From Pararhizobium sp. IMCC21322 (GTDB taxonomy: Bacteria > Pseudomonadota > Alphaproteobacteria > Rhizobiales > GCA-2746425): a stretch of 64,000 bases of DNA. This document shows, one piece after another, positions 1 through 64,000 of the stretch. The notes under the pieces are model-generated. The model was not told where the DNA came from, did not search any database, and was given only the letters and a program-made list of their open reading frames with translations. Location of the stretch: NCBI RefSeq assembly GCF_030758295.1, contig NZ_CP132335.1:620001-684000 (forward strand), read 5' to 3'. Position 1 is the first letter of the stretch; each line of letters starts with the position of its first letter. Made by a program: the position numbers and the translations under genes.

Positions 1-819
1 GATCAGCCGCGCACCGCCCAGCACGACAGCGGCAATAACTGATAATTCAAGGCCAACCAGCGAGAACGGGTCAGCCATACGGCCCACCGAACCATGAATA
101 ATTCCTGCAAGACCTGCCAGGGCACCAACATAGACATAGACAAAAAACTGAGTGCCTTTGACATTGATACCGAGCCGCCGGGCGCTTTCCAGCGACCCGC
201 CAATGGCATAAATGGATCGTCCTAGCATCGTCTTGTGCAAGATGAACCAGGTCATCAGGATAACGCCAATGAGCGCCACAAGCGCCCAGGGGAACGAGTA
301 GAAACTTCCGGCTTCAGTCGTCCCGCGTGCGATCACACCACGCGAGAAATCCCGCATTTCCGGTGGCAGGGCGGAGATGCGTTGCGAGCCAATAAAGGTC
401 AGCAGAAAGCCGCGAAACATGGATAAAGTGCCCAGCGTCACGATCAACGTTGGCAGTCCGAACACGGCAATAAACACGCCATTGATTGCACCCAGTGCCG
501 CGCCGATGCAAATCGACAGTGCAAAGATCAGCGGCCATGGCATATCCGGCCAGATCGCGAGCGCAAGCACTGAGGCTGAATACATCGCAAAAACAGCAAT
601 TGCGGTAAAACTGACATCAATACCGCCCGAGACAAGAACCAGCATGGCACCAACGGCCAGAATGCCGATGACGATCGATGCGCGCAGCAGATCAGACAAG
701 GTTGTGACGGACAGGAACAGCGGGTCTGACAGCGTTGCGATAATGCAAAACAGGATTATCACGCCTGCGACAAGCGTTTCGTTTCGGGTCAAGAAATCTT
801 TGGAAAACAAGCTACTCAT
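1..819 (-). CDS. CUT2-type sugar ABC transporter permease, partial (C-terminus beyond window)
   Basis: This is an inner-membrane permease of the ribose/AI-2 (CUT2) family; 273 codons are visible and the reading frame runs off the left edge of the window. The translation starts MSSLFSKDFLTRNETLVAG and contains the family-typical stretch LVSGGIDVSFTAIAVF and the cytoplasmic-loop motif GRSIYAIGGSLESARRLGI. Several hydrophobic segments alternate along the visible part. Its ATG overlaps the stop of the upstream ATPase gene (ATGA), so the two are translationally coupled. With the ATPase and binding protein it forms one importer, divergent from a SorC regulator and a catabolic operon. The substrate cannot be read from the sequence. 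Confidence 0.93.
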   Translation of the reverse strand, partial: MSSLFSKDFLTRNETLVAGVIILFCIIATLSDPLFLSVTTLSDLLRASIVIGILAVGAMLVLVSGGIDVSFTAIAVFAMYSASVLALAIWPDMPWPLIFALSICIGAALGAINGVFIAVFGLPTLIVTLGTLSMFRGFLLTFIGSQRISALPPEMRDFSRGVIARGTTEAGSFYSFPWALVALIGVILMTWFILHKTMLGRSIYAIGGSLESARRLGINVKGTQFFVYVYVGALAGLAGIIHGSVGRMADPFSLVGLELSVIAAVVLGGARLI

Positions 820-2315
820 GATGCCAAACTATGGGCTAGCTTTTCTTCGGTCGCTACTTCGCCAGCCAGTTCATCTGTAATTTTACCCTCACGCATGACC
901 AGAATACGATGACAGGTCGCAAGCAGTTCTGGCAGATCGTCAGAGATGACGATGATCCCGATCCCTTCATTTGCCAGTTCCCGTATGATGTCGTGGATAT
1001 CGGCTTTGGAGCCAACATCGACGCCAACACTTGGTCCATTCAAAATCAGCACACGGGGTGTCCGTGACAGCCAGCGCGCCAGCGCAACACGCTGCTGGTT
1101 GCCCCCGGACAGTGACTGGACCGGCGCTTCAATATCGGGTGCCTTGACCTTCAGGCGCTTCAGCCAGTCGGCAGCTTCCGCCACAAGTCCGCCCATGTTC
1201 AGGAACCCGGCAGCGCTCGTATGTTCATCCAGACGGCCGATTGCGACATTGCGCACAATGGATTGGCTCAGGAAAAGTCCTTCAGTCAAACGGTCTTCAG
1301 GCACATACCCGATGCGTGCGTGGGACGCTGCGACAGGATCGCCAATCGGGACAGTGTTTCCGTCAACCGTAATGGTGCCATGGTCGGGTTCGATCAGTCC
1401 AAACAGTGCCTTGGCCAGGGATGTTCGGCCGCTGCCCAAAAGCCCCGTGATCCCGAGCACTTCTCCTGACATAAGCTCAAAATTGATATCGTCGAAGGAG
1501 CCGGTCTTGCCCAGATCGCGCACGCTCATCAGCGTCCGCGCGTCGGCGATAACCGGACTTGGCCGCGCTTCAGGGACATCACGCCCAGTCATGTGGCGGG
1601 TCAGTGATTGGGTATCGAATTCTGATGCGGGACCTTCTGCAACCTTTTCACCATTGCGCAGCACAACAACCTTTTCGCTGACTTCCAGCACTTCGGCCAG
1701 TTTGTGACTGACAAAGATCACGGCAACACCGTCTTCTTTGAGGCGCCGAATGATGCGCAAAAGGGCGGTGACTTCTTTCTCGGTGAGCGCTGTTGTTGGC
1801 TCATCCATAATGATCAGACGCGCTTTTGACGCCAAGGCGCGACAGATGGCGACCAATTGCTTGTGGGCAACAGGTAAATCTTCCACCCGGGCATCCAGAT
1901 CGATTTTCACGCCGACACGATCCAGCGCCTCTTGCGCAATTTTGCGCGCCTTGCCACGTTCAAAGAACCGCTTGCCTCCGGTCAATTGTGTGGAAAAGGC
2001 GATGTTTTCATAAATGGTCAAATTGGGAAAAAGCGAGAAGTCCTGAAAGATGACCATCACACCCGCCGCAGCTGATATCCGCGGATTGAGCACTGATTGC
2101 ACCTTACCGCCTATGCGGATCGTGCCTTCTGTCGCTTGTTCAACGCCGGAAATGATTTTGATCAGTGTGGATTTACCGGAGCCATTCTCGCCTGCAAGGC
2201 AAACGGCTTCTCCGTGATTAACAGTGAAATCCACACCATCCAGGGCGGTTACACCCGCGTAACGTTTTGTGATCCCGGCAAGGTCAATAAACGCATCTGG
2301 ACTTACATCAGACAT
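816..2315 (-). CDS. CUT2-type sugar ABC transporter ATPase with two nucleotide-binding domains
   Basis: This protein of about 499 residues powers the adjacent permease. The N-terminal domain has Walker A GENGSGKST and Walker B LIIMDEPTTALT. The C-terminal domain has the standard signature LSGGNQQRVALARWL, but its Walker A reads GLLGSGRTS (Arg for the usual Lys) and its Walker B reads LILNGPSVGVDVGSK, so the usual Asp-Glu pair is Asn-Gly. A degenerate second site is common in this family, so one functional ATP site per subunit is the likely state. The start is taken at MSDVSPDAF. A longer frame reaches 2387, but it would translate the intergenic hairpin at 2359-2382. No strong ribosome binding site is seen, so the start is moderately sure. 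Confidence 0.93.
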   Translation of the reverse strand: MSDVSPDAFIDLAGITKRYAGVTALDGVDFTVNHGEAVCLAGENGSGKSTLIKIISGVEQATEGTIRIGGKVQSVLNPRISAAAGVMVIFQDFSLFPNLTIYENIAFSTQLTGGKRFFERGKARKIAQEALDRVGVKIDLDARVEDLPVAHKQLVAICRALASKARLIIMDEPTTALTEKEVTALLRIIRRLKEDGVAVIFVSHKLAEVLEVSEKVVVLRNGEKVAEGPASEFDTQSLTRHMTGRDVPEARPSPVIADARTLMSVRDLGKTGSFDDINFELMSGEVLGITGLLGSGRTSLAKALFGLIEPDHGTITVDGNTVPIGDPVAASHARIGYVPEDRLTEGLFLSQSIVRNVAIGRLDEHTSAAGFLNMGGLVAEAADWLKRLKVKAPDIEAPVQSLSGGNQQRVALARWLSRTPRVLILNGPSVGVDVGSKADIHDIIRELANEGIGIIVISDDLPELLATCHRILVMREGKITDELAGEVATEEKLAHSLAS

Positions 2316-2358
2316 GCTGGCCCGTAACTTTTTTTGAGGAGTAATAGTGAAATGCGGT

Positions 2359-2382
2359 CGGGGCAGCCAGACGGCCGCCCCG
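2359..2382 (-). terminator. Intergenic hairpin between binding-protein and ATPase genes
   Basis: Ten-base arms (CGGGGCAGCC on the plus strand, 2359-2368, against GGCCGCCCCG, 2373-2382) pair with one G-U and a four-base loop. There is no T-run. In binding-protein-dependent importers such a hairpin after the first gene usually acts as an mRNA stabiliser or partial terminator, giving more binding protein than membrane components. That role is inferred here. Confidence 0.6.
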
Positions 2383-2396
2383 CGCATTATACATGA

Positions 2397-3383
2397 TCAG
2401 AAAGGATAGTCTGCCATGTTTGCCTTGTTTACGTTCACCCAGGCTGAGCCATAGATAACCTTGCCATCGAGCGTAATATTCTCGTAGCCGGGCAGTCCAA
2501 GATCCATACCGTCAGTGACGGTTCCGCCATCCATAACCATAACTGCAAGTTTGTTCATGGCTTCACCGGCAACTGCAGGATCCCAGAAACCGATGCCGTC
2601 GACAGCACCTGTATCAAGATACTGGCCAGCGATTGACGGCAATGAGGTGCCGAAGATGCATGTGTCATCTTCTTTGCCGCGCTCTTCGATTGCACGGCCA
2701 ATACCTGCCACATCGGTGGAAGCAGACCCCTGCATACCCTTGATATTGGGGAATGCACGCAGAACTTCCTGCGCCTTGGTGTAGGCTTTCTCAGCATCAT
2801 CAGCAGTTTCGTTCTTGTCGCCGACGAGTGTCATGTTTGGATAGTTTGCCTTCTGGTGTGCAATGCCACCATCAACCCACTGATTATGCGTCTGTGAGGT
2901 CAATGAACCAACAAACACTGCATATTCGCCTTCGCCGCCCATGCATGTTGCCAGTTGTTCCATCAGATTGGCACCGAAGTCTTCATTCACGAATGCTTCG
3001 AGATCGTAATTTGTATTTTGCTGAGCTGCAGCTTCGTGCGTGATGACAATGATGCCTGCATCCATTGCGCGTTTGAGCACAGGCTCAAGAGCTTCCGGTG
3101 ACATGGGAACCACAGCAAGCGCATTCACGCCCTGTGCAATCATATCTTCAATCAGGGCAGCCTGCTGCTGTGGATCGGCCTGTGCGGGCCCGACCTGGAA
3201 TGCGTTGTTGCCAGATTCTTCAGCAAACTTTTTAACGCCTTCTTCCATCCGGTTGAACCATTGAATGCCAGCAATCTTTACAACTGTGGCAATGTCTTTG
3301 CCGCCGGTATGGCTGGCGGCAAAACCTGACAATGCCGTTCCAGCTACCAGTGCACTGGCAAGCAGTATCGTACGTTTTTTCAT
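2397..3383 (-). CDS. Periplasmic sugar-binding protein, LsrB/RhaS-like
   Basis: This 328-residue periplasmic-binding protein (Peripla_BP_4 type) starts with a signal peptide, roughly residues 1-22 ([20 protein letters not shown], cleavage near FAA-SH). By eye it aligns along its length with the AI-2 receptor LsrB, for example [28 protein letters not shown] and GIGFWD. The positions that contact AI-2 in LsrB are not kept: the Trp-Asp-Ser-Asp segment reads HEAA and the Asp-Gln pair before NQW reads Thr-His. An AI-2 ligand is therefore unlikely, and another small sugar or deoxysugar is more plausible. A good ribosome binding site (AGGGAGAA) precedes the ATG. It is first in its operon, divergent from the SorC regulator. 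Confidence 0.92.
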
Positions 3384-3522
3384 AGTAATTTCTCCCTTAA
3401 TCCGCCGCAGCGGACTGAATTTCTCAGGACCCGAAAATACGGTGCCTCACCTCCAGCAGCTATCGTGTTGCGTATCTTTTACAAAATCAGCGTGCGGTGC
3501 TGAAACGCCGCTTTGCAACACT

Positions 3523-3539
3523 TGTGCATTGACTGCACA
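3523..3539. promoter_or_regulatory. Candidate operator: inverted repeat in divergent promoter region
   Basis: TGTGCA (3523-3528) and TGCACA (3534-3539) form perfect six-base arms around a five-base spacer. They lie in the 229-base gap between the binding-protein gene and the SorC regulator gene. A further palindrome CACATGTG sits at 3537-3544. The position and symmetry fit an operator for the neighbouring SorC regulator. This is inference. Confidence 0.35.
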
Positions 3540-3612
3540 CATGTGACTATATAACGAAGAAAGGCGCGGTCAAGGCATTTATGAGGATCGGGCAGGGAGG
3601 TAAAAATCCGAC

Positions 3613-4587
3613 ATGTATGCAGGCAAGCGTCAGGCAGATAACGAAATAGCGCAGGCGGCGTGGCTCTACTATGTTGGAAATTTGAGCCAGCAGGAAGTCA
3701 GCGAACATCTCGGCATTTCACGCTTCAAGGTGTTGCGTATGCTGGCTGATGCGCGCGAGCAGGGACTGGTGCGCATATCGGTGGAACACCGCACATCCCG
3801 TACTCTTGCATTGGCCGACCGGCTGGCTGAGGCCTTTGATTTGAGCGAGGTGCAAGTTGCGCCCGTGCCAAGTGATGTTCTGGATGACAGCTATAGCCGC
3901 GCCGCAGTGGGCATGCTGGCAGCAGGCTATCTGGCGCGCATCGCTGCAACCGAAACCCCGGTAACGGTGGGCGTCGGTTGGGGCCGCACGCTGTCCGCGA
4001 TGGCCGATAATGTAACGGCGGTCACAAACCAGAATCTTACCTTTGTATCGCTCATGGGGTCTGTCACCCACGCAACCCATACAGCCCCTGGCGACGTTTG
4101 TGTGCGCCTGGCTGCGCAAACCGGCGGGCGGGCTCTGTTACTGCCAGCGCCGTTTGTCACCGACAGTGCCAGCGCCTGCGAAATGGTCATGTCACAGCGT
4201 CTGGTTGCCGAAGCGCTCACCGTTGCGCGCAAGGCGGATCACGCATTGATGAGTATTGGCGAATGCCGTGAAGGTGCGATCCTGTTCGAGAGCGGAATTT
4301 TCAGTGAGGAACAACTCCAGCAATTGCTGGACGCTGATGTGGTTGGCGATTGCTGCGGCGTTTTTTTCAAGGCCGACGGATCTGTCGCTGACATTGAATT
4401 AAACCGCAGCACGCCTTGCGTGAAACCACAGGAATTCACCGGCATGGATGCTGTTATCCTGGCCAGCGGCAAAGGCAAATGCGCAGCAACACTGGCGGTC
4501 TTGCGCGGAGGGTTTGTCAACCGCTTGATGGTGGATGAAGCGCTGGCGGTATTGTTATTGGAAAACGTCGAAGCAGGAATGAATTGA
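3613..4587 (+). CDS. SorC-family sugar-responsive transcriptional regulator
   Basis: This 324-residue regulator has an N-terminal helix-turn-helix (about residues 25-50, LSQQEVSEHLGISRFKVLRM) followed by the SorC/DeoR-like sugar-binding domain. Family hallmarks include VGVGWGRTLSAMAD, the C-terminal GCCGVFFKADG-like stretch and AVILASGKGK. SorC proteins (including LsrR) bind a phosphorylated sugar and usually control the adjacent operons. A GGGAGG sequence lies about 12 bases before the ATG. The gene leads a rightward operon, with its stop overlapping the next start, and diverges from the CUT2 importer, so it probably controls both. Confidence 0.92.
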   Translation: MYAGKRQADNEIAQAAWLYYVGNLSQQEVSEHLGISRFKVLRMLADAREQGLVRISVEHRTSRTLALADRLAEAFDLSEVQVAPVPSDVLDDSYSRAAVGMLAAGYLARIAATETPVTVGVGWGRTLSAMADNVTAVTNQNLTFVSLMGSVTHATHTAPGDVCVRLAAQTGGRALLLPAPFVTDSASACEMVMSQRLVAEALTVARKADHALMSIGECREGAILFESGIFSEEQLQQLLDADVVGDCCGVFFKADGSVADIELNRSTPCVKPQEFTGMDAVILASGKGKCAATLAVLRGGFVNRLMVDEALAVLLLENVEAGMN

Positions 4588-5435
4588 TGGAAGGTTTTGG
4601 CGTGCATACCAGCATGTGGACGATGTCGTGGGACCGTCCGGGATGCGAGAAGGCGGTTGCGAAGGCGGCATCCTACGGTATGGATTTTCTGGAAATTGCC
4701 CTTCTTGATCCCCCATCGGTGGATGCTGAACACAGTCGCAAGACGCTTGAGGCGCATCACATGCGCTCGGTCTGTTCTCTGGGTCTTCCGCAAGAGGTAT
4801 GGGCCTCTCACAACCCCGACGGGGCCGTTGATTTCCTCAAAATCGCGCTTGATAAATGCGCCGCGATGGGCTGCGAAGCCCTGTCTGGTGTCGTCTATGG
4901 CGGCATTGGCGAACGCAGTGGAAAGCCGCCAACCCAACAAGAGTTGGACAATGTTGCCGACGCGCTGACGCGTGCTGCAGCCTACGCCAGAACCCACGGC
5001 CTCCTGTTTGGTATTGAGCCGGTCAATCGCTATGAAACGCATCTCATAAACACCGGTTGGCAGGCGGTCGACATGATCGAGCGCATCGGTGCGGACAATA
5101 TGTTCGTGCATCTGGATACCTACCACATGAACATCGAGGAAAAAGGCATTGGGCAGGGTGTCATCGATGCGCGCGAGCATCTGAAATACATCCACCTTTC
5201 AGAATCTGATCGCGGCACACCGGGTGCCGGCACGATTGGTTGGGATGAGATTTTCGCGGCTCTGCGGGCAATCGATTTCAAGGGCGGACTGGCGATGGAA
5301 AGCTTTATCGACATGCCGCCGGAAATGGCTTTCGGGCTGTCGGTCTGGCGGCCGGTCGCATCGGGCGAAGCCGAAGTAATGGAAAACGGTCTGCCGTTTC
5401 TACGTAACAAAGCAAGGCAATACGGATTGATATGA
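4587..5435 (+). CDS. Sugar phosphate isomerase/epimerase (ketose 3-epimerase-like)
   Basis: This 282-residue TIM-barrel protein is of the xylose-isomerase-like (AP endonuclease 2) family, closest in pattern to D-tagatose/D-psicose 3-epimerases. The four expected metal ligands can be placed: Glu144 (FGIEPVNRYE), Asp177 (VHLDTYHMNIEE), His203 (YIHLSES) and Glu238 (GLAMESFID). Their spacing matches the known epimerases almost exactly. ATG 4587 is chosen because it overlaps the regulator stop as TGATG; a TTG three bases upstream also exists. The next gene starts inside its stop (ATGA). It probably epimerises a ketose before phosphorylation or cleavage. The substrate is unknown. Confidence 0.88.
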   Translation: MEGFGVHTSMWTMSWDRPGCEKAVAKAASYGMDFLEIALLDPPSVDAEHSRKTLEAHHMRSVCSLGLPQEVWASHNPDGAVDFLKIALDKCAAMGCEALSGVVYGGIGERSGKPPTQQELDNVADALTRAAAYARTHGLLFGIEPVNRYETHLINTGWQAVDMIERIGADNMFVHLDTYHMNIEEKGIGQGVIDAREHLKYIHLSESDRGTPGAGTIGWDEIFAALRAIDFKGGLAMESFIDMPPEMAFGLSVWRPVASGEAEVMENGLPFLRNKARQYGLI

Positions 5436-6472
5436 TAGATGCCAATAACGAAGCTGCGGGCAAAAATTCTTTGTTGGCTGATTTTTATCGTGAGATGCGC
5501 CGCGTGCGCACCTTTGAAGAGCGTGTCGGCGAATTGTTTGTGCGCGGACAATCGGCAGGCTCAATGCTGCATTTGTCGATTGGCGAAGAAAGTGCGGCGG
5601 TCGGTGTTTGCGCAAATATGCGTGACGGCGACACGTTCACAACCCACCATCGTGGCCATGGCATTTTTCTGGCGCGCGGGGCGGATCCAGCGCGCATGAT
5701 GGCGGAAATTGCCGGCAAGGAAGCCGGTTATTGCCACGGCAAGGGTGGCTCAATGCACATCGCGGATATGGGCCTTGGCCATTTGGGTGCCAATGCGATT
5801 GTCGGTGGCGGTATTCCTGCGGTGGTTGGTGCAGGTCTTGCGGCGCGCAATCGCAAAACAAATGCCGTTTCATTTGCCTTTTTTGGCGATGGCGCGACGG
5901 GCCAGGGCATCCTCTATGAAAGCATGAACATGGCCGCCCTTTGGAAGCTGCCCGTCATGTTTGTCTGTATCAACAATCAGTATGGCATGGGCACGCGCAT
6001 CGATCAGGCAACTGCAAATCCCAACCTTCATGAACGTGCCGAGGCATTCGGACTTGCCGCACGCACCGTTGATGGGTTGGATGTTGAAGATGTGAACGAG
6101 GCCGCAGCCGAATTAATCGCAGGTGCACGGGCCGGTCAGCCCGCATTTTTGGTCATCGATTGTTATCGTTTCTACGGCCACGCCCGCAAGGATAAATCGC
6201 CGTATCGCGACGAGACTGAGGAAGCCGAAGGACGCATGAAGGATCCGGTCACGCGCGCGCGTGAAAAACTCATTGCGTCCGGCATGATGAGTGAAGACGC
6301 ACTCGACGCATTGGACGCCGAAATTGCAACGGAAATGGACGCAACCATCGATTTCTCCATAGCTGAAAAAGAACCTCAACTGAACTCGATGTACCGCGAT
6401 GTCTACGCGCCGGGAGAACCGGAGCCTGAACCGGTGCGCACCCGGCTTGAACGTGTTTTGGCGCGGGAGTAG
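5432..6472 (+). CDS. Thiamine-diphosphate dehydrogenase E1 alpha subunit (acetoin/pyruvate dehydrogenase type)
   Basis: This 346-residue E1 alpha subunit belongs to the acetoin/pyruvate/branched-chain 2-oxoacid dehydrogenase family. The thiamine-diphosphate motif is complete: it begins GDGATGQG and ends VCINN, about 30 residues in total. Other family landmarks are HHRGHGIFLARG, the CHGKGGSMHIAD segment and the phosphorylation-loop equivalent YRFYGHARKDKSPYR. With the following beta subunit it would decarboxylate a 2-oxoacid or cleave an acyloin and pass the acyl group to lipoate on E2. Genes for E1alpha, E1beta and a hydrolase-containing E2 in this order are typical of acetoin dehydrogenase (aco) clusters. 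The sugar-pathway setting points to another substrate. Confidence 0.92.
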   Translation: MIDANNEAAGKNSLLADFYREMRRVRTFEERVGELFVRGQSAGSMLHLSIGEESAAVGVCANMRDGDTFTTHHRGHGIFLARGADPARMMAEIAGKEAGYCHGKGGSMHIADMGLGHLGANAIVGGGIPAVVGAGLAARNRKTNAVSFAFFGDGATGQGILYESMNMAALWKLPVMFVCINNQYGMGTRIDQATANPNLHERAEAFGLAARTVDGLDVEDVNEAAAELIAGARAGQPAFLVIDCYRFYGHARKDKSPYRDETEEAEGRMKDPVTRAREKLIASGMMSEDALDALDAEIATEMDATIDFSIAEKEPQLNSMYRDVYAPGEPEPEPVRTRLERVLARE

Positions 6473-6477
6473 GGGCT

Positions 6478-7461
6478 ATGGCACAGATCGAAACCAATTA
6501 TCGCGACGCTTTGCGTCTTGCCCTGACAGAAACAATGCAAGAGGACGACAATGTCATCATCATGGGTGAAGAGGTTGGCCGCTATGGCGGTGCCTACGGC
6601 GTTACCAAAGGACTGATAGATGAATTTGGCGAGAACAGGGTCATTGATACGCCCATCTCCGAGGCGGCGATTGTCGGTGCTGCGGTCGGCGCTGCAATGG
6701 CCGGGCTGCGCCCTGTGGCCGAGCTTATGTATGTTGATTTCATCGGCATGACGATGGATCAGCTTGCCAATCAGGCGGCCAAAATCCGTTATATGTTTGG
6801 CGGGCAGATCGGTGTTCCCATGGTTCTGCGCACCCAGGGCGGCACGGGCCGTTCGGCAGGCGCGCAACACAGCCAGAGCCTTGAAGCCTATGTCATGCAC
6901 ACGCCGGGGCTACGGCTTGCAATGCCGTCAACCGTCGATGATGCCTATCATTTGCTGCGCCAGGCCCTGAAGCAGCCAGACCCGGTTGTGTTTATCGAAC
7001 ACAAAGGGCTTTACACAATGAAAGGTACATTGGACACCGATGTGGAGCCCGTCGGTTGGGGCAAGGCGCGGGTGATGCGCGAAGGTGCGGATATTGTCAT
7101 CGTCAGCTATTCGCGACAGCTCCATCATGCACTTGCAGCCGCTGAAACCCTTGCCAAGGAAAATGGTATTCAGGCGGCAGTTGTTGATTTGCGGACACTT
7201 AATCCACTGGATTTTGATACCATCCGTCCGCTTGTGGAACAGGCGGGGCGTGCCATGGTCGTCTCAGAAGGCACGATGACCTCCGGTGTTGCTGCAGAGC
7301 TTGCAGCGCGCATCACCGAAGAATGTTTCGATTTCCTTGAAGACCCGGTCGTGAGGGTGGCCGGTGAAGACATTCCGATATCCGTGTCTCCGCTCCTGGA
7401 AAAGCATTCGGTACCGACGCCTGAATTTATCACTGACGCCGTGCGGATGATGCTGAAATGA
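6478..7461 (+). CDS. Thiamine-diphosphate dehydrogenase E1 beta subunit (acetoin/pyruvate dehydrogenase type)
   Basis: This 327-residue E1 beta subunit is the partner of the alpha subunit encoded just upstream. It starts five bases after that gene, with a GGGAG sequence inside the alpha stop region. Typical motifs include IIMGEEVGRYGGAYGVTKGL, DTPISEAAIVGAAVGAAMAG and LRTQGGTGRSAGAQHSQSLE (substrate and cofactor pocket), and a C-terminal transketolase domain with the LNPLDFDTI and VVSEG stretches. The length is normal for AcoB/PdhB. Its stop overlaps the E2 start (ATGA). The three dehydrogenase genes are surely one transcription unit. The E3 subunit is not in the window and would have to be shared with another complex. 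Confidence 0.92.
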   Translation: MAQIETNYRDALRLALTETMQEDDNVIIMGEEVGRYGGAYGVTKGLIDEFGENRVIDTPISEAAIVGAAVGAAMAGLRPVAELMYVDFIGMTMDQLANQAAKIRYMFGGQIGVPMVLRTQGGTGRSAGAQHSQSLEAYVMHTPGLRLAMPSTVDDAYHLLRQALKQPDPVVFIEHKGLYTMKGTLDTDVEPVGWGKARVMREGADIVIVSYSRQLHHALAAAETLAKENGIQAAVVDLRTLNPLDFDTIRPLVEQAGRAMVVSEGTMTSGVAAELAARITEECFDFLEDPVVRVAGEDIPISVSPLLEKHSVPTPEFITDAVRMMLK

Positions 7462-8729
7462 ACGCGGTGACACAGGTCAAATTGCCGATGCCTCGCCTTG
7501 GCGAGACGATGGAACAGGGCACAATTTCAAATTGGCTGATCAAACCCGGCGATGATTTCGCGCGGGGCGACCCGTTGCTGGAACTGGAAACCGACAAGAC
7601 GCTTGTGGAATATCCAGCGCTCGGCTCCGGCAAATTGATCGAAACATTGGTCGGGCCCGGCGATGTCGTGGATGTGGGCGCACCCATCGCCATCATAGAA
7701 ACACCGGATATGTGGGACAGTGTCGCTGATACGCCAGAATCTCCAGAAGCACCAGAAGCGGCAGAAGCGCCAGAGACAGCAGCTCCGATAGACAAACCTT
7801 CAACGCTCAGCACAGTGCCAGATCGCGAAATTGCTGGCGTGCGGGCAACGCCGCTGGCACGGCGTCTGGCGCGCAAGGGCGGTGTTGATCTTGCTGATGT
7901 TAAAGGAACAGGTCGACGTGGGCGCGTCGAAGCGCGGGATGTTGAATCTCATCTTGAGACCGGCGCATCTTCATTGTCGTCTGCCCGGATCAACCGCACC
8001 GGCGCAAACGATCTGAGCACTGTAATATTCATTCACGGTTTTGCCGGCCTTGGTTCCAACTGGGCCGCGTTGCGCGCAAGCCTGCAGAAAACCGGCCCGC
8101 AAAAAACCGGCCTGAAGACGATCGCACCCGACATGCCGGGCCACGGGCAAAACAGTGCAGAGGCAAACGGCGTTGAGGATTGTATCTCATGGCTCGAAAC
8201 ATTGCTGAACGAGCAAGACGGACCCGTGCATCTTGTCGGACATTCGCTCGGCGCACATGTTGCCACTCTTGCCGCGGGCCGTGCGCGTTCAAAAGTTGGC
8301 CGTTTGACATTAGTTGCACCAGCTGGATGTGGTCATGAAATCAATGGCGACTTCCTGCATGGCATGGCACACGCCCATTCGGCAGGCGAATTGGCGCATC
8401 TGCTTCGCCTGCTTGGTCCAAAGGCTTCGAAATTGCCGGCGGATGCCATCGAAACCATGTCGAATGAACTGGCCAAAGGCCGTTTGATCACGCTGGCCGA
8501 TGCGGTCGCGCGCGGCAATATGCAGTGCATTGACACAATTTCGGCAGCCGGTGAGCTGAGCCAGAACATACCGGTCACAGCAATCTTTGGGGTCGCTGAT
8601 ATGATTATTCCCAAAGAGCATATGTTTAATATGCCACCACGGGTCAGCTCGCATATCGTTCGCACAGGACACATGCCGCAATGGGATTCACCAGCCCTGC
8701 TGGAAAAATTGATCCTGCAGACTAGCTGA
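7458..8729 (+). CDS. E2-like protein: lipoyl domain, E1/E3-binding domain and alpha/beta-hydrolase domain (AcoC-like)
   Basis: This is a 423-residue three-part protein. Residues 1-80 form a lipoyl domain with the lipoylation site Lys47 in LETDKTLVEY. Residues about 130-165 look like a peripheral subunit-binding domain (RATPLARRLARKGGVDL, GTGRRGRVEARDV). From about 190 to the end it is an alpha/beta-hydrolase with FIHGFAGLGSNW, the nucleophile elbow GHSLGAH and a C-terminal His in GHMPQWD. The usual 2-oxoacid-dehydrogenase acyltransferase core is absent, as in acetoin dehydrogenase AcoC, where the hydrolase-fold domain replaces it. A Pro/Glu/Ala-rich linker (about 95-115) follows the lipoyl domain. 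It completes the E1 pair encoded upstream. Confidence 0.9.
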   Translation: MNAVTQVKLPMPRLGETMEQGTISNWLIKPGDDFARGDPLLELETDKTLVEYPALGSGKLIETLVGPGDVVDVGAPIAIIETPDMWDSVADTPESPEAPEAAEAPETAAPIDKPSTLSTVPDREIAGVRATPLARRLARKGGVDLADVKGTGRRGRVEARDVESHLETGASSLSSARINRTGANDLSTVIFIHGFAGLGSNWAALRASLQKTGPQKTGLKTIAPDMPGHGQNSAEANGVEDCISWLETLLNEQDGPVHLVGHSLGAHVATLAAGRARSKVGRLTLVAPAGCGHEINGDFLHGMAHAHSAGELAHLLRLLGPKASKLPADAIETMSNELAKGRLITLADAVARGNMQCIDTISAAGELSQNIPVTAIFGVADMIIPKEHMFNMPPRVSSHIVRTGHMPQWDSPALLEKLILQTS

Positions 8730-8787
8730 CTGACTAACTTATTGACTGGCTAACTGACGTGGCCGCTATCTATTGGGAGGAAAACAG

Positions 8788-10281
8788 ATGGCATATTTTC
8801 TGACAGCCGATGGTGGCACCGAAAGCCTGCGCACGCGCATCTACGACATCGAAGGTCATTGCGTTGCCTCGCATGCAGAACCTTACGATACGAATTTTTT
8901 GCCCGGTGCACGTGCTGAACAGCAGCCCGAAGACTGGTGGGACTGCCTGTGCAAGGCAACCCGCGCCAGCCTGGCCAAAGCCGGATTGAAACCGGATCAA
9001 ATCGAAGCCATGGCCTGTGCCACCACATGCTGCACCGTTGTCGCGCTGGATGGCGCTGGCAATCCGCTGCGTCCGGCTTTGATGTGGATGGATGTGCGCG
9101 CGTCCGATGAGGCCGCAGCGGTGCTGGAGACCGGCGATGAGCGCCTGAAATTCAATGGCAATGGCAGCGGACCGGTCTCTGCGGAGTGGATGATTCCAAA
9201 AGCCTTGTGGATCAAGCGCAACGAACCGGACATCTACGATAAGGCCGTGACCATCTGCGAATATCAGGATTTTCTGACGCTGCGGCTGACAGGTGAGCGC
9301 TGTGCGTCGCTGAACAATGTCGGCCTGCGCTGGCACTATGATAACCGGGATGGCGGCTGGGCGGAAACACTGGTCACCAAACTGGGGATGGCTGATCTTG
9401 TTGAAAAATGGCCGTCACGCGTGGCAGCGCCAGGTGAAGTGGTTGGCAATCTGACGGCACAAGCAGCTGAGGCCCTCGGCCTGACCACACAAACAAAACT
9501 GGTGCAAGGTGGTGCCGATGCGCTGATCGGCATGATCGGCCTTGGCGTCTACCAGCCCGGTCAATTGTGCATGATTACAGGGTCCTCTCATCTGCAATTT
9601 GGTGTCACAGAACAGTCGTTTAACGCCAATGGCATGTGGGGTGCCTACCCGGATATCGTTTATCCGGATCGTTACATCATTGAGGGCGGTCAGACTTCGA
9701 CCGGGTCGATTATCAATTGGCTGAAGCGCTTTGTCGGCGGCGAGATGGACTTTGAGGACATGAACCGCAAGGCGGCGCTACTGCCGCCCGGATCGGAAGG
9801 CCTTGTGGTGCAGGACCACTTCCAGGGCAATAGGACACCCCATACGGATGCCTTGTCACGCGGTGCTATCACTGGACTTACGCTTGCGCACGAACCACAT
9901 CACGTGTTCCGCGCCATTATCGAGGGCATCTCTTTTGGCACCCGCGCCATTCTGGATGCCTTCGCCAGGGGTGGCTATCAGGGCACCGAAATGGTTGTCG
10001 GCGGCGGCGCAACCGGCTCTGATTTGTGGATGCAGATCCATGCCGATGTGGCCGGTATCCCACTGCGCATTCCAGCCTCAACTGACGGCCCATCCCTCGG
10101 CTCGGCCATACTGGCCGCACATGGAGCTGGACATTTTGCCACCATCGATGAAGGCATCGAGACCATGGTCAAACCTGGACGGCTGATTGAACCGGACCCA
10201 AAAGCCACACTGGCCTATGACGAAATCTACCAAAAGTACCAAGCCCTTTATCCAGCGCTCAAAGGCGCTCTTGATGCCTAG
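8788..10281 (+). CDS. FGGY-family carbohydrate kinase
   Basis: This 497-residue sugar kinase starts at the ATG that follows a GGGAGGAAAACAG ribosome binding site; a frame five residues longer would include that site. FGGY landmarks are the N-terminal phosphate-binding loop ADGGTESLRTRIYD, the catalytic base Asp244 in the GGADALIG motif, and the C-terminal nucleotide-binding stretch VVGGGATGSDLWMQIHADV. It resembles ribulokinase/LsrK-type members, and the substrate cannot be assigned. It is the last gene of the rightward catabolic operon, 58 bases after the E2 gene. It presumably phosphorylates the imported sugar or the ketose made by the epimerase. Confidence 0.9.
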   Translation: MAYFLTADGGTESLRTRIYDIEGHCVASHAEPYDTNFLPGARAEQQPEDWWDCLCKATRASLAKAGLKPDQIEAMACATTCCTVVALDGAGNPLRPALMWMDVRASDEAAAVLETGDERLKFNGNGSGPVSAEWMIPKALWIKRNEPDIYDKAVTICEYQDFLTLRLTGERCASLNNVGLRWHYDNRDGGWAETLVTKLGMADLVEKWPSRVAAPGEVVGNLTAQAAEALGLTTQTKLVQGGADALIGMIGLGVYQPGQLCMITGSSHLQFGVTEQSFNANGMWGAYPDIVYPDRYIIEGGQTSTGSIINWLKRFVGGEMDFEDMNRKAALLPPGSEGLVVQDHFQGNRTPHTDALSRGAITGLTLAHEPHHVFRAIIEGISFGTRAILDAFARGGYQGTEMVVGGGATGSDLWMQIHADVAGIPLRIPASTDGPSLGSAILAAHGAGHFATIDEGIETMVKPGRLIEPDPKATLAYDEIYQKYQALYPALKGALDA

Positions 10282-10326
10282 GCCTATGCTGTTTGCTCGA
10301 AAACACACCCGGCGATAGAGGCCAGA

Positions 10327-10349
10327 TGAGAGTGGATTTTTAGCTCTCA
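10327..10349. terminator. Weak hairpin between convergent kinase and formate dehydrogenase genes
   Basis: TGAGAG (10327-10332) and CTCTCA (10344-10349) can pair across a T-rich loop in the 129-base gap between convergent genes. The stem is short, so termination is only possible, not shown. Nothing else is recognisable in this gap. Confidence 0.25.
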
Positions 10350-10410
10350 GCAATCAAGAAAGTTCAGTGCCACAATAGTCGGTACACCAAACCAGCTTTG
10401 GCGATGCAGC

Positions 10411-13197
10411 CTACTCTGCCGCTTCCAGCGCATCCCCGCGTTCGATCTTCGCAGCACAGAATTTGAATTCCGGGATTTTTCCGAAAGGGTCAAGCTTTGG
10501 ATTGGTCAACACATTGGCGGGGCTTTCATTGAAGCAGAAGGGCATGAAAATCATGCCATCGGCCACTTCACGATCAGCGCGCAACATGGCTGAGACCGTG
10601 CCACGCCGGGTTTCCACATTGACCCTGTCGCCAATGCTCAAACCCAGGCGCTCGATCTCGCGCGGGTTCATGGCCGCAATTCCTTCCGGTTCAATCGCGT
10701 CAAGCACGCTGGCGCGGCGCGTCATGGCGCCAGTGTGCCAGTGCTCCAGCAATCTGCCCGTTGTCAGCACCATGGGATACTCTGCATCAGGCACTTCGTC
10801 CGGGGCCAGCAGATCAGCGGGCACCAGTTTGCCACGTCCGTCCGGGGTTGGAAAACCGTCGACGAAAATCACCGCATTGCCGGGCTTATCTTCGCTGTCT
10901 GCCGGGTAGGTGACGCAATCTTCCCTGGTGAGGCGTGACCACGGAATGTTGGTCAAGGACGGCATCACGCTCATCATCTCGGTGTAAACCTCGCTGACAT
11001 CTACATAGCGCCAGTCAAGGCCCATGCGATCAGCAAGATCGACAATGATATTCCAGTCCTGGCGGGCCTCTCCCGGCGGGTCCAGCGCTGGTCGGCCAAG
11101 TTGCACCTGGCGATTTGTGTTGGTGAATGTACCGAGCTTTTCCGCATGGGCGGACGCGGGCAACACCACATCTGCATGCCATGCGGTTTCGGTCAGGAAG
11201 ATATCCTGCACCACAAGATGCGTCAGCTTTGCCAGCGCCGCCCGTGCGTGATTTTGATCCGGGTCAGACATGGCCGGGTTTTCACCCATTATATACATGC
11301 CGTGAATTTTATCGGCGTGCACCGCATCCATAATTTCAACGACGGTCAGCCCGCGTTTTTGATCAATCGTGCGGCCCCAGACATCTTCAAATTGCTCGCG
11401 GATGGGCGCGCTTTCAACGCTCTGATAATCCGGCAAAAACATGGGAATGAGCCCGGCATCAGACGCGCCCTGCACATTGTTCTGGCCACGCAGCGGGTGC
11501 AGCCCTGTGCCCTCGCGGCCAATCTGGCCTGTGATCAACGCCATGGCAATCAGGCACCGCGCATTGTCCGTGCCATGGGTGTGCTGTGAAATGCCCATGC
11601 CCCAGAAAATGAGAGACCGGTTGGACGTCGCATAAAGCCGCGCCACAGCACGCAGCGTATCGGCGGGTATGCCGCAAACCTCTGCCATCGCCTCCGGTGC
11701 AAAGTCCTTGACCTTGTCTTTCAGCGCATTGAAGCCGGACACATTGGCCTGAATATATTGCTGGTCGTAGAGTTGCTCTTCGATAATCACATGCAGAAAT
11801 GCGTTCAGCATGGCCACATCAGTGCCGGGCTTGAACTGCAGGGAATGCTCCGCAAAGCGCATCAAATCCTGCTGGCGCGGGTCTATGACCACAAGCTTTG
11901 CGCCGTTCTTCGCCGCCTGTTTGAAATAGGTGGCAGCCACCGGATGGTTGGTTGTGGGCCGTGCGCCAATCACAATAATGCAGTCTGCAACCATCGCGTC
12001 TGTAAAAGGCGCAGACACGGCTCCGGAGGAAACACCCTCCATCAGCGCTGCGACAGACGAGGCATGGCAAAGCCGTGTGCAATGATCGACATTGTTCGTT
12101 CCAAACCCCAGGCGAACCAGTTTCTGAAACAGATAGGCCTCTTCATTGGAGCCCTTGGCTGAGCCAAAACCCGACAGCGCATCGCCGCCATGGGCTTGTT
12201 CAATCGCCATCAGGCCTTCGGCGGATTTGGCCATGGCTTCTTCCCATGTGGCTTCTCTGAAAATGTCTGAAACCTTCATGAAACGCATGTCGATGTCGCC
12301 GCGTTTTGGCGCGTCATCGCGGCGGATCAGCGGCTTGGTCAGGCGCTCATCGCTCATTACATAATCAAATCCAAAGCGGCCTTTGACGCAAAGCCGGTTT
12401 TCATTGGCCGGCCCGTTACGCCCATCCACCTGAACGATCTTGTTGTCTTTGACATTGACGATGGTCTGACAGCCAACACCGCAGAACGGGCACACACTAT
12501 CGACTGATTTGTCAAAGTCACTGATCACCCGTTTTTTGCCAGCTGTATCCATCAGTGATTTTTCAAACAGGGCACCGGTCGGGCAGGCCTGCACGCATTC
12601 GCCGCAGGTCACACATGTCGACAGGCCCATCGGGTCATGAATATCGAAGACCGGAACAGTACGCGCTCCGCGTCCGGCCATGCCGATCACATCATTTACC
12701 TGCACTTCGCGGCAGGCGCGTACGCACAAGCCGCAGGCAATACAGGCATCCAGATTCACAGCAATGGCGGGGTTGCTGATGTCATTGGTATCAGCGCCGT
12801 CTTCAAATTTGCCGGGCAACCGATCAGAACCAGAAATGCCAAACGTGTCCGCCCAATTCCAAAAAGCGCTTTGATTATCCGCTGTTTCATCGCGCTCAGG
12901 CATATCAGCGGCCAGCAGTTCAAACACCATGGCTCTGCTTTTTTCTGCGCGCTCTGTGGCAGTATTCACAACCATGCCGTCGGTCGGTTTGCGAATGCAG
13001 GAGGCAGCCAGTGTGCGCTCGCCATCAACATCCACCATACAGGCGCGGCAATTGCCATCAGCACGGTAACCGGGTTTGTCCAGATGGCACAGATGCGGAA
13101 TATCCACGCCTTCGCGCTTCGCAACCTGCCAGATTGTCTCGCCTTCATTGGCGCTGACAGTTTTGCCATTGAGGCTGAAATTGATTTTATCAGACAT
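10411..13197 (-). CDS. fdsA: NAD-dependent formate dehydrogenase alpha (catalytic) subunit
   Basis: This 928-residue molybdo- or tungsto-enzyme subunit oxidises formate to CO2. An N-terminal NuoG-like 2Fe-2S domain (Cys near 37, 50, 53 and 67) is followed by two 4Fe-4S ferredoxin motifs (CIACGLCVRAC and CVTCGECVQAC). Next comes the catalytic 4Fe-4S site (CPFCGVGC) with the bis-MGD domain. The active-site pair Cys377-His378 lies in TRLCHASS, so the metal ligand is Cys, not selenocysteine. The C-terminal dinucleotide-binding domain is complete. ATG 13197 overlaps the beta-subunit stop (TGATG); GTG 13200 is an alternative. No fdhD-like or delta-subunit gene follows, as the next gene is convergent. 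Confidence 0.95.
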   Translation of the reverse strand: MSDKINFSLNGKTVSANEGETIWQVAKREGVDIPHLCHLDKPGYRADGNCRACMVDVDGERTLAASCIRKPTDGMVVNTATERAEKSRAMVFELLAADMPERDETADNQSAFWNWADTFGISGSDRLPGKFEDGADTNDISNPAIAVNLDACIACGLCVRACREVQVNDVIGMAGRGARTVPVFDIHDPMGLSTCVTCGECVQACPTGALFEKSLMDTAGKKRVISDFDKSVDSVCPFCGVGCQTIVNVKDNKIVQVDGRNGPANENRLCVKGRFGFDYVMSDERLTKPLIRRDDAPKRGDIDMRFMKVSDIFREATWEEAMAKSAEGLMAIEQAHGGDALSGFGSAKGSNEEAYLFQKLVRLGFGTNNVDHCTRLCHASSVAALMEGVSSGAVSAPFTDAMVADCIIVIGARPTTNHPVAATYFKQAAKNGAKLVVIDPRQQDLMRFAEHSLQFKPGTDVAMLNAFLHVIIEEQLYDQQYIQANVSGFNALKDKVKDFAPEAMAEVCGIPADTLRAVARLYATSNRSLIFWGMGISQHTHGTDNARCLIAMALITGQIGREGTGLHPLRGQNNVQGASDAGLIPMFLPDYQSVESAPIREQFEDVWGRTIDQKRGLTVVEIMDAVHADKIHGMYIMGENPAMSDPDQNHARAALAKLTHLVVQDIFLTETAWHADVVLPASAHAEKLGTFTNTNRQVQLGRPALDPPGEARQDWNIIVDLADRMGLDWRYVDVSEVYTEMMSVMPSLTNIPWSRLTREDCVTYPADSEDKPGNAVIFVDGFPTPDGRGKLVPADLLAPDEVPDAEYPMVLTTGRLLEHWHTGAMTRRASVLDAIEPEGIAAMNPREIERLGLSIGDRVNVETRRGTVSAMLRADREVADGMIFMPFCFNESPANVLTNPKLDPFGKIPEFKFCAAKIERGDALEAAE

Positions 13198-14885
13198 CAC
13201 AATTCATCCCTGAAATATGTCAACAGATGATTGACCGGATTGGGTGCCGCCTGACCCAGACCACAGATCGATGCATCACGCATGACAGTCTCCAGATCCC
13301 GAATTGTCTCTTCATCCAGTTTGCCTTTGGCGCGCAGAAGTTTTGCCAGCTTTTCTGTGCCGCCCCGGCAGGGCGTGCATTGCCCGCAGCTTTCATGAGC
13401 GAAGAAATCAATCAGATTAATCACGGCGTCTTTGACGCTGTCATTTTCAGACAGGATTACCACGGCATGTGATCCCACAAACGCACCGTGCTGGAACAGA
13501 TCATCGCCAAAATCCAGCGGGATCGCATCCATTGAGGCGGGCAGAATACCGCCAGATGCGCCACCTGGCAGATAGGCTTTGAAACTGTGCCCCTCTGCCA
13601 TGCCGCCACAATGCTCTTCAATCAGTTCACGCACGGTGATGCCAGCCGGGGCAAGCTTGACACCCGGCTTGGCCACACGGCCGGAAACAGACCAGGAGCG
13701 CAGTCCGGGATGACCCGGTTTGCCCTGGTCGGCAAACCATTGCGGCCCGTTTTCAACGATGTCGCGAATCCACCACAGCGTTTCCACATTGTGGTTCAGC
13801 GTTGGTCTGCCGAACAGACCCACTTCGGCAATGTAAGGCGGGCGGTGGCGTGGCAGCCCGCGCTTGCCTTCAATGGATTCGATCATCGCGCTTTCTTCGC
13901 CGCAAATATAAGCGCCAGCGCCGCGCCGCAATTCTATGAATCCGGGTTCAATAATGCCGGCGTCTTCCAGCGCAGATATCTCGGTGCGCAGGATTTCCAG
14001 CACGGCGGGGTATTCATCGCGCATGTAAAGATAGATGCGTTCAGCGGCGACACAGTGGGCTGCAATTAACGCGCCTTCAAACATGCGGTGCGGATCACTT
14101 TCCAGATAATGCCGGTCTTTAAAGGTTCCCGGTTCCCCTTCATCGCCATTAATGGTCATAAGCCGTGGCGCCGGATAGGCTTTGACAAATCCCCACTTTT
14201 TACCAACGGGAAAACCGGCGCCACCAAGCCCGCGCAAGTTTGCCTCGCCCAGGGTTGAAATCAGCGCGTCGGTTTCAAGTTCTCCGTTTTTCAAACGCTC
14301 CAGAACCCGGTATCCACCCAGGTCGCGATAGGCTTTCAGATCCACATGATTTGGCACCAAGACATCTGTGTCGCCATTGTCAGCCATGGTCAGCAGTTGC
14401 GCCGAGTCCGCATGGTCCACTTCCCGGTTGCCGATGCGCGCCGCAGGAGCAGCAGCGCAACGACCCATGCAGGGCGCGCGCGCTATTCGGATTTGAGTTT
14501 TGTCCGCAGTGTCTTCCAATTGGGCTATCAGCGTCTCCGCGCCAGCCATCATGCAAGACAGGGATTCACACACGCGGATGGTCAGCGGCGCAGGCGCGTT
14601 CTCGCCCTCACGCACAATATCAAAATGATCGTAGAACGAGGCCACCTCATATATTTCGGCCTGGCTCAGTTTCAACTCCTCGGCCAGCGCTCGCAAATGC
14701 GCGGCTGACAAGCAGCCATGGCGATCCTGTATAAGGTGCAGAAATTCGATCAGAAGGTCGCGCCTGCGTGGCGCATCGCGCAATAAATCCTGCACGTCAG
14801 AAAGCGCTGCCTCATCCAGTTGACGGCCCTTTGGCTTTGCGTTGTTTCGCCGCCCGGCCTGTTTGGTATCAACTTTGTTCAGCAC
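13197..14885 (-). CDS. fdsB: NAD-dependent formate dehydrogenase beta subunit (fused NuoE-NuoF type)
   Basis: This 562-residue diaphorase subunit carries electrons from the alpha subunit to NAD+. Residues about 25-160 match NuoE, with 2Fe-2S ligands Cys106, Cys111, Cys139 and Cys143. The rest matches NuoF, with the FMN/NADH-binding stretch LRGLGGAGFPVGKKWGF, INGDEGEPGTFKDRH, GAYICGEESAMIESIEGKRG and the 4Fe-4S site ESCGQCTPCRGG plus a Cys in DASICGLG. In many FdsGBA enzymes these halves are separate proteins. The fused form is known from Methylobacterium FDH1. The start is GTG with GGGAG seven bases upstream. It is the first gene of the two-gene operon. Confidence 0.95.
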   Translation of the reverse strand: MLNKVDTKQAGRRNNAKPKGRQLDEAALSDVQDLLRDAPRRRDLLIEFLHLIQDRHGCLSAAHLRALAEELKLSQAEIYEVASFYDHFDIVREGENAPAPLTIRVCESLSCMMAGAETLIAQLEDTADKTQIRIARAPCMGRCAAAPAARIGNREVDHADSAQLLTMADNGDTDVLVPNHVDLKAYRDLGGYRVLERLKNGELETDALISTLGEANLRGLGGAGFPVGKKWGFVKAYPAPRLMTINGDEGEPGTFKDRHYLESDPHRMFEGALIAAHCVAAERIYLYMRDEYPAVLEILRTEISALEDAGIIEPGFIELRRGAGAYICGEESAMIESIEGKRGLPRHRPPYIAEVGLFGRPTLNHNVETLWWIRDIVENGPQWFADQGKPGHPGLRSWSVSGRVAKPGVKLAPAGITVRELIEEHCGGMAEGHSFKAYLPGGASGGILPASMDAIPLDFGDDLFQHGAFVGSHAVVILSENDSVKDAVINLIDFFAHESCGQCTPCRGGTEKLAKLLRAKGKLDEETIRDLETVMRDASICGLGQAAPNPVNHLLTYFRDEL

Positions 14886-15047
14886 GTCGAACTCCCGGTC
14901 AAATCAGCCTGTTCCATCGGTACACCACTATTATACCAACAGGAATAATTTGTCTGAAACATCTTGATGGATCACATACTGCAAGCACATATCGGGTCTG
15001 AGCAATAGCCCAAAACAGCGCTTCAGAAATGGCGGTGCTTCTGCACC

Positions 15048-15587
15048 CTATATCAACTCTTGGATAGCGTCGAAAAGACCTGGATCAATCGGATTCTCCG
15101 TGTCGACCTGTAGCACCGGACCCAGGGACATGGGGCGTGCACGCCCGGCCAATTCGAACAACTCGTCAGCGTAGGTAGATGGCAGGTGCCCGGCATGGCG
15201 TGTCTGCGCGCGGGCGCGATAGCGCGCCGCTGCAGTTTCGGGCGAGACCGCACACCAAACCTCGATGACCCGCTCAATCCCGGCGCGCGCCACATGCTCG
15301 CGCAGGACGTCTTTGGGCTCGAACCCGTGCCAGGCATCGATAATGGGAACAAGCGATGCGGGAAATGCTGCAACGGTGTTGAAAATCGCGTGATAGCTGG
15401 CCCTGCCGAGCATGCGATTATGGGCGCGATCACCTGTGCCAACATGCACGAAGAGGCCTTCCTTGATCGTATCAAGCGTGAGTGGAACAGCCGCAACGCC
15501 CCGGTCTGTCAGTGCCTCAACCAGCGCTGCCGTCACGGTCGATTTTCCACTGGCTGGAACACCGTTCACGATGATCGCTTGCTTCAC
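15048..15587 (-). CDS. Small P-loop kinase of unknown substrate
   Basis: This protein of about 179 residues starts with a clear Walker A motif (IIVNGVPASGKST), is of AAA_33/gluconokinase-like size, and has an Arg-rich lid-like stretch (AARYRARAQTRHAG). The GTG start is chosen because the ROK kinase gene stops five bases upstream and a purine-rich AGCGGAG lies between. Longer frames would run back into the ROK gene. It is the third gene of an aldolase-ROK kinase-P-loop kinase operon, so a role in phosphorylating a sugar or sugar acid is likely. The exact substrate is unknown and a nucleotide or antibiotic kinase is not excluded. Confidence 0.75.
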   Translation of the reverse strand: MKQAIIVNGVPASGKSTVTAALVEALTDRGVAAVPLTLDTIKEGLFVHVGTGDRAHNRMLGRASYHAIFNTVAAFPASLVPIIDAWHGFEPKDVLREHVARAGIERVIEVWCAVSPETAAARYRARAQTRHAGHLPSTYADELFELAGRARPMSLGPVLQVDTENPIDPGLFDAIQELI

Positions 15588-15591
15588 CGGT

Positions 15592-16500
15592 CTACTCCGC
15601 TTTTGTGGGAGCATGCGCTGCAAGGGCACAGAGCCCCGCGCCAATAACACCCGCATCGTCACCCAGAAGGGCCGCTTCGATCGGTAAGTTGAACCATTTG
15701 TCCTGTTTGGGCAAACGCTCAAGCGCGCGCGTCATGTCAACACCCAGCCCGCCTCCGATGATCACCAGCCGGGGGTCGGCAACCGAAACCAGCGTTTCAA
15801 TGGCGCGCAAAAACGGGCGCGCCCATTCGTTCAAAAGGTTGGTTGCAGCATGGTCGCCTGCCGACGCGCGCGTATGCAAATCTTCAGCGCGACTTGTATC
15901 GGGAAGCCCTGCCTTGGCGATCAGCTGTCCCAGGGCCGTGCCCGAGCTTAGGGTTTCCACACAGCCAATCCGGCCGCAATTGCACAGCGGTCCGTCAGCA
16001 GACACGACGATATGGCCGAATTGCCCTGCTATGCCACCGCCATACCATGGCGCGCCGTTTTCCAGTGCTGCACCACCAATACCGGTGCCGACGGTCAACA
16101 TCATGATCAATCCGGTTGCGCCATCCGGCCGGGCATAGCCTTCTGCAAGAAGGGCCATCGTGGCATCGTTTTCGATTCGGGCAGGTAGCCCCGTTTCGCG
16201 GGTAATCATTGCGGGCAGATCCATGCCTGCAATATCAAGATATCCAGCGGACTTAATGGTTTGGGCGGTCCCGTCGATCCGGCCCGGAATGCCGATGCCG
16301 ACCGCCCTGGAACTGTCATCACGCGCTGCGTTGATCAGTCTGATGATTTGTGCAGAAAATCCGTCCCGGTCCTGTCGAACCGGTTCCGAAACCCGATTCT
16401 GCAGGGTGCCGCCCAAGGCACCTCCTTGGGCAATGCGCGCGACGCGAATGCGGGTTCCGCCCACATCCACGCCGATGGCGGTGTCAGCCACGCGCAGCAT
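15592..16500 (-). CDS. ROK-family sugar kinase
   Basis: This cytoplasmic sugar kinase has 302 residues. The ATP-phosphate loop is IGVDVGGTRIRVARI, the catalytic Asp lies in RIENDATMALLAEG, and the second phosphate motif is VGTGIGGAAL. The zinc-binding ROK signature is complete, with GHI followed by CNCGRIGCVE. The protein has no N-terminal helix-turn-helix, so it is an enzyme rather than a ROK repressor. ATG 16500 lies inside the aldolase gene (17-base overlap). A longer frame to 16617 would fully overlap aldolase coding sequence and lacks family similarity. It probably phosphorylates a hexose or amino sugar that feeds the aldolase. Confidence 0.9.
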   Translation of the reverse strand: MLRVADTAIGVDVGGTRIRVARIAQGGALGGTLQNRVSEPVRQDRDGFSAQIIRLINAARDDSSRAVGIGIPGRIDGTAQTIKSAGYLDIAGMDLPAMITRETGLPARIENDATMALLAEGYARPDGATGLIMMLTVGTGIGGAALENGAPWYGGGIAGQFGHIVVSADGPLCNCGRIGCVETLSSGTALGQLIAKAGLPDTSRAEDLHTRASAGDHAATNLLNEWARPFLRAIETLVSVADPRLVIIGGGLGVDMTRALERLPKQDKWFNLPIEAALLGDDAGVIGAGLCALAAHAPTKAE

Positions 16501-17389
16501 GATCGTCCAAAATGGCCTGAATTTCGCGCAGGCGCTTACTGGCAATATTTTCCAAACGGTCCTCGCAGGTAGCCGCATCCAGAGAAATGCAGTCTTTCCA
16601 TAAAGCACGTCCGGCAATCACACCAGATGCGCCATTTTCCATTGCAGTTGCCACCTGACCGATAAAGGTCTCGTGATCAACACCGGCAGACAACACCGCC
16701 CAGGGAACACCATTACAATGATCAGTGATCTGCTTGCAGGCCTCGGCATTGCCAGGGAATGGCAATTTAAGGACTTTGGAACCAAGTTCCAGCGAGATCC
16801 GGGCACTTTCCACGATCAGGCCGGGGAATGCCGCGGCGTAATCGGCTTCAGATTCGCCATCCAGGCTATAGGTCAGAATTTCGACCACCAGAAGCAGGTC
16901 TTCTTGCGCGAAATCTGCAATGCAATCCCGGATGATCTGAATGTTGACGTCGTTCGCTTCCGGGCGGTCAGGGCGCAAATAGACCATCAGTTTTGCGCCG
17001 GTGCCGCCCAGTTCCCGCACGCGGCGGGCTGTCGTGCCGGGCACCAGCTTGGAAATACGATAGCCATTGGCATCGGTGTCCCAGCCCGACGCATCCAGCC
17101 CGACCAGCAACCCTGTATCGCGTGACAAAACTTTATCATCAACAACATCGGGTACTGCACAGACTGCATCCAGCAACACGCATGACGCCTTATTGGCAAG
17201 GTGGCTTACGATGCCGGCCTTCACCACGCCAAGGGTCGCTTCGTCGATGGCGGCCTGAGCCTCGGGTGTGTCTGCAAGCACTTTGCGCATGCCGCCACGT
17301 TGGTCGCAGGCGACGACCATCATCAAGCCATTAGCGCCACAAATCTGCTGGTAGCCGCGCCACTCTGACGTTGTCATATTTAATTTCAT
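16484..17389 (-). CDS. Class I sugar-phosphate aldolase, LacD/YihT family
   Basis: This 301-residue TIM-barrel aldolase aligns well by eye with tagatose-1,6-bisphosphate aldolase LacD and sulfofructose-phosphate aldolase YihT. Matching stretches are VVACDQRGGMRKVLAD, KLMVYLRPD, PWAVLSAGVDHETF and GASGVIAGRALWKD. Lys208 in VLKLPFPG occupies the Schiff-base position of YihT. It would split a ketose phosphate into dihydroxyacetone phosphate and an aldehyde. It is the first gene of the operon with the ROK and P-loop kinases, and GAGG precedes the ATG by about 10 bases. The neighbouring regulator and CUT2 importer suggest a hexose-type substrate. There are no sulfosugar genes nearby, so a YihT-specific function is not claimed. 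Confidence 0.88.
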   Translation of the reverse strand: MKLNMTTSEWRGYQQICGANGLMMVVACDQRGGMRKVLADTPEAQAAIDEATLGVVKAGIVSHLANKASCVLLDAVCAVPDVVDDKVLSRDTGLLVGLDASGWDTDANGYRISKLVPGTTARRVRELGGTGAKLMVYLRPDRPEANDVNIQIIRDCIADFAQEDLLLVVEILTYSLDGESEADYAAAFPGLIVESARISLELGSKVLKLPFPGNAEACKQITDHCNGVPWAVLSAGVDHETFIGQVATAMENGASGVIAGRALWKDCISLDAATCEDRLENIASKRLREIQAILDDHAARG

Positions 17390-17691
17390 GCGGAGTGATC
17401 CTCAAATCAGAATGTTGTTGTGCGCGCTGCCGGAGCAACGTGTCGAATTAAAACCATAGGATGCAATGAGGGGGTAAAACTGGTTCGCGATACTGCCCCT
17501 GACCATACGATCACCTTTGAAGGCCGGGATCACATTGGCATGCAGGGGCGATGTCACGCGTCCACCAGCTGAGACCTCCCTTGGCTGCACCAACCGCAGA
17601 TATCATGTGGCTCTCTTATTGAGATTCTCGTTTGACCTGCAGCTTATTGTGAATTAGCGGCAGTCGAAAATCATATCAACAACTTTTTTCA
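17390..17691. other. Intergenic region upstream of the aldolase operon
   Basis: About 300 bases lie between the SorC gene stop and the aldolase start. Apart from the palindrome at its right edge and a plausible ribosome binding site at its left edge, no gene or RNA is recognised. It must hold the aldolase operon promoter unless that operon is read through from the SorC gene. Confidence 0.5.
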
Positions 17692-17703
17692 GAAATATAT
17701 TTC
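17692..17703. promoter_or_regulatory. Candidate SorC operator, palindrome copy 1
   Basis: A perfect 12-base palindrome GAAATATATTTC overlaps the stop codon of the SorC gene and lies upstream of the aldolase operon. The identical sequence occurs at 18660-18671, on the other side of the same regulator gene. The paired placement suggests a binding site for this regulator. Confidence 0.5.
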
Positions 17704-18643
17704 ATGCAACCTGAGACTCATCCAGCTGTTCAAGGATTTGCGACGCTACGCGCGTATCGGTGACCAGCGCATTGATCATCCCGGATCGTGCCGCGCCAAT
17801 AATGACCGGAACTTTCTCTTTGCCGGTGGCGATACCAATGCTGAGGGGAATGCGTTGAAGCTGTTTGCGGCTGAGGGCCATCAAATTCTCTTGACCGGAC
17901 CAGTGAACTTCGTCTCCGTTCTGGTCAAAATAGTTACGCACAACGTCTCCAACCACACGTTTGGCGTCCTTGGGTGCAAACTCGAAGTTGCGATTGCCTG
18001 ACGAGCGTTGGAAATCACCGATCCCCACAATCGCCACGTCCACTTTCGTCCACAGGTCAAGCATCTGTGAGGTATCAGGATCGCGCGACAGAACAGACAG
18101 CAGCTCTGGTGAAACAATCGAGGGCGCGTAAAGAAAATGAGCTTCGCCCTGCATTTGCTCCGCGCCTTTTCGGACGAATTCATTGATTTGAAAATGCGAT
18201 GCGGTTTCGTGCATTCCGCCCGATGTCGGCACAACAACAACGTTGGGTATTCGGGGAAGACCCGCTGCAATGACGCTTTGAACCGCGCGGCCCCAGCCGA
18301 TTGCTATGACAGCGCCCGGTGCCAGCTTGGCCTCGGTGAGCAAGGAGCCGACCTGAGACGACAAGGCTGCAGGCTTGCCACTTTCCAGGACGCGAACCGC
18401 GCTTAGTCCCAAAGCGATCTGCAATTTGTCGCCGAGCGCATCCGTTTCATCAAGATCAGCAACCTGAATGCGGACGATACCCTCCTCCCGTGCATGAGAC
18501 AGCAGGCGTGACACGGTCGCTGTGGAAACCTGCATGCGCTTTGAGACTTCCAGTTGTGACAATCTTTCGATATAATGTAGCCGTGCAGCGGCGTGCATGA
18601 GGCTGCGGTTCAGGAGTTTGGCGCCTTTCGGACGTCCGATCAT
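17702..18643 (-). CDS. SorC-family sugar-responsive transcriptional regulator
   Basis: This 313-residue regulator has an N-terminal helix-turn-helix (about residues 28-52, LSQLEVSKRMQVSTATVSRL) followed by a SorC sugar-binding domain (GAVIAIGWGRAVQSVIAAGL, VDVAIVGIGDF, GIATGKEKVPVIIGAARSG). It sits between the CUT2 importer (divergent) and the aldolase-kinase operon (same strand, about 310 bases downstream), and identical palindromes flank it on both sides. It therefore probably controls both units in response to a phosphorylated sugar. The start is the ATG at MIGRPKGAKLLNRSL; the preceding bases are only weakly Shine-Dalgarno-like. Confidence 0.9.
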   Translation of the reverse strand: MIGRPKGAKLLNRSLMHAAARLHYIERLSQLEVSKRMQVSTATVSRLLSHAREEGIVRIQVADLDETDALGDKLQIALGLSAVRVLESGKPAALSSQVGSLLTEAKLAPGAVIAIGWGRAVQSVIAAGLPRIPNVVVVPTSGGMHETASHFQINEFVRKGAEQMQGEAHFLYAPSIVSPELLSVLSRDPDTSQMLDLWTKVDVAIVGIGDFQRSSGNRNFEFAPKDAKRVVGDVVRNYFDQNGDEVHWSGQENLMALSRKQLQRIPLSIGIATGKEKVPVIIGAARSGMINALVTDTRVASQILEQLDESQVA

Positions 18644-18659
18644 CGACAGGCACCTTTGT

Positions 18660-18671
18660 GAAATATATTTC
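18660..18671. promoter_or_regulatory. Candidate SorC operator, palindrome copy 2
   Basis: This is the second perfect copy of GAAATATATTTC, 16 bases upstream of the SorC start codon and about 140 bases upstream of the divergent importer operon. It is well placed for autoregulation and control of the importer. Confidence 0.5.
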
Positions 18672-18720
18672 TGATATTTACTTCTTGCAGTAAATCGCTT
18701 TGCAGGGCAACTTACATTTC

Positions 18721-18739
18721 GTCAAAAGTCCATTTTGAC
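18721..18739. promoter_or_regulatory. Inverted repeat upstream of the importer operon
   Basis: GTCAAAA (18721-18727) and TTTTGAC (18733-18739) are perfect seven-base arms around five bases, about 70 bases before the binding-protein gene. They may be part of the promoter control region, bound either by the SorC regulator or by another protein. Confidence 0.35.
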
Positions 18740-18811
18740 TCGTCATGGGTAAATCCCAGACGTCCAATGTAGCGGCTCCAATGGGGCCGTAACTCCTAGG
18801 GAGGAATCTAT

Positions 18812-19783
18812 ATGCGGAATTTTATTAAATCCACACTACTCGCGGCAACGCTGAGTGTTTCATCAATGGCGCATGCGCAAGAAGACATCACGATCACACT
18901 GATCCCTGGTCTGACCACAGACGCCTTTTACATCACCATGAATCGTGGCGCACAGGCAGCTGCCAAGGCTCTTGGCATCACTGTTGATTTTCAGGGTGCC
19001 GAAGAATTCGATCCGGTTTTGCAAACCCCGGTTCTGGACGCCGTCATTGGTCGCGGACCGGATGCAATCCTGATTGCACCAACCGATACCACACAGATGA
19101 TCGAGCCTCTGCGCCGTGCGCATGAAGCTGGCATTGCGGTGATTACCGTTGATACGTTCATCGATGATGGCAAATATCAGGATGGGCTTGGCGACGCTGA
19201 TTTCCCATACTCTTACGTTGCTTCTGACAATATCGGTGGCGGTCGTATGGCTGCTCAGTTCATGGCTGCTGAAATCGGCGGTAAGGGCAAGGTCTACGTG
19301 TCTAACGTACGTCCAGGCATCTCAACGACTGATCAGCGCGAAGAAGGCTTCAAAGCTGAAATGGCCGAAAACTTCCCGGATGTTGAAGTTCTCGACACTC
19401 AGTATAACGAAAACGATGCTTCACTTGCTGCCTCACAATTCCAGGCCGTTTATGCACGCCATTCCGACATTGCGGGTGTTTTCGGTGCAAACCTGTTCTC
19501 CGCTCTGGGTGCCGGTAATGGTGTTGAAAGTGCGAACAAGGCTGACGAAATTACTGTGATCGCATTTGATGCGCCGACCAGTATTGTCAACAATATTTCG
19601 TCCGGTCTTGTAGATGCAGCTATCGCGCAGCATCCTGCTGAAATCGGATATTTCGGTGTAATGGCGGCTTATGCAGTGCTGACCGGCAATTCTGTTCCAA
19701 CCACAATCGGAACCGGATTTACCGTGATCAATGCAGAAAACGTCGATGATGAAAATATTGCAAAATACATCTATTCCGAATGA
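18812..19783 (+). CDS. Periplasmic sugar-binding protein (CUT2 type)
   Basis: This is a 323-residue periplasmic-binding protein of the ribose/xylose type. It has a signal peptide (MRNFIKSTLLAATLSVSSMA, cleavage near AHA-QED) and typical two-lobe landmarks: the first lobe begins at ITLIPGLTTDAFYITM, and the stretches DAILIAPTDTTQMIEPL, GIAVITVDTFI and FDAPTSIVNNISSGLVDAAI follow. A strong ribosome binding site (AGGGAGGAATC) lies before the ATG. It is first in the importer operon, and the permease gene starts within its stop region. It delivers an unidentified sugar to the following permease and ATPase. Confidence 0.93.
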   Translation: MRNFIKSTLLAATLSVSSMAHAQEDITITLIPGLTTDAFYITMNRGAQAAAKALGITVDFQGAEEFDPVLQTPVLDAVIGRGPDAILIAPTDTTQMIEPLRRAHEAGIAVITVDTFIDDGKYQDGLGDADFPYSYVASDNIGGGRMAAQFMAAEIGGKGKVYVSNVRPGISTTDQREEGFKAEMAENFPDVEVLDTQYNENDASLAASQFQAVYARHSDIAGVFGANLFSALGAGNGVESANKADEITVIAFDAPTSIVNNISSGLVDAAIAQHPAEIGYFGVMAAYAVLTGNSVPTTIGTGFTVINAENVDDENIAKYIYSE

Positions 19784-20793
19784 CGCATACTGACATGTCA
19801 AAAACAAAAGGGACTTCATTCGTGAAGTCCCTACTCAACGCCTGGTCGTGGCTGTTCCTCGTGATCATCCTCGGCTTTTTTGAAATCTATGCGCAGACTC
19901 AAACAGGAAACACGTTCCTGTTCCGCATCTACAATATTCAGTCCATTTCGGTTGCAGCATCGCAAATTCTGCTGCTCGCTCTGGGGCTGACACTGGTTAT
20001 CGTCGCAGGACACATTGACCTTTCAATTGCCTTCACAACCGGTTTTGCAGCCGTCGCAATGGCCCTGGTCATTCGATTTGTAGGACCTGAAGCCGGTTGG
20101 TTTACGGTGATCATCGCCATGGGCGTCGGCTTGCTGGCCGCGATTACCGTGGGGTTGGTCAACGGGTGGCTGGTGGCGCAGCTGAATGTGCCGAGTTTCA
20201 TCGGGACATTGGGCACTTACGGGATTGCACGCGGCGCCGCACTGATTGTCGCCGGAGGGGCCACAGTGTCAATCCGCAGCGATGAGGCACGGGTTCTGGG
20301 CAATGGTCATATTCTTGGCATTCCCATACCGGTTGTTGCCGCCGTCTTACTGGCAATTATCTGTCACTATGTGTTGACGCATACAAGGTTCGGTGTTCAC
20401 ACCTATGCGCTTGGTGCCAGCAGGGCATCGGTTGAGCGCGCTGGCGTGGATGTCAAACGCCACCTGGTTTATTTGTTCGTCATCTCCGCGATCACTGCCG
20501 GTGTTGGCGGCCTGATCTATACCAGCCGTTTCTCGGCGGGTGCTGCCAATGCAGGCGAGCCGATACTGCTCTATGCGGTGGCGGCTGTGTTCATCGGCGG
20601 GGCATCTCTGACCGGCGGGCAAGGTACCATCATCGGCACTGTGATCGGGGCATTCATCATTGCTGTAATCCAGTTTGGCCTCGTCTTTTGCGGCCTGCCG
20701 CCCTATTGGCAATTCGTTGCTGTCGGGCTTGTTATCATCGTGGCCGTTCTCGTCGATCAGTCCAAAGGCAGACTTGTCGGAGGAAGCACATGA
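19780..20793 (+). CDS. CUT2-type sugar ABC transporter permease
   Basis: This 337-residue inner-membrane permease has about ten hydrophobic segments. It carries the family stretch VIVAGHIDLSIAFTTGFAAV and the cytoplasmic coupling-loop region TRFGVHTYALGASRASVERA. ATG 19780 overlaps the binding-protein stop (ATGA). An in-frame ATG at 19795 (MSKTKGTSF) is an alternative start and gives a more usual short N-terminus. Its own stop overlaps the ATPase start (ATGA). The length fits the ribose/fructose permease family. Confidence 0.93.
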   Translation: MTHTDMSKTKGTSFVKSLLNAWSWLFLVIILGFFEIYAQTQTGNTFLFRIYNIQSISVAASQILLLALGLTLVIVAGHIDLSIAFTTGFAAVAMALVIRFVGPEAGWFTVIIAMGVGLLAAITVGLVNGWLVAQLNVPSFIGTLGTYGIARGAALIVAGGATVSIRSDEARVLGNGHILGIPIPVVAAVLLAIICHYVLTHTRFGVHTYALGASRASVERAGVDVKRHLVYLFVISAITAGVGGLIYTSRFSAGAANAGEPILLYAVAAVFIGGASLTGGQGTIIGTVIGAFIIAVIQFGLVFCGLPPYWQFVAVGLVIIVAVLVDQSKGRLVGGST

Positions 20794-21530
20794 CGACCAT
20801 CCTCAAAGTAGACGGTCTCAAGAAACGATTTGGCGGAAACGAAGCTGTCAGCAGCGTTTCCTTCGATGTCAATGAAGGTGAATGTGTTGTGCTGGCCGGT
20901 GACAATGGCGCTGGAAAATCGACCGTGATCAAAATGATCTCGGGCGTCTATCAGCCAACCGCCGGCCAAGTGCATTTTAATGACACGGTCCTGACCGGAA
21001 AATCCCCCGAAGCTGTGCGCAGCCTGGGGATCGAAACCATCTATCAGGATCTCGCATTGGCCGATAATCTGGATCCTGGTCTGAACCTTTATCTGGGGCG
21101 GGAAAAGACGCGCCGGATTTTTGGGATCTCGTTTCTGGACCGCAAGGAAATGCAGCGCAATGCAGTCGAGGTCATGAAAAGCCTTGGCATCGTGGTTCCT
21201 GATCCCTCTGCTCCCGTGCGTGAAATGTCCGGCGGACAACGCCAGGCCATTGCCATCGCACGTGCGATCCACTGGCAAGCCAAGCTGGTGATCATGGATG
21301 AGCCTACGGCTGCACTGGGCGTTCCAGAGCAGCGCGAAGTCATGGCCTTGATCGAGCGGCTTAAGAAAAAGGGCGTGGGAATCATTCTGATCTCGCACAA
21401 TCTCCCCGACATCTTTGCCGCCGCAGACCGCATCATCGTTCTGGCAAGGGGAGTTGTCGCAGGTGAGCGCAAGCCCGCCGAAACGAACGATGAAGAAATC
21501 GTCCGGATGATGATGGGTGCCACTTTGTGA
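20790..21530 (+). CDS. CUT2-type sugar ABC transporter ATPase, single domain
   Basis: This 246-residue ATPase has one complete nucleotide-binding domain: Walker A GDNGAGKST (Lys43), signature MSGGQRQAIAIARA, Walker B LVIMDEPTAALG and switch His in ILISHNLPD. Unlike the two-domain ATPase at the left of the window, it is half-size, as in the FrcA-type fructose importers of rhizobia, so two copies would serve one permease dimer. The start follows GGAGGAAGCAC and overlaps the permease stop (ATGA). A longer frame back to 20688 lies inside the permease gene and is not used. Confidence 0.92.
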   Translation: MTTILKVDGLKKRFGGNEAVSSVSFDVNEGECVVLAGDNGAGKSTVIKMISGVYQPTAGQVHFNDTVLTGKSPEAVRSLGIETIYQDLALADNLDPGLNLYLGREKTRRIFGISFLDRKEMQRNAVEVMKSLGIVVPDPSAPVREMSGGQRQAIAIARAIHWQAKLVIMDEPTAALGVPEQREVMALIERLKKKGVGIILISHNLPDIFAAADRIIVLARGVVAGERKPAETNDEEIVRMMMGATL

Positions 21531-21554
21531 CACCGTCATGATATCCGGGCGAAT

Positions 21555-21589
21555 CGCGCCCCGCCCCTTTCTCTCAGGGCGGTGGCGCG
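21555..21589 (+). terminator. GC-rich hairpin after importer operon
   Basis: The arms CGCGCCCCGCCC (21555-21566) and GGGCGGTGGCGCG (21577-21589) pair with a single bulge, 24 bases after the ATPase stop. A smaller hairpin (AGAC/GTCT) follows. There is no clear T-run, but the position suits transcription termination or 3'-end protection. Confidence 0.55.
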
Positions 21590-21714
21590 GACCAGACTAC
21601 GGTCTGACTTGAGTTAATTACACTGTTTCGTAAAAGTTGTAAAAGTCGATTGATGCCAATCTCCGCATGAGCCTGTATAGTGAATGACAGGCGAAGCACG
21701 TTAGGAGATTTGAT

Positions 21715-21888
21715 ATGCCAAATCCGAAGCACGAAGCAAAAGCCGCCGATACCGGAGGGCGGACCGGCTGGATTGTGGCCGGGATTGTAATCTGTCTGCT
21801 GTTGGTTGGCGGCTATGTCTTCCGAGATACAATTTTCGGCGAGCCATCAGATGATGTCAATTTAAACGTCGAACTGCCCGGAGATTGA
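21715..21888 (+). CDS. Small single-pass membrane protein (57 residues), unknown
   Basis: This short gene is preceded by a good ribosome binding site (TTAGGAGATTTGAT, about seven bases before the ATG). The protein has a charged N-terminus (MPNPKHEAKAADTGGRTG), one hydrophobic segment (WIVAGIVICLLLVGGYVF, about residues 19-36) and a short acidic tail ending NVELPGD. I do not recognise the family. Small proteins of this shape are common in rhizobia. It stands alone between hairpins at 21555-21589 and 21947-21969, so it is probably monocistronic. The charge pattern suggests the tail lies in the periplasm. Confidence 0.7.
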   Translation: MPNPKHEAKAADTGGRTGWIVAGIVICLLLVGGYVFRDTIFGEPSDDVNLNVELPGD

Positions 21889-21946
21889 CAGACGGCAGCC
21901 ACACACGATTATCTGGGTTTGAGCCAACCTGTCAGGCAGCCAACCA

Positions 21947-21969
21947 GTCAGGCACTATGATAGCCTGAC
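21947..21969 (+). terminator. Hairpin after the small membrane protein gene
   Basis: GTCAGGC (21947-21953) and GCCTGAC (21963-21969) pair over a nine-base loop, about 60 bases downstream of the 57-residue protein. Another GTCAGGC lies at 21931. There is no T-run, so the terminator role is tentative. Confidence 0.4.
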
Positions 21970-22011
21970 GGATTGTCTGATTGTAAATCCTGGATATAAA
22001 AAGAAGATGCT

Positions 22012-23079
22012 GTGGAACAAGCCGCAAAGAAACCAGAGCCTGAAACGCCAGAGTCTGAAAAGCCAAAGCCTGTAGCGCCAGAGCATCAAGACACTGACGT
22101 GAGGAAGAATGAAACAATCCAGCAGCAGGTCAGTCTGGCCCGTTCGCCGCTGAAATTGTCTTTGACCAGCCTGTGGGCAGTGCTGAAACGGGCCGTCATC
22201 CGCGTTTTTGAAACGGATGTATCGTTGCGTTGTGCCGGCGTTGCCTTCTTTGGGTTTCTGTCTCTCTTTCCTGCGGTCGCGGTAGGGGTGGCCCTTTATG
22301 GTCTGATTGCAGACGTCCAGACCCTGAATCAGCAAATGTATCTCGCCGACCAGTTTTTACCATCCAGCGTCACCGAATTGTTCACTGAACGGTTGGAAGC
22401 GATCATCACAGAGAGTGATGAAACACTGACCCTGGGGCTCGTTATCAGCCTGGCGCTCGCTTTGTGGAGCGGATCGCGTGGCACCAATGCGCTCGTCTAC
22501 GCGTTGACTATGGCCTATCGCGAAGAAGATCATCGGGCTTTCGTCTTGGCCACGGCGATTTCCATTGGCCTGACAATTGCCGCGTTTTTTGTTGGTATGC
22601 TGGTTCTGGGGGCGGTTGCTGTTCTGCCAGCCATCACGACGTTCCTGCCAATGCCAATTGAAGCGGAGACATCCGCGCTCTGGCTTCGCTGGCCGGTTGT
22701 GGCACTCATTGTGTTGTTTGCGATTGCGTGTCTCTACAAGACCGCGCCGCATCGTCGGGATCCAAAATTTCGCTGGGTTTTGCCAGGAGCCGTCACCGCC
22801 ACGTTGCTGTGGCTTGGTGGCTCGATCGCGTTTTCCTTCTATATCGAAAACTTTGCAAATTATGGCGCAACTTTCGGGTCCATTGCCACGGCTGCCATCC
22901 TCATGCTGTGGCTGTATTTTTCGGCCATGGTCTTTGTCAGCGGTGCAATTTTGAACGCCGAGCTGGAATTGCAAACCCTTCCCGACACCACAATCGGTCC
23001 GGATGTGCCGAAAGGGGAGAGGGACGCTTACGTGGCCGATCACGTCATTCCACCAACGCGGAAGCCGAGTGATAATTGA
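22012..23079 (+). CDS. YihY/virulence factor BrkB family membrane protein
   Basis: This 355-residue protein has a Pro/Glu/Lys-rich N-terminal cytoplasmic tail (about 1-55) followed by the YihY/BrkB domain with six hydrophobic segments. Family marks are the CAGVAFFGFLSLFPA segment near residue 75, LALWSGSRGTNALVYALTMAY, and the C-terminal stretches YGATFGSIATAAILMLWLY and GAILNAELE. Members were once called ribonuclease BN, but they are membrane proteins of unclear function. The start is a GTG with little Shine-Dalgarno character, so the N-terminus is uncertain. It appears to be a single-gene unit. Confidence 0.87.
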   Translation: MEQAAKKPEPETPESEKPKPVAPEHQDTDVRKNETIQQQVSLARSPLKLSLTSLWAVLKRAVIRVFETDVSLRCAGVAFFGFLSLFPAVAVGVALYGLIADVQTLNQQMYLADQFLPSSVTELFTERLEAIITESDETLTLGLVISLALALWSGSRGTNALVYALTMAYREEDHRAFVLATAISIGLTIAAFFVGMLVLGAVAVLPAITTFLPMPIEAETSALWLRWPVVALIVLFAIACLYKTAPHRRDPKFRWVLPGAVTATLLWLGGSIAFSFYIENFANYGATFGSIATAAILMLWLYFSAMVFVSGAILNAELELQTLPDTTIGPDVPKGERDAYVADHVIPPTRKPSDN

Positions 23080-23230
23080 CGCCTGACCGGATCATCACTA
23101 AGCACATTGATGGGTAGGCTCCCGATCGAGCGCCTTTGGGCCTGATTTCAGAACATGTCATTCGCAATCGAGCGAGGCATAGCTGACAATTCGGCAAGAT
23201 CTGAATCGGCCAACAGGGAACAATCCAAAA

Positions 23231-24022
23231 ATGGTAAATCTCAAGATAGCAGTGCAGCTCGACTACAAACTGCCTCGACCAACCGACATTTTGGCCCAAA
23301 TCCAGGTTCCGGATCTGGCGGATCAATCTGTCAAATCGCAGAATTTCTCGGTTCTGGATACAACGCATTCTGCAGATGTTGTCGCCGAAAACGGGATGGG
23401 CGTTCGGACCTGGATCCGCGTGGAAGACAGGTTTCGTTGTGACTACACCTGCACTGTTTCCCTCGACCGTCCGGCTCTGGATATATCCCTGTTGCAATCT
23501 GTGCCGCCGCATCTGCTGCCGGGGGATACAGTGCGCTATCTCATGCCATCGCGCTATTGTCCGTCTGACGAGTTTCAAAGTGTTGTTACGGCAGAATTTG
23601 GCGACTTGCCCGGTGGGCAGCGGGTCGCAACCATGAGAGATTGGATTTTCGACAAGTTCGAATATGTGCCAGGCGCAAGCAGCGGCCAGACAACGGCGCT
23701 GGACTCGTTCGTGCAGCGGCAGGGTGTGTGCCGGGATTATGCCCATGTTCTCATCGCATTTTGCCGGGCGTCGGCTATTCCGGCGCGGTTCGTGAGTGCC
23801 TACGCGCCGGATGTGATGCCACAGGATTTTCATGCCGTTGTCGAAGTCTTTCTGGAGGGCACGTGGCATTTGATGGATTCGACCAAAATGGCGCATGCCA
23901 CTGACATTGCCCGTATCGGAGTGGGAATGGATGCTGCCGAGGTCGCCTTCCTGTCCTCATTTGGGCCAATGACACTGGAGACGCAGACCGTATCAGTCGA
24001 CAGATTTACCCCGACCGATTGA
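23231..24022 (+). CDS. Transglutaminase-like cysteine peptidase family protein
   Basis: This 263-residue protein has an N-terminal beta-rich domain (about 1-120) and a C-terminal transglutaminase-like domain with a full catalytic triad: Cys167 (GVCRDYAHVL), His201 (DFHAVVEVF) and Asp216 (HLMDSTKMA). There is no signal peptide, so it is cytoplasmic. Bacterial members of this family act as peptidases or amide-bond enzymes on unknown substrates. It stands alone, 150 bases after the YihY gene and about 85 bases before the aldo/keto reductase gene, and no partner is evident. A short purine-rich stretch precedes the ATG. Confidence 0.85.
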   Translation: MVNLKIAVQLDYKLPRPTDILAQIQVPDLADQSVKSQNFSVLDTTHSADVVAENGMGVRTWIRVEDRFRCDYTCTVSLDRPALDISLLQSVPPHLLPGDTVRYLMPSRYCPSDEFQSVVTAEFGDLPGGQRVATMRDWIFDKFEYVPGASSGQTTALDSFVQRQGVCRDYAHVLIAFCRASAIPARFVSAYAPDVMPQDFHAVVEVFLEGTWHLMDSTKMAHATDIARIGVGMDAAEVAFLSSFGPMTLETQTVSVDRFTPTD

Positions 24023-24107
24023 TCCTGACGCAGGCACTGGATATAAATTTGTTGTGCAACTAAGCTGCGCGCAAATCGAACATCAAAACATGCCTGGGAG
24101 GCTTTAA

Positions 24108-25139
24108 ATGGGACTGAAATCACGCTTTTTGCAACGGGGAACGTCTCCAAAGGTCAACTTCACAGAGCTGGGCTTCGGTGCCGGAGGGATCGGAAATCTG
24201 TATCGCGCGGTCAGTGATGCTGACAGCGATGCCGCCCTGCAGGCAGCGTGGGATGGTGGCGTTCGCTATTTTGACACCGCGCCGCTTTACGGCTTCGGTC
24301 TTGCGGAAACGCGCCTCAATCGGTTCCTGCGGGATAAGGATCGGGATTCTTTCGTGCTTTCCACGAAAATCGGACGCATTCTGAAACCAGCCACAGCCGA
24401 GACACGTGACGCCATTGGCAAGTTTTTTGATGTGCCAAACCGCAAGGAACATTTTGATTATTCCTACGATGGCGTGATGCGGTCTGTTGAATTTTCGCTG
24501 GAACGACTGGGCATGGATCGCATCGACCTCTTATTGGCTCATGATCTGGACATCTTTTCCCATGGCAGCCAGGAGGCCCTGGACCCGTTGATGGATGAGT
24601 TTCTCAACGGTGGCTACAAGGCTCTGCTGGAAATGCGCGAACAGGGCGTGATTGCCGGATTTGGTGCAGGCGTGAATGAGTGGCAGGTTTGCCAGTATAT
24701 GGCCGAGCGCGGTGATTTTGACTTGTTCCTGCTGGCAGGTCGCTACACGTTGCTGGAGCAGGAGGCATTGAACAGCTTCCTGCCGCTTTGCGAAGAGCGC
24801 AACATCGGGATCATTCTGGGCGGGCCATACAATTCCGGCATTCTGGCCATGGGTGCTGTGCCCGGTGCCAAATATAATTACGAAGAGGCCCCGGCAGACA
24901 TCATGGACAAGGTCTCACGCATCGAAGCGATTTGCCGCGACCATGGCGTGGCACTGGTCGATGCGGCATTCCAGTTTCCGCTGGGTCATCCCAATGTGAT
25001 GTCCGTCATTCCCGGCGCTCAAAATGCGCGGGAAGTTGGCCTGAACCTGGCTGCAGCTGATGCCGTCATTCCAACCGCGCTTTGGGCCGATCTGAAAAAA
25101 CAGGGCCTGATGCGGGAAGAAGCGCCAACGCCAGGCTGA
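24108..25139 (+). CDS. Aldo/keto reductase, aldose 1-dehydrogenase (L-fucose dehydrogenase) type
   Basis: This 343-residue (beta/alpha)8 NAD(P)-dependent oxidoreductase carries the catalytic tetrad: Asp and Tyr in FDTAPLYGFGLAE, Lys in STKIGRI and His in LLLAHDLD. The layout (GFGAGGIGNLY start, long loop FDYSYDGVMRSVEFSLERLG) matches D-threo-aldose 1-dehydrogenase/L-fucose dehydrogenase relatives, which oxidise the anomeric carbon to a lactone. GGGAGG lies seven bases before the ATG. The next gene encodes an aldose-epimerase-fold protein, and a lactonase-like gene lies just beyond, convergent. Together they suggest the first steps of an oxidative sugar pathway. Confidence 0.88.
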   Translation: MGLKSRFLQRGTSPKVNFTELGFGAGGIGNLYRAVSDADSDAALQAAWDGGVRYFDTAPLYGFGLAETRLNRFLRDKDRDSFVLSTKIGRILKPATAETRDAIGKFFDVPNRKEHFDYSYDGVMRSVEFSLERLGMDRIDLLLAHDLDIFSHGSQEALDPLMDEFLNGGYKALLEMREQGVIAGFGAGVNEWQVCQYMAERGDFDLFLLAGRYTLLEQEALNSFLPLCEERNIGIILGGPYNSGILAMGAVPGAKYNYEEAPADIMDKVSRIEAICRDHGVALVDAAFQFPLGHPNVMSVIPGAQNAREVGLNLAAADAVIPTALWADLKKQGLMREEAPTPG

Positions 25140-25184
25140 TTGTATCCAAGCCGGAGGCCAGGCTAATTAAATCCAAACCGGAGG
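25131..25184. repeat. Tandem 27-bp duplication carrying a ribosome binding site
   Basis: Two adjacent 27-base units (25131-25157 and 25158-25184) differ at four positions. Each ends in CCGGAGG. The first unit also contains the stop codon of the aldo/keto reductase gene. The second CCGGAGG is five bases from the ATG of the next gene and so serves as its ribosome binding site. Confidence 0.75.
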
Positions 25185-25189
25185 TTTGA

Positions 25190-26269
25190 ATGGCCCTTCA
25201 TATTGATCTGGCTGACGCGCAATTTGGCGTGGTGGAACACGTCATCGTCCGTAACGAAAAAATTGCGGTCAGCACCTTTCGTTATGCCTCCGGTGTGGCG
25301 GCGTTGCGATTGAAAACAGCGCGCGCGAATATTGTGGTGCTGCCCTATAAAGGGCAGCAAATCTGGAGCGCAGAGTTTGAGGACCGCGACCTGACCATGG
25401 GTTCCATGTTTGAAGAGCCTGTGGATACGACAGACTATCTGCGGACCTATGGGGCTTTCTTCATTCATTGCGGTCTGGCCGGGGTCGGCGCGCCCGGCCC
25501 GCAAGACACGCATCCGCTGCATGGTGAATTGCCCAATGCGCCTTTTCAGGCGGCTTGGCTGGAGGTCGATGAAGGGGAAAACCGCATCTCCATCTGCGGC
25601 AGCTATCAGCACACGATTGCCTTTTCCTGCAATTATCTTGCCACCTCAAAGGTCAGTCTGGGCTTTGATGAGACCTGGCTGACTGTCGATCTGTCGGTGG
25701 AAAACAAACGCAATGTCCCAATGGATCTCATGTATCTCGGCCATGCCAATTTTCGGCCAGTTGATTTTGGTAAATTGATCTATGCGGCACAGTATGACCC
25801 TGCCAGTGTGCGTGTCAGAACATCGATACCGGCCCATATTTCACCGGCGGAAGGCTATGTGGAATTTATCGAAGCGCTGGCGCGGGAACCGGTTTTGCAC
25901 CATGTACTGCGTCCAGATCTGGCCTTTGACCCCGAAGTGGTGTTCTCAATTGATATGATGGCCGGGCTTGATGGCTGGACCCATGCCATGCAGAAACTTC
26001 CGGATGGCGGGGCTGATTTCATTTCCTATCAGCCAGCTCAGGCACCGATGACCGGCCGCTGGCTGTGCCGAACACCCGACCAGCAGGGCCTCGGCATTGC
26101 CTTTCCGGCCACCAGTGGTGTGGAAGGTCATCACAGGGAAAAGGCCAAAGGCTGCTATGTGGAACTGGCCGCGCGCGACACCTGGTCCATCACAATGCGG
26201 ATGGGCGCATTAGGTGCCGCTGATGCAGACGCCATGGAAGACAGTATAAACCACATTGCAGGGCGCTAG
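25190..26269 (+). CDS. DUF4432 (aldose 1-epimerase fold) family protein
   Basis: This 359-residue protein of galactose-mutarotase fold is probably a cytoplasmic sugar epimerase or sugar-binding enzyme. Family-like stretches are NIVVLPYKGQQIWSAEFEDR, TYGAFFIHCGLAGVGAPGP, HPLHGELPNAPFQAAWLEVD and YLGHANFRPVDFG; the His residues in THPLHGEL and GHANF are the likely catalytic ones. It lies 50 bases after the aldose dehydrogenase gene, consistent with interconverting sugar anomers for that enzyme. The final codons and stop (GGCGCTAG) are part of the left arm of the downstream 288-bp repeat, so the repeat inserted at, or supplied, the gene end. Confidence 0.83.
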   Translation: MALHIDLADAQFGVVEHVIVRNEKIAVSTFRYASGVAALRLKTARANIVVLPYKGQQIWSAEFEDRDLTMGSMFEEPVDTTDYLRTYGAFFIHCGLAGVGAPGPQDTHPLHGELPNAPFQAAWLEVDEGENRISICGSYQHTIAFSCNYLATSKVSLGFDETWLTVDLSVENKRNVPMDLMYLGHANFRPVDFGKLIYAAQYDPASVRVRTSIPAHISPAEGYVEFIEALAREPVLHHVLRPDLAFDPEVVFSIDMMAGLDGWTHAMQKLPDGGADFISYQPAQAPMTGRWLCRTPDQQGLGIAFPATSGVEGHHREKAKGCYVELAARDTWSITMRMGALGAADADAMEDSINHIAGR

Positions 26270-26549
26270 AGCCTTTCTTGTTTATACGGAATCATTTGAT
26301 GACCCAAAACAGTTCATCCCGCAAGGCAGTCAGCGCAGCGCCCAATCGTGTCGGGGGCGGTCGCATCGGGCAAGCTGGCTAACGCTGCTGGTGGGCTGTT
26401 CTGGGTCACCGAAGGCCGGATTTGCGCGCTCGCTGGACATCGTTACAGCCCACTTGTGGTCGTAAAGACCACCACGTGGCCTGTGCCTTGCCAGCAAACG
26501 CGCAAATCCGGTCAAACGTTTCCGTATAAACAAGAAAGGCTCTAGCGCC
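26262..26549. mobile_element. 288-bp MITE-like element with perfect 30-bp terminal inverted repeats
   Basis: The outer arms 26262-26291 and 26520-26549 are perfect inverted repeats of 30 bases (ends GGCGCTAG.../...CTAGCGCC). Inside lie two further inverted pairs: TGACCCAAAACAG (about 26299-26311) against CTGTTCTGGGTCA (about 26396-26408, 12 of 13), and CCGGATTTGCGCG (about 26416-26428) against CGCGCAAATCCGG (about 26499-26511). There is no coding capacity for a transposase. A right-end-only copy is present near 48.5 kb. This fits a non-autonomous miniature element or a rhizobial-type intergenic palindromic element. The left end overlaps the stop of the DUF4432 gene. Confidence 0.8.
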
Positions 26550-26571
26550 TGTAAAGCTAACGACTATAAAG

Positions 26572-27405
26572 CTAGAGACTGTAAAACTGTGTAGCCGTTT
26601 TGCCCATGACCCAGTCTCGATCTTCGTCATTCAATCCGCTCAGCATTTGCTGAACCGCTTCAAACCATTGGGTGTAGGAGCCAACCAGCTCCAGTACCGG
26701 CCAATCGCTGCCCCACATCAGGCGGCGGGGGCCGAACGTGCTGAGCAGATGATCGCAGACTGGTTGCAAAGTGCTGGCTTGCCAGCCGGGGCCCTGTTCG
26801 GTTGCCATGCCGGACAGCTTGCAGAAAATCTGGGGTTTTTCAGCCAGGCGCGCCATGCCAGATTCCCAGTCAGGGCCTGCCGCCTGTCCATTGGCTATGA
26901 CCGGTTTGGCCGCATGGTCAATCACCACATTCAACTCGGGTATCAGATCGGTCAGGCGATCAACAATGGCAAGATGCCGAGGCTGGATCAACGCATCGAA
27001 ACATAAATTCAATTCGGGCAGGTGGCGCAAATTGTCGACGACCTGCGGCTGTAAAACCCAGTCACTATCGGCAATGCCCTGTAATATGGGCCGGACGCTC
27101 TTCACCTTGTCATGTGCAGCAAGGTCTTCCAGCTGGGAAGGGGCATCAGCGGTTGTCAGATCAACCCATGCGACGACGCCGGCAACAAAGTCTGAATTAT
27201 CGGCGATCGCCAGCATTGCGTCGTTTTCCAACAGGCTTTCACCCGCTTGCACCAGCACGGTTTTACTGACACCAAGATGTTTGAGATAGGGAGCCAGATG
27301 TTCGGGCTGATAGTCTCGGCGAATGCCGGCAATATCGTCAGAAATCCAGTTATAAATCCCGAGATCGATTTTCCAGAAATGTTGATGTGCATCCACCATG
27401 GTCAT
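26572..27405 (-). CDS. Amidohydrolase-2 family protein, sugar lactonase type (L-fuconolactonase/L-rhamnonolactonase-like)
   Basis: This 277-residue TIM-barrel metal-dependent hydrolase carries the metal-binding pattern VDAHQHFWKID (His7, His9), VIDHAAKP and the Asp in LMWGSDWPVLELVG. Relatives open aldono-lactones of deoxy sugars. ATG 27405 overlaps the SorC regulator stop (ATGA), so it is the second gene of that operon and translationally coupled. The nearby aldose dehydrogenase (24108-25139) would supply a lactone substrate. Dehydratase and later enzymes of the L-fucose oxidation pathway are not in the window. Confidence 0.88.
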   Translation of the reverse strand: MTMVDAHQHFWKIDLGIYNWISDDIAGIRRDYQPEHLAPYLKHLGVSKTVLVQAGESLLENDAMLAIADNSDFVAGVVAWVDLTTADAPSQLEDLAAHDKVKSVRPILQGIADSDWVLQPQVVDNLRHLPELNLCFDALIQPRHLAIVDRLTDLIPELNVVIDHAAKPVIANGQAAGPDWESGMARLAEKPQIFCKLSGMATEQGPGWQASTLQPVCDHLLSTFGPRRLMWGSDWPVLELVGSYTQWFEAVQQMLSGLNDEDRDWVMGKTATQFYSL

Positions 27406-28445
27406 AGCTCTGCTTTAGCTCCTGTTTGGCGTTGAAGAATGGCTTCGGCGGCACTTTGATCGGTCACCAATGTATGGATGCCAAGACGTTTGACCGCTGC
27501 AACAATGGCGCGGTCTCTGTGATGGCCGCCCGTGGCTAGAATTTTGTGCCGGCAGTTCTCAAGTTCCCGCAAATCCACAGACATCACACGATCATCGATG
27601 GGATGGATAATGTCCTGACCGGCCGCGTTGATGAAATTGCACAAGACATCTGCAACACATCCCGCTCCAATCAATTCGTCCAGATCGCTTTGGCTCATCA
27701 ACTGACGTGCCAGCGATGTACAATCCGGCCCGATATCTCCGACACTCAGCACGGCCATATCAAGGTTTTTGGCCATATCGAAAATGGTGCCAAGTCCGCA
27801 ATGATTGATGAGATTGTTTTTGGTCTCGGCACAATCAACGATCAGCGGAGAGGGAAACATGTAGCAATCTGCGCCCATTGTACTGCCCAGTCGCCAGCAA
27901 TATTCCACCGGATTGGGCGGGATCGGCTCGACTGAACCGCCCAGGAGCGACATGATTTTTACACCCTGGCGCATGGTGGAACGGAAGCTGACCAGGGACG
28001 CAGTGAGCGTTCGGCCCCATCCCACACCAATGGTCATATGATCGCTGACAGCGTTCGACAGATATTTGCCGAGTGCCAGCCCAACAGAATCCGAGATTTC
28101 ATCATGATTGTCGCCAGCGGGAATAACGATGGCTTCTTCCAAACCAAGTTGAGCCTCTAGTTGGATACCTAGCTGAACACACCGTTCTTCAGCTTCCTCG
28201 ATCCAGAATTTGATTTCGTGGCGCTGCCGCGCTTCTTCGAGAAGCCGTATCACCGTTGTCCGGCTGACTCCCAATCGTTCAGCGATCTCCCGTTGCGTGC
28301 GCCCATGGGAATAATACATCCATGTCGCCCGCAACCGCAGCGAGTCAGAATTGTCAAAGGATCTTCTCCTCTGCGGGGGCTTTTTATCCAACAATGTCCT
28401 CACCTGCTCACATGCGCCATTGGCACATGTGACGCCAAGCCGCAT
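27402..28445 (-). CDS. SorC-family sugar-responsive transcriptional regulator
   Basis: This regulator has up to 347 residues, with a helix-turn-helix near residues 52-75 (TQREIAERLGVSRTTVIRLL) and the SorC sugar-binding domain (MTIGVGWGRTLTASLVSF, MSLLGGSVEPIP, ILATGGHHRDRAIVAAV). The first about 15 residues coincide with a 25-bp near-palindrome at 28408-28432 and are not typical of the family. Translation may really start at the GTG at 28400 or a nearby TTG, which would leave the palindrome in the promoter. It is divergent from the CUT1/polyol operon and coupled to the lactonase gene, so it probably controls both sides. Confidence 0.88.
   Translation of the reverse strand: MRLGVTCANGACEQVRTLLDKKPPQRRRSFDNSDSLRLRATWMYYSHGRTQREIAERLGVSRTTVIRLLEEARQRHEIKFWIEEAEERCVQLGIQLEAQLGLEEAIVIPAGDNHDEISDSVGLALGKYLSNAVSDHMTIGVGWGRTLTASLVSFRSTMRQGVKIMSLLGGSVEPIPPNPVEYCWRLGSTMGADCYMFPSPLIVDCAETKNNLINHCGLGTIFDMAKNLDMAVLSVGDIGPDCTSLARQLMSQSDLDELIGAGCVADVLCNFINAAGQDIIHPIDDRVMSVDLRELENCRHKILATGGHHRDRAIVAAVKRLGIHTLVTDQSAAEAILQRQTGAKAEL
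28408..28432. promoter_or_regulatory. 25-bp near-perfect palindrome at the SorC gene 5' end, candidate operator
   Basis: TCACATGCGCCA (28408-28419), one central T, then TGGCACATGTGA (28421-28432): 11 of 12 pairs match. It lies at the very start of the SorC reading frame and faces the divergent transporter operon. The core CACATGTG also occurs at 3537-3544, upstream of another SorC gene. Confidence 0.5.
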
Positions 28446-28653
28446 TTTTTCTCCCGGCGCTTTGCTTGTTAATTCAGCTTTTCGGCACCTTATTTGCCTA
28501 CCACTATTGCGGTCTCCAGCGGGTTTCGCAATGACATGTTGTAATTTTTTGACATTTGTTGAGTTGACTACGCAAAAGTATTGACGATGACGATTTGCTG
28601 TAGCAGGCTATAGAAGCAAGCAATAAAAATTGCTGTTCCAATGGGAGGACATA
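28446..28653. promoter_or_regulatory. Divergent promoter region of SorC gene and CUT1 operon
   Basis: About 208 bases. TGACATGTTG (28532-28541) and TGACATTTGTT (28550-28560) form a direct repeat about 18 bases apart, and several TTGAC blocks follow. A strong ribosome binding site (GGGAGGACATA) ends the region. I cannot place the transcription starts. Confidence 0.4.
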
Positions 28654-30135
28654 ATGAAATCTGCTTTTAAATCGCTCCTCGCGGGCGTGGCCGCTGCTGC
28701 CGTTCTAGGCACTGCGACCCCGACTTTTGCTGCCGAGTTCGACGGCGTAACCATCAATATTCTGACCCGTCCGGGTCCGGTGATTGCTGGTCGTCTTGTT
28801 GATCGCGGTAAAGAATTCACAGAAATGACCGGCGCTGAAATTCGTGTCAACGAAGTGCCATTCGCTGAAATTTTCCAGAAACTTTTGACCGACTGGGCCA
28901 CCGGCACCAACTCTATTGATGTGGGTGTTTTCGCGTCAGGTTGGGCTGTTGAGCTGGTTGATGGCGGGCTGGTTGAAAACCTCGATCCGTATATCGCCAA
29001 AGATGACAAGATCGACATTGATGACATCGCCCCTTACTTCCGCGAGTTCAATCAGAAGATTGGTGGCAACACCTATCTGATCACCGTCGATGGTGATTTC
29101 CAGATGCTGTATTATCGCCGCGATATTCTGGAAAAAATCGGCATGGAGCCGCCCAAGGATTGGGACGACTACATGAAGGTTGCCGAAGCCATGAACGGCA
29201 TGGACATGAATGGTGACGGCGAGGCGGATTACGGCTCCTGCATCTTCAAAAAGCGCAATGCGCAGTCCTATTTTGCCATCGGTTCAATTGCAGCCGGTTT
29301 CACCCAGACCAAAGGTACTGGTGAGGGCCTGTGGTTCGATCCGGAAACCATGAAGCCGAAAATGAACAATGCGGGCTGGGCTGAAGCCTTCCGCATTTAC
29401 AAGGAAACCGGCAAATACGGCCCAACCGATGAGTTGAACCAGGATATTGGTGATACACGTGCATTGGTTCAGGCTGGCCGTTGTGGCCTTGTCATTGACT
29501 GGGGCGACATCGGACCGCTCTCCATCGATGAATCAGGCGCAGCGATCCGGGACAAAATGGGTGCGGTTATCATGCCTGGCTCCCGCAAGGTCCTGAACCC
29601 GGCAACGGGTGAATTGCAGCAGTGTGATTCAGAGCTTTGCCCACATGCAACAGATGGCGTGAACCATGCGCCTTATGCTGCCTTTGGTGGTTGGGCTGGT
29701 GCGGTCAACGCGAAAGCTGATCAGAAGGTCAAGGATGCCTCTTACGCATTCCTGTCCTATATGAACCAGGCAGAGCAGTCCAATGTGGATGTGACGCTGG
29801 GCTGGACCGGATACAATCCGTACCGGAACTCCCAGTTGAACGACACTAGCAAGTGGATTGAAGCAGGCTTCTCACCGGAGTTTGCAGACAATTATCTTGG
29901 TGCGATCAAGGACAGCCTGAACCATCCAAACATGGCCTCCGATGTGCGTATTCCAGGTGCCCAGCAATATACTGGTGTTGTACTGGATCGTGAACTGGCC
30001 CGTTTCCTGGCTGGAGAAATCACAGCTGAGCAGGCATTGACCAACATCGAAGCTGGTTGGGAAGAAATTACCGAAGATTTCGGTCGTGACACCCAGCAGC
30101 AGATGTACAAACTGTCTCTTGGTATCACCAACTAG
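28654..30135 (+). CDS. Extracellular solute-binding protein of CUT1-type sugar/polyol importer
   Basis: This 493-residue family-1 binding protein has a signal peptide (MKSAFKSLLAGVAAAAVLG, cleavage near FAA-EFD). It contains TINILTRPGPVIAGRL, the GDFQMLYYRRDILEKIG and PPKDWDDYMKVAEAM stretches usual for polyol and oligosaccharide binding proteins, and the FGGWAGAVNAKAD motif. A loop MNGDGEADYG near residue 185 has the spacing of a calcium-binding EF-hand/dockerin loop. The ATG after GGGAGGACATA is chosen over a frame eight residues longer. It is the first gene of a nine-gene operon reaching to 38974. Confidence 0.93.
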   Translation: MKSAFKSLLAGVAAAAVLGTATPTFAAEFDGVTINILTRPGPVIAGRLVDRGKEFTEMTGAEIRVNEVPFAEIFQKLLTDWATGTNSIDVGVFASGWAVELVDGGLVENLDPYIAKDDKIDIDDIAPYFREFNQKIGGNTYLITVDGDFQMLYYRRDILEKIGMEPPKDWDDYMKVAEAMNGMDMNGDGEADYGSCIFKKRNAQSYFAIGSIAAGFTQTKGTGEGLWFDPETMKPKMNNAGWAEAFRIYKETGKYGPTDELNQDIGDTRALVQAGRCGLVIDWGDIGPLSIDESGAAIRDKMGAVIMPGSRKVLNPATGELQQCDSELCPHATDGVNHAPYAAFGGWAGAVNAKADQKVKDASYAFLSYMNQAEQSNVDVTLGWTGYNPYRNSQLNDTSKWIEAGFSPEFADNYLGAIKDSLNHPNMASDVRIPGAQQYTGVVLDRELARFLAGEITAEQALTNIEAGWEEITEDFGRDTQQQMYKLSLGITN

Positions 30136-30147
30136 GGTGCACAGAGC

Positions 30148-31320
30148 ATGACCTCGACAACTGGTCGGGTAGAGAACAGTCAGCCGGGATATCTCCCGGC
30201 TGACAACTCGCAGCCCCCGTCACGCAGATTTCGCTTCAATGAATGGCTTGATGGCCATGCAAGGCAGCTGTTCATCACCCCAGCTGTGGTGATGATCCTT
30301 ATCTTCTCAATATTTCCGCTGGTGGCCTCGCTCATTATCGCGTTTTCGCGTGTGCGCTTGAAGGCCGGTGGCTATCAGGTCCGATTTGTCGGATTTCAGA
30401 ATTTTTCCAAACAGATTTTTGGCTCTGAGCAATTTCACTTTCTGGGCACGTTTACCAGTCTGACGTTTCTGGGATGGGCCGTTGCCCTGTCAGCCACTGG
30501 CGCAATTCTGTGGTGGATGTATCGCTACATTACGACCGGCTTTTCCGTAGTGGGCTTTATCGGCCGCATGATCACAGCTCTTGTCATCCTTGGTATTTCC
30601 TGGATGTTTGCAGCAACCTTCTTCAGCGGAAATCCGTTTGGCACACTCGGCGTAACGCTCTTCTATGTGTTTGTTGGCTGTGCCATTCAGTTTATCATTG
30701 GCCTGGCTCTGGCATTTCTGTGCTCCCAGCCAATTCGTGGTCGTGGTTTTTTCCGCGTTGTGTTTTTCATTCCCATGATGATCACGCCCATCGGCGTTGG
30801 TTATCTGTTCCGCATGATGGCTGACACCACCAAGGGCCCGTTTTCGCCAGCCTGGCAATGGTTAGGCCTGAATGATTTTGCCTGGGCTGCCAATCCCTGG
30901 ACGGCGCGTTTGTTCATCATCATCGGGGACAGCTGGCAGTGGATCCCGTTTATCTTTATCATCCTGCTGGCGGCGTTTGAAAACATCCCGCGTGATTATG
31001 TGGAAGCAGGTCAGGTAGATGGAGCCAGCAATTGGCAGATTTTCCGCGAAATCAGTTGGCCGCAAGTTATGCCGGTCGCTGTGACCGTCATGTTGATCCG
31101 CGTCATCGAAGGCTTCAAGATTGTGGATCTGCCGAACATCATGACCTCCGGTGGACCGGGGATCGCGACTGAATCCATGTCGCTGCATTCTCTCTTTGCC
31201 TGGCGCTCGCTTGATCTGGGCCAGTCTGCAGCCATTGCCTATCTGTTGCTGTTTGTGACGGTGGTGATCTGCGTGTCGTTCTTTAATCTTATTGTTGTCA
31301 ACCGTATGAGGCGGATATGA
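30148..31320 (+). CDS. CUT1-type ABC transporter permease (first), with extended membrane region
   Basis: This 390-residue permease is longer than the usual 290-310. The standard core is present, with the coupling motif EAGQVDGASNWQIFREISWP near residue 290 and a final segment ending VNRMRRI. Between the first membrane segment and this core is about 60 extra hydrophobic residues (roughly 110-170, FLGWAVALSATGAILWWMYR onwards), which should add two membrane spans. The N-terminal 35 residues are polar. It starts 12 bases after the binding-protein gene, and its stop overlaps the next permease start. Confidence 0.93.
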   Translation: MTSTTGRVENSQPGYLPADNSQPPSRRFRFNEWLDGHARQLFITPAVVMILIFSIFPLVASLIIAFSRVRLKAGGYQVRFVGFQNFSKQIFGSEQFHFLGTFTSLTFLGWAVALSATGAILWWMYRYITTGFSVVGFIGRMITALVILGISWMFAATFFSGNPFGTLGVTLFYVFVGCAIQFIIGLALAFLCSQPIRGRGFFRVVFFIPMMITPIGVGYLFRMMADTTKGPFSPAWQWLGLNDFAWAANPWTARLFIIIGDSWQWIPFIFIILLAAFENIPRDYVEAGQVDGASNWQIFREISWPQVMPVAVTVMLIRVIEGFKIVDLPNIMTSGGPGIATESMSLHSLFAWRSLDLGQSAAIAYLLLFVTVVICVSFFNLIVVNRMRRI

Positions 31321-32384
31321 GTAATGTCTCTAACGTGCCGCCAAGAGGCCTGCTTGCGCGGCTTTTTGAGCCGCCCAGAATTGGCGCAATGGCGCCCGGT
31401 GCCAAGTTTATCGTCTATACGCTTCTGCTGGCCTGGTCCGCCTTTGTGCTGTTTCCAATCTACTGGTTGGTGATCACTTCGGTAAAATCAGCGGCAGACG
31501 TCAATGGCGGTCCGGTTTACATTCCCTTTGTTGATTTCATGCCCAGCCTTCACGCCTGGCGTGAATTGTTCGTGGTGGATTACGCCGACACGCTGCGGGC
31601 CTACGTCAACTCAATCATTATCTCGCTCGCAGCAACGGCGCTGGCTGTTCTGATCGGATCCATGGCTGCCTATGCGTTGGCGCGCATTCGCTATCAGCCC
31701 AATCTGATCACCATCTTGCTGTTCGTCCTGGTCATGGCGGCAGCTATGTTTGCCGTCGGTAGCTATGGTGTCGACTGGCGCCTTGTGCTGGTGGTCGGTG
31801 TCGGTATTTTCTATTTCCTCAGCAAGGCAGTAGCGTCGCGTGTCCATGTACCTTTGGGCAATGGCGATATTCTTTTCTGGATGATTTCCCAACGCATTCT
31901 GGCACCCATTGTTGTGGTTGTGCCGATTTACATGATGTTCCAGTCGGTGCGTATGCTCGATACCCATCTGGCAATCATTCTCACCTATGCCGTGGTCAAT
32001 CTGCCCATTGTCATCTGGCTGATGTATGATTTCTTCAATTCGATTCCCAAGGATCTGGAAGAAAGCGCCCAGTTGGATGGCGCGACCATGATCATGACCT
32101 TCCGGGAAATTGTGCTGCCCCTGTCACGTGCGGGACTGGCGGCAACCACATTGCTGGTCATGATCCTGTGCTGGAATGAATATCTTCTGGCCCTGTTTCT
32201 CTCCACCGCAAAGGCTCAGACCATGCCCATTCTCGTTGCCGCGATGAATGCAGGTGAGCGTGGAATCTTGTGGTGGTCCATGTCGGTGGTGATCATTGTG
32301 ATGATCATACCGGTGGTGTTTATGGCGATTGTCTTGCAGCGCTACATTTCCAAGGGCGTATTGCTGGGAGCCGTTAAAGGATGA
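31317..32384 (+). CDS. CUT1-type ABC transporter permease (second), with extended membrane region
   Basis: This 355-residue partner permease is also longer than the usual 275-300. The coupling motif EESAQLDGATMIMTFREIVL is intact near residue 245. About 55-60 extra residues are inserted after the AAYALARIRY segment (ITILLFVLVMAAAMFAVGSY onwards), adding about two membrane spans, much as in the first permease. The ATG overlaps the first permease stop (ATGA), and its own stop overlaps the ATPase start in the same way. It forms the heterodimeric channel with the preceding protein. Confidence 0.93.
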   Translation: MSNVSNVPPRGLLARLFEPPRIGAMAPGAKFIVYTLLLAWSAFVLFPIYWLVITSVKSAADVNGGPVYIPFVDFMPSLHAWRELFVVDYADTLRAYVNSIIISLAATALAVLIGSMAAYALARIRYQPNLITILLFVLVMAAAMFAVGSYGVDWRLVLVVGVGIFYFLSKAVASRVHVPLGNGDILFWMISQRILAPIVVVVPIYMMFQSVRMLDTHLAIILTYAVVNLPIVIWLMYDFFNSIPKDLEESAQLDGATMIMTFREIVLPLSRAGLAATTLLVMILCWNEYLLALFLSTAKAQTMPILVAAMNAGERGILWWSMSVVIIVMIIPVVFMAIVLQRYISKGVLLGAVKG

Positions 32385-33502
32385 ATACAGACATGACTTC
32401 AGCGTCTGAAACAGACACTCCATCTTCGGATGCCAAACGGCTTTCAATCAGGAAGATGAACAAGCATTACGGCGAGTTTCACGCAGTTAAGGATCTGGAC
32501 ATTGAAGTGGAGCCGGGTGAGTTTCTGGTTCTGCTTGGGCCGTCCGGCTGCGGGAAATCCACCGCGCTTCGCATGATTGCCGGTCTAGAGGAAATCACCT
32601 CTGGCGAGGTGTTCATGGGCGAGCGCGATGTCACCCATGTTCTGCCGAAATACCGCGACATTGCCATGGTGTTTCAGTCCTATGCGCTCTATCCGCACAA
32701 GACAGTGGCCGAAAATATCGGCTTTCCGCTGAAGGTGACGGGCGTTCCCGTAGAGCAGCGCAACAAAGCTGTGTTTGATGCCGCCGTGCAGGTGCAGATG
32801 GAAACTCTGCTGGAGCGGTTCCCCCGAGAATTATCAGGTGGTCAGCGCCAGCGTGTGGCCCTTGCGCGCGCAATCATTCGCCGTCCATCAGCATTTTTGA
32901 TGGATGAGCCTCTGTCCAATCTGGACGCCAAACTGCGCGGTTTCATGCGCGCAGAGTTGAAACACATGCAGCATGAACTTGGTGTCACCACCGTCTATGT
33001 GACCCATGATCAGATTGAAGCCATGACGCTGGCCCATCGGGTGGCGATCATGAAAGATGGTGAACTGCAACAGCTGGGCACGCCGGCGGAAGTCTATACA
33101 AATCCGATCAATCTGTTCGTGGCGGGCTTCATGGGATCACCGCCCATGAACTTCCTTGAGGGCAACGTATCGGAAAGTGGCCTGCAGGTCGGGAAAGATA
33201 AAATCGCTCTGGAGGGTGTTGAAGAAGGTGTGGGCATTACACTTGGCTTCCGCCCGGAAGATGCAAGTGTGGTGGACGTCGGTCAGGGCCGCTTTGATGC
33301 CATGGTCTACACAGCTGAAATGACCGGCGATCTGACCCTGGTTACGGTCAAACATGGCTCTTCTATTCTGACGATCAAAATGCCAAAGGATTTCATAGTC
33401 GATTACAATCAGACTGTGGGCATCCAGTTTGACAGTGCGTTGAGCTATCTGTTCAGCACCAGCGATGGCGCCCGTCTCAAAGCGATTGTGGTTGATAGCT
33501 AG
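32381..33502 (+). CDS. CUT1-type ABC transporter ATPase (UgpC/MalK family)
   Basis: This 373-residue ATPase has Walker A GPSGCGKST, signature LSGGQRQRVALARA, Walker B AFLMDEPLSNLDAKL and switch His in YVTHDQIEAMTL. It is followed by the C-terminal OB-fold regulatory domain typical of MalK/UgpC (FMGSPPMNFLEG, LGFRPEDASV). It energises the two permeases and completes the importer. The start ATG overlaps the permease stop (ATGA). The N-terminus has about 25 polar residues before the domain (MTSASETDTPSSD), slightly longer than usual. Confidence 0.93.
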   Translation: MNTDMTSASETDTPSSDAKRLSIRKMNKHYGEFHAVKDLDIEVEPGEFLVLLGPSGCGKSTALRMIAGLEEITSGEVFMGERDVTHVLPKYRDIAMVFQSYALYPHKTVAENIGFPLKVTGVPVEQRNKAVFDAAVQVQMETLLERFPRELSGGQRQRVALARAIIRRPSAFLMDEPLSNLDAKLRGFMRAELKHMQHELGVTTVYVTHDQIEAMTLAHRVAIMKDGELQQLGTPAEVYTNPINLFVAGFMGSPPMNFLEGNVSESGLQVGKDKIALEGVEEGVGITLGFRPEDASVVDVGQGRFDAMVYTAEMTGDLTLVTVKHGSSILTIKMPKDFIVDYNQTVGIQFDSALSYLFSTSDGARLKAIVVDS

Positions 33503-33527
33503 GGTCTTGGTACATCTCCCGCAAACC

Positions 33528-34769
33528 ATGCGCGCTGTCGTCCTGCGAGGGCAGGGCTTTGACAATCTGGCGCTGGAAGACGTGCCTTTACCAAGGCCGG
33601 GTCCAAATCAGGCATTGGTGCGCGTCGATGCTGCCGGCATATGTGCATCGCTGGTAAAAATGATTGCTCAGGGCAATGACCACACCTTTCTTTATGGCTG
33701 GGACTTGTCGCAATTTCCGTCCATTTTGGGGGATGAAGGGTCGGTAACCCTGATGGAGCTGGGCCAGAACCTTCAGGCTCAGAATCGGCAGGGGAAATAT
33801 AGCCTTGGAACGCGCTATGTGGTGCAGCCCGCGGTTGATGCGGCTCCCGTCAATCATCTGGAGCGCTATCGCAACAATGGCGCAGGCGTCAGCAAGATCG
33901 CCTGTGGCTATACGCTGCCGGGCCATCTGGCAGAATATATGCTGATACCCGAAGAAGTTTTTGCCGCAAAATGTCTGATCGAGATACCGGATCAAACCAT
34001 GCCTTTGGCCCATGCTGCTATTGCTGAGCCAATCTCCTGTTGTGTCTCAGGACAGTTTCATCACATGCATTTGCAACAGCAAGCACTGACCGAGCCGCGC
34101 AAGGCTGTTGCGGGCCTGAAGCGCGGGGGAACCACCGTCGTCATCGGGCTGGGGGCCATGGGCCGCATGCATGTTGATGTTGCTTTGGCACAGGGTCCTG
34201 CCAATCTGGTAGCGTCCGATCCCATGCCATCACGCCGGGACCGTGCTTTGTCCGATTTTGCAGCCAAGGCCAAGGCCAATAAGTGCCAGCTGAAAGTTGT
34301 GCACCCGGATGATCTGGCCGCCGAAGTCCAGACAAGTACCGGCGGTCGGGGCGCGGATGATCTGATCATTGCGGTCGGTCATCCCAAGGTGGTTGAGGCC
34401 TCGGTGCCCTTATTGGGCAAAGGCGGTGTTGCCAATTTCTTTGGTGGTTTGAAACACGGTCAGGAATTTGTCAGCCTGAACGCCAATCGCATCCATTATG
34501 ATGAAACCGTCATCACCGGCTCCTCCGGCGGCACGGCATGGGACATTGCACAGACGCTGAGCTGGATATCTGAAGGTCAGATTGATCCATCCCGGCACAT
34601 TGCAAAGATTGGCGGTCTTCAACACGCCATTGAGATGATCAACGACGTTAAAGACCAGCACCTTGACGGCAAGGCCGTGCTCTACCCGCATTATCCACTC
34701 ACTGATGCTTTTGAGGTTCCTGAATGGACGGCGCTGGATGAAACATCGCTTCTGACGGGGGCGCGCTGA
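33528..34769 (+). CDS. Zinc-type alcohol dehydrogenase family protein, SorE-like (sugar-phosphate reductase)
   Basis: This 413-residue medium-chain dehydrogenase begins MRAVVLRGQGFDNLALEDVP, with a Rossmann motif VVIGLGAMGRMHVDVAL near residue 205. The C-terminal features FFGGLKHGQEFVSLNANRIH and ITGSSGGTAWDIAQ resemble L-sorbose-1-phosphate reductase SorE. The usual structural-zinc cysteine cluster is absent, and the N-terminal catalytic Cys region reads DAAGICASLVKM. It starts 25 bases after the ATPase gene without a strong ribosome binding site. It probably reduces or oxidises a ketose/polyol phosphate in this operon. The direction and substrate are not shown. Confidence 0.82.
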   Translation: MRAVVLRGQGFDNLALEDVPLPRPGPNQALVRVDAAGICASLVKMIAQGNDHTFLYGWDLSQFPSILGDEGSVTLMELGQNLQAQNRQGKYSLGTRYVVQPAVDAAPVNHLERYRNNGAGVSKIACGYTLPGHLAEYMLIPEEVFAAKCLIEIPDQTMPLAHAAIAEPISCCVSGQFHHMHLQQQALTEPRKAVAGLKRGGTTVVIGLGAMGRMHVDVALAQGPANLVASDPMPSRRDRALSDFAAKAKANKCQLKVVHPDDLAAEVQTSTGGRGADDLIIAVGHPKVVEASVPLLGKGGVANFFGGLKHGQEFVSLNANRIHYDETVITGSSGGTAWDIAQTLSWISEGQIDPSRHIAKIGGLQHAIEMINDVKDQHLDGKAVLYPHYPLTDAFEVPEWTALDETSLLTGAR

Positions 34770-34772
34770 ATT

Positions 34773-36059
34773 ATGGGGCGCATCTTTGTTGGTATTGGTT
34801 TCGGTGCCATTCAAACCGGATTGTTTTTGAGAGAAGCGCAGCGTTCAGGTAATTTTGACCGCTATGTGGTCGCCATGCGCAGACAAAATCTCGCAAAGGC
34901 GCTGAGCGACAGGGGAACGGTCACTGTCAATATTGCCATGCACGATGGCATCGTCGTTGAAACCTACACAGATATCGAGGCTCGCTGTCTGTCCGTGAAG
35001 GAAGATCTTGTCAGCTTGCAGCAGGACCTGCTGGCAGCCCACGAAATTTCTGTCGCCGTTTCCAGCGTCGATGATTACGTGTCTGATCACCCCAACAGCC
35101 TGCACCGGTTGATTGCCCAGGCCATCGCCGGCAAAATGCGCGGTGAAGGGCCAAAAGTGCTGATTTACTCTTCCGAAAATCATAATGAGGCAGCGTCTTT
35201 GCTGCAGCAGGCCATTCTGTCTGCCTTGCCGGAAACTGATCATGCGACCGCGAACAAAGTGTTTCAAACGGTTGATACGGTCATTGGGAAAATGTCGCGC
35301 GTTATCCGTGATCAGGACGAAATTGCGCAAGCGGCTCTGGCACCGTCATTTGATGGCGGAGACGAGGCGTTTCTGGTTGAGGCCTTCAACAATATTCTGG
35401 TCAGCCAAGTGGATCCGGCACGTAGCAGCGGGCGCGCAATTTCCCAATTGGTGGAAAAGGCGGATTTAACCCCGTTTGAACACGCCAAAATACATGGCCA
35501 CAATGCCACCCATGCCGGCTTTGCCTATGTGGGTCAGGTGTTGGGCCTGAAATGGATGGCCGATGTTGCCGCAATTCCTGAAGTTTTCAGCTTCTTCCGG
35601 GATGCCTTTCTGGAGGAATCCGGTGAAGCCCTGATCCGGCTGCATGGCGGCAAGGACCCGCTTTTTACGAGTGATGGCTACCGCGCTTATGTGGATGATT
35701 TGCTGGCACGCATGGCCAATCCATGGCTGCGCGATACATGCGAACGCATTGGCCGTGATGTGTCCCGCAAACTGGGTTGGGATGATCGGCTGATTGGCAC
35801 AATTCGCCTTGTACGCTCTCAAAATATTTCTGCCGAACGCTATGGTTTTGCAGCGTTGGCGGCTTTCGAGACCCTGGGAAATGGGCCTGAAATCATGATC
35901 AAAAGCTGGATGAAAAGCGGCGCCTCGGCAACCGAAGCAGAAGAGATGGCGGACTTCTTGAACGCTCTGCAATCCGATTATCATACCTGGCGTACTGGAT
36001 TGCCCAACCCGACCGAGACACATATTGGAAATCACGGAACCAAAAGGAACATTGAATGA
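34773..36059 (+). CDS. Mannitol-1-phosphate 5-dehydrogenase-like polyol dehydrogenase
   Basis: This 428-residue protein is of the long-chain mannitol/polyol-phosphate dehydrogenase family. It has an N-terminal nucleotide-binding motif (IFVGIGFGAIQTGLFLREA) and a C-terminal catalytic domain with FEHAKIHGHNATHAGFAYVG, where Lys, Asn and His match the active-site pattern of MtlD. It differs widely from classic MtlD, so the substrate may be another hexitol or pentitol phosphate. It starts almost directly after the SorE-like gene, and its stop overlaps the aldolase start (ATGA). It probably acts with the SorE-like enzyme to interconvert ketose and polyol phosphates. Confidence 0.8.
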   Translation: MGRIFVGIGFGAIQTGLFLREAQRSGNFDRYVVAMRRQNLAKALSDRGTVTVNIAMHDGIVVETYTDIEARCLSVKEDLVSLQQDLLAAHEISVAVSSVDDYVSDHPNSLHRLIAQAIAGKMRGEGPKVLIYSSENHNEAASLLQQAILSALPETDHATANKVFQTVDTVIGKMSRVIRDQDEIAQAALAPSFDGGDEAFLVEAFNNILVSQVDPARSSGRAISQLVEKADLTPFEHAKIHGHNATHAGFAYVGQVLGLKWMADVAAIPEVFSFFRDAFLEESGEALIRLHGGKDPLFTSDGYRAYVDDLLARMANPWLRDTCERIGRDVSRKLGWDDRLIGTIRLVRSQNISAERYGFAALAAFETLGNGPEIMIKSWMKSGASATEAEEMADFLNALQSDYHTWRTGLPNPTETHIGNHGTKRNIE

Positions 36060-36895
36060 CCAAGCATCGCCTGAACCGTTTTCTGGGAGCCGATGGAAAG
36101 TGCTTCGACGTTGCAATTGACCATGGCTTCTTCAACGAGCCGGGTTTTTTGTCTGGTATTGAAGACATGCGTGACGCAGTTGCCACGGTGGCACAGGCGC
36201 AGCCCGATGCCGTCCAACTGTCGCCCGGCATGGCAAGGCATTTGCAGGCCATTCCCGGCAAGGACAAACCGTCTTTGGTGCTGCGCACCGATGTTGCCAA
36301 CATCTATGCCAAAGACCTGCCGCAATATCTGTTTTCCCAGATCGTTGAAAACGCGGTGGAACAGGCTGTGCAACTGGATGCGGCGTGCCTGTGCGTCAAT
36401 CTGCTCTTGATGCCCAATCAGCCGGAAGTTCATGCGCAATGTGTCAGCAATATTGCGCGCCTCAAACCGGAAGCCGATGCTGCCGGCATGCCACTGATGG
36501 TCGAGCCATTGGTCATGCAGGACAATGCAAAAGCCGGTGGCTACATGGTAAATGGCGATTTGGCGCTGATCCGCACCCTGGTGCGGCAGGCTGTTGAAAT
36601 GGGCGCCGATGTCATCAAGGCAGACCCGACTGATGATGTGGCCGAATACCACAAGGTCGTGGAAGCCGCCTCTGGCATTCCCATTCTGGTGCGCGGTGGT
36701 GGCCGGGTATCTGATGCGGAAATTCTTCAGCGGACAACCGACCTTATGGAGCAGGGAGCCATGGGCATTGTCTATGGCCGCAATGTGATTCAGCACGACC
36801 ACCCGGCTGCCATCACCAAAGCCCTGATGGCCATCGTTCACGAAGGCATGTCGCCAGAAGATGCTCTGGCCATGATGCAAGATCTGTCATCATGA
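36056..36895 (+). CDS. DhnA/DeoC-type class I aldolase (FbaB/LsrF-like)
   Basis: This 279-residue TIM-barrel aldolase carries the DhnA-family motifs CFDVAIDHGFFNEP, PLMVEPLVM, the probable Schiff-base Lys in DVIKADPTDD, and the phosphate-binding GGGRVSDAEILQRTTDLM and GAMGIVYGRNVIQHDHP. The family includes class I fructose-bisphosphate aldolases and the thiolase LsrF. In this operon, cleavage of a ketose (bis)phosphate made by the kinase and reductases is the natural role. Both ends overlap neighbouring genes by four bases (ATGA). Confidence 0.88.
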   Translation: MTKHRLNRFLGADGKCFDVAIDHGFFNEPGFLSGIEDMRDAVATVAQAQPDAVQLSPGMARHLQAIPGKDKPSLVLRTDVANIYAKDLPQYLFSQIVENAVEQAVQLDAACLCVNLLLMPNQPEVHAQCVSNIARLKPEADAAGMPLMVEPLVMQDNAKAGGYMVNGDLALIRTLVRQAVEMGADVIKADPTDDVAEYHKVVEAASGIPILVRGGGRVSDAEILQRTTDLMEQGAMGIVYGRNVIQHDHPAAITKALMAIVHEGMSPEDALAMMQDLSS

Positions 36896-38013
36896 AGGAC
36901 ATCCGCTTTGGTGTCATAGGCGGTGGTTTGATGGGCAAGGAATTTGCCTCTGCCGCTGCCCGGTGGCTGCATCTGGAGTTCAAGGATGCAAGGCCTGTCA
37001 TCAAAGGCATCTGCGATATCAATCCAGATGCCAGATCCTGGTTCACAGACAACATTCCGTCCTGCACCCTGTCTACGGGTGATTATCAGGAGATGCTGGC
37101 CAGCGATCAGATTGATGCCATTTACTGTGCAGTGCCGCACAATCTGCATCAGCAGCTCTATTGCGATATCATTCGGTCCGGCAAACATCTGATGGGCGAG
37201 AAACCGTTCGGGATAGATCAGGCTGCCAATGCTGCGATCATGTCCTGCATTGAAGAACACCCTAATGTGCTGGTGCGCTCAAGTTCGGAATTTCCGTTTT
37301 TCCCCGGCGCATTGGCCATTTCGCGCGCTATTGAAGAGGATGTATTTGGACAGATTGTCGGCGTTCGTGCCGGATTCCATCACGCCTCGGACCTGGATCC
37401 AGACAAGGCAATCAACTGGAAGCGCATGATCGCGGTGAATGGCGCGTATGGTTGCATGGGCGATCTGGGTTTGCATGTGATGCATATTCCTTTGCGCTTT
37501 GGCTGGAAGCCAACCCGGATTGCAGCTCAACTGAGCAATATCATGACCACGCGGCCAGATGGCAAAGGCAACATTGTTCCGTGTGAAACCTGGGACAATG
37601 GCGCGATCCACACCATGGTGGAAGGGTTCGGTCAGCCATTCCCTTTGACGATGGAGACAAAACGCATTGCGCCCGGCGAGATGAACACCTGGTTCATCAA
37701 GGTCGAGGGGACGAAAAAGTCCATGGCCTACTCCACCAAATATCCCAAGACGCTGCAAATTATGGATTATCAACCAGGAGTGGCGCAGGCATGGCAGCAT
37801 GTTGATCTTGGTTACAATTCAGCCTATCCGACGATCACCGGCGGTATTTTTGAATTTGGCTTCTCGGACAGCTTCCAGCAAATGTGGTGTGCGTTTCTGG
37901 ATGAGTTGGTGAACGGCAAGAAGGCTATGTACCAACCATTTCATTGTGCTACACCGGCTGAAACTGCGGCCAGCCATGACATTATGACGGCAGCCATTAA
38001 AAACGCTATCTGA
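36892..38013 (+). CDS. Gfo/Idh/MocA-family oxidoreductase
   Basis: This 373-residue NAD(P)-dependent dehydrogenase begins with the Rossmann motif GVIGGGLMGKEFASAAARW. The family motif GEKPFGIDQAAN and a C-terminal beta-sheet substrate domain (GAYGCMGDLGLHVMHIPLRF) follow. Members oxidise hydroxyl groups of sugars, inositols or their derivatives. The start overlaps the aldolase stop (ATGA), and the PfkB gene begins 10 bases after its end. The substrate is presumably an intermediate or a related sugar imported by the same system. Confidence 0.88.
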   Translation: MKDIRFGVIGGGLMGKEFASAAARWLHLEFKDARPVIKGICDINPDARSWFTDNIPSCTLSTGDYQEMLASDQIDAIYCAVPHNLHQQLYCDIIRSGKHLMGEKPFGIDQAANAAIMSCIEEHPNVLVRSSSEFPFFPGALAISRAIEEDVFGQIVGVRAGFHHASDLDPDKAINWKRMIAVNGAYGCMGDLGLHVMHIPLRFGWKPTRIAAQLSNIMTTRPDGKGNIVPCETWDNGAIHTMVEGFGQPFPLTMETKRIAPGEMNTWFIKVEGTKKSMAYSTKYPKTLQIMDYQPGVAQAWQHVDLGYNSAYPTITGGIFEFGFSDSFQQMWCAFLDELVNGKKAMYQPFHCATPAETAASHDIMTAAIKNAI

Positions 38014-38023
38014 AGGGGGCCAA

Positions 38024-38974
38024 ATGCCAAAACTCCATATTTGCGGCGAAGCACTGATCGATTTTGTACCGTTCGAAGGTGCTGAAGGTCAGGTCGGATA
38101 CACACCAAAACCAGGCGGCTCGCCTTACAACGCCGCAAAGGCGGCGGCTCGTGCAGGTGCGGATGTCAGCTTTCTGGGGGCCATATCAACTGATTTTTTT
38201 GGCGATCAGTTGAAATCCCATCTGGAGGAAAGTGGTGTCTATTGTGACGCGCTGCCGCGCTGCAAACACCCAACCACCCTGGCATTTGTAGATCTGACAA
38301 GCGGTGATCCGCGCTATGCCTTTTACAACAATGAAACATCCACCGCCAATATGGCACCAGATCCAACCATGGTTGAGGTCGGGCCTGGCGATATTCTTGA
38401 TGTGGGGTCAATTTCCCTGATTGATCTTCCCGGTGCCGACAACATCACGGATTTTACGGTCGCCATGAGCGATCGGATGATGATCTCAATCGATCCCAAT
38501 GCGCGTCCCGGCATGATTGAAAACTGGTCGGCCTGGCACAAACGCATTGCGCGTCTGCTGGAGGTCGCAAGCATTATCAAGCTCAGTGTGGAAGATCTGA
38601 ATATTATTGCACCCCATCAGACAGCGGTGCAGTTTGCCAAGACCTGTCTGGCAAAATCGGCAGGGCTGGTCGTCATCACAGATGGTGGTGAGGGCGCTAC
38701 GGGTTACACCGGTGCTGCAACAGTTAAAGTGAAGACACCAAGAATTGTTCTTGCTGATACAGTGGGCGCAGGTGATACGCTGATGGGGTCCACTCTGGCA
38801 TGGCTTCTTGACCAGGGTCTTTCTGACGCCGAGGCGTTACGTAGCCTGAATGAAGATGCTCTGAAAAACATGCTTGAATTTGCCACAAGTGCCGCTGCCA
38901 TTAATTGCCAGAGTGTCGGGTGCAACCCGCCGACACGGGCTGAAATTGAAGCTTTTCTGGCTGATGGGCTCTGA
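38024..38974 (+). CDS. PfkB-family carbohydrate kinase (fructokinase-like)
   Basis: This 316-residue ribokinase-fold kinase shows the substrate-binding GGSPYNAAKAAARAGADVSF, FLGAISTDFFGDQLKSHLEE, and the ATP/anion-hole motif with the catalytic base Asp in DTVGAGDTLMGSTLAWL. A strong AGGGGG ribosome binding site precedes the ATG. It is the last gene of the operon. Fructokinase-like activity on the ketose would provide substrate for the polyol-phosphate enzymes and the aldolase. A hairpin followed by six Ts lies about 30 bases downstream. Confidence 0.9.
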   Translation: MPKLHICGEALIDFVPFEGAEGQVGYTPKPGGSPYNAAKAAARAGADVSFLGAISTDFFGDQLKSHLEESGVYCDALPRCKHPTTLAFVDLTSGDPRYAFYNNETSTANMAPDPTMVEVGPGDILDVGSISLIDLPGADNITDFTVAMSDRMMISIDPNARPGMIENWSAWHKRIARLLEVASIIKLSVEDLNIIAPHQTAVQFAKTCLAKSAGLVVITDGGEGATGYTGAATVKVKTPRIVLADTVGAGDTLMGSTLAWLLDQGLSDAEALRSLNEDALKNMLEFATSAAAINCQSVGCNPPTRAEIEAFLADGL

Positions 38975-39004
38975 CACGGGAAGCAACAGAAATCTGAAGC
39001 AAAA

Positions 39005-39043
39005 GCCGGCGGGAGCGCATTCGCACTCGGAGGCGACTTTTTT
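39005..39043 (+). terminator. Probable terminator of the CUT1/polyol operon
   Basis: GAGCGC (39013-39018) and GCACTC (39023-39028) pair across ATTC with one G-U, and GCC/GGC can extend the stem. A run of six Ts follows (39038-39043). The stem is imperfect. Confidence 0.4.
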
Positions 39044-39112
39044 GCGATGGCGGTGCTAATGGTGTCTCCAGCAAAACTCTAAGAAGCTGCTCTGGATCAC
39101 GTTAAATTCCGG

Positions 39113-39613
39113 TCAGATCATGAATGCTTCTTCGCCTTCAATCAATTCCGGCTTGGTCTCTTCTTCCGGTGGTTTTCCGTTTCTTGGCATGGGGCCAAAA
39201 TAGGATGCAGTCCGCACGAAGGGGCGTGGCTTCATGACAACCGAAAGAAGCCTTTGATAAACCGGTTTCGCAGCAATCGGTTTGCACAGCAACTCATGGA
39301 TGCCAAGTTTGGTAGCATGTTCAACACGCTCAAATTCGGTATGTGAGGTAACCATGATAACCGGAATGTAGGGATGCGGTGCTTCCTTTTTGCGAATATT
39401 GCGCATGACTTCCGGCCCGGACATGACCGGCATTTCCCAATCCAGAAACAGGATATCGGGCCTTTGCCCTTCTATCAATGCCAGGCATTTCTGCCCGTCT
39501 TCAACTTCGAAAACATCCCGAATGCCAAATCCCAGAAGCACGGACCGCAGTGCTGTTCGAAAGAACGCACTGTCATCGGCAATGGCCACGTTGAGATTTG
39601 AAAAGTCGTACAA
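39113..39613 (-). CDS. CheY-like single-domain response regulator
   Basis: This 166-residue protein consists of one receiver domain (about residues 7-125) and an acidic tail (PPEEETKPELIEGEEAFM). The acidic pair Asp13-Asp14, phospho-acceptor Asp58 (LFLDWEMPVMSG), the Thr in MVTSHTEF and the Lys in LLCKPIA are all present, so it should be phosphorylatable. There is no output domain and no adjacent kinase. The partner could be any hybrid or orphan kinase, and stand-alone receivers in alphaproteobacteria often serve phosphorelays or motility. It is convergent with the polyol operon. Confidence 0.9.
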   Translation of the reverse strand: MYDFSNLNVAIADDSAFFRTALRSVLLGFGIRDVFEVEDGQKCLALIEGQRPDILFLDWEMPVMSGPEVMRNIRKKEAPHPYIPVIMVTSHTEFERVEHATKLGIHELLCKPIAAKPVYQRLLSVVMKPRPFVRTASYFGPMPRNGKPPEEETKPELIEGEEAFMI

Positions 39614-39763
39614 GATAAAAGCCCTTGAGACAGGAAGGGCTGATATGTGGCATCGAAAGCCTTAAAACTTCGCAAAATATATGGCTGACTATAGGCAATA
39701 ACCGATTTTTTGGGTTGAATTTTCTATGTCTGGGAACAATGAGTCCGCAATGCAATTAAAGGT

Positions 39764-40945
39764 TTAGTTATCTGGCGCAAGCCAGGCGGTTAAACCGTTG
39801 GTTGCGGTGATCAAGTCGTCGTGATTGCGCGCAAAGCACATGCGCATGAAGCCCGCACCTCCAGCCCCGAAGGCTTCGCCCGGCGACATGGCAACCCCGA
39901 CGTCATCCACTAACCTGATACCCAGCTCCATTGTATCGGGAAAGTCATTCAGGCCAAAAAACAGGTAAAAGGCCCCACGGGGTCGTTCAAGACGGATTTT
40001 CCCCGTCGCTTCAAGGGCATCGCAAACAAGGTCACGTCCCTTGTGGCAATCCGCGACCTGTGCATCGACGAAACTGTCGCCGTCATTGAGTGCCGCAATC
40101 GCAGCACGTTGCATAAAGGCGGCAACGCCTGACGTGGAATATTGCACCAGGTTTTCGAAAACCTGTTGCAGCGCGGGTGGCGCCGAAATCCAGCCGATGC
40201 GCCAACCGGTCATGGCCCAGTTTTTTGAAAACGTATTGACGAACAGAATTTTATCGTCTGGTTCCATAATATCATAGAAGGATGGCGCACGGGCACCGCT
40301 ATAGAAGAACCTGTTATAAACCTCATCGGCGATGATCCACAGATCATGCTTGCGGGCAAACTTCAGCAGGGCACTCAATAGGTCGGCATCTGCAACCCAG
40401 CCTGTTGGGTTGCACGGCGAGTTCACGAACAGCGCGCGCGTTTTCGGCGTGATGGCCGCTTCCAATGCATCAATATCCAATGTCCAGGACTGACCGTCAA
40501 ACTGCATCGGAACGCTGACCGGTTTTGCCCCCATTACACCAAGTGCCGCTGCAAAATTCGGCCAGGCGGGTGTGGGCACCAGAACCTCTTCTCCTGCACC
40601 GGCAACGGCTTGAATGCAAAGCTGGATGGCTTGCATGCCTGAGCCAGTCACAATAAACCGGTCAGCTGCAAGATCGCGGTCAAAATGCCGCTGATGGTAG
40701 TCTGACAAAGCCTGCCTCAGTTCTGGCAGACCCTTTTGATAGGTGTAAAATGTTTCGCCCTTTGCCAGAGAGTCCGTGGCAGCCTGGCAAATGAACTGAG
40801 GTGTCGGCTGATGGCCTTCACCAGCAACCAGCGGAATTATAGGTTTCCCGCAGGTTCTTGCATGGTTCATGACCCTGATTATGCCGCTTTCTGCCGAATA
40901 AGCAGCTTCGGGGCGTAATGCGCTCAGCATAAAATTGTCACTCAC
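39764..40945 (-). CDS. PLP-dependent class I/II aminotransferase
   Basis: This 393-residue fold-type I aminotransferase shows the motifs NSPCNPTGWV (substrate/PLP-binding Asn), DLWIIADEVYNRFFY (Asp to the PLP nitrogen, Tyr to O3') and the PLP Lys in NTFSKNWAMTGWRIGW. The C-terminal Arg that binds the carboxylate is in GFMRMCFA. The start is placed at GTG 40945 because GGAG lies six bases upstream. A TTG at 40993 would make it 16 residues longer and is less well supported. The specific amino donor is not evident. It lies just downstream of mscL on the same strand. Confidence 0.88.
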   Translation of the reverse strand: MSDNFMLSALRPEAAYSAESGIIRVMNHARTCGKPIIPLVAGEGHQPTPQFICQAATDSLAKGETFYTYQKGLPELRQALSDYHQRHFDRDLAADRFIVTGSGMQAIQLCIQAVAGAGEEVLVPTPAWPNFAAALGVMGAKPVSVPMQFDGQSWTLDIDALEAAITPKTRALFVNSPCNPTGWVADADLLSALLKFARKHDLWIIADEVYNRFFYSGARAPSFYDIMEPDDKILFVNTFSKNWAMTGWRIGWISAPPALQQVFENLVQYSTSGVAAFMQRAAIAALNDGDSFVDAQVADCHKGRDLVCDALEATGKIRLERPRGAFYLFFGLNDFPDTMELGIRLVDDVGVAMSPGEAFGAGGAGFMRMCFARNHDDLITATNGLTAWLAPDN

Positions 40946-41002
40946 AGCCAACTCCGTGATGTCGGACAGACTAAATGCTCCAGACGCAAGCAATGCGCCA
41001 GA

Positions 41003-41419
41003 TTACTTCTTGGCAAGAAGGTCGCGGATTTCTTCCAGAACTTCCACTTCGGGTGGCTTTGTGGCCACTGGTGCCGGCTTTGCTTCTTCCTTGCGTTTCA
41101 TGGAATTGATGGCCCGAACAGCCATAAACAACACGAACGCGATGATCAGGAAGTTGACCGTAGCGGTAATGAAATTACCATAGGCCAGCACGGCGCCCTG
41201 CTCTTTGGCAGCATCCAGTGTGGTGGCATCAACGTTAGAGGCAAGGCCGACGAAGAAGTTGGAGAAATCGACGCCACCGGTGATCGCGCCAATGATAGGC
41301 ATGATGACGTCATCCACCATCGATTTGACGATTCCGCTGAATGCTGCGCCGATGATCACGCCGATGGCGAGATCCATGACATTGCCCTTCAAGGCAAATT
41401 CTTTAAATTCCTTAAGCAT
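41003..41419 (-). CDS. mscL: Large-conductance mechanosensitive channel MscL
   Basis: This 138-residue inner-membrane channel releases solutes under osmotic downshock. The sequence is canonical: [20 protein letters not shown] (N-terminal amphipathic helix and first membrane helix), [20 protein letters not shown], periplasmic loop, second helix ([18 protein letters not shown]) and the cytoplasmic helix bundle [14 protein letters not shown]. The ATG 41419 has a GGGGTGA upstream. A longer frame to 41497 has no family support. The length equals the family norm. Confidence 0.97.
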
Positions 41420-41575
41420 GTTCACCCCTTGATTTTGCTTGTGTAAGGAACCGGATACATGCCCCAAAACAGGTGGCAAAGGCAAGTAAGACCTCAACTA
41501 TGTAATGACTTTCACCATTTCAGTTCCGCAGCTACAGTGGCGTAACAAAAGAATACTCCTCGGGAGGAGAAGGGA

Positions 41576-44500
41576 ATGCTGGCCGGTTGGGTCGTCGTTG
41601 CGACGGCACTATTTTACATTGTGCTTCTGTTTCTGGTTGCAACCTATGGCGATCGCGCATCACGACGCAAGTCGCGCTCCAACCCGGGATTTGCTCAGCG
41701 TTTTTCTGCACGACCCACACTCTATGCGCTCTCTTTGGCCGTTTATTGCACCAGCTGGACGTTTTTCGGCTCGGTTGGCCTGGCAGCCAGAACGGGATGG
41801 GACTTCATCGGCATCTACACCGGCCCCATACTCGTCTTCACTGTGGGCTATCCATTGGTGCGCCACATTGTTGCCGTTTCCAAAACCGAGCGCATCACAT
41901 CTGTCGCGGATTTCATTTCCGCGCGTTATGGCAAAAGCCAGACCGTGGCCATGGTCGCAACCCTGATCGCGGTTGTAGGTTCGGTTCCTTATATTGCCCT
42001 GCAATTGAAAGCCGTCTCGACATCTCTGGCAGCAACAGTGCTGCGAACGGAGAGCGGTCAGGCAGCAGATTTATCCGTGCCGATTATCGGCGACGTCGCA
42101 TTGCTTGTGGCCATTGCAATGGCGCTCTTTGCGGTCCTGTTTGGAACCCGGCACAGCGATGCGACAGAGCACCAGGAAGGTCTGATGCTGGCTGTGGCCA
42201 CGGAAAGTGTGGTCAAGCTGATTGCCTTTGTCAGTGTTGGCGTATTTGTCCTGACAATCCTGTATGACGGGCCTGCCGATCTGTTCCAGGCCGCCGCTGA
42301 CGCAGGCAACATTCTGCCGCTTTATGAAGGGCCCCTGAATTGGGGGCAATTGGCTGTTTTCACGCTGCTCAGCAGCTTTGCTGTCTTGCTGTTGCCTCGG
42401 CAATTCCATGTCACCGTCGTGGAGAACAACAATGCCAGCGAGTTGAAGCGGGCTGTCTGGCTGTTTCCACTGTATCTGCTGGCCATCAATCTGTTCGTGG
42501 TCCCCATTGCAATTGCGGGTCGGTTGACCCTGGGGCCGGATGTGAGCGCTGATCTGTTCGTGGTCGCTCTTCCGCTCTCCACCCAATCGGTGGGCTTTGT
42601 CATCATCGCCTTTATCGGTGGTCTTTCTGCCGCCACAGCCATGGTTATTGTGGCAGCTGTTGCGCTGTCGATCATGATTTCCAATCAGATTGTCCTTCCG
42701 ATCCTGTTGCGTCGTTCACCCGAAAAATTTGCTGGTTGGGACATGACCCGGACCGTATTGGTGGTGCGCCGGATTGCTATTTTTTTCGTGCTGGCGCTGG
42801 GCTATCTGTATTATGAACTGGCCGGTGACAGTGCAGCGCTGGCGTCCATCGGATTGTTGTCATTTGCCGCCATTGCGCAACTGGCTCCAGCTTTTCTGGG
42901 TGGGTTGTTCTGGCGTGGTGCAACGGCGCGCGGCGCTGTTGCCGCAATGGTGATGGGGTTCGCGGTCTGGTTTTACACACTGCTGCTGCCAAGCTTTGCC
43001 CATAGCAGCGGCGCTTTGGCGGCACTGCTGGCAGAGGGACCTTTTCAATTGTCCTGGCTGCGCCCCGAACATTTGTTTGGCAGTGATCTGCCACCACTCA
43101 CTCACGGGGTACTTTGGTCTCTTGCCGCCAATGTATTTGGCTATGTCGCTTTGTCCCTGACGCGGCAACCATTGCCACTGGAACGGCTGCAGGCGGACAG
43201 CTTTGTGCATAACAATCTGCCAAACACGGGCACCTTGCTGGCCCAGCGCAAATCCTGGCGTGGAAATGTAACAGTCGAGGAATTGCAGCAGACGATTTCC
43301 CGTTATCTTGGATCGGAACGCACGGAACGCGCCTTCAAGGCCTATGCAAAAGACAATCGTGTTGATCTGACACCATACATTCTGGCGGACTCTGCGCTGA
43401 TCAGCCACTCCGAGCAATTGTTGGCGTCCGCCATCGGAGCAGCGTCTTCGCGGCTGGTCCTGTCCCTGCTTATGCAGAAAACTGACGCCAAAGGGCGTGT
43501 CCCGATTGGGCTTTTGGATGATGCCTCACAGGCGATTCAATACAACAGAGACCTGCTGCAAAGCGCGTTGGATCATGTGTGGCAGGGCATTGCCGTGTTT
43601 GACATCAATCTGCGTCTGATTTGCTGGAACCAGCATTTCAGAGGGTTCCTGAACCTGCCAACCGAGTTTGGTCAGGTTGGCACCTCTCTTGGCGATGTTG
43701 TGCGTTTTGGGGTTGAGAACGGCCACTACGGATCAGGCAATCCTGCAACCATGATTGACAGCCGCCTGAAGCAATTGGTGGAAGCACCGAGTATCTTTGA
43801 AGAGACGTTTCAACCAACCGGCCAAATTCTGGAAGTGCGCACCAACCGCATGCCCGATGGCGGCATAGTGGTGACCTATACAGATGTCAGCGAGCGGGCA
43901 GCCAGCAAGCGCACGCTGGAAGAGGTCAATCATGCTCTGGAAGAGAGGGTCAAGGTGCGAACTGAAGAGCTGACCCAGCTGAATGCGCAGCTGGAACACG
44001 CCAGCCAGATGGCCCACGAAGCGAATGTCGGCAAAACAAAATTCCTCGCGGCTGCCGGTCACGATATTCTCCAGCCGCTGAATGCTGCCCGGCTTTACAC
44101 AACGGCGTTGGGTGAGCTTCTGACCGATGAAAGTCATCTGAAAAGCGCTCATAATATTGAAGCGGCTTTGGGATCGGTTGAAGACATTTTAAGCGCGTTG
44201 CTGGATATTTCCCGGCTTGATGCGGGCGCCACAACCACGGAGATCACCGTGGTGTCGCTGGACGATTTACTGGAGAAGCTGCAGGTTGAATTTTCGCCGA
44301 TGGCGGAAGCCAAAGACCTGACATTTCATGTGATCAAAAGTCGGCTACATGTGCGCTCTGACAGACGCTTGCTGCGCCGATTGCTGCAGAACCTTATTTC
44401 AAATGCCATCAAATACACGCCGCAAGGGCGTGTGACCGTCGGCTGCCGCCGACACGATCACACCACAACGCTGCATATCTATGACACGGGCATAGGGATT

Positions 44501-45163
44501 CCGCTTTCCAAGCAAAAAGAGATATTCGGAGAATTTCAGCGGCTGGAATCCGGAATAAAGGAGGGCCCGGGCCTGGGTCTGGGTCTGTCAATTGTTGAGC
44601 GTCTTTCTGACATTTTGAAACACCCGATAAGTCTTGAATCGCGCATCGGCATGGGAACACGTTTTTCAGTGACAATGCCGATTGCCCAAGCCGTCGCGCT
44701 GCCGCAAACGGCAGCATCAAAACCCGTGGCACCGCTGGCCCGGTTGGAAGGAACGCTGATCCTGTGCATCGACAATGAAGTCCAGATTCTGGATGGAATG
44801 CGCAATCTGCTGGAAGGGTGGGGCTGCAGAGTGTTGATCGCCTCCAATCAGGACGAGGCGACCCAGGTCATTGAAGCAGAGCGCAAACGGTCCGGCGATT
44901 TACCTGATGTCATTCTGGTGGATTATCATCTTGACGGTGACATACGGGGTGTTGAAGTGCTGGCAAGACTGCGCTGGCGCTTTAAAAGTGGCTTGCCTGC
45001 CGTATTGATCACAGCAGACAGGACGGCGTTTGTCAGAGATGAAGCGGCGAGGAAAGATATGCCGATCCTGAACAAACCTTTGAAACCAGCCGCGCTGCGC
45101 AGCCTGTTACAACAATTGGCGCGCACCGGTCATCCCAAAACCAACGCCCCTGCAGCGGAGTAG
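41576..45163 (+). CDS. Hybrid histidine kinase with SLC5 transporter-like sensor domain (CrbS/CbrA-like)
   Basis: This 1195-residue membrane kinase has four parts. Residues about 1-570 form a sodium/solute symporter (SLC5) domain with about 13 membrane segments. A linker and a PAS domain (about 655-770, HVWQGIAVFDINLRLICWNQ) follow, then a short coiled coil. The kinase core has phospho-His829 (AAGHDILQPLNAARLY) and an ATPase domain (NLISNAIKYT, DTGIGIP, GLGLGLSIVERL). The C-terminal receiver has phospho-acceptor Asp1116 (LVDYHLDG). This architecture matches CrbS, the acetate-switch kinase. GGGAGGAGAAGGGA precedes the ATG. A LuxR-type regulator and a symporter pair lie next to it. Confidence 0.94.
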   Translation: MLAGWVVVATALFYIVLLFLVATYGDRASRRKSRSNPGFAQRFSARPTLYALSLAVYCTSWTFFGSVGLAARTGWDFIGIYTGPILVFTVGYPLVRHIVAVSKTERITSVADFISARYGKSQTVAMVATLIAVVGSVPYIALQLKAVSTSLAATVLRTESGQAADLSVPIIGDVALLVAIAMALFAVLFGTRHSDATEHQEGLMLAVATESVVKLIAFVSVGVFVLTILYDGPADLFQAAADAGNILPLYEGPLNWGQLAVFTLLSSFAVLLLPRQFHVTVVENNNASELKRAVWLFPLYLLAINLFVVPIAIAGRLTLGPDVSADLFVVALPLSTQSVGFVIIAFIGGLSAATAMVIVAAVALSIMISNQIVLPILLRRSPEKFAGWDMTRTVLVVRRIAIFFVLALGYLYYELAGDSAALASIGLLSFAAIAQLAPAFLGGLFWRGATARGAVAAMVMGFAVWFYTLLLPSFAHSSGALAALLAEGPFQLSWLRPEHLFGSDLPPLTHGVLWSLAANVFGYVALSLTRQPLPLERLQADSFVHNNLPNTGTLLAQRKSWRGNVTVEELQQTISRYLGSERTERAFKAYAKDNRVDLTPYILADSALISHSEQLLASAIGAASSRLVLSLLMQKTDAKGRVPIGLLDDASQAIQYNRDLLQSALDHVWQGIAVFDINLRLICWNQHFRGFLNLPTEFGQVGTSLGDVVRFGVENGHYGSGNPATMIDSRLKQLVEAPSIFEETFQPTGQILEVRTNRMPDGGIVVTYTDVSERAASKRTLEEVNHALEERVKVRTEELTQLNAQLEHASQMAHEANVGKTKFLAAAGHDILQPLNAARLYTTALGELLTDESHLKSAHNIEAALGSVEDILSALLDISRLDAGATTTEITVVSLDDLLEKLQVEFSPMAEAKDLTFHVIKSRLHVRSDRRLLRRLLQNLISNAIKYTPQGRVTVGCRRHDHTTTLHIYDTGIGIPLSKQKEIFGEFQRLESGIKEGPGLGLGLSIVERLSDILKHPISLESRIGMGTRFSVTMPIAQAVALPQTAASKPVAPLARLEGTLILCIDNEVQILDGMRNLLEGWGCRVLIASNQDEATQVIEAERKRSGDLPDVILVDYHLDGDIRGVEVLARLRWRFKSGLPAVLITADRTAFVRDEAARKDMPILNKPLKPAALRSLLQQLARTGHPKTNAPAAE

Positions 45164-45282
45164 GCTGCATGAACAAATTACGCTCCAGCATCATCCGCAG
45201 TTGATCTTCCTGGAAGAATGCCGGGAACTACAGGCAACAGCAATCTCATGGGCTGGGCAGCACTGAGTTGGCAAAACTGTGC

Positions 45283-45963
45283 TTAGTTGGCGGTGTCGCC
45301 CCCTGCGGTAGTACCCTGCCATTGACCGGCTTCAATCCTGGCTGCAGCAATCACGGCCTGGGTTCGACTGTCGACATTGAGTTTTTGTAAAATGGCTGAC
45401 ACATGCGCCTTGATTGTCGCTTCCGAAACGCTGAGTTCATAAGCAATCTGCTTGTTCAGCAAGCCTTCACTTAACATCATCAGAACTCTGACCTGCTGAG
45501 GTGTCAGCGTGGAGAGGCGCGCTACCATATTTGCGGTTTCATCATCAATCGGAGCGTCGGGATCATAGTCGTCCGGCAGCCAGATTGCGCCGCCCAGCAC
45601 GGCATCAATCGCTTCTCGCATCACGTCAATGCCCATCGACTTTGGAATGAAACCGCTGGCACCCAGCTCCATACAGTGGCGCATTGTCAGCGGGTCTTCC
45701 TTGCCGGAAACAACAATAAGCGGGACAGCGGGATATTGCGCCCGCAAATACATCAGGCCCGAAAATCCCCGTGCACCCGGCATCGACAGATCAAACAGAA
45801 TGAGGTCGGTGTCAGGTTGCGCATCAAGGCTCGCCGTCACTTCATCCAGAGTGCCAGCTTCATGAATAGATGCATCGCTGAACAAGCCTTCCACCGCCTG
45901 CCGCAATGCACCGCGGAACAGTGGATGGTCATCTGCAATAATAATGTGCTGAAGATTTGTCAT
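45283..45963 (-). CDS. LuxR/NarL-family response regulator (CrbR-like)
   Basis: This 226-residue two-domain regulator has a receiver with acidic pair Asp11-Asp12, phospho-acceptor Asp58 (LILFDLSMPGARGFSG) and conserved Lys in FIPKSMG. It is followed by a LuxR-type helix-turn-helix near residues 150-210 (LTPQQVRVLMMLSEGLLNKQ, SVSEATIKAHVSAILQKLNV). It is convergent with the hybrid kinase gene and divergent from the DUF4212/symporter genes, with about 290 bases between. By analogy with CrbR it is the likely output of the neighbouring kinase and may control the symporter operon. Confidence 0.92.
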   Translation of the reverse strand: MTNLQHIIIADDHPLFRGALRQAVEGLFSDASIHEAGTLDEVTASLDAQPDTDLILFDLSMPGARGFSGLMYLRAQYPAVPLIVVSGKEDPLTMRHCMELGASGFIPKSMGIDVMREAIDAVLGGAIWLPDDYDPDAPIDDETANMVARLSTLTPQQVRVLMMLSEGLLNKQIAYELSVSEATIKAHVSAILQKLNVDSRTQAVIAAARIEAGQWQGTTAGGDTAN

Positions 45964-46255
45964 ATTCTGTGCCTAAGCTTGCAGATGTAAGCCCCGACAC
46001 ACTCCCCCATATTTTGTTATATGCGTGTCAAGCATTGAGACTGTTTTGTAGCACAACAGGCAAAAAATGCACGTCCGGTTCACACAAATCACCCTGTATT
46101 GCGCCTCATAGGACTGGCAGGCAAAGACAAACGGCAGGAATTGCGTTAGAAAACCCATATTGGCCGGGGCCTGCGGCGGTATGATTCGTCGCGGAGCGTT
46201 GGTTGGCGAAGTGATTCCGTCCCAGAACACAGATACAGAGTACCGGCAAGGCAGA

Positions 46256-46669
46256 ATGTCAAAACCCTATTGGCGCTCAGCAACATTAAGAAACTGGCTT
46301 ATGGCCCTGTTGATTCTGACGGCCCTTTTTGGCGCGCCACTGGCGGCTGCCCGATTGCCGTCAGACCTGATCATGGGCCTGCCGGCAACGCTGGTATTTT
46401 TTGCCATTGGGATGCCCCTGCTATTTTTGATTTTGGCCATTTTCAAGATCAGCCTCCAACATGGTCTCGATCGAAACTATGAACTGGACAGGGAAGATCA
46501 GTTGCTGCGCAGGCGCGTACCAAAGCGCCTCAAATCCTTTCCGGTCAAAGCCATCGATGTGCCTGACCCGGATATCCCTGTTACCAAAAGCAAGCAGTCT
46601 GACGACGATGCAAAGCTGCATGAGATGACCGACATTAGCCAGAACAGCCGAACGCAGGTGGCTGAATAA
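46256..46669 (+). CDS. DUF4212-like small subunit of sodium/solute symporter
   Basis: This 137-residue protein has two membrane segments (about residues 13-35 and 42-65) and a polar, Lys/Asp-rich cytoplasmic tail. The start MSKPYWRSATLRNWLMALL and the sequence after the second span (HGLDRNYELDRED) follow the DUF4212 pattern, though the tail is longer than usual. Such proteins are encoded directly before SSS-family symporters and are thought to be accessory subunits. Here the stop overlaps the symporter start (TAATG), supporting a complex. The start is taken at the family-like MSKPYW; a frame 32 residues longer exists. Confidence 0.82.
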   Translation: MSKPYWRSATLRNWLMALLILTALFGAPLAAARLPSDLIMGLPATLVFFAIGMPLLFLILAIFKISLQHGLDRNYELDREDQLLRRRVPKRLKSFPVKAIDVPDPDIPVTKSKQSDDDAKLHEMTDISQNSRTQVAE

Positions 46670-48483
46670 TGCGGCTTCGGGTTCTCAATTCCTTCCTGCT
46701 TGGCACCATTATTCTGCTTGGAATTCTTGGCCTCCTGGAGCGGCTTGGCCTCTCCAGTGATCTTGTAACCCGCCTTCTGTTTGCGCTGCTGCTTGTGTCA
46801 CTGCTGTTTTCCGGCGTGCGGGCGCGCAGCGTTCGCACTACCGATATGTTTGTTGATGGCTACCGCATGACGCCCATGCCAAACGGGCTTGCCATGGCGA
46901 TGATTGCCACCGGCGCTCTGGGCTACAGTTTTTGGCCAGGTGACGTGTTCGCCAATCAATTGAGTGGATTTACAGTTCCGCTGGGCGTTGTTGGCGGCGT
47001 GGCGTTGATGGGCGCCCTGTTTGTTCCGTTTCTGCGGCGCGCGGATGTATTAACTCCCATGGAGTTGTTGCAGCAACGCTTCAACTCCCGCACTTTATTA
47101 TTGTTGGCCACCGTCATTTCAGCGGTCGCGATCATCAGCGTCCTTATCGGACAGATTTCTTTCCTGTTCGGCCTCAGCGCCCGTTTCACAACGGTGTCCG
47201 CAAATTCGGCGCTGATTGTCATTCTGGTTGGTGTTTCACTGCCGCTGGTGCTGGGCGGTATGCGGGCTGCAAGCTGGCTGCAGATGACAATGGCCGTGCT
47301 GGTGGGCTTTGGCTTTTTATTGTTTTTGGCATGGATTGCGTTCGATCTGACGGGCCTGCCGATGCCTCATCTGTCGGCCAGTGATGCCTGGACCGCAACC
47401 CGATTGCTGCAGGAAGATGCCGTGGCACGGCAATTGGCTCAGCCGTCGGATGTCAGTTGGCTCGAAATTCTGCCGACCGACTGGCGGGCGGTCAGCCTTG
47501 GCATGGTTGGTGTCGCGCTCGGCGTAAGCGCATTTCCCCCACTTCTGGCGCGCGCTCAAACCACACGAACCGCCAAGGAAAGCGATTCCAGCATCGGCTG
47601 GGCTCTGGTGTTTCTTCTGGCACTTGTCTGCACCTTGCCGGTCTATGCAATCTTTCTGAAGTACCAGATCACGCAATCAATCACCGGCATGTCAGTCATC
47701 GCTCTGGGGCGTGAAGCGCCTTTTCTGTTTTCCGCGACATCAGGTGTGTCCCTGTGCGGCACCGCAGTGTCAAACTTGCAGGACTTCATTACGGCCTGTG
47801 GTGATGGCCACAGATTGACCGCGTCGGATTTGCAGATTTCGCCAATCGCATTCATGACGGCTCTGCCGGACATCATTGCCGGCCTCGGGCGGCCTGTTCC
47901 GCAAACTATGGCTGCAATGCTGGCTTGCGGAGCGCTGGCAGCCTTGGTGGCGGTTGTGTCTGCCTGTCAGATTTCCCTGTCGCATCATGTGGCACTTGAT
48001 CTTTATGCCAAGTTTCTGGGCACCAGCGCTCCTATGAGCCGCATTGTTTTTCTGGTGCGTTTGTCAGTGCTGTTGGTGGCCTTTGGCATTTATTGGCTTT
48101 TCACCTGGCCACCGCTTGGGCCGTTTTTACAGCAACCGGAAACACTGATACTGGCTGGACTTGCTCTGGCAGCTGGCGGCCTGTTCCCGTCCTTTTTACT
48201 TGGAATCTGGGTTGGTCGAGCCGGGCAGATAGCGGCTCTGGGAGCCATGATTGTGGGAACAGCCATCACCATTGCAATGTTGGGTGTTTTGATAGGGCTT
48301 GATCAATTTGACAGGGTCGCTGCAGAACTGCTGCCGCTTATTGGTGAAACCTATCCTATTGCGGCAGCGGGCCTGCCGGGCGCGATTATCGGTCTGGTGA
48401 CAGGTCTCGTGCTTTCGGTTGTGGCACCGACCAGGAAGCCGGATATCATCAGTGCCAGACTAAGTGGCCAATCCGAGATCTGA
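46669..48483 (+). CDS. Sodium:solute symporter family (SSS) permease, ActP-like
   Basis: This 604-residue inner-membrane symporter has about 13-14 hydrophobic segments. Features of the family include SVRTTDMFVDGYRMTPMPNG at the start of the core (residues about 57-75), the sodium-site helix with MIATGALGYSF, and GGMRAASWLQMTMAVLVG. Paired with the DUF4212 protein, members carry acetate or other small carboxylates. The neighbouring CrbS/CrbR-like pair fits acetate-type uptake, but the substrate is inferred. The stop is followed within 15 bases by a fragment of the repeat described at 26.3 kb. Confidence 0.88.
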   Translation: MRLRVLNSFLLGTIILLGILGLLERLGLSSDLVTRLLFALLLVSLLFSGVRARSVRTTDMFVDGYRMTPMPNGLAMAMIATGALGYSFWPGDVFANQLSGFTVPLGVVGGVALMGALFVPFLRRADVLTPMELLQQRFNSRTLLLLATVISAVAIISVLIGQISFLFGLSARFTTVSANSALIVILVGVSLPLVLGGMRAASWLQMTMAVLVGFGFLLFLAWIAFDLTGLPMPHLSASDAWTATRLLQEDAVARQLAQPSDVSWLEILPTDWRAVSLGMVGVALGVSAFPPLLARAQTTRTAKESDSSIGWALVFLLALVCTLPVYAIFLKYQITQSITGMSVIALGREAPFLFSATSGVSLCGTAVSNLQDFITACGDGHRLTASDLQISPIAFMTALPDIIAGLGRPVPQTMAAMLACGALAALVAVVSACQISLSHHVALDLYAKFLGTSAPMSRIVFLVRLSVLLVAFGIYWLFTWPPLGPFLQQPETLILAGLALAAGGLFPSFLLGIWVGRAGQIAALGAMIVGTAITIAMLGVLIGLDQFDRVAAELLPLIGETYPIAAAGLPGAIIGLVTGLVLSVVAPTRKPDIISARLSGQSEI

Positions 48484-48496
48484 TTTTCGGGCCGAA

Positions 48497-48541
48497 CGCA
48501 AATCCGGTCAAACGTTGCCGTATAAACAAGAAAAGCCCTAG
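48497..48541. repeat. Right-end-only copy of the 288-bp element
   Basis: About 45 bases match the right end of the 26262-26549 element (same order, including the run AAATCCGGTCAAACGTT and the ATAAACAAGAAA arm), with a few substitutions. No left arm is found nearby. The last bases carry the stop codon of the minus-strand gene that follows, just as the left end of the full element carries a stop codon. Confidence 0.7.
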
Positions 48542-48837
48542 TTTGCTAGAGCTGTGCGCAGTCGGGTTAGGCCGCGCAAGACAAACCACAATGCGGTCAC
48601 AACATTTCCAAGAACGAAGATCGGCAGCAGCCAGATAAGCGCCACCTTCTTGTCGGGTTCAGCGTAGAAAATCACCACTGCGGACAGCAGAAAGCCCAGA
48701 TACAAATCCACCATGGAAACAATGCCCCATGGCTTGCCAAGAAGAAATTCTCCTGCAGCGCCAAAATCACCAGCGGCAATGGCCCAAAAAATGAGGCCTG
48801 TCAGAAGCAGACCAAGGCCACTGATCAAAACTTTCAT
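48538..48837 (-). CDS. DUF1475-like small membrane protein
   Basis: This 99-residue protein has three hydrophobic segments (about 3-24, 40-60 and 66-88). The pattern MVDLYLGFLLSAVVIFYAEP followed by LPIFVLGNVVTALWFVLRG resembles DUF1475. The function is unknown. It ends inside the partial repeat at 48497-48541 and begins 15 bases after the coiled-coil secreted protein gene on the same strand, so the two are probably co-transcribed. Confidence 0.7.
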   Translation of the reverse strand: MKVLISGLGLLLTGLIFWAIAAGDFGAAGEFLLGKPWGIVSMVDLYLGFLLSAVVIFYAEPDKKVALIWLLPIFVLGNVVTALWFVLRGLTRLRTALAN

Positions 48838-48852
48838 ACATGCATCATGGCG

Positions 48853-49263
48853 CTATTGGGCCATGTCCTTTTTCATATCCTGCACCATTCCAAAAAATCG
48901 GCGCATAAACTTCTCACTGGTATCTAGAGCGTCTTCAAGTTCGGTCAAATCCGGCCTGTCGAGCTTCTCGGCTTCCAATTGTGCCACACGGTCTTCAAGA
49001 TCCGCAACGCGGCCAGCCAGCGAGGCATCAGCTCCGGATGATTGAACTTCAATGGCTGTGCATTGCCAGACGCTGTTGTCCTGCTCGCAGCGCGCAATAG
49101 CGCCATTTTCCAGGTCTACGCGCAAATAGGCTTTTCCACCGTTCTCATTCAGCTCGATCATCTGAAACCGTTCTGCCTGCGCTGCAGCCGCGCTGAGTGC
49201 GAAAATGGTAACAACAGTCGCCGCCACTAACCGGCCGACCGGCCGTTTTATGAAGCTTTTCAT
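48853..49263 (-). CDS. Secreted protein with C-terminal coiled coil, unknown
   Basis: This 136-residue protein has a signal peptide (ending AAAAQA-ERF, about residue 30), a small domain with two cysteines (ARCEQDNSVWQC) and a C-terminal heptad-rich helix (LAGRVADLEDRVAQLEAEKL). The start is taken at MKSFIKRP because AAGGAGACC lies just before it; a frame five residues longer would include this ribosome binding site. The coiled coil suggests a periplasmic oligomer. I do not recognise the family. It shares an operon with the DUF1475-like gene. Confidence 0.72.
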   Translation of the reverse strand: MKSFIKRPVGRLVAATVVTIFALSAAAAQAERFQMIELNENGGKAYLRVDLENGAIARCEQDNSVWQCTAIEVQSSGADASLAGRVADLEDRVAQLEAEKLDRPDLTELEDALDTSEKFMRRFFGMVQDMKKDMAQ

Positions 49264-49416
49264 GATGGTCTCCTTCAAATATGGGCTTTTTGCTGCTCAC
49301 TATCAGCCGTGAAGATGGCAAGGTCGTGATTGACAGGCAGCGTTGTATTTTGGTTCAACAAATATGGGCGTTGGGGTCCAATCAATGTGGACCATATTTC
49401 GGGCAAAGCATTTTTC

Positions 49417-49776
49417 ATGAATGACAGATTTATCTTTAAATTATTGACGCAGGATCAATGGCAGTCCTTTCAGGCGGAAATGACATTCAAAGGTGCGCCG
49501 GTTGATCTTGCAGATGGGTATATTCATTTTTCTAGCCGCAAGCAGGTGGCGGAGACAGCACAAAAATATTTTGCCGACGAGCCGGGAGTTGTCTTGGCCG
49601 AAATTGCGGTTGATACCCTGCCACAGTCGCTGAAATGGGAACCGGCGCGCAAGGGCGCGCTCTTCCCGCATCTTTATGCAGATCTGCCATTGGCAAGTGT
49701 GGGCCGACACTGTGTTCTGACCCGCAGTGAAGATAGCCGTTTTCAGTTTCCAGTCTGGGCACAGGCTAACGCATGA
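49417..49776 (+). CDS. DUF952 family protein
   Basis: This 119-residue cytoplasmic protein of the DUF952 family has MNDRFIFKLLTQDQWQSFQ, DLADGYIHFSSRKQVAET, LKWEPARKGALFPHLYADLP and a C-terminal Pro/Trp end. The conserved Gly-Tyr-Ile-His-Phe-Ser motif is the family hallmark. The function is unknown. The gene overlaps pyrD by four bases (ATGA), an arrangement common in rhizobia. The start is placed at the family-typical Met; a frame 29 residues longer has no family similarity. Confidence 0.88.
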   Translation: MNDRFIFKLLTQDQWQSFQAEMTFKGAPVDLADGYIHFSSRKQVAETAQKYFADEPGVVLAEIAVDTLPQSLKWEPARKGALFPHLYADLPLASVGRHCVLTRSEDSRFQFPVWAQANA

Positions 49777-50858
49777 GCGCTTTTCTGCAAATTATTGCGC
49801 AACGGGGGCTCAAATTGCTGGGTCCGGAATTGGCGCATGATGTCAGCATCAAGGCGCTCCGCTCCGGGTTGTTTCCCAAAAGCGCCGTCAAGGATGATCC
49901 GCGGCTTGCCGTTCAAATTCTTGGGCAGCGTTTCCCCAACCCGATCGGCATGGCGGCAGGTTTTGACAAAAATGCACTGGTGTATAATCCGTTGCTGCAA
50001 ATGGGATTTGGCTTTGCAGAAGCGGGAACAGTAACGCCGCTGGCGCAGTCCGGCAATGCAAGTCCCCGCGCGTTTCGCCTGCGCGATCATGAAGCCATTA
50101 TCAACCGCTACGGCTTCAACAATGAGGGCATGGAGGCTTTTGAACAAAGGTTACAGGAAACGCCCCCCGCCGGTATTTTGGGCATCAATGTTGGTGCCAA
50201 CAAGAACACTGAAGACAAGGCTGCCGATTATGCAGCCTGTATTCGCAAGCTTGCGCCCTTGGCCTCATACATCACTGTCAATATCTCATCTCCCAACACG
50301 CCCGGCTTGCGCGCATTGCAGGTTGGCGATGCATTGGATGATCTGCTGGCGCGGGTGGTCGAGGCACGCGATGAGGCCGTGCGCGGCAATCTGCCAAAGC
50401 CATTATTGTTGAAGATTGCGCCGGATGTCAGCGAACATCAATTGGACGCCATTGTGCATTCTGTCGCCAGGCATCGGTTGGAAGGCATGATTGTGTCGAA
50501 CACAACGCTGGACCGCAGCAAGGTCAAGGATGCCCGCCACGCCAAACAGGCAGGCGGCCTTTCAGGGGCACCTTTGTTTGACCGCGCCACCATTTTGCTG
50601 GCCAAAACGCGTGAGCGTGTGGGGCCGCTGCTGCCCATTATTGGCGTTGGCGGCATTTCCACGGGTGCGCAGGGCTTGCAGAAGCTGGAGGCCGGGGCCA
50701 ACCTCATTCAGCTTTATACCGGAATGGTGTATCACGGCCTGCCGCTGCTACAGGATATCAAGGCGCACATGGTGGCTGAACTGGATAAGCAGAATGTGTC
50801 GCGTGTCTCGGTACTGACCGGCAGCAACATGCGCGAATGGGCCGCCAAATCCTTTTAG
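49773..50858 (+). CDS. pyrD: Dihydroorotate dehydrogenase (quinone), class 2
   Basis: This 361-residue membrane-associated FMN enzyme of pyrimidine synthesis oxidises dihydroorotate to orotate with quinone. Class 2 hallmarks are an N-terminal amphipathic extension (about 1-40), IGMAAGFDKNALV, NRYGFNNEGME, and the catalytic Ser motif VNISSPNTPGLR near residue 172. LLKIAPD, IVSNTTLDRS, GGLSGAPLF and the FMN-phosphate stretch IIGVGGISTGAQ with LIQLYTGMVYHG follow. The length is normal for the family. Confidence 0.97.
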   Translation: MSAFLQIIAQRGLKLLGPELAHDVSIKALRSGLFPKSAVKDDPRLAVQILGQRFPNPIGMAAGFDKNALVYNPLLQMGFGFAEAGTVTPLAQSGNASPRAFRLRDHEAIINRYGFNNEGMEAFEQRLQETPPAGILGINVGANKNTEDKAADYAACIRKLAPLASYITVNISSPNTPGLRALQVGDALDDLLARVVEARDEAVRGNLPKPLLLKIAPDVSEHQLDAIVHSVARHRLEGMIVSNTTLDRSKVKDARHAKQAGGLSGAPLFDRATILLAKTRERVGPLLPIIGVGGISTGAQGLQKLEAGANLIQLYTGMVYHGLPLLQDIKAHMVAELDKQNVSRVSVLTGSNMREWAAKSF

Positions 50859-50889
50859 TCGTGACTGAGTGACGGTCGCCTGGTGAATA

Positions 50890-52254
50890 TCAGACAAAGC
50901 TTTCGTTGATCCGTTTTTTGCAAATGAACCAAAGCGAAAATCCGCGCGCTGCGAGGAAGATCCAAAGCGCAATCCAAAGGCCCGTATTGCCATAAAGTGG
51001 CATCAAGACCCACCAGGATGCCAGAAACAGTGCAAGCGACAGCAACATCATATTGCGCACATCGCGTGACCATGTTGCCCCGATAAAGACCCCATCCATG
51101 ATGAAAGCCAGCACACCCAAAACGGGCGTCAGTGCAGCAAAAGGCAGATACGTGCGAGCCAGTTCCCGAACAGTGGGTTCGGTGGTCATAAGGTCAACCA
51201 GATGGCCGCCCCAAAAGAGAAAAATCAGAGACAGGCCAACCGCCAGTACGATTCCCCAAAGTGTGGTCAGACGGACTGATTGTTCAAATCCCTTACGATA
51301 ATTCGCGCCCATTGCTCTGCCGCCCAATTGTTCCGCCGCGACGGCCAGACCATCCAGAAAATAGCCACCTGTCATGAAGAAATGAAAGAGGACGGCATTG
51401 GCAGCCAACAGCAGGTCGCCCTGTCGCGCGCCTTGTGCGGTAAAGAAGGCAAACGAAAACAGCAACACCAAAGACCGGATCATGATGTCCCGGTTCAATG
51501 AGAACATTTTTTTCAATGAGGCGTGGTCAAAGATACGTTTTCGACTTGGGCGTTCTTCGACGTTAAAGCGTTTGCTGATCTGCCTTTGAACCATCAGGCA
51601 TCCGGCAACTGCAATCAGTGCCTCTGCCAGAAAGGTTCCCCAGGCAATGCCCGCCACACCAAAATCATAATACAGCACAAGGGTCACGTTGAAGATCATG
51701 TTCAGCCCGTTCAGAACGGTTTGGATCAGCAATCCTGTGCCGGATTTTCCAAGGCCCAGAAACCAACCCAGGACCGCGTAATTGATCAGCGAAAAGGGCG
51801 TTGCCAGCACGCGAAGGGAATAATAGGTCCGAACCGCCTCAGCCACCTCCGCGCTGGGTTTCATAAAGGTGAGCCCAAGCTCCAGAAACGGTTTGCTAAG
51901 CGCAATCGTAAGCAAGCCCAACAGCCCAGCGAGCATCGCAGCGCGATAGTAAACCGCCTGTTGTTCCTTGCTGTCATTGCGCCCGACGGCTTGCGCAGTC
52001 ATCCCGGTTGTGCCAAGGCGCAGAAAATTGAAACCACTGAATATGATGTCAAAAATTATGGCGCCAACCGCGATGCCCCCAATCAGGGCTGCATTGGATA
52101 ATTGCCCAATCACTGCCGTATCAACAATGCCCAAAAGCGGCGTTGAAACATAGGCCAGTGTCATTGGCAAAGCCAGGCCAACAACCACCCGACTGTTAAC
52201 AGGGAAGGTGGTTTTTTCGCGGGTCAGGGATGTTGGTTCCGAATCGGCTGTCAC
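50890..52254 (-). CDS. MATE-family efflux transporter (DinF-like)
   Basis: This 454-residue protein has 12 membrane segments in two MATE repeats. The first repeat begins ALPMTLAYVSTPLLGIVDTA and the second, after the central loop (SKRFNVEERPSRKRIFD), begins MFSLNRDIMIRSLVLLFSFA. The pattern near the first helix (Pro, Leu, Asp in LGIVDTAVIG) fits the DinF branch, sodium- or proton-coupled exporters of toxic organics. The start is taken at GTG 52254. The longer frame to 52323 would leave only eight bases before the divergent deacetylase gene. It is convergent with pyrD. Confidence 0.88.
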   Translation of the reverse strand: MTADSEPTSLTREKTTFPVNSRVVVGLALPMTLAYVSTPLLGIVDTAVIGQLSNAALIGGIAVGAIIFDIIFSGFNFLRLGTTGMTAQAVGRNDSKEQQAVYYRAAMLAGLLGLLTIALSKPFLELGLTFMKPSAEVAEAVRTYYSLRVLATPFSLINYAVLGWFLGLGKSGTGLLIQTVLNGLNMIFNVTLVLYYDFGVAGIAWGTFLAEALIAVAGCLMVQRQISKRFNVEERPSRKRIFDHASLKKMFSLNRDIMIRSLVLLFSFAFFTAQGARQGDLLLAANAVLFHFFMTGGYFLDGLAVAAEQLGGRAMGANYRKGFEQSVRLTTLWGIVLAVGLSLIFLFWGGHLVDLMTTEPTVRELARTYLPFAALTPVLGVLAFIMDGVFIGATWSRDVRNMMLLSLALFLASWWVLMPLYGNTGLWIALWIFLAARGFSLWFICKKRINESFV

Positions 52255-52331
52255 GAATGTGCTTTCTCTTTTGCGCAGACACTCTATGTCTGTTGTTGAG
52301 GCAGAAAAAGTTCGAAGTTTCAATTTACACT

Positions 52332-53285
52332 ATGCGACAGCCCCAATTACTCCCCATCATTCACCATCCGGCTTATGACGCGGCGGATCTGCCGGACCAG
52401 CACCGTTTTCCCATGCGTAAATTCCGTGCCTTGGCCGAAACACTGGTGGCCGAAGGTCTTGTCGCAGTCAATGGCATTGGTGGATTTCATGTGCCTGCAC
52501 CAGCGCCGGAAAGCTGGCTGGCGCTGGCCCATAGCCGCATCTATGTGGATCAGGTTCTCAATGGAACCCTGCCTGCCTCTGTTGCAAAAGAAATCGGCTT
52601 TCCACTGGACAATGCAACTGCCGGACGGGCGGTGGCATTTCGTGGTCGCTGCGCCACAGCGGGGACGGTGCTCACCGCAACTCTTGCACTTGAACATGGG
52701 ATTGCCTGCAACACGGCAGGGGGCAGTCATCATGCGCGCTACGAGCAAGGTGCCGGGTTTTGCGTTTTCAATGACGTGGCTGTCGCCATTCGTGTGCTGC
52801 AGGCGGATCACCGTATTGGCTCCGCCCTGATCATTGATCTGGATGTGCATCAGGGTGATGGAACTGCTTTGATGTTTGCTGATGATGCTAAAATCATGAC
52901 GATTTCCATGCATGCGAAGCGCAATTACCCACATCCCAAAGCGCACTCTGATATTGACGTGGCGCTTCCGGATGCCATGGAAGACGCGGCCTATCTCGCG
53001 CAGCTAAGGCAATTGCTGGATGATTTGCCGCCTCGGCTCCAGCCCGACATCGTGTTTTACAATGCAGGCGTTGATCCCCATGCTGAGGACCGGTTGGGTC
53101 GGCTTAAGCTGACAGATGAAGGATTGCGCCAACGCGACACGCTTGTGCTGTCACATTGCCGGGCGCGCAACTGGCCCGTGGCGTGCGTTATCGGCGGTGG
53201 TTATTCCCGCGATATCGCGGCCTTGGGCCGCCGCCATTCAATCATCCATCATGTAGCGCGCGGATTTTGGTCTAAGGTGCCCTAA
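52332..53285 (+). CDS. Histone deacetylase family (acetylpolyamine amidohydrolase-like) protein
   Basis: This is a 317-residue zinc hydrolase of the arginase/deacetylase fold. The catalytic His pair lies in GGSHHARYEQGAGFCVFNDV. The zinc ligands are in IDLDVHQGDGT (Asp, His) and AGVDPHAEDRLG (Asp), and the C-terminal motif is VIGGGYSRDI. Bacterial members deacetylate small molecules or proteins. The start ATG follows a weakly purine-rich stretch; longer frames overlap the divergent exporter gene and lack similarity. The end overlaps the convergent DUF6460-like gene by four bases. Confidence 0.9.
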   Translation: MRQPQLLPIIHHPAYDAADLPDQHRFPMRKFRALAETLVAEGLVAVNGIGGFHVPAPAPESWLALAHSRIYVDQVLNGTLPASVAKEIGFPLDNATAGRAVAFRGRCATAGTVLTATLALEHGIACNTAGGSHHARYEQGAGFCVFNDVAVAIRVLQADHRIGSALIIDLDVHQGDGTALMFADDAKIMTISMHAKRNYPHPKAHSDIDVALPDAMEDAAYLAQLRQLLDDLPPRLQPDIVFYNAGVDPHAEDRLGRLKLTDEGLRQRDTLVLSHCRARNWPVACVIGGGYSRDIAALGRRHSIIHHVARGFWSKVP

Positions 53286-53593
53286 TCCCGCGATTTCATC
53301 AGTCTGAGTAGGAACCACACCGGCACCACGATTACCGCGCCCAGCACGATATAGCTGATGAAATCTTCCAGAGAATTGAACACGCTGATAAAGGCGCGTT
53401 CGACGAAATCGATCATCGTGCGCACCAGTTCCAGTGGATGCAGCTGGAATGCAGATAGCACAAAGCCTACCACCAGTGACAGGATGATCAGCCTGACCGC
53501 AACGCGCAAAGGCGTGTCGCCCAGAAAGCGTTCCAGGCCGGATCGGCTGTCGCTCAGTGTGTTTCGGTCATTCATCGAATTTGGATCGCTCAT
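53282..53593 (-). CDS. DUF6460-like small membrane protein
   Basis: This 103-residue protein has two hydrophobic segments (about 30-48 and 80-97) and the pattern LGDTPLRVAVRLIILSLVVG followed by IVLGAVIVVPVWFLLRL, typical of DUF6460 proteins of alphaproteobacteria. Its function is unknown. ATG 53593 overlaps the MscS gene stop (ATGA), so the pair is translationally coupled and it may assist the channel. An in-frame ATG at MNDRN is an alternative start. Confidence 0.78.
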   Translation of the reverse strand: MSDPNSMNDRNTLSDSRSGLERFLGDTPLRVAVRLIILSLVVGFVLSAFQLHPLELVRTMIDFVERAFISVFNSLEDFISYIVLGAVIVVPVWFLLRLMKSRD

Positions 53594-54411
53594 TCAGCTG
53601 CCTTGTGGATTTCTACCTGATGTGGGTATGGAATTGTGATTCCGCCAGCATCAAATGCTTCCTTGACCTTTTTAAGGACGGTAAAATTAAGTTCCCAATA
53701 ATCACCAGTATTGCACCAGGCCCTTAATTGCAGGTCGACGGAGGAGGTATTGAGTGTTGTGACGCGGACCCAGGGTGCGGGCTCAGCAAGGCAGCGCTCA
53801 TCTGCGCCTGCAATATCCAGGATGATGCCCATGGCCTTGTCTATATCATCGCCGTAATCAATGCCGAAAATGATATCCAGCCGACGCGTTTCCTTGCGGG
53901 AATAATTGACAATGGTCGAGCCCCAGGCATCGCCATTCGGCACAATGACCTGAACATTTTGCGGTGTCACAAGCTGGGTGAAGAACAGATTGATCTCCTC
54001 CACGGTGCCACTCTCGCCGCCAATGGAGATGAACTCATATAATTTGTAAGGCCGGAACATCACCAGCATCACGCCTGCAGCCAGATGAGACAATGTGCCC
54101 TGAAGCGCCAGGCCGATGGCCAGGGTGGTTGCACCCAGAACGGCCACTAGGCTGGTGGCTTCAAAGCCGAACAGCTGCAGAACCGCAATAATGACGAATA
54201 CAAGGATAAGATAATAGGCAATATTTGAGACGAAGACGCCCAGCGTATCGTCTATCCGTACGCTGGAAATTGCACGTTTGCGGATCATGCTACGCACGAG
54301 AGCGGCGGCCCAAAATCCAATGATCAGAAAGAGAAATGCCTTCGCTACATCCCACAGGAAGGGCGCTGCATCTGCAGCAAGTGTCTGGGCGAGTTGTGTT
54401 GCTTCTTCCAT
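53590..54411 (-). CDS. MscS-family mechanosensitive channel
   Basis: This 273-residue channel has three membrane helices in its first half. The pore helix TM3 shows the Gly/Ala pattern SLVAVLGATTLAIGLALQGT and LSHLAAGVMLVMF. The beta domain (YEFISIGGESGTVEEINLFF) and the mixed alpha/beta C-terminal domain (VIVPNGDAWGSTIVNYSRKE) follow. The length is near that of E. coli MscS (286). It relieves turgor on osmotic downshock together with MscL, which is also in this window. It is upstream of and coupled to the DUF6460-like gene. Confidence 0.94.
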   Translation of the reverse strand: MEEATQLAQTLAADAAPFLWDVAKAFLFLIIGFWAAALVRSMIRKRAISSVRIDDTLGVFVSNIAYYLILVFVIIAVLQLFGFEATSLVAVLGATTLAIGLALQGTLSHLAAGVMLVMFRPYKLYEFISIGGESGTVEEINLFFTQLVTPQNVQVIVPNGDAWGSTIVNYSRKETRRLDIIFGIDYGDDIDKAMGIILDIAGADERCLAEPAPWVRVTTLNTSSVDLQLRAWCNTGDYWELNFTVLKKVKEAFDAGGITIPYPHQVEIHKAAE

Positions 54412-54491
54412 GGGGCGCTTTCCGGCAAAATTTTGATTTGGTTTACATAACCGGAAACAGATGCGGTTTCAGCACAAATTCGCACATTTCT

Positions 54492-56129
54492 TCAAACACT
54501 GTCTTCGCGCGGCAAAAGCGCTTCCAGACTCTCTAACCGATCCGCTTCGGCCGGGGGCTTATCCCAACGCAGCCGCGCAATGCGTGGAAACCGCATGGCG
54601 ACGCCTGATTTATGACGTGTGGACCGGTTCAGACCTTCAAACGCCACCTCAAGCACCAGACCCACTTCCTGGTTGTGCGTCACCTCACGCACGGGGCCAA
54701 ACCGATTGATCGTATTGTTGCGCACGAAGCGGTCGATCTCTTTCAGTTCCTCATCGGTAAAGCCGAAATAGGCTTTGCCAACAGGCACCAGTTCCTCGCC
54801 GCGCCAGACACCGAATGTGTAATCCGAATAGAAGGAGGAACGTTTGCCATGGCCGCGCTGGGCATACATTAAAACAGCATCCACGCTGAGTGGATCACGC
54901 TTCCATTTAAACCACGGTCCTTTCGGGCGGCCCGGCACATAGGCGCTGTCCCAGCGTTTCAGCATCAGGCCTTCAACAGCGTCTGCGTCAACACCGGCCC
55001 CGTGATCCGCAGGGGTCTGACGCGCCGCTGCAACGGCGTCCCAGGTGTCAAAATCCACCAATGGCGAGAGGTCGATGCGGCTTGTCGCGAGCTTGGCAAC
55101 AGCTTGTTCCAGCCGTTTACGGCGCAGGGAAAACGGCAGGGCTCGCAAGTCCGCTCCATTTTCAACCAGCAGATCATAGGCACGTATATGGGCCGGGTAA
55201 GCATGCATCATCTTGGCGGAAACAGTTTTTCGATTAAGCCGCTGCTGCAGCACATTGAAGGGCTGTACCCGGCCTTCAATCAACACCAGCAACTCGCCGT
55301 CAATGCTCATGTCTGCGTCCAGAGCTTCCATCAAATCCGGAAAAGCGCGGGCGATATCTTCCCCGGTACGCGAGTAAAGCGCGCGCTTCAATGTGCCGTC
55401 CGGGGCCAGCCCGGCGCTGGCCTGGACCCTGATCCCGTCCCATTTGAATTCAGCACTGAAATCGGCCGCATCCAGCTTTGCAAAATCGTCATCCTGTATC
55501 GGATGCGCCAGCATGGCCGGGCGAAAGGGCGCTGGATTGTCATTCTCCGGACGTGGACCTGTGCCTTCCACCCAGGCGAACAGGGTTTCATAAGGTGGCT
55601 CCAGCCCGTGCCAGATTTCCTCAATCTCATCCACATCATGAGCGCCCAATTGCGCCAGCGCTGTTTTGGCCAGACGCGCCGATACGCCCACGCGCAAACC
55701 ACCTGTCAGAAGTTTCAGCAAAGCGTAACGCACGGAACTGTCGGACCGGTCAAGCCAGGCCTCCACCAATGCGGGTGTTTCCCGGCGCGAGGTCTTGAGA
55801 AGTGTCTCGACGATATCGCTCAGATGCAGGTCTGAATTGGGCAGATCCGGGGATGTTTTTTCCGGCCAGGCCAGCGAAATGGTTTCAGCCAGATCACCCA
55901 CATAATCGTAGGACAGGGCAAACAGAACCGGGTCCATGCGGCTTTGGATCAGTTCCCGCAACATGGCTGGCTTGGCGCTGGGCAGGTTCAGCTGTCCTGT
56001 GATCGCGGCCAGCGCAAGGCCCCGCTCAGGATCGGGTGTCGTTGCAAAGTAATCCTTGAGCAACGTCAGCTTTCCATTGCGCTGCGGCGTCAGGATCAAC
56101 CGGTCCAGCAGTTGCGAAAAGGCGCGCAT
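54492..56129 (-). CDS. ATP-dependent DNA ligase, cisplatin-damage-response (ligase-associated repair) type
   Basis: This 545-residue ligase has an N-terminal DNA-binding domain (about 1-200). The adenylation domain follows, with nucleotidyl Lys229 (AEFKWDGIRVQA, motif I), YSRTGEDIARAFPDL, SIDGELLV (motif III/IV) and GPWFKWKRDP (motif V), and a C-terminal OB fold ends the protein. It seals nicks in double-stranded DNA. It is the second gene of an operon with the MBL exonuclease (TAATG overlap). The Lhr-type helicase and PdeM phosphoesterase on the other strand complete the ligase-associated repair set known from many alphaproteobacteria. Confidence 0.94.
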   Translation of the reverse strand: MRAFSQLLDRLILTPQRNGKLTLLKDYFATTPDPERGLALAAITGQLNLPSAKPAMLRELIQSRMDPVLFALSYDYVGDLAETISLAWPEKTSPDLPNSDLHLSDIVETLLKTSRRETPALVEAWLDRSDSSVRYALLKLLTGGLRVGVSARLAKTALAQLGAHDVDEIEEIWHGLEPPYETLFAWVEGTGPRPENDNPAPFRPAMLAHPIQDDDFAKLDAADFSAEFKWDGIRVQASAGLAPDGTLKRALYSRTGEDIARAFPDLMEALDADMSIDGELLVLIEGRVQPFNVLQQRLNRKTVSAKMMHAYPAHIRAYDLLVENGADLRALPFSLRRKRLEQAVAKLATSRIDLSPLVDFDTWDAVAAARQTPADHGAGVDADAVEGLMLKRWDSAYVPGRPKGPWFKWKRDPLSVDAVLMYAQRGHGKRSSFYSDYTFGVWRGEELVPVGKAYFGFTDEELKEIDRFVRNNTINRFGPVREVTHNQEVGLVLEVAFEGLNRSTRHKSGVAMRFPRIARLRWDKPPAEADRLESLEALLPREDSV

Positions 56130-57139
56130 TAGTCAGTCTCCTCTTCGTAACCCACCAGCGACAGGGGCCGGGCAGCATAATTGTTCAATTCGCACCAGCG
56201 GGTCAGCGCATCTTCGCGGCCATGGGTAATCCAGACTTCCTCCGGATCGATTTCGCGAATGGTGGCCAGCAATTCATCCCAGTCGCAATGATCTGACAGG
56301 ATCAATGGCAGTTCCACACCGCGCTGCTTGGCGCGCTGCCGCACCTGCATCCAGCCGGAGGCAAAGGCGGCAATCGGGTCCGGAAACCGCCGTGCCCATT
56401 TATCGGCAAAGGCGGAAGGTGGTCCCACCACAATCGCCCCTGCAAAATTCCCTTTCTTGCCTTTTTCCAGCGTGGCCGGGGCAAGCGCTCCAAGATCAAC
56501 ACCCTGAGACTGATAATAGTCGCACAGCTTCTGCATGGCCCCGTGGATGAAGATCGGCTCGTCGTAACCGGCTTCCCGCAACAGCGCGATAACCCGCTGC
56601 GCCTTGCCCAGCGCATAGGCCCCCACCAGATGCGCCCGCTCGGGAAACTGGACGACCGAAGTCAACAACTTCTGGATTTCCTGCCGGTCATCGGGATGGC
56701 GAAACACCGGCAGGGCAAAGGTGGCCTCGGTAATGAACACATCGCAGGGCACCGGCTCGAACGGCAGACAGGTCGGATCATCAGCGCGCTTATAGTCGCC
56801 CGACGCCACAATGCGTTTGCCCTTGTAATTAACGGCAATTTGAGCTGATCCCAGAACATGCCCTGCCGGATGAAACGAAACGCTGACATCACCGATGGTC
56901 TGCTCGGTGCCATAGGCAATGTCCTGCGTGTGCTCGGCATGCGCCTCGCCATAGCGCAAAGCCATGATATCCAGCGTCTGTCGGCTCGCCAGCACAGATG
57001 TGTGGCCCGGTCGGGCATGATCCGCATGGCCATGAGTGATCAATGCGCGCGCGACCGGCTTTACGGGATCAATATAAAAATCACCCGGCGGGCAGTAAAG
57101 CCCTTTCGGTGTTGGATGCAGCAAATCGTCAAAACGCAT
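56129..57139 (-). CDS. Ligase-associated DNA exonuclease (MBL-fold, CPSF-like)
   Basis: This 336-residue metallo-beta-lactamase-fold nuclease has the first metal-binding motif THGHADHARPGH near residue 35, then FHPAGHVLGSAQI and ASGDYKRADDP. The second half is a CPSF-like cap domain with LSDHCDWDELL and the final His in VWITHGRED. It is the standard partner of the downstream ligase, acting in repair of damaged DNA. The start is placed at MRFDDLLHPTPKGLY, with AGAAGGA about 10 bases upstream. A frame to 57310 is longer by 57 residues without family similarity. Confidence 0.92.
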   Translation of the reverse strand: MRFDDLLHPTPKGLYCPPGDFYIDPVKPVARALITHGHADHARPGHTSVLASRQTLDIMALRYGEAHAEHTQDIAYGTEQTIGDVSVSFHPAGHVLGSAQIAVNYKGKRIVASGDYKRADDPTCLPFEPVPCDVFITEATFALPVFRHPDDRQEIQKLLTSVVQFPERAHLVGAYALGKAQRVIALLREAGYDEPIFIHGAMQKLCDYYQSQGVDLGALAPATLEKGKKGNFAGAIVVGPPSAFADKWARRFPDPIAAFASGWMQVRQRAKQRGVELPLILSDHCDWDELLATIREIDPEEVWITHGREDALTRWCELNNYAARPLSLVGYEEETD

Positions 57140-57795
57140 TTTCAGTTCAGATCCTTCTGCAAACATCTTGCACAGCGATGACCAGTTTCCTGACAGCATG
57201 TGCTGCAAGTCGGTTTCCCCAGCCCCATATATGCCAGTCTGCGCGTATGTCGAACGCCGCGCGCACAGTCTGGACTGATTGGCCAGGCCCGGGCCGTGGC
57301 GTTTTTCCATCCATGAAGCAACTCCACTGCCGCGCTGGCGGTTCCATCAATGTGGCCGGCAACAGAAAACAAAAACCAGTTAAATTGTCCAATTTGATTT
57401 CAATCAACACATCTGCCGAACAATTGCGCCAGATTATACCAAGAGTTCGAAACGGAGGAGGCAATTTGTCTGACAGCACTGTGTCCGGCAGCACTGTGCT
57501 TGAAGCACCAATTAACAATCCCCAATGCGGACAAGGATCATAAGATCGTAAAGATCGAAGACCCGTTGATTGTCGGACGCAGCTCGGATGTCATTGGCCG
57601 CGGGGATCATATCCTCGGCACAACAATGCACCCCGGGCAAAAACGAAACCGAAACAGCCGCTGATTCCAGTTTGGACGATTGCAGCAATGGTCCCCTCTA
57701 ACGCCGACTGCGCACCCCAAGGTCGGTCACGTTCTGCAATCGTCCAATTCACCTGGCGGGGATTCGACATTCCAAATTGCTTTGATCTCTCACCG
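57140..57795. other. Intergenic region between the two halves of the repair cluster
   Basis: About 650 bases without a firmly supported gene. A strong ribosome-binding-like GGAGGAGG precedes TTG 57466, opening a 25-codon frame to 57543. An overlapping frame that stays open to a stop at 57662-57664 reads protein-like (for example IEDPLIVGRSSDVIGRGDHI), suggesting a small gene broken by a frameshift. A perfect inverted repeat lies at 57672-57747. The left part must also hold the exonuclease-ligase promoter. Confidence 0.4.
57672..57747. repeat. Perfect 14-bp inverted repeat spanning 76 bp
   Basis: TTGGACGATTGCAG (57672-57685) is the exact reverse complement of CTGCAATCGTCCAA (57734-57747). The 48 bases between are not obviously structured. 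It lies next to the truncated ABC-F gene and may be the end pair of a tiny element or a regulatory hairpin. Confidence 0.6.
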
Positions 57796-58238
57796 TCATA
57801 TTTGAAGACGGTCCGACACCGCGCCCAGCTGCAATCGGCGGTCCAGCTTCAGCCCGTCCAGAAACGCCTCATCATGACTGACAACAATCAGTGCGCCGTC
57901 ATAGGCAACCAGTGCCGCCTCCACGGCCAATATGGATACCAGATCAAGATGGTTGGTGGGTTCGTCGAGAAGAAGAAGCGCAGGCGGGTCTGTGCGGCCC
58001 AGAGTACAGGCCAACCCGGCGCGTAGTTTCTGGCCTCCGCTGAGTTGACCGGCATTTCGATGTGCGTGATCAGCCCGAAACCGGAAGCGCGCTAACGCGG
58101 CCTGACATTGATCTTCACTTGCCCCCGGATTCAGCTGCAGAAAATTATCCCGCAGCGAGAGCTCAGATTTGAGCAATGTCACATGCTGATCCAGAAGTGC
58201 GCGGGAAGCGCGGGGCTTGGTGTTCCAGATACAGTGAC
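57796..58238 (-). pseudogene. Truncated ABC-F family ATPase gene (C-terminal part only)
   Basis: This frame encodes the last part of the second ATPase domain of an ABC-F (Uup/EttA-like) protein. It reads RALLDQHVTLLKSELSLRD, signature LSGGQKLRAGLACTL, Walker B LLLLDEPTNHLDL, switch VVSHDEAFLDGL and an apparently natural C-terminus. The Walker A motif, the whole first domain and the linker are missing. Similarity fades upstream of about 58238. The longest complete frame starts at GTG 58182. ABC-F proteins of about 500-600 residues need both domains, so this is a decayed remnant. Confidence 0.8.
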
Positions 58239-58370
58239 TTATCAGTGTATTTCGATAGCGAATCTAATCAAATCTCACCTCGCCCTGAACGCAATCCATG
58301 GTGTTGATTGAGTCCAGGGGGTTGGTAAAACCGGCTGGTTTATGAAAATGCAGCCGAGACCTTTGGTGAC

Positions 58371-58823
58371 TTATTGAGGTTTTGGAACAAAAGGTGGAAG
58401 GCGTCCGCAGGTGCTGTTGCCGCTTCCATTTGTCCAAACCGTACAATACCAGCCAAAGCCGGAGCAGTGAATGTAGCCGGGGTTGAGTGTGCAGGATGCT
58501 GGCACGACACCACCGCCTCCTCCGGCATAATAGTCCATCGCCGCTCTTTCTGTCTTGTTGTACAATTTATAGACATCAGGATTTTGTTTGCGCAGCTGTG
58601 ACTTCGTCATGTTTTTTTGGCTGCCTTTTGGCCCGACTTTTATTGTTTTTGAAACCGAGAGCTTTTTGGCGACCAGAATAATTGATGTGTCGCACTGTTC
58701 ACCACATCCTGTCTGAATCTGCTTAACCGGGTTACCTGGAGCTGTCATGCCAGAGGCATGGGCTATGGGAGAAATCATCATCATGAAGCCAAAAGCTATG
58801 AGGATTTTAGTTGGAATACGCAT
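58371..58823 (-). CDS. Secreted cysteine-rich protein, unknown
   Basis: This 150-residue protein has a signal peptide (ending ISPIAHA-SGM, about residue 24), a basic middle part rich in Lys/Ser/Thr (VSKTIKVGPKGSQKNMTKSQ), a Gly run (AGGGGGVV) and six cysteines after the signal. Two lie near residue 40 (GCGEQC) and four in the C-terminal 40 residues (pattern SC, HC, YC, TC). The composition suggests a disulfide-bonded periplasmic or extracellular protein. I do not recognise a family. It sits alone between the ABC-F remnant and the helicase gene, in a stretch that looks acquired or decaying. Confidence 0.65.
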   Translation of the reverse strand: MRIPTKILIAFGFMMMISPIAHASGMTAPGNPVKQIQTGCGEQCDTSIILVAKKLSVSKTIKVGPKGSQKNMTKSQLRKQNPDVYKLYNKTERAAMDYYAGGGGGVVPASCTLNPGYIHCSGFGWYCTVWTNGSGNSTCGRLPPFVPKPQ

Positions 58824-59092
58824 TGTCGTTTACCTTTCACAATAAAGTCCGATGAGAAGCTTGATGAACTCGATCCGGCCTTTTGATTGGCAAACCCCCG
58901 TTTAGACAGTCTGTCACTTTTCTCGTCTTTTTATATCCCCCAGATGGGGTAACTGCTTGTTGGAAATCATTCATTCACAGCTTGATGAGGCCTTTAAAAC
59001 CAAACCACATCTCATCCCCCAACAAACCCACTTCGCAAACCCCCATTTGATTTCTATGCTGCACGCCACGCACAAATGGAATCGGATGGTCT

Positions 59093-61636
59093 GTGGACGA
59101 AAGCCAAACTGCCGGACAAGGGACCGACCTCCCGCAGATTTTCCAAAACTGGTTTGCCGAACGCGGCTGGCAGCCACGGGCGCATCAGCTTGATCTTTTG
59201 GCGCGGGCGCATGGTGGGCAGTCGACCCTGCTGATTGCACCGACCGGAGCCGGTAAAACGCTGGCGGGCTTTCTGCCGAGCCTGATTGATCTGTACCGGG
59301 AAGATGGATTGCGCCGAAAGCCGGGCATGGCGTTTTTCGGGCCGCATACGCTTTACATCTCGCCATTGAAAGCGCTGGCGGTGGATATTGCGCGCAATCT
59401 GGAAGCGCCAATCCGGGAGATGGAGTTGCCGGTCACGGTGGAAACCCGCACCGGAGATACACCAGCCCATAAGCGGCAACGGCAGAAGGAGCGCCCGCCG
59501 GACATCTTGCTGACCACGCCGGAGCAGATTGCCCTGTTGCTGGCGGACAAGAACGCGGAACGGTTTTTCAAACAGGTCAAAACCATCATCTTCGATGAGT
59601 TGCATTCGCTGGTGGTGTCCAAGCGCGGTGATCTGTTGTCGCTGGGGCTGGCACGGCTGTTTCGTCATGCGCCAAAAATCACCACCATCGGCCTGTCTGC
59701 CACCGTCGCCAATCCGCAGGATTTGCAGGCCTGGCTGGTGCCGCAGAACCGCGAGCATGGCGAAGTCAGCGAAGCCAGTCTGATTCAAATCACCGGCGGG
59801 GCAAAGCCGGATATCAGCATTCTGGAAACGCAAGAGCGCCTGCCATGGGCCGGGCATACGGCGCTTTATGCAATCGACAATATTTACCGGCAGATCCAGG
59901 AGCACAAGACAACGCTGCTCTTCGTCAACACTCGCTTTCAGGCCGAATTGCTGTTTCAGGAACTGTGGCGCGTTAATGAAGATGGTCTGCCCATTGCCAT
60001 GCATCACGGCTCACTGGATGTGGGGCAGCGCCGCAAGGTGGAAGCCGCCATGGGCACCGGCAGTTTGCGCGCAATTGTCGCGACCTCCACTCTGGATCTG
60101 GGCATTGACTGGGGTGATGTGGAACTGGTCATCCATGTCGGCGCGCCGAAGGGGGCCAGCCGTCTGGCCCAGCGCATCGGCCGCTCCAACCACCGCATGG
60201 ATGTGCCGTCCAAGGGCATTCTGGTGCCCGCCAACCGTTTTGAAGTGCTGGAATGCAAAGCGGCGCTGGATGCGAATTACATTGGCGCACAGGATACGCC
60301 GCGCCTGCACGATGGCGCATTGGATGTGCTCTGCCAGCATGTGTTGGGCATGGCCTGTGCAGCACCGTTTCAGGCCGATGATCTGTTTACCGAAATCAAA
60401 ACAGCCGCACCCTATGCGGATCTGCCGCGCTCCACGTTTGACAAAATAATGGAATTTGTCGCCACCGGCGGCTATGCGCTGAAAAGCTATGAACGTTATG
60501 CCAAAATCCGCAAGACGGAAGATGGCACATGGCGGCTGACCCACCCACGACTGGCGCAGCAATACCGCATCAATGTCGGAACCATCATTGAAAACCCCAC
60601 GCTTCTGGTTCGCATGACCAGCCGCAAGAATGGCCGGGTGGGGCGCGGTGGCCGGGTGCTTGGCAAGGTGGAAGAGTATTTTCTGGAAACGCTGGAGCCG
60701 GGCGATACATTTCTGTTTGCCGGTCAGATTGTGCGCTTTGAGGGCATTCGCGAGACCGAAGCGCTGGTCACGAAAAGCGCGGCGGATACGCCCAAAATTC
60801 CAAGCTTTGCCGGCGGCAAATTCCCCTTGTCGACCTATCTGGCACAAGGCGTGCGGGATATTCTCTCGGACCCAAAGACATGGAATTCATTGCCCGATCA
60901 GGTAGCCGAGTGGCTGGAAATCCAGAAGGCCCGTTCCGTCCTGCCCGGCAAGCGCGAATTGCTGCTGGAAACCTTTCCTCGCGCCGACAAGCATTATCTC
61001 ATTGCCTATCCGTTTGAGGGACGTCTGGCACACCAGACCCTCGGCATGTTGCTGACACGGCGGCTGGAGCGCATGAAGGCGCGGCCTCTGGGGTTTGTCG
61101 CCACCGATTATGCGCTGGGTGTGTGGTGCCTGCGCGATCTGTCCTCCATGATCCGCCGGGGTGAGCTAAGCCTTGATGCTCTGTTTGATGAGGATATGCT
61201 GGGTGATGATCTGGAAGCCTGGCTGCGTGAAAGCTTCATGATGAAGCGCACCTTTCGCAATGCGGCTCTGATTTCGGGCCTGATTGAAAAGCGCCATCCG
61301 GGCAAGGAAAAATCCGGACGACAGGTCACCGTGTCGTCCGACCTCATCTATGATGTACTGAACGAACATGAGCCGGATCATATTTTGCTGCAGGCCGCCT
61401 GGGTTGATGCGTCAACAGGTCTTTTGGACATTGAGCGTCTGGGCGCTATGTTGAAACGCGTCAAGAATCACCTGCGTCACCAGGCGCTGGATCGGATTTC
61501 GCCCTTAGCGGTTCCAGTGATGCTGCAAATCGGCAAAGAGCCGGTGTTTGGCAGTGCGGATGAAATGATACTGGCGGAAGTCGCAGGCAATGTCAGCCCG
61601 CTGGATGAGCTTGTCGAAGAAGCAATGCGGTTATAA
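59093..61636 (+). CDS. Ligase-associated DEXH-box helicase (Lhr family)
   Basis: This 847-residue superfamily 2 helicase has Walker A LIAPTGAGKTLAG (Lys55), the DExH motif IIFDELHSL and SATVANP (motif III). Motifs V and VI are TSTLDLGIDWGDVELVIH and LAQRIGRSNHRMD, and the Lhr-core winged-helix and C-terminal domains follow. It translocates on DNA and belongs with the ligase, exonuclease and PdeM in one repair system. The start is a GTG at MDESQTAGQ. No strong ribosome binding site is seen, so the exact start is uncertain. The PdeM gene follows after 14 bases. Confidence 0.94.
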   Translation: MDESQTAGQGTDLPQIFQNWFAERGWQPRAHQLDLLARAHGGQSTLLIAPTGAGKTLAGFLPSLIDLYREDGLRRKPGMAFFGPHTLYISPLKALAVDIARNLEAPIREMELPVTVETRTGDTPAHKRQRQKERPPDILLTTPEQIALLLADKNAERFFKQVKTIIFDELHSLVVSKRGDLLSLGLARLFRHAPKITTIGLSATVANPQDLQAWLVPQNREHGEVSEASLIQITGGAKPDISILETQERLPWAGHTALYAIDNIYRQIQEHKTTLLFVNTRFQAELLFQELWRVNEDGLPIAMHHGSLDVGQRRKVEAAMGTGSLRAIVATSTLDLGIDWGDVELVIHVGAPKGASRLAQRIGRSNHRMDVPSKGILVPANRFEVLECKAALDANYIGAQDTPRLHDGALDVLCQHVLGMACAAPFQADDLFTEIKTAAPYADLPRSTFDKIMEFVATGGYALKSYERYAKIRKTEDGTWRLTHPRLAQQYRINVGTIIENPTLLVRMTSRKNGRVGRGGRVLGKVEEYFLETLEPGDTFLFAGQIVRFEGIRETEALVTKSAADTPKIPSFAGGKFPLSTYLAQGVRDILSDPKTWNSLPDQVAEWLEIQKARSVLPGKRELLLETFPRADKHYLIAYPFEGRLAHQTLGMLLTRRLERMKARPLGFVATDYALGVWCLRDLSSMIRRGELSLDALFDEDMLGDDLEAWLRESFMMKRTFRNAALISGLIEKRHPGKEKSGRQVTVSSDLIYDVLNEHEPDHILLQAAWVDASTGLLDIERLGAMLKRVKNHLRHQALDRISPLAVPVMLQIGKEPVFGSADEMILAEVAGNVSPLDELVEEAMRL

Positions 61637-61650
61637 GTTGGTCAACTAAT

Positions 61651-62379
61651 ATGGCTCTGGCAGAGACAATTCAGGATGAGGCGCCGCTTGGCTCAGTGAG
61701 TTTCACACTCATGGGCCAAAGCTTTATGGCGCTTCCCGAGGGTGTTTTGTACTGGCCGGATGAGACGACACTGATCGTCGCCGATCTGCATTTGGAAAAA
61801 GGTTCCAGCTTTGCCCGCAAAGGCATATTTCTGCCACCCTATGACAGTCGAGCCACGCTGGGGCGTCTTGAGCGTCTGATCACATCACTGCAGCCTGCCC
61901 GCATCATTGCGCTGGGAGACAGTTTCCATGATATCGCTGCAGCAAACCGTCTGGGCGCTGATGAATGTACTGTGATCAACCGCTTGCAGCAGGGCCGTGA
62001 CTGGGTCTGGGTCTCTGGAAATCACGATCCCTACCCGCCCGATGCATTGGGTGGACGCGCATGTGACGAGTTGTCAATTGGCCCGATTACATTCCGGCAC
62101 GAGCCGATACAAGGCGCAAAGGGAGAGATCGCCGGGCATCTGCACCCCTGCAGCAAGGTAAGAGGCCGTGCGCGGTCTGTGCGGCGGCCTTGTTTCATTG
62201 AAGATGGAACGCGCGCTATCCTGCCCGCCTTCGGGGAACTGACCGGGGGGCTCAATATCCGTAATGATGCATTTTCAGGCCTGTTCGAGCAGCCGGACAC
62301 GATTTGCATTCACATGCTGGGCGACCGGCAGATTTATTCCGTCAGCCCATCAAACTGCAGACCCGACAGACGCGGTTGA
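61651..62379 (+). CDS. pdeM: Ligase-associated DNA damage response endonuclease PdeM (metallophosphoesterase)
   Basis: This 242-residue calcineurin-like phosphoesterase carries all metal-binding motifs: VADLHLEKGSSF, ALGDSFHD, VSGNHDPYPP, FRHEP and GHLHP. Members in this genomic context are annotated as PdeM and are thought to be nucleases of the ligase-associated repair set. It lies 14 bases after the helicase gene on the same strand and is probably co-transcribed with it. The C-terminus ends in an Arg-rich tail close to the convergent DUF3429 gene. Confidence 0.9.
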   Translation: MALAETIQDEAPLGSVSFTLMGQSFMALPEGVLYWPDETTLIVADLHLEKGSSFARKGIFLPPYDSRATLGRLERLITSLQPARIIALGDSFHDIAAANRLGADECTVINRLQQGRDWVWVSGNHDPYPPDALGGRACDELSIGPITFRHEPIQGAKGEIAGHLHPCSKVRGRARSVRRPCFIEDGTRAILPAFGELTGGLNIRNDAFSGLFEQPDTICIHMLGDRQIYSVSPSNCRPDRRG

Positions 62380-62383
62380 GCGG

Positions 62384-62872
62384 CTACAGGAGTGCGGCGC
62401 CGCCGATCAGGAGGAAGAGCGTGGCACCGGCTGTCAATTGCACCCGGAGCCGACCAAACCAGCGCGGAAGAATATTCTGTCGCATGGCATTCAGATCGAC
62501 ATAGACCTGCCAGATATAGCCCAATATGAGCAGCAGCACGCCTGCAGAAACAAGGGGCAACAGCAGGCAACTCCATCCGAAGATGGAAGGAAGCACGCTG
62601 AGCACAAAGTCACGGGTTTGCAGTCTGGTGTTGGGCGCATAAAGGGCGCGCCCCCAATGCGCGCCACCCAGAAAGGACAGGATGACAGCCCCATAGGCCA
62701 AAAGGGCCCGGCCTGCTGTTTCCTGCAAAAACAGGTCTTCCCGAAAAACCACGACTGCCAATGCACAGGCCGCAAAGGGAATAAGCCCGGCATAACCCAG
62801 CCAAAGCGCGGCTTTTGGCGGTGATTTACCAGAACGATCCGAGCTGATTGGCTCGTCAGACATCATTGTCAT
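62384..62872 (-). CDS. DUF3429 membrane protein
   Basis: This protein of about 162 residues has four to five membrane segments and the DUF3429 pattern: YAGLIPFAACALAVVV, LLAYGAVILSFLGGAHWG and FVLSVLPSIFGWSCLLLP. The conserved GGAHWG is the family hallmark. The function is unknown. The start is placed at MTMMSDEPISS, with GGAG upstream; further Met codons follow within three residues. It begins 18 bases after the TIGR02186 gene on the same strand, suggesting one operon with that gene and the TauE gene. Confidence 0.85.
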   Translation of the reverse strand: MTMMSDEPISSDRSGKSPPKAALWLGYAGLIPFAACALAVVVFREDLFLQETAGRALLAYGAVILSFLGGAHWGRALYAPNTRLQTRDFVLSVLPSIFGWSCLLLPLVSAGVLLLILGYIWQVYVDLNAMRQNILPRWFGRLRVQLTAGATLFLLIGGAALL

Positions 62873-62889
62873 GGGATGGGCGCTCCGAT

Positions 62890-63657
62890 CTATTCTCGTC
62901 TGAACACAACGCCACCGAACCAGCCGACAAAAACCGCCAGAACCACAGCAATAACACCAAACCAAAGGCCTCTTTCACGACTGAAATCATAAATCAGCTG
63001 CTCCAGCCCGGCTTTGGAGATCCACAATGTCTGTTCATCATGAGCCACCAAAGCGCCCTGATCAAAGACAAAGACCTCAATGCTGTAAGTGCCAACTGAA
63101 ACGCGCCCCGGGATGCGAATGGTGGTTTTGAACAGGGTTGGCGTCAGCAACTCCATCCCTTCCACATCCATGGAAAACAGATCATTGTCCGCCTTCAGCC
63201 GCCGGTAGGCGAGTGCAAATTCGGTCGAATTACCAGGCGCTTCTATGCTGTCGGTCGCGACCGGGAAAATGATGTTTTCCAGTCCGATCTGGTTGGCCTG
63301 CAGGGCCTGGGACTGAGCAATATCGTCAGGCGGACGATTGGAAGACAGGGCGTAAAAGGAGGGCACACTGAGAAATGTCCGCGCATTCCGGTTGATCCAG
63401 ACCCCGAAAATACGCTCCTTCTTTCGTGTAACCACATCCACGGGTGGGCCTTTGACAACAGCCACAACATCGTAGCCATCTTCGCCCCTGTCATCGCCGC
63501 CATCTCCCTCGATACTGCCGAAAAGCGTGATATCCATTCCGGAAAAATTCGAGTTGATGGCAACCCGTTCAGATGAAACGGCCAGCACCACTCTTTCTGC
63601 AAAGGCAGCAGATGCCGTTACCATCAACATGATGCAAATTGCAATGAGACGTGCCAT
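62890..63657 (-). CDS. TIGR02186 family membrane-anchored protein
   Basis: This 255-residue protein has a signal peptide (MARLIAICIMLMVTASAAFA-ERV), a periplasmic beta-rich region (VVLAVSSERVAINSNFSGMD, FGVWINRNARTFLSVPSFYA) and a C-terminal membrane anchor (LWFGVIAVVLAVFVGWFGGV) followed by a short basic tail. It matches TIGR02186, a family usually encoded next to TauE/SafE permeases in alphaproteobacteria. ATG 63657 overlaps the TauE stop (TGATG). A longer frame upstream lies inside the TauE gene. It probably serves with that permease in sulfur-compound or anion export. Confidence 0.88.
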   Translation of the reverse strand: MARLIAICIMLMVTASAAFAERVVLAVSSERVAINSNFSGMDITLFGSIEGDGGDDRGEDGYDVVAVVKGPPVDVVTRKKERIFGVWINRNARTFLSVPSFYALSSNRPPDDIAQSQALQANQIGLENIIFPVATDSIEAPGNSTEFALAYRRLKADNDLFSMDVEGMELLTPTLFKTTIRIPGRVSVGTYSIEVFVFDQGALVAHDEQTLWISKAGLEQLIYDFSRERGLWFGVIAVVLAVFVGWFGGVVFRRE

Positions 63658-64000
63658 CAGCCCCCCACCATCAGCTTCAGAACGGAAAAGGAATACAACT
63701 CGTCCGGCTTCAGCACCAGATTGACCGCAAAGCGCATGCCAACGGCCAGCACCAGTAAGCCGAGCAGGGCGCGAATTTGTTCGCCCCGCAGCTTTTGGCC
63801 CAATTGCGCGCCGAATTGTGCCCCGAACACGCCGCCAATCATCAGGCAAAGCGCCAGCACAACATCCACCGTCTGGTTGGTGCTGGCATGCAGTACGGTG
63901 GCAACCGACATGGTGACAACAATGTAGAAAAGGGATGTGCCGATCACCATCGCTGTTGGCACACGCAGGAGGTAAATCAGGGCGGGAACCATAATAAACC
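63657..64000 (-). CDS. TauE/SafE family permease, partial (N-terminus beyond window)
   Basis: The last about 114 residues of a sulfite exporter TauE/SafE-type membrane protein are seen; the frame stays open to the right edge. Visible family-like segments are LRVPTAMVIGTSLFYIVVTM, LALCLMIGGVFGAQFGAQLG and LLGLLVLAVGMRFAVNLVL. The pairing with TIGR02186 is common in this group. The stop overlaps the downstream start (TGATG). The transported anion is unknown. Confidence 0.88.
   Translation of the reverse strand, partial: FIMVPALIYLLRVPTAMVIGTSLFYIVVTMSVATVLHASTNQTVDVVLALCLMIGGVFGAQFGAQLGQKLRGEQIRALLGLLVLAVGMRFAVNLVLKPDELYSFSVLKLMVGG

What the first reader, a model, noticed from the sequence alone, without database searches (positions are those of the whole stretch)
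816..10281. Sugar-catabolic divergon built on an acetoin-dehydrogenase-type complex
A CUT2 importer, SorC regulator, ketose 3-epimerase-like protein, E1alpha, E1beta, a lipoyl/hydrolase E2 and an FGGY kinase are encoded together, with no aldolase. Acetoin dehydrogenases cleave CH3-CO-CHOH-R compounds to acetyl-CoA plus an aldehyde. A 1-deoxyketose or its phosphate has exactly this headgroup, so the set could cleave a (phosphorylated) deoxyketose to acetyl-CoA and an aldose phosphate such as glyceraldehyde 3-phosphate. I know of no described pathway with this gene set; the operon layout is seen, the chemistry is inferred.
Basis: partly seen in the sequence, partly recalled or inferred. Interest (0 to 1): 0.75.

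Follow-up and report, generated by a model that had tools for sequence, protein, structure and literature searches.

The report
Sugar operon with acetoin-dehydrogenase-like complex
A conserved set of genes in marine and soil bacteria appears to import an unusual five-carbon sugar, phosphorylate it and split it with an enzyme complex normally known from acetoin breakdown, a route with no description that we could find.

Summary
The gene set is real and correctly placed. It continues beyond the window (permease 2, DhaK, DhaL, a convergent aldo-keto reductase) and is conserved. In 44 loci with a close E1, the FGGY kinase lies next to, and on the strand of, the E1α–E1β–E2 block in all 39 that could be measured; one locus has it elsewhere. 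The E1 pair is a clade of its own (100/100), apart from the AcoC-family reference set (100/100), with an invariant active-site-loop signature GH[A/G]R[K/M]DKSPYR. The nearest solved binding protein whose ligand I know binds D-ribulose; the window protein keeps five of six contacts, with Asp for Glu at the sixth. The epimerase keeps all catalytic residues. I conclude: a ketopentose-type pathway in which a phosphorylated ketose is oxidatively cleaved to an acyl-CoA plus an aldose phosphate. A 1-deoxypentulose 5-phosphate giving acetyl-CoA plus glyceraldehyde 3-phosphate is the single most likely version (about 0.35–0.4), with published precedent in reverse. Ordinary ketopentose giving glycolyl-CoA is not excluded; two minimal operons argue mildly for it, and one genome has the importer/epimerase block without any E2 match. 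Substrate and products are unproven.

The parts
1..819 (-). CUT2 permease 1 (cut by the window edge; permease 2, DhaK and DhaL follow on the same strand left of the window, then a convergent AKR on the other strand)
   Evidence: open ORF; L037: AKR, DhaL, DhaK, perm2, perm1; Pfam Dak1, Dak2, Aldo_ket_red
816..2387 (-). CUT2 ATPase with two nucleotide-binding domains
   Evidence: ABC_tran, two stretches; best NCBIfam models xylose/arabinose/galactofuranose/allose-type ATPases, all below cut-off
2397..3383 (-). Periplasmic binding protein, RhaS/LsrB/AauA type, D-ribulose-like pocket (K36 W42 E117 H166 D195 S222)
3523..3553 (+). Conserved intergenic element with inverted repeat TGTGCA-N5-TGCACA, overlapping a sigma70-like promoter match on the minus strand (3573..3546); probable SorC operator
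   Evidence: exact in 17 of 252 loci (some are repeat extracts of one genome), 0 in 100 shuffles of the window; the pattern was drawn by eye from seven of these sequences; promoter match 1 found against 0.3 expected; function inferred
3613..4587 (+). SorC-family regulator
   Evidence: Sugar-bind PF04198; LsrR 127.8 bits, DeoR 179.9 bits, both below cut-off
4587..5435 (+). Ketose 3-epimerase-like TIM barrel (ORF from TTG 4584, likely start ATG 4587)
   Evidence: (PDB 7dz2 D-tagatose 3-epimerase, 476.6 bits)
5432..6472 (+). E1 alpha, TPP-dependent, loop GH250-A-R252-K-D-K255-SPYR
6478..7461 (+). E1 beta
7458..8729 (+). AcoC-like E2: lipoyl domain (K47), E3-binding domain, alpha/beta hydrolase (S263, D381, H405)
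8788..10281 (+). FGGY kinase, xylulokinase/ribulokinase-like
   Evidence: XylB 290.3 bits, below cut-off 380.25

Best explanation
A ketopentose-type catabolic operon. A SorC-controlled CUT2 importer takes up a ketopentose or close analogue. A ketose 3-epimerase, where present, sets C3. The FGGY kinase phosphorylates the ketose. A distinct clade of acetoin-dehydrogenase-like E1 (TPP) then cleaves C2–C3, passing the two-carbon acyl unit via the lipoyl arm of the AcoC-like E2 to CoA, with a borrowed E3 and NAD, and releasing an aldose phosphate. The likeliest single substrate is 1-deoxyribulose/1-deoxyxylulose 5-phosphate, giving acetyl-CoA plus glyceraldehyde 3-phosphate: in effect a catabolic reversal of DXP-type carboligation. 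DhaK/DhaL and AKR would serve side or entry reactions. Shown by sequence: gene content, conservation, clade, motifs. Inferred: substrate, order of steps, products.
For: FGGY within 474 bp of, and on the strand of, E1/E2 in 39 of 39 measurable loci, with different importers and with or without the epimerase or DhaKL. Small operons L159/L160 show importer, SorC, E1α, E1β, E2 and FGGY with no epimerase, DhaKL or AKR recognised. TPP motif visible by eye; lipoyl and hydrolase-triad residues kept. E1 clade 100/100, apart from the acetoin-type set; at loop residue 252 R in 39 of 39 versus E in 12 of 15 acetoin-type E1α, suited to an anionic substrate. Binding protein: nearest relative whose ligand I know binds D-ribulose, five of six contacts identical. 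Precedent from PMC3424233 passages: PDH forms 1-deoxyxylulose, AceE mutants (Q408R, L633R, E636Q/G) rescue a dxs mutant and raise DXP, XylB phosphorylates 1-deoxyxylulose. A plain ketopentose 5-phosphate would not need this complex (inference).
Against: No biochemical data. Epimerase residues corresponding to the O1 contacts Glu158, His188 and the Arg are conserved. L159/L160 binding proteins have the complete D-ribulose contact set KWEHES, so their substrate may carry an ordinary C1-OH. The genome of L060 (Primorskyibacter flagellatus) has importer, SorC, epimerase, DhaKL and AKR but no E2 match at E 1e-30, so that block can exist without the complex. Basic residues at the loop positions also occur in another E1 group (L162, L164: GHSKSDRNRYR). 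DhaK/DhaL (21 and 22 of 44 loci) have no clear role in the scheme. A FucA-like aldolase lies in the extract of 11 of 44 loci, close to the block in L205, L239 and L240. Wild-type PDH did not make enough DXP in vivo; only mutants did.
Confidence: 0.5

Rival explanations
1. The substrate is an ordinary ketopentose (D-ribulose/D-xylulose type). After phosphorylation the complex cleaves HOCH2-CO-CHOH-R to glycolyl-CoA plus glyceraldehyde 3-phosphate: an oxidative, CoA-linked counterpart of transketolase or phosphoketolase cleavage.
For: D-ribulose-type pocket, complete in L159/L160; epimerase O1-contact residues kept; kinase related to ribulokinase/xylulokinase; extra His72 next to the conserved HRGHG motif in E1α, 39 of 39, where acetoin-type E1α has Thr, 15 of 15.
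Against: D-ribulose 5-phosphate enters the pentose phosphate pathway directly, so the complex would bring little. In the window clade the contact equivalent to AauA Glu196 is Asp in all 30 resolved rows, against Glu in all 51 rows of the distant proteins.
Confidence: 0.2
2. The complex cleaves an unphosphorylated or branched alpha-hydroxyketone, releasing dihydroxyacetone or a triose that DhaK/DhaL phosphorylates (as methylacetoin yields acetone with acetoin dehydrogenase; recalled).
For: DhaK and DhaL accompany the block in 21 and 22 of 44 loci, also where no epimerase was recognised (L231, L232, L205).
Against: The FGGY kinase, not DhaKL, is the constant partner; no DhaK was seen in the extracts of the SDR-type operons.
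Confidence: 0.13
3. The E1/E2 is an ordinary acetoin or 2-oxoacid dehydrogenase that is merely co-transcribed with a sugar operon.
For: Domain make-up equals AcoABC; E2 just passes NF011457 (311.5 versus 307); E1β passes the broad NF006667 model; L060 shows that the sugar block can stand without it.
Against: E1 forms its own 100/100 clade; E1α and E1β share only 39–47% identity with the acetoin-type set; persistent kinase linkage in several genomic layouts.
Confidence: 0.12
4. A variant autoinducer-2 (DPD) uptake and breakdown system, with E1/E2 in place of LsrF.
For: SorC + CUT2 + FGGY layout and RhaS/LsrB-type binding protein; LsrB structures among the closest folds.
Against: LsrB ligand residues (recalled: K35, D116, D166, Q167, P220, A222) align to K, E, T, H, S, S in the window protein; kinase AI-2 model 191.6 versus cut-off 528; no LsrF or LsrG recognised by eye in the gene lists (not searched by model).
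Confidence: 0.04

Closest known systems
Acetoin dehydrogenase complex (AcoA/AcoB/AcoC)
   Same: E1α/E1β plus E2 with lipoyl, E3-binding and alpha/beta-hydrolase domains; C–C cleavage next to an alpha-hydroxyketone (inferred here)
   Different: E1 in a separate 100/100 clade; loop GHAR[K/M]DKSPYR (GHGR in two rows) instead of mostly GHFEGD; linked to FGGY kinase, SorC and sugar importer; no AcoR/AcoX seen
D-ribulose uptake and utilisation systems Aau (EHEC) and Rbl (C. rodentium)
   Same: CUT2 importer whose binding protein shares the pocket (five of six contacts); FGGY kinase in Rbl (PMC12307932)
   Different: Rbl has a kinase and a KpsF-like isomerase, no TPP/lipoyl complex in the locus as described; Glu196 is Asp in the window clade
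Lsr autoinducer-2 system
   Same: SorC-type regulator, CUT2 importer, FGGY kinase; LsrF also yields acetyl-CoA plus a triose phosphate (recalled)
   Different: No LsrF/LsrG recognised; LsrB ligand residues not kept
Ketose 3-epimerases (D-tagatose 3-epimerase PDB 7dz2; Methylomonas L-ribulose 3-epimerase)
   Same: Metal, catalytic and O1-contact residues conserved; 476.6 bits to 7dz2
   Different: Here part of a kinase plus E1/E2 operon; true substrate unknown

Membership tests
Acetoin dehydrogenase complex (Aco) | E2 of AcoC type (lipoyl + E3-binding + alpha/beta hydrolase) | tested here: met
   NF011457 311.5 bits, cut-off 307; K47 and S263/D381/H405 present
Acetoin dehydrogenase complex (Aco) | E1 groups with AcoAB | tested here: not met
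   44 operon rows and 15 acetoin-type rows are each one side of a 100/100 branch; most of the 15 are acetoin-type by E2 family only
Acetoin dehydrogenase complex (Aco) | acoR/acoX in the neighbourhood | tested here: not met
   By eye only: none in the window and L037 gene lists, whereas AcoR- or AcoX-like ORFs were recognised by eye in L191–L193
Acetoin dehydrogenase complex (Aco) | Acetoin as substrate | not testable with these tools
   needs enzyme assay
Pyruvate dehydrogenase complex | 2-oxoacid dehydrogenase acyltransferase domain in E2; PDH E1α equivalog score | tested here: not met
   E2 carries Abhydrolase, no catalytic acyltransferase domain listed; TIGR03182 324.9 versus cut-off 393.85
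Ketose 3-epimerase | Metal ligands, two catalytic Glu, His/Arg/Glu at O1–O2 | tested here: met
   E145, E151, D178, H181, H204, R210, E239 in 32 of 32 close and 61 of 61 farther rows; D-psicose epimerase model NF051856 156.9, below its cut-off 300
D-ribulose-type binding protein (AauA) | Six ligand contacts K37 W43 E118 H167 E196 S223 | tested here: inconclusive
   five of six identical; E196 is D195 in the window clade
Lsr AI-2 system | LsrB ligand residues, LsrK score | tested here: not met
   residue list recalled
Xylulokinase (XylB) | TIGR01312 cut-off 380.25 | tested here: not met
   290.3 bits: same superfamily, other subgroup

The most novel reading that the evidence does not exclude
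A dedicated pathway that degrades 1-deoxypentuloses, imported or made from deoxypentoses of SAM origin, by kinase plus an E1/E2/E3 complex: 1-deoxyxylulose 5-phosphate + CoA + NAD+ to acetyl-CoA + glyceraldehyde 3-phosphate + NADH, the catabolic counterpart of DXP synthase.
Probability: 0.35. Interest if true: 0.75.

Novelty: new variant of a known kind. Interest (0 to 1): 0.6.

Why it matters
If right, a lipoyl complex known for acetoin and 2-oxoacids also serves sugar breakdown, giving acetyl-CoA (or glycolyl-CoA) and a triose phosphate in one step without an aldolase. The genes are in named isolates of roseobacters, Hoeflea and rhizobia, and in SAR116 single-cell genomes, so the claim can be tested at once. 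It would also give deoxyketoses, a class for which my searches listed no bacterial catabolic route, a place in carbon cycling.

Tried and rejected
AI-2: rejected as main reading on binding-protein residues and kinase score; LsrF/LsrG not recognised. Acetoin operon: rejected on tree and neighbours. MtnK/MtnA/aldolase genes (methylthioribose or 5-deoxyribose salvage, names by eye from sequence) lie beside the block in L070, L072, L077, L083, L239 (MtnK in 5 of 44; in L239 only a MtnK-like gene and the aldolase were matched) and, as a piece at the contig end, L069; and beside the epimerase block in L067, L074, L086. I considered a SAM-sugar theme; it stays a lead, not evidence. The idea that Asp195 tracks the presence of E1/E2 failed: L159/L160 are E1-linked and have Glu. 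The idea that the basic loop is unique failed for L162/L164. Eight epimerase loci (L060, L065, L066, L067, L071, L073, L074, L086) showed no E1/E2 after the epimerase. A whole-genome search with E2 (ten loci asked, nine genomes held, L065 not) found an E2 elsewhere for six of the seven held (41–44%) and none for L060. No second structure prediction was run: an E1 monomer without cofactor would not answer the substrate question.
Full report
Observation. The window lies at G000:C1:620001–684000 of a 5.25-Mb single-contig genome. The closest named records by the epimerase are 'Rhizobiales bacterium IMCC20636' (95%) and Hoeflea halophila (89%). Left of the window the importer arm continues with permease 2, DhaK and DhaL, and a convergent aldo-keto reductase lies behind (L037; Pfam Dak1, Dak2, Aldo_ket_red). 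No E3 gene is in the operon; three genes over the lipoamide-dehydrogenase cut-off lie elsewhere.

Conservation. Neighbourhood maps cover 44 loci over 6 kb with a close E1, window included; repeats of a genome already present (L227, L228, L230) and short extracts (such as L006–L009) were left out; near relatives are among them, so they are not independent. By: E1β 44 of 44, E2 42 (the two misses, L062 and L078, are cut by contig ends), SorC-type regulator 41, FGGY 39 over threshold. The five others are L037 (extract cut, but the window itself shows the kinase 58 bases on), L062, L076 and L078 (contig ends; in L076 a partial kinase hit at 76% is seen) and L154, where the kinase sits with the epimerase in another contig of the same genome (L073). 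In all 39 measured loci the kinase is on the same strand, 30–474 bases from the E1/E2 block.

Variants. (a) Window type: importer, SorC, epimerase, DhaKL, AKR (epimerase at 60% or more in 20, AKR in 17 of 44). (b) The same importer (binding protein 81–82% identical) and DhaKL with no epimerase recognised (L231, L232). (c) A different importer (12 of 44), a CMD/AhpD-like small protein with a CxxC motif (10 of 44), and one or two SDRs: nine plasmid records hold a close E1α, and in the five that I viewed it is annotated on plasmids of Tritonibacter mobilis, Nitratireductor, Rhizobium sp. CIAT894, Shinella and Sinorhizobium meliloti Ak57 pSymB. (d) A FucA-like aldolase close to the block, with DhaKL in L205 and L240, and CUT1-like genes by eye in L239 and L240; in all, 11 of 44 loci have such an aldolase in the extract, seven of them of window type (L058, L059, L061–L064, L068). 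(e) Small: importer, SorC, E1/E2, kinase (L159, L160; L160 also has a dehydrogenase-like ORF by eye). So kinase plus E1/E2 is the core; the rest is accessory. Conversely, eight epimerase loci lack E1/E2 after the epimerase; six of the seven genomes that could be searched have an E2 elsewhere, with E1 71–78% identical to the window, and one (L060) has no E2 match.

E1/E2. In a tree of 64 joined E1α+E1β rows the 44 operon rows are one side of a branch with 100/100 support, as are 15 acetoin-type rows. The 15 come from 19 AcoC-family regions: L204 was set among 'other', L205 is an operon row, L208 and L209 showed no E1. Only for L191–L193 did I recognise AcoR or AcoX by eye; the rest are acetoin-type by E2 family. 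The root is a midpoint, and three 'other' and two acetoin-type rows have long branches whose place is unsure. All 44 operon E1α rows carry GH[A/G]R[K/M]DKSPYR (39 rows; the five plasmid rows). The acetoin-type rows mostly read GHFEGD; at residue 252, R in 39 of 39 stands against E in 12 of 15. By alignment the His of this loop matches the His before the phosphorylated Ser of human PDH E1α (residue roles recalled). Counter-evidence: L162/L164 also have basic residues there. Of 38 operon loci given, the lipoyl Lys is kept in 37 of 37 aligned, the Ser in 36 of 36, Asp and His in 35 of 36 (one gap each).

Binding protein. A predicted model (mean pLDDT 88.3) matched 5bra, 3d02 and 9i1m best; I do not know ligands for the first two. 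9i1m is AauA, which binds D-ribulose with KD 1.98 uM; the paper's results passages list contacts Lys37, Trp43, Glu118, His167, Glu196 and Ser223 (PMC12307932, passages, outline and section 6 seen). The window protein has K36, W42, E117, H166, D195, S222. Position 195 is Asp in all 30 resolved of 35 rows at 70% identity or more, and Glu in 51 of 51 farther rows, including two E1-linked ones (some rows are repeat extracts). The paper says Glu196 and Ser223 bind the C5 hydroxyl; for a furanose I suspect the exocyclic hydroxymethyl is meant, which I could not check.

Epimerase and kinase. All seven catalytic and O1/O2 residues are conserved in 32 of 32 close and 61 of 61 farther rows. In the Methylomonas enzyme O1 is held by Glu158, His188 and an Arg (PMC8167858, passages). 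Thus an O1-bearing ketose is the natural reading, though that paper's reference list includes a title on tagatose 3-epimerase recognising deoxy sugars (title only). The kinase matches ribulokinase and xylulokinase models below their cut-offs.

Precedent. PMC3424233 (passages): purified PDH makes 1-deoxyxylulose from pyruvate and glyceraldehyde; AceE variants Q408R, L633R, E636Q and E636G rescue dxs mutants while wild-type aceE does not, and the mutant genes raise DXP about 20-fold; XylB phosphorylates 1-deoxyxylulose; [quoted passage not shown] The reaction proposed here is the reverse, drawn forward by acyl transfer to lipoate (inference).

Regulation. A 31-base element with TGTGCA-N5-TGCACA lies at 3523–3553 between the divergent arms, exact in 17 of 252 loci (some of them repeat extracts of one genome) and in no shuffle of the window. 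It was drawn by eye from seven of these sequences. A minus-strand promoter-like site overlaps it (1 found, 0.3 expected).

Verdict. Real, conserved, undescribed in the listings searched. General mechanism 0.5; 1-deoxypentulose version about 0.35–0.4; glycolyl-CoA version 0.2.

Noticed in passing
window 10411–14885 (−): Formate dehydrogenase-type genes (by eye) directly right of the operon, convergent with it; not seen beside the operon in L056, L057, L058 and L070.
   Followed up: no
window 27402–38013: A second SorC-type regulator with CUT1 importer, zinc-type alcohol dehydrogenase, mannitol-dehydrogenase-like and Gfo/Idh-like genes (by eye): probably a polyol locus.
   Followed up: no
window 24108–26269: Aldo-keto reductase and DUF4432-like gene pair, possibly another deoxysugar/fucose-type locus (by eye).
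   Followed up: no
window 54492–61636: ATP-dependent DNA ligase, ligase-associated exonuclease-like and Lhr-like helicase genes (by eye), resembling a known DNA end-repair set.
   Followed up: no
window 41576–45163: 1195-aa sodium/solute-symporter fused to a histidine kinase and receiver (CbrA-like, by eye).
   Followed up: no
L036:10006–10860 (genome 3556006–3556860): A second ketose-3-epimerase copy (73% identical) in a CUT1 + LacI + SDR locus (by eye) of the same genome.
   Followed up: partly
L243:13587–13922 and equivalents in L153, L156, L229, L235, L236, L241, L242, L244, L245: A CMD/AhpD-like protein with CxxC (seen in L156 and L243) encoded right after the lipoyl E2; AhpD is known to take electrons from lipoyl E2 elsewhere (recalled), so a lipoyl-linked redox role is worth testing.
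   Followed up: partly
L245:13985–15303: In S. meliloti Ak57 the E2 region is annotated as two separate ORFs (hypothetical protein and alpha/beta hydrolase), so that gene may be split there.
   Followed up: no
L162:9366–12684, L164:9925–13389: A further AcoC-type E1/E2 group (E1α 44–45%, E1β 45–48% identical to the window) with loop GHSKSDRNRYR, in another ABC-transporter context; substrate unknown.
   Followed up: partly
L069, L070, L072, L077, L083: MtnK/MtnA-like genes (methylthioribose salvage type, by eye) beside the E1/E2 operon, in SAR116 and other Alphaproteobacteria; in L069 only a piece of MtnK at the contig end.
   Followed up: partly
NZ_CP084754.1 (hit H7): A record named Roseateles sp. 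XES5 (a betaproteobacterial genus) also carries a close E1α (72.8%); not viewed.
   Followed up: no
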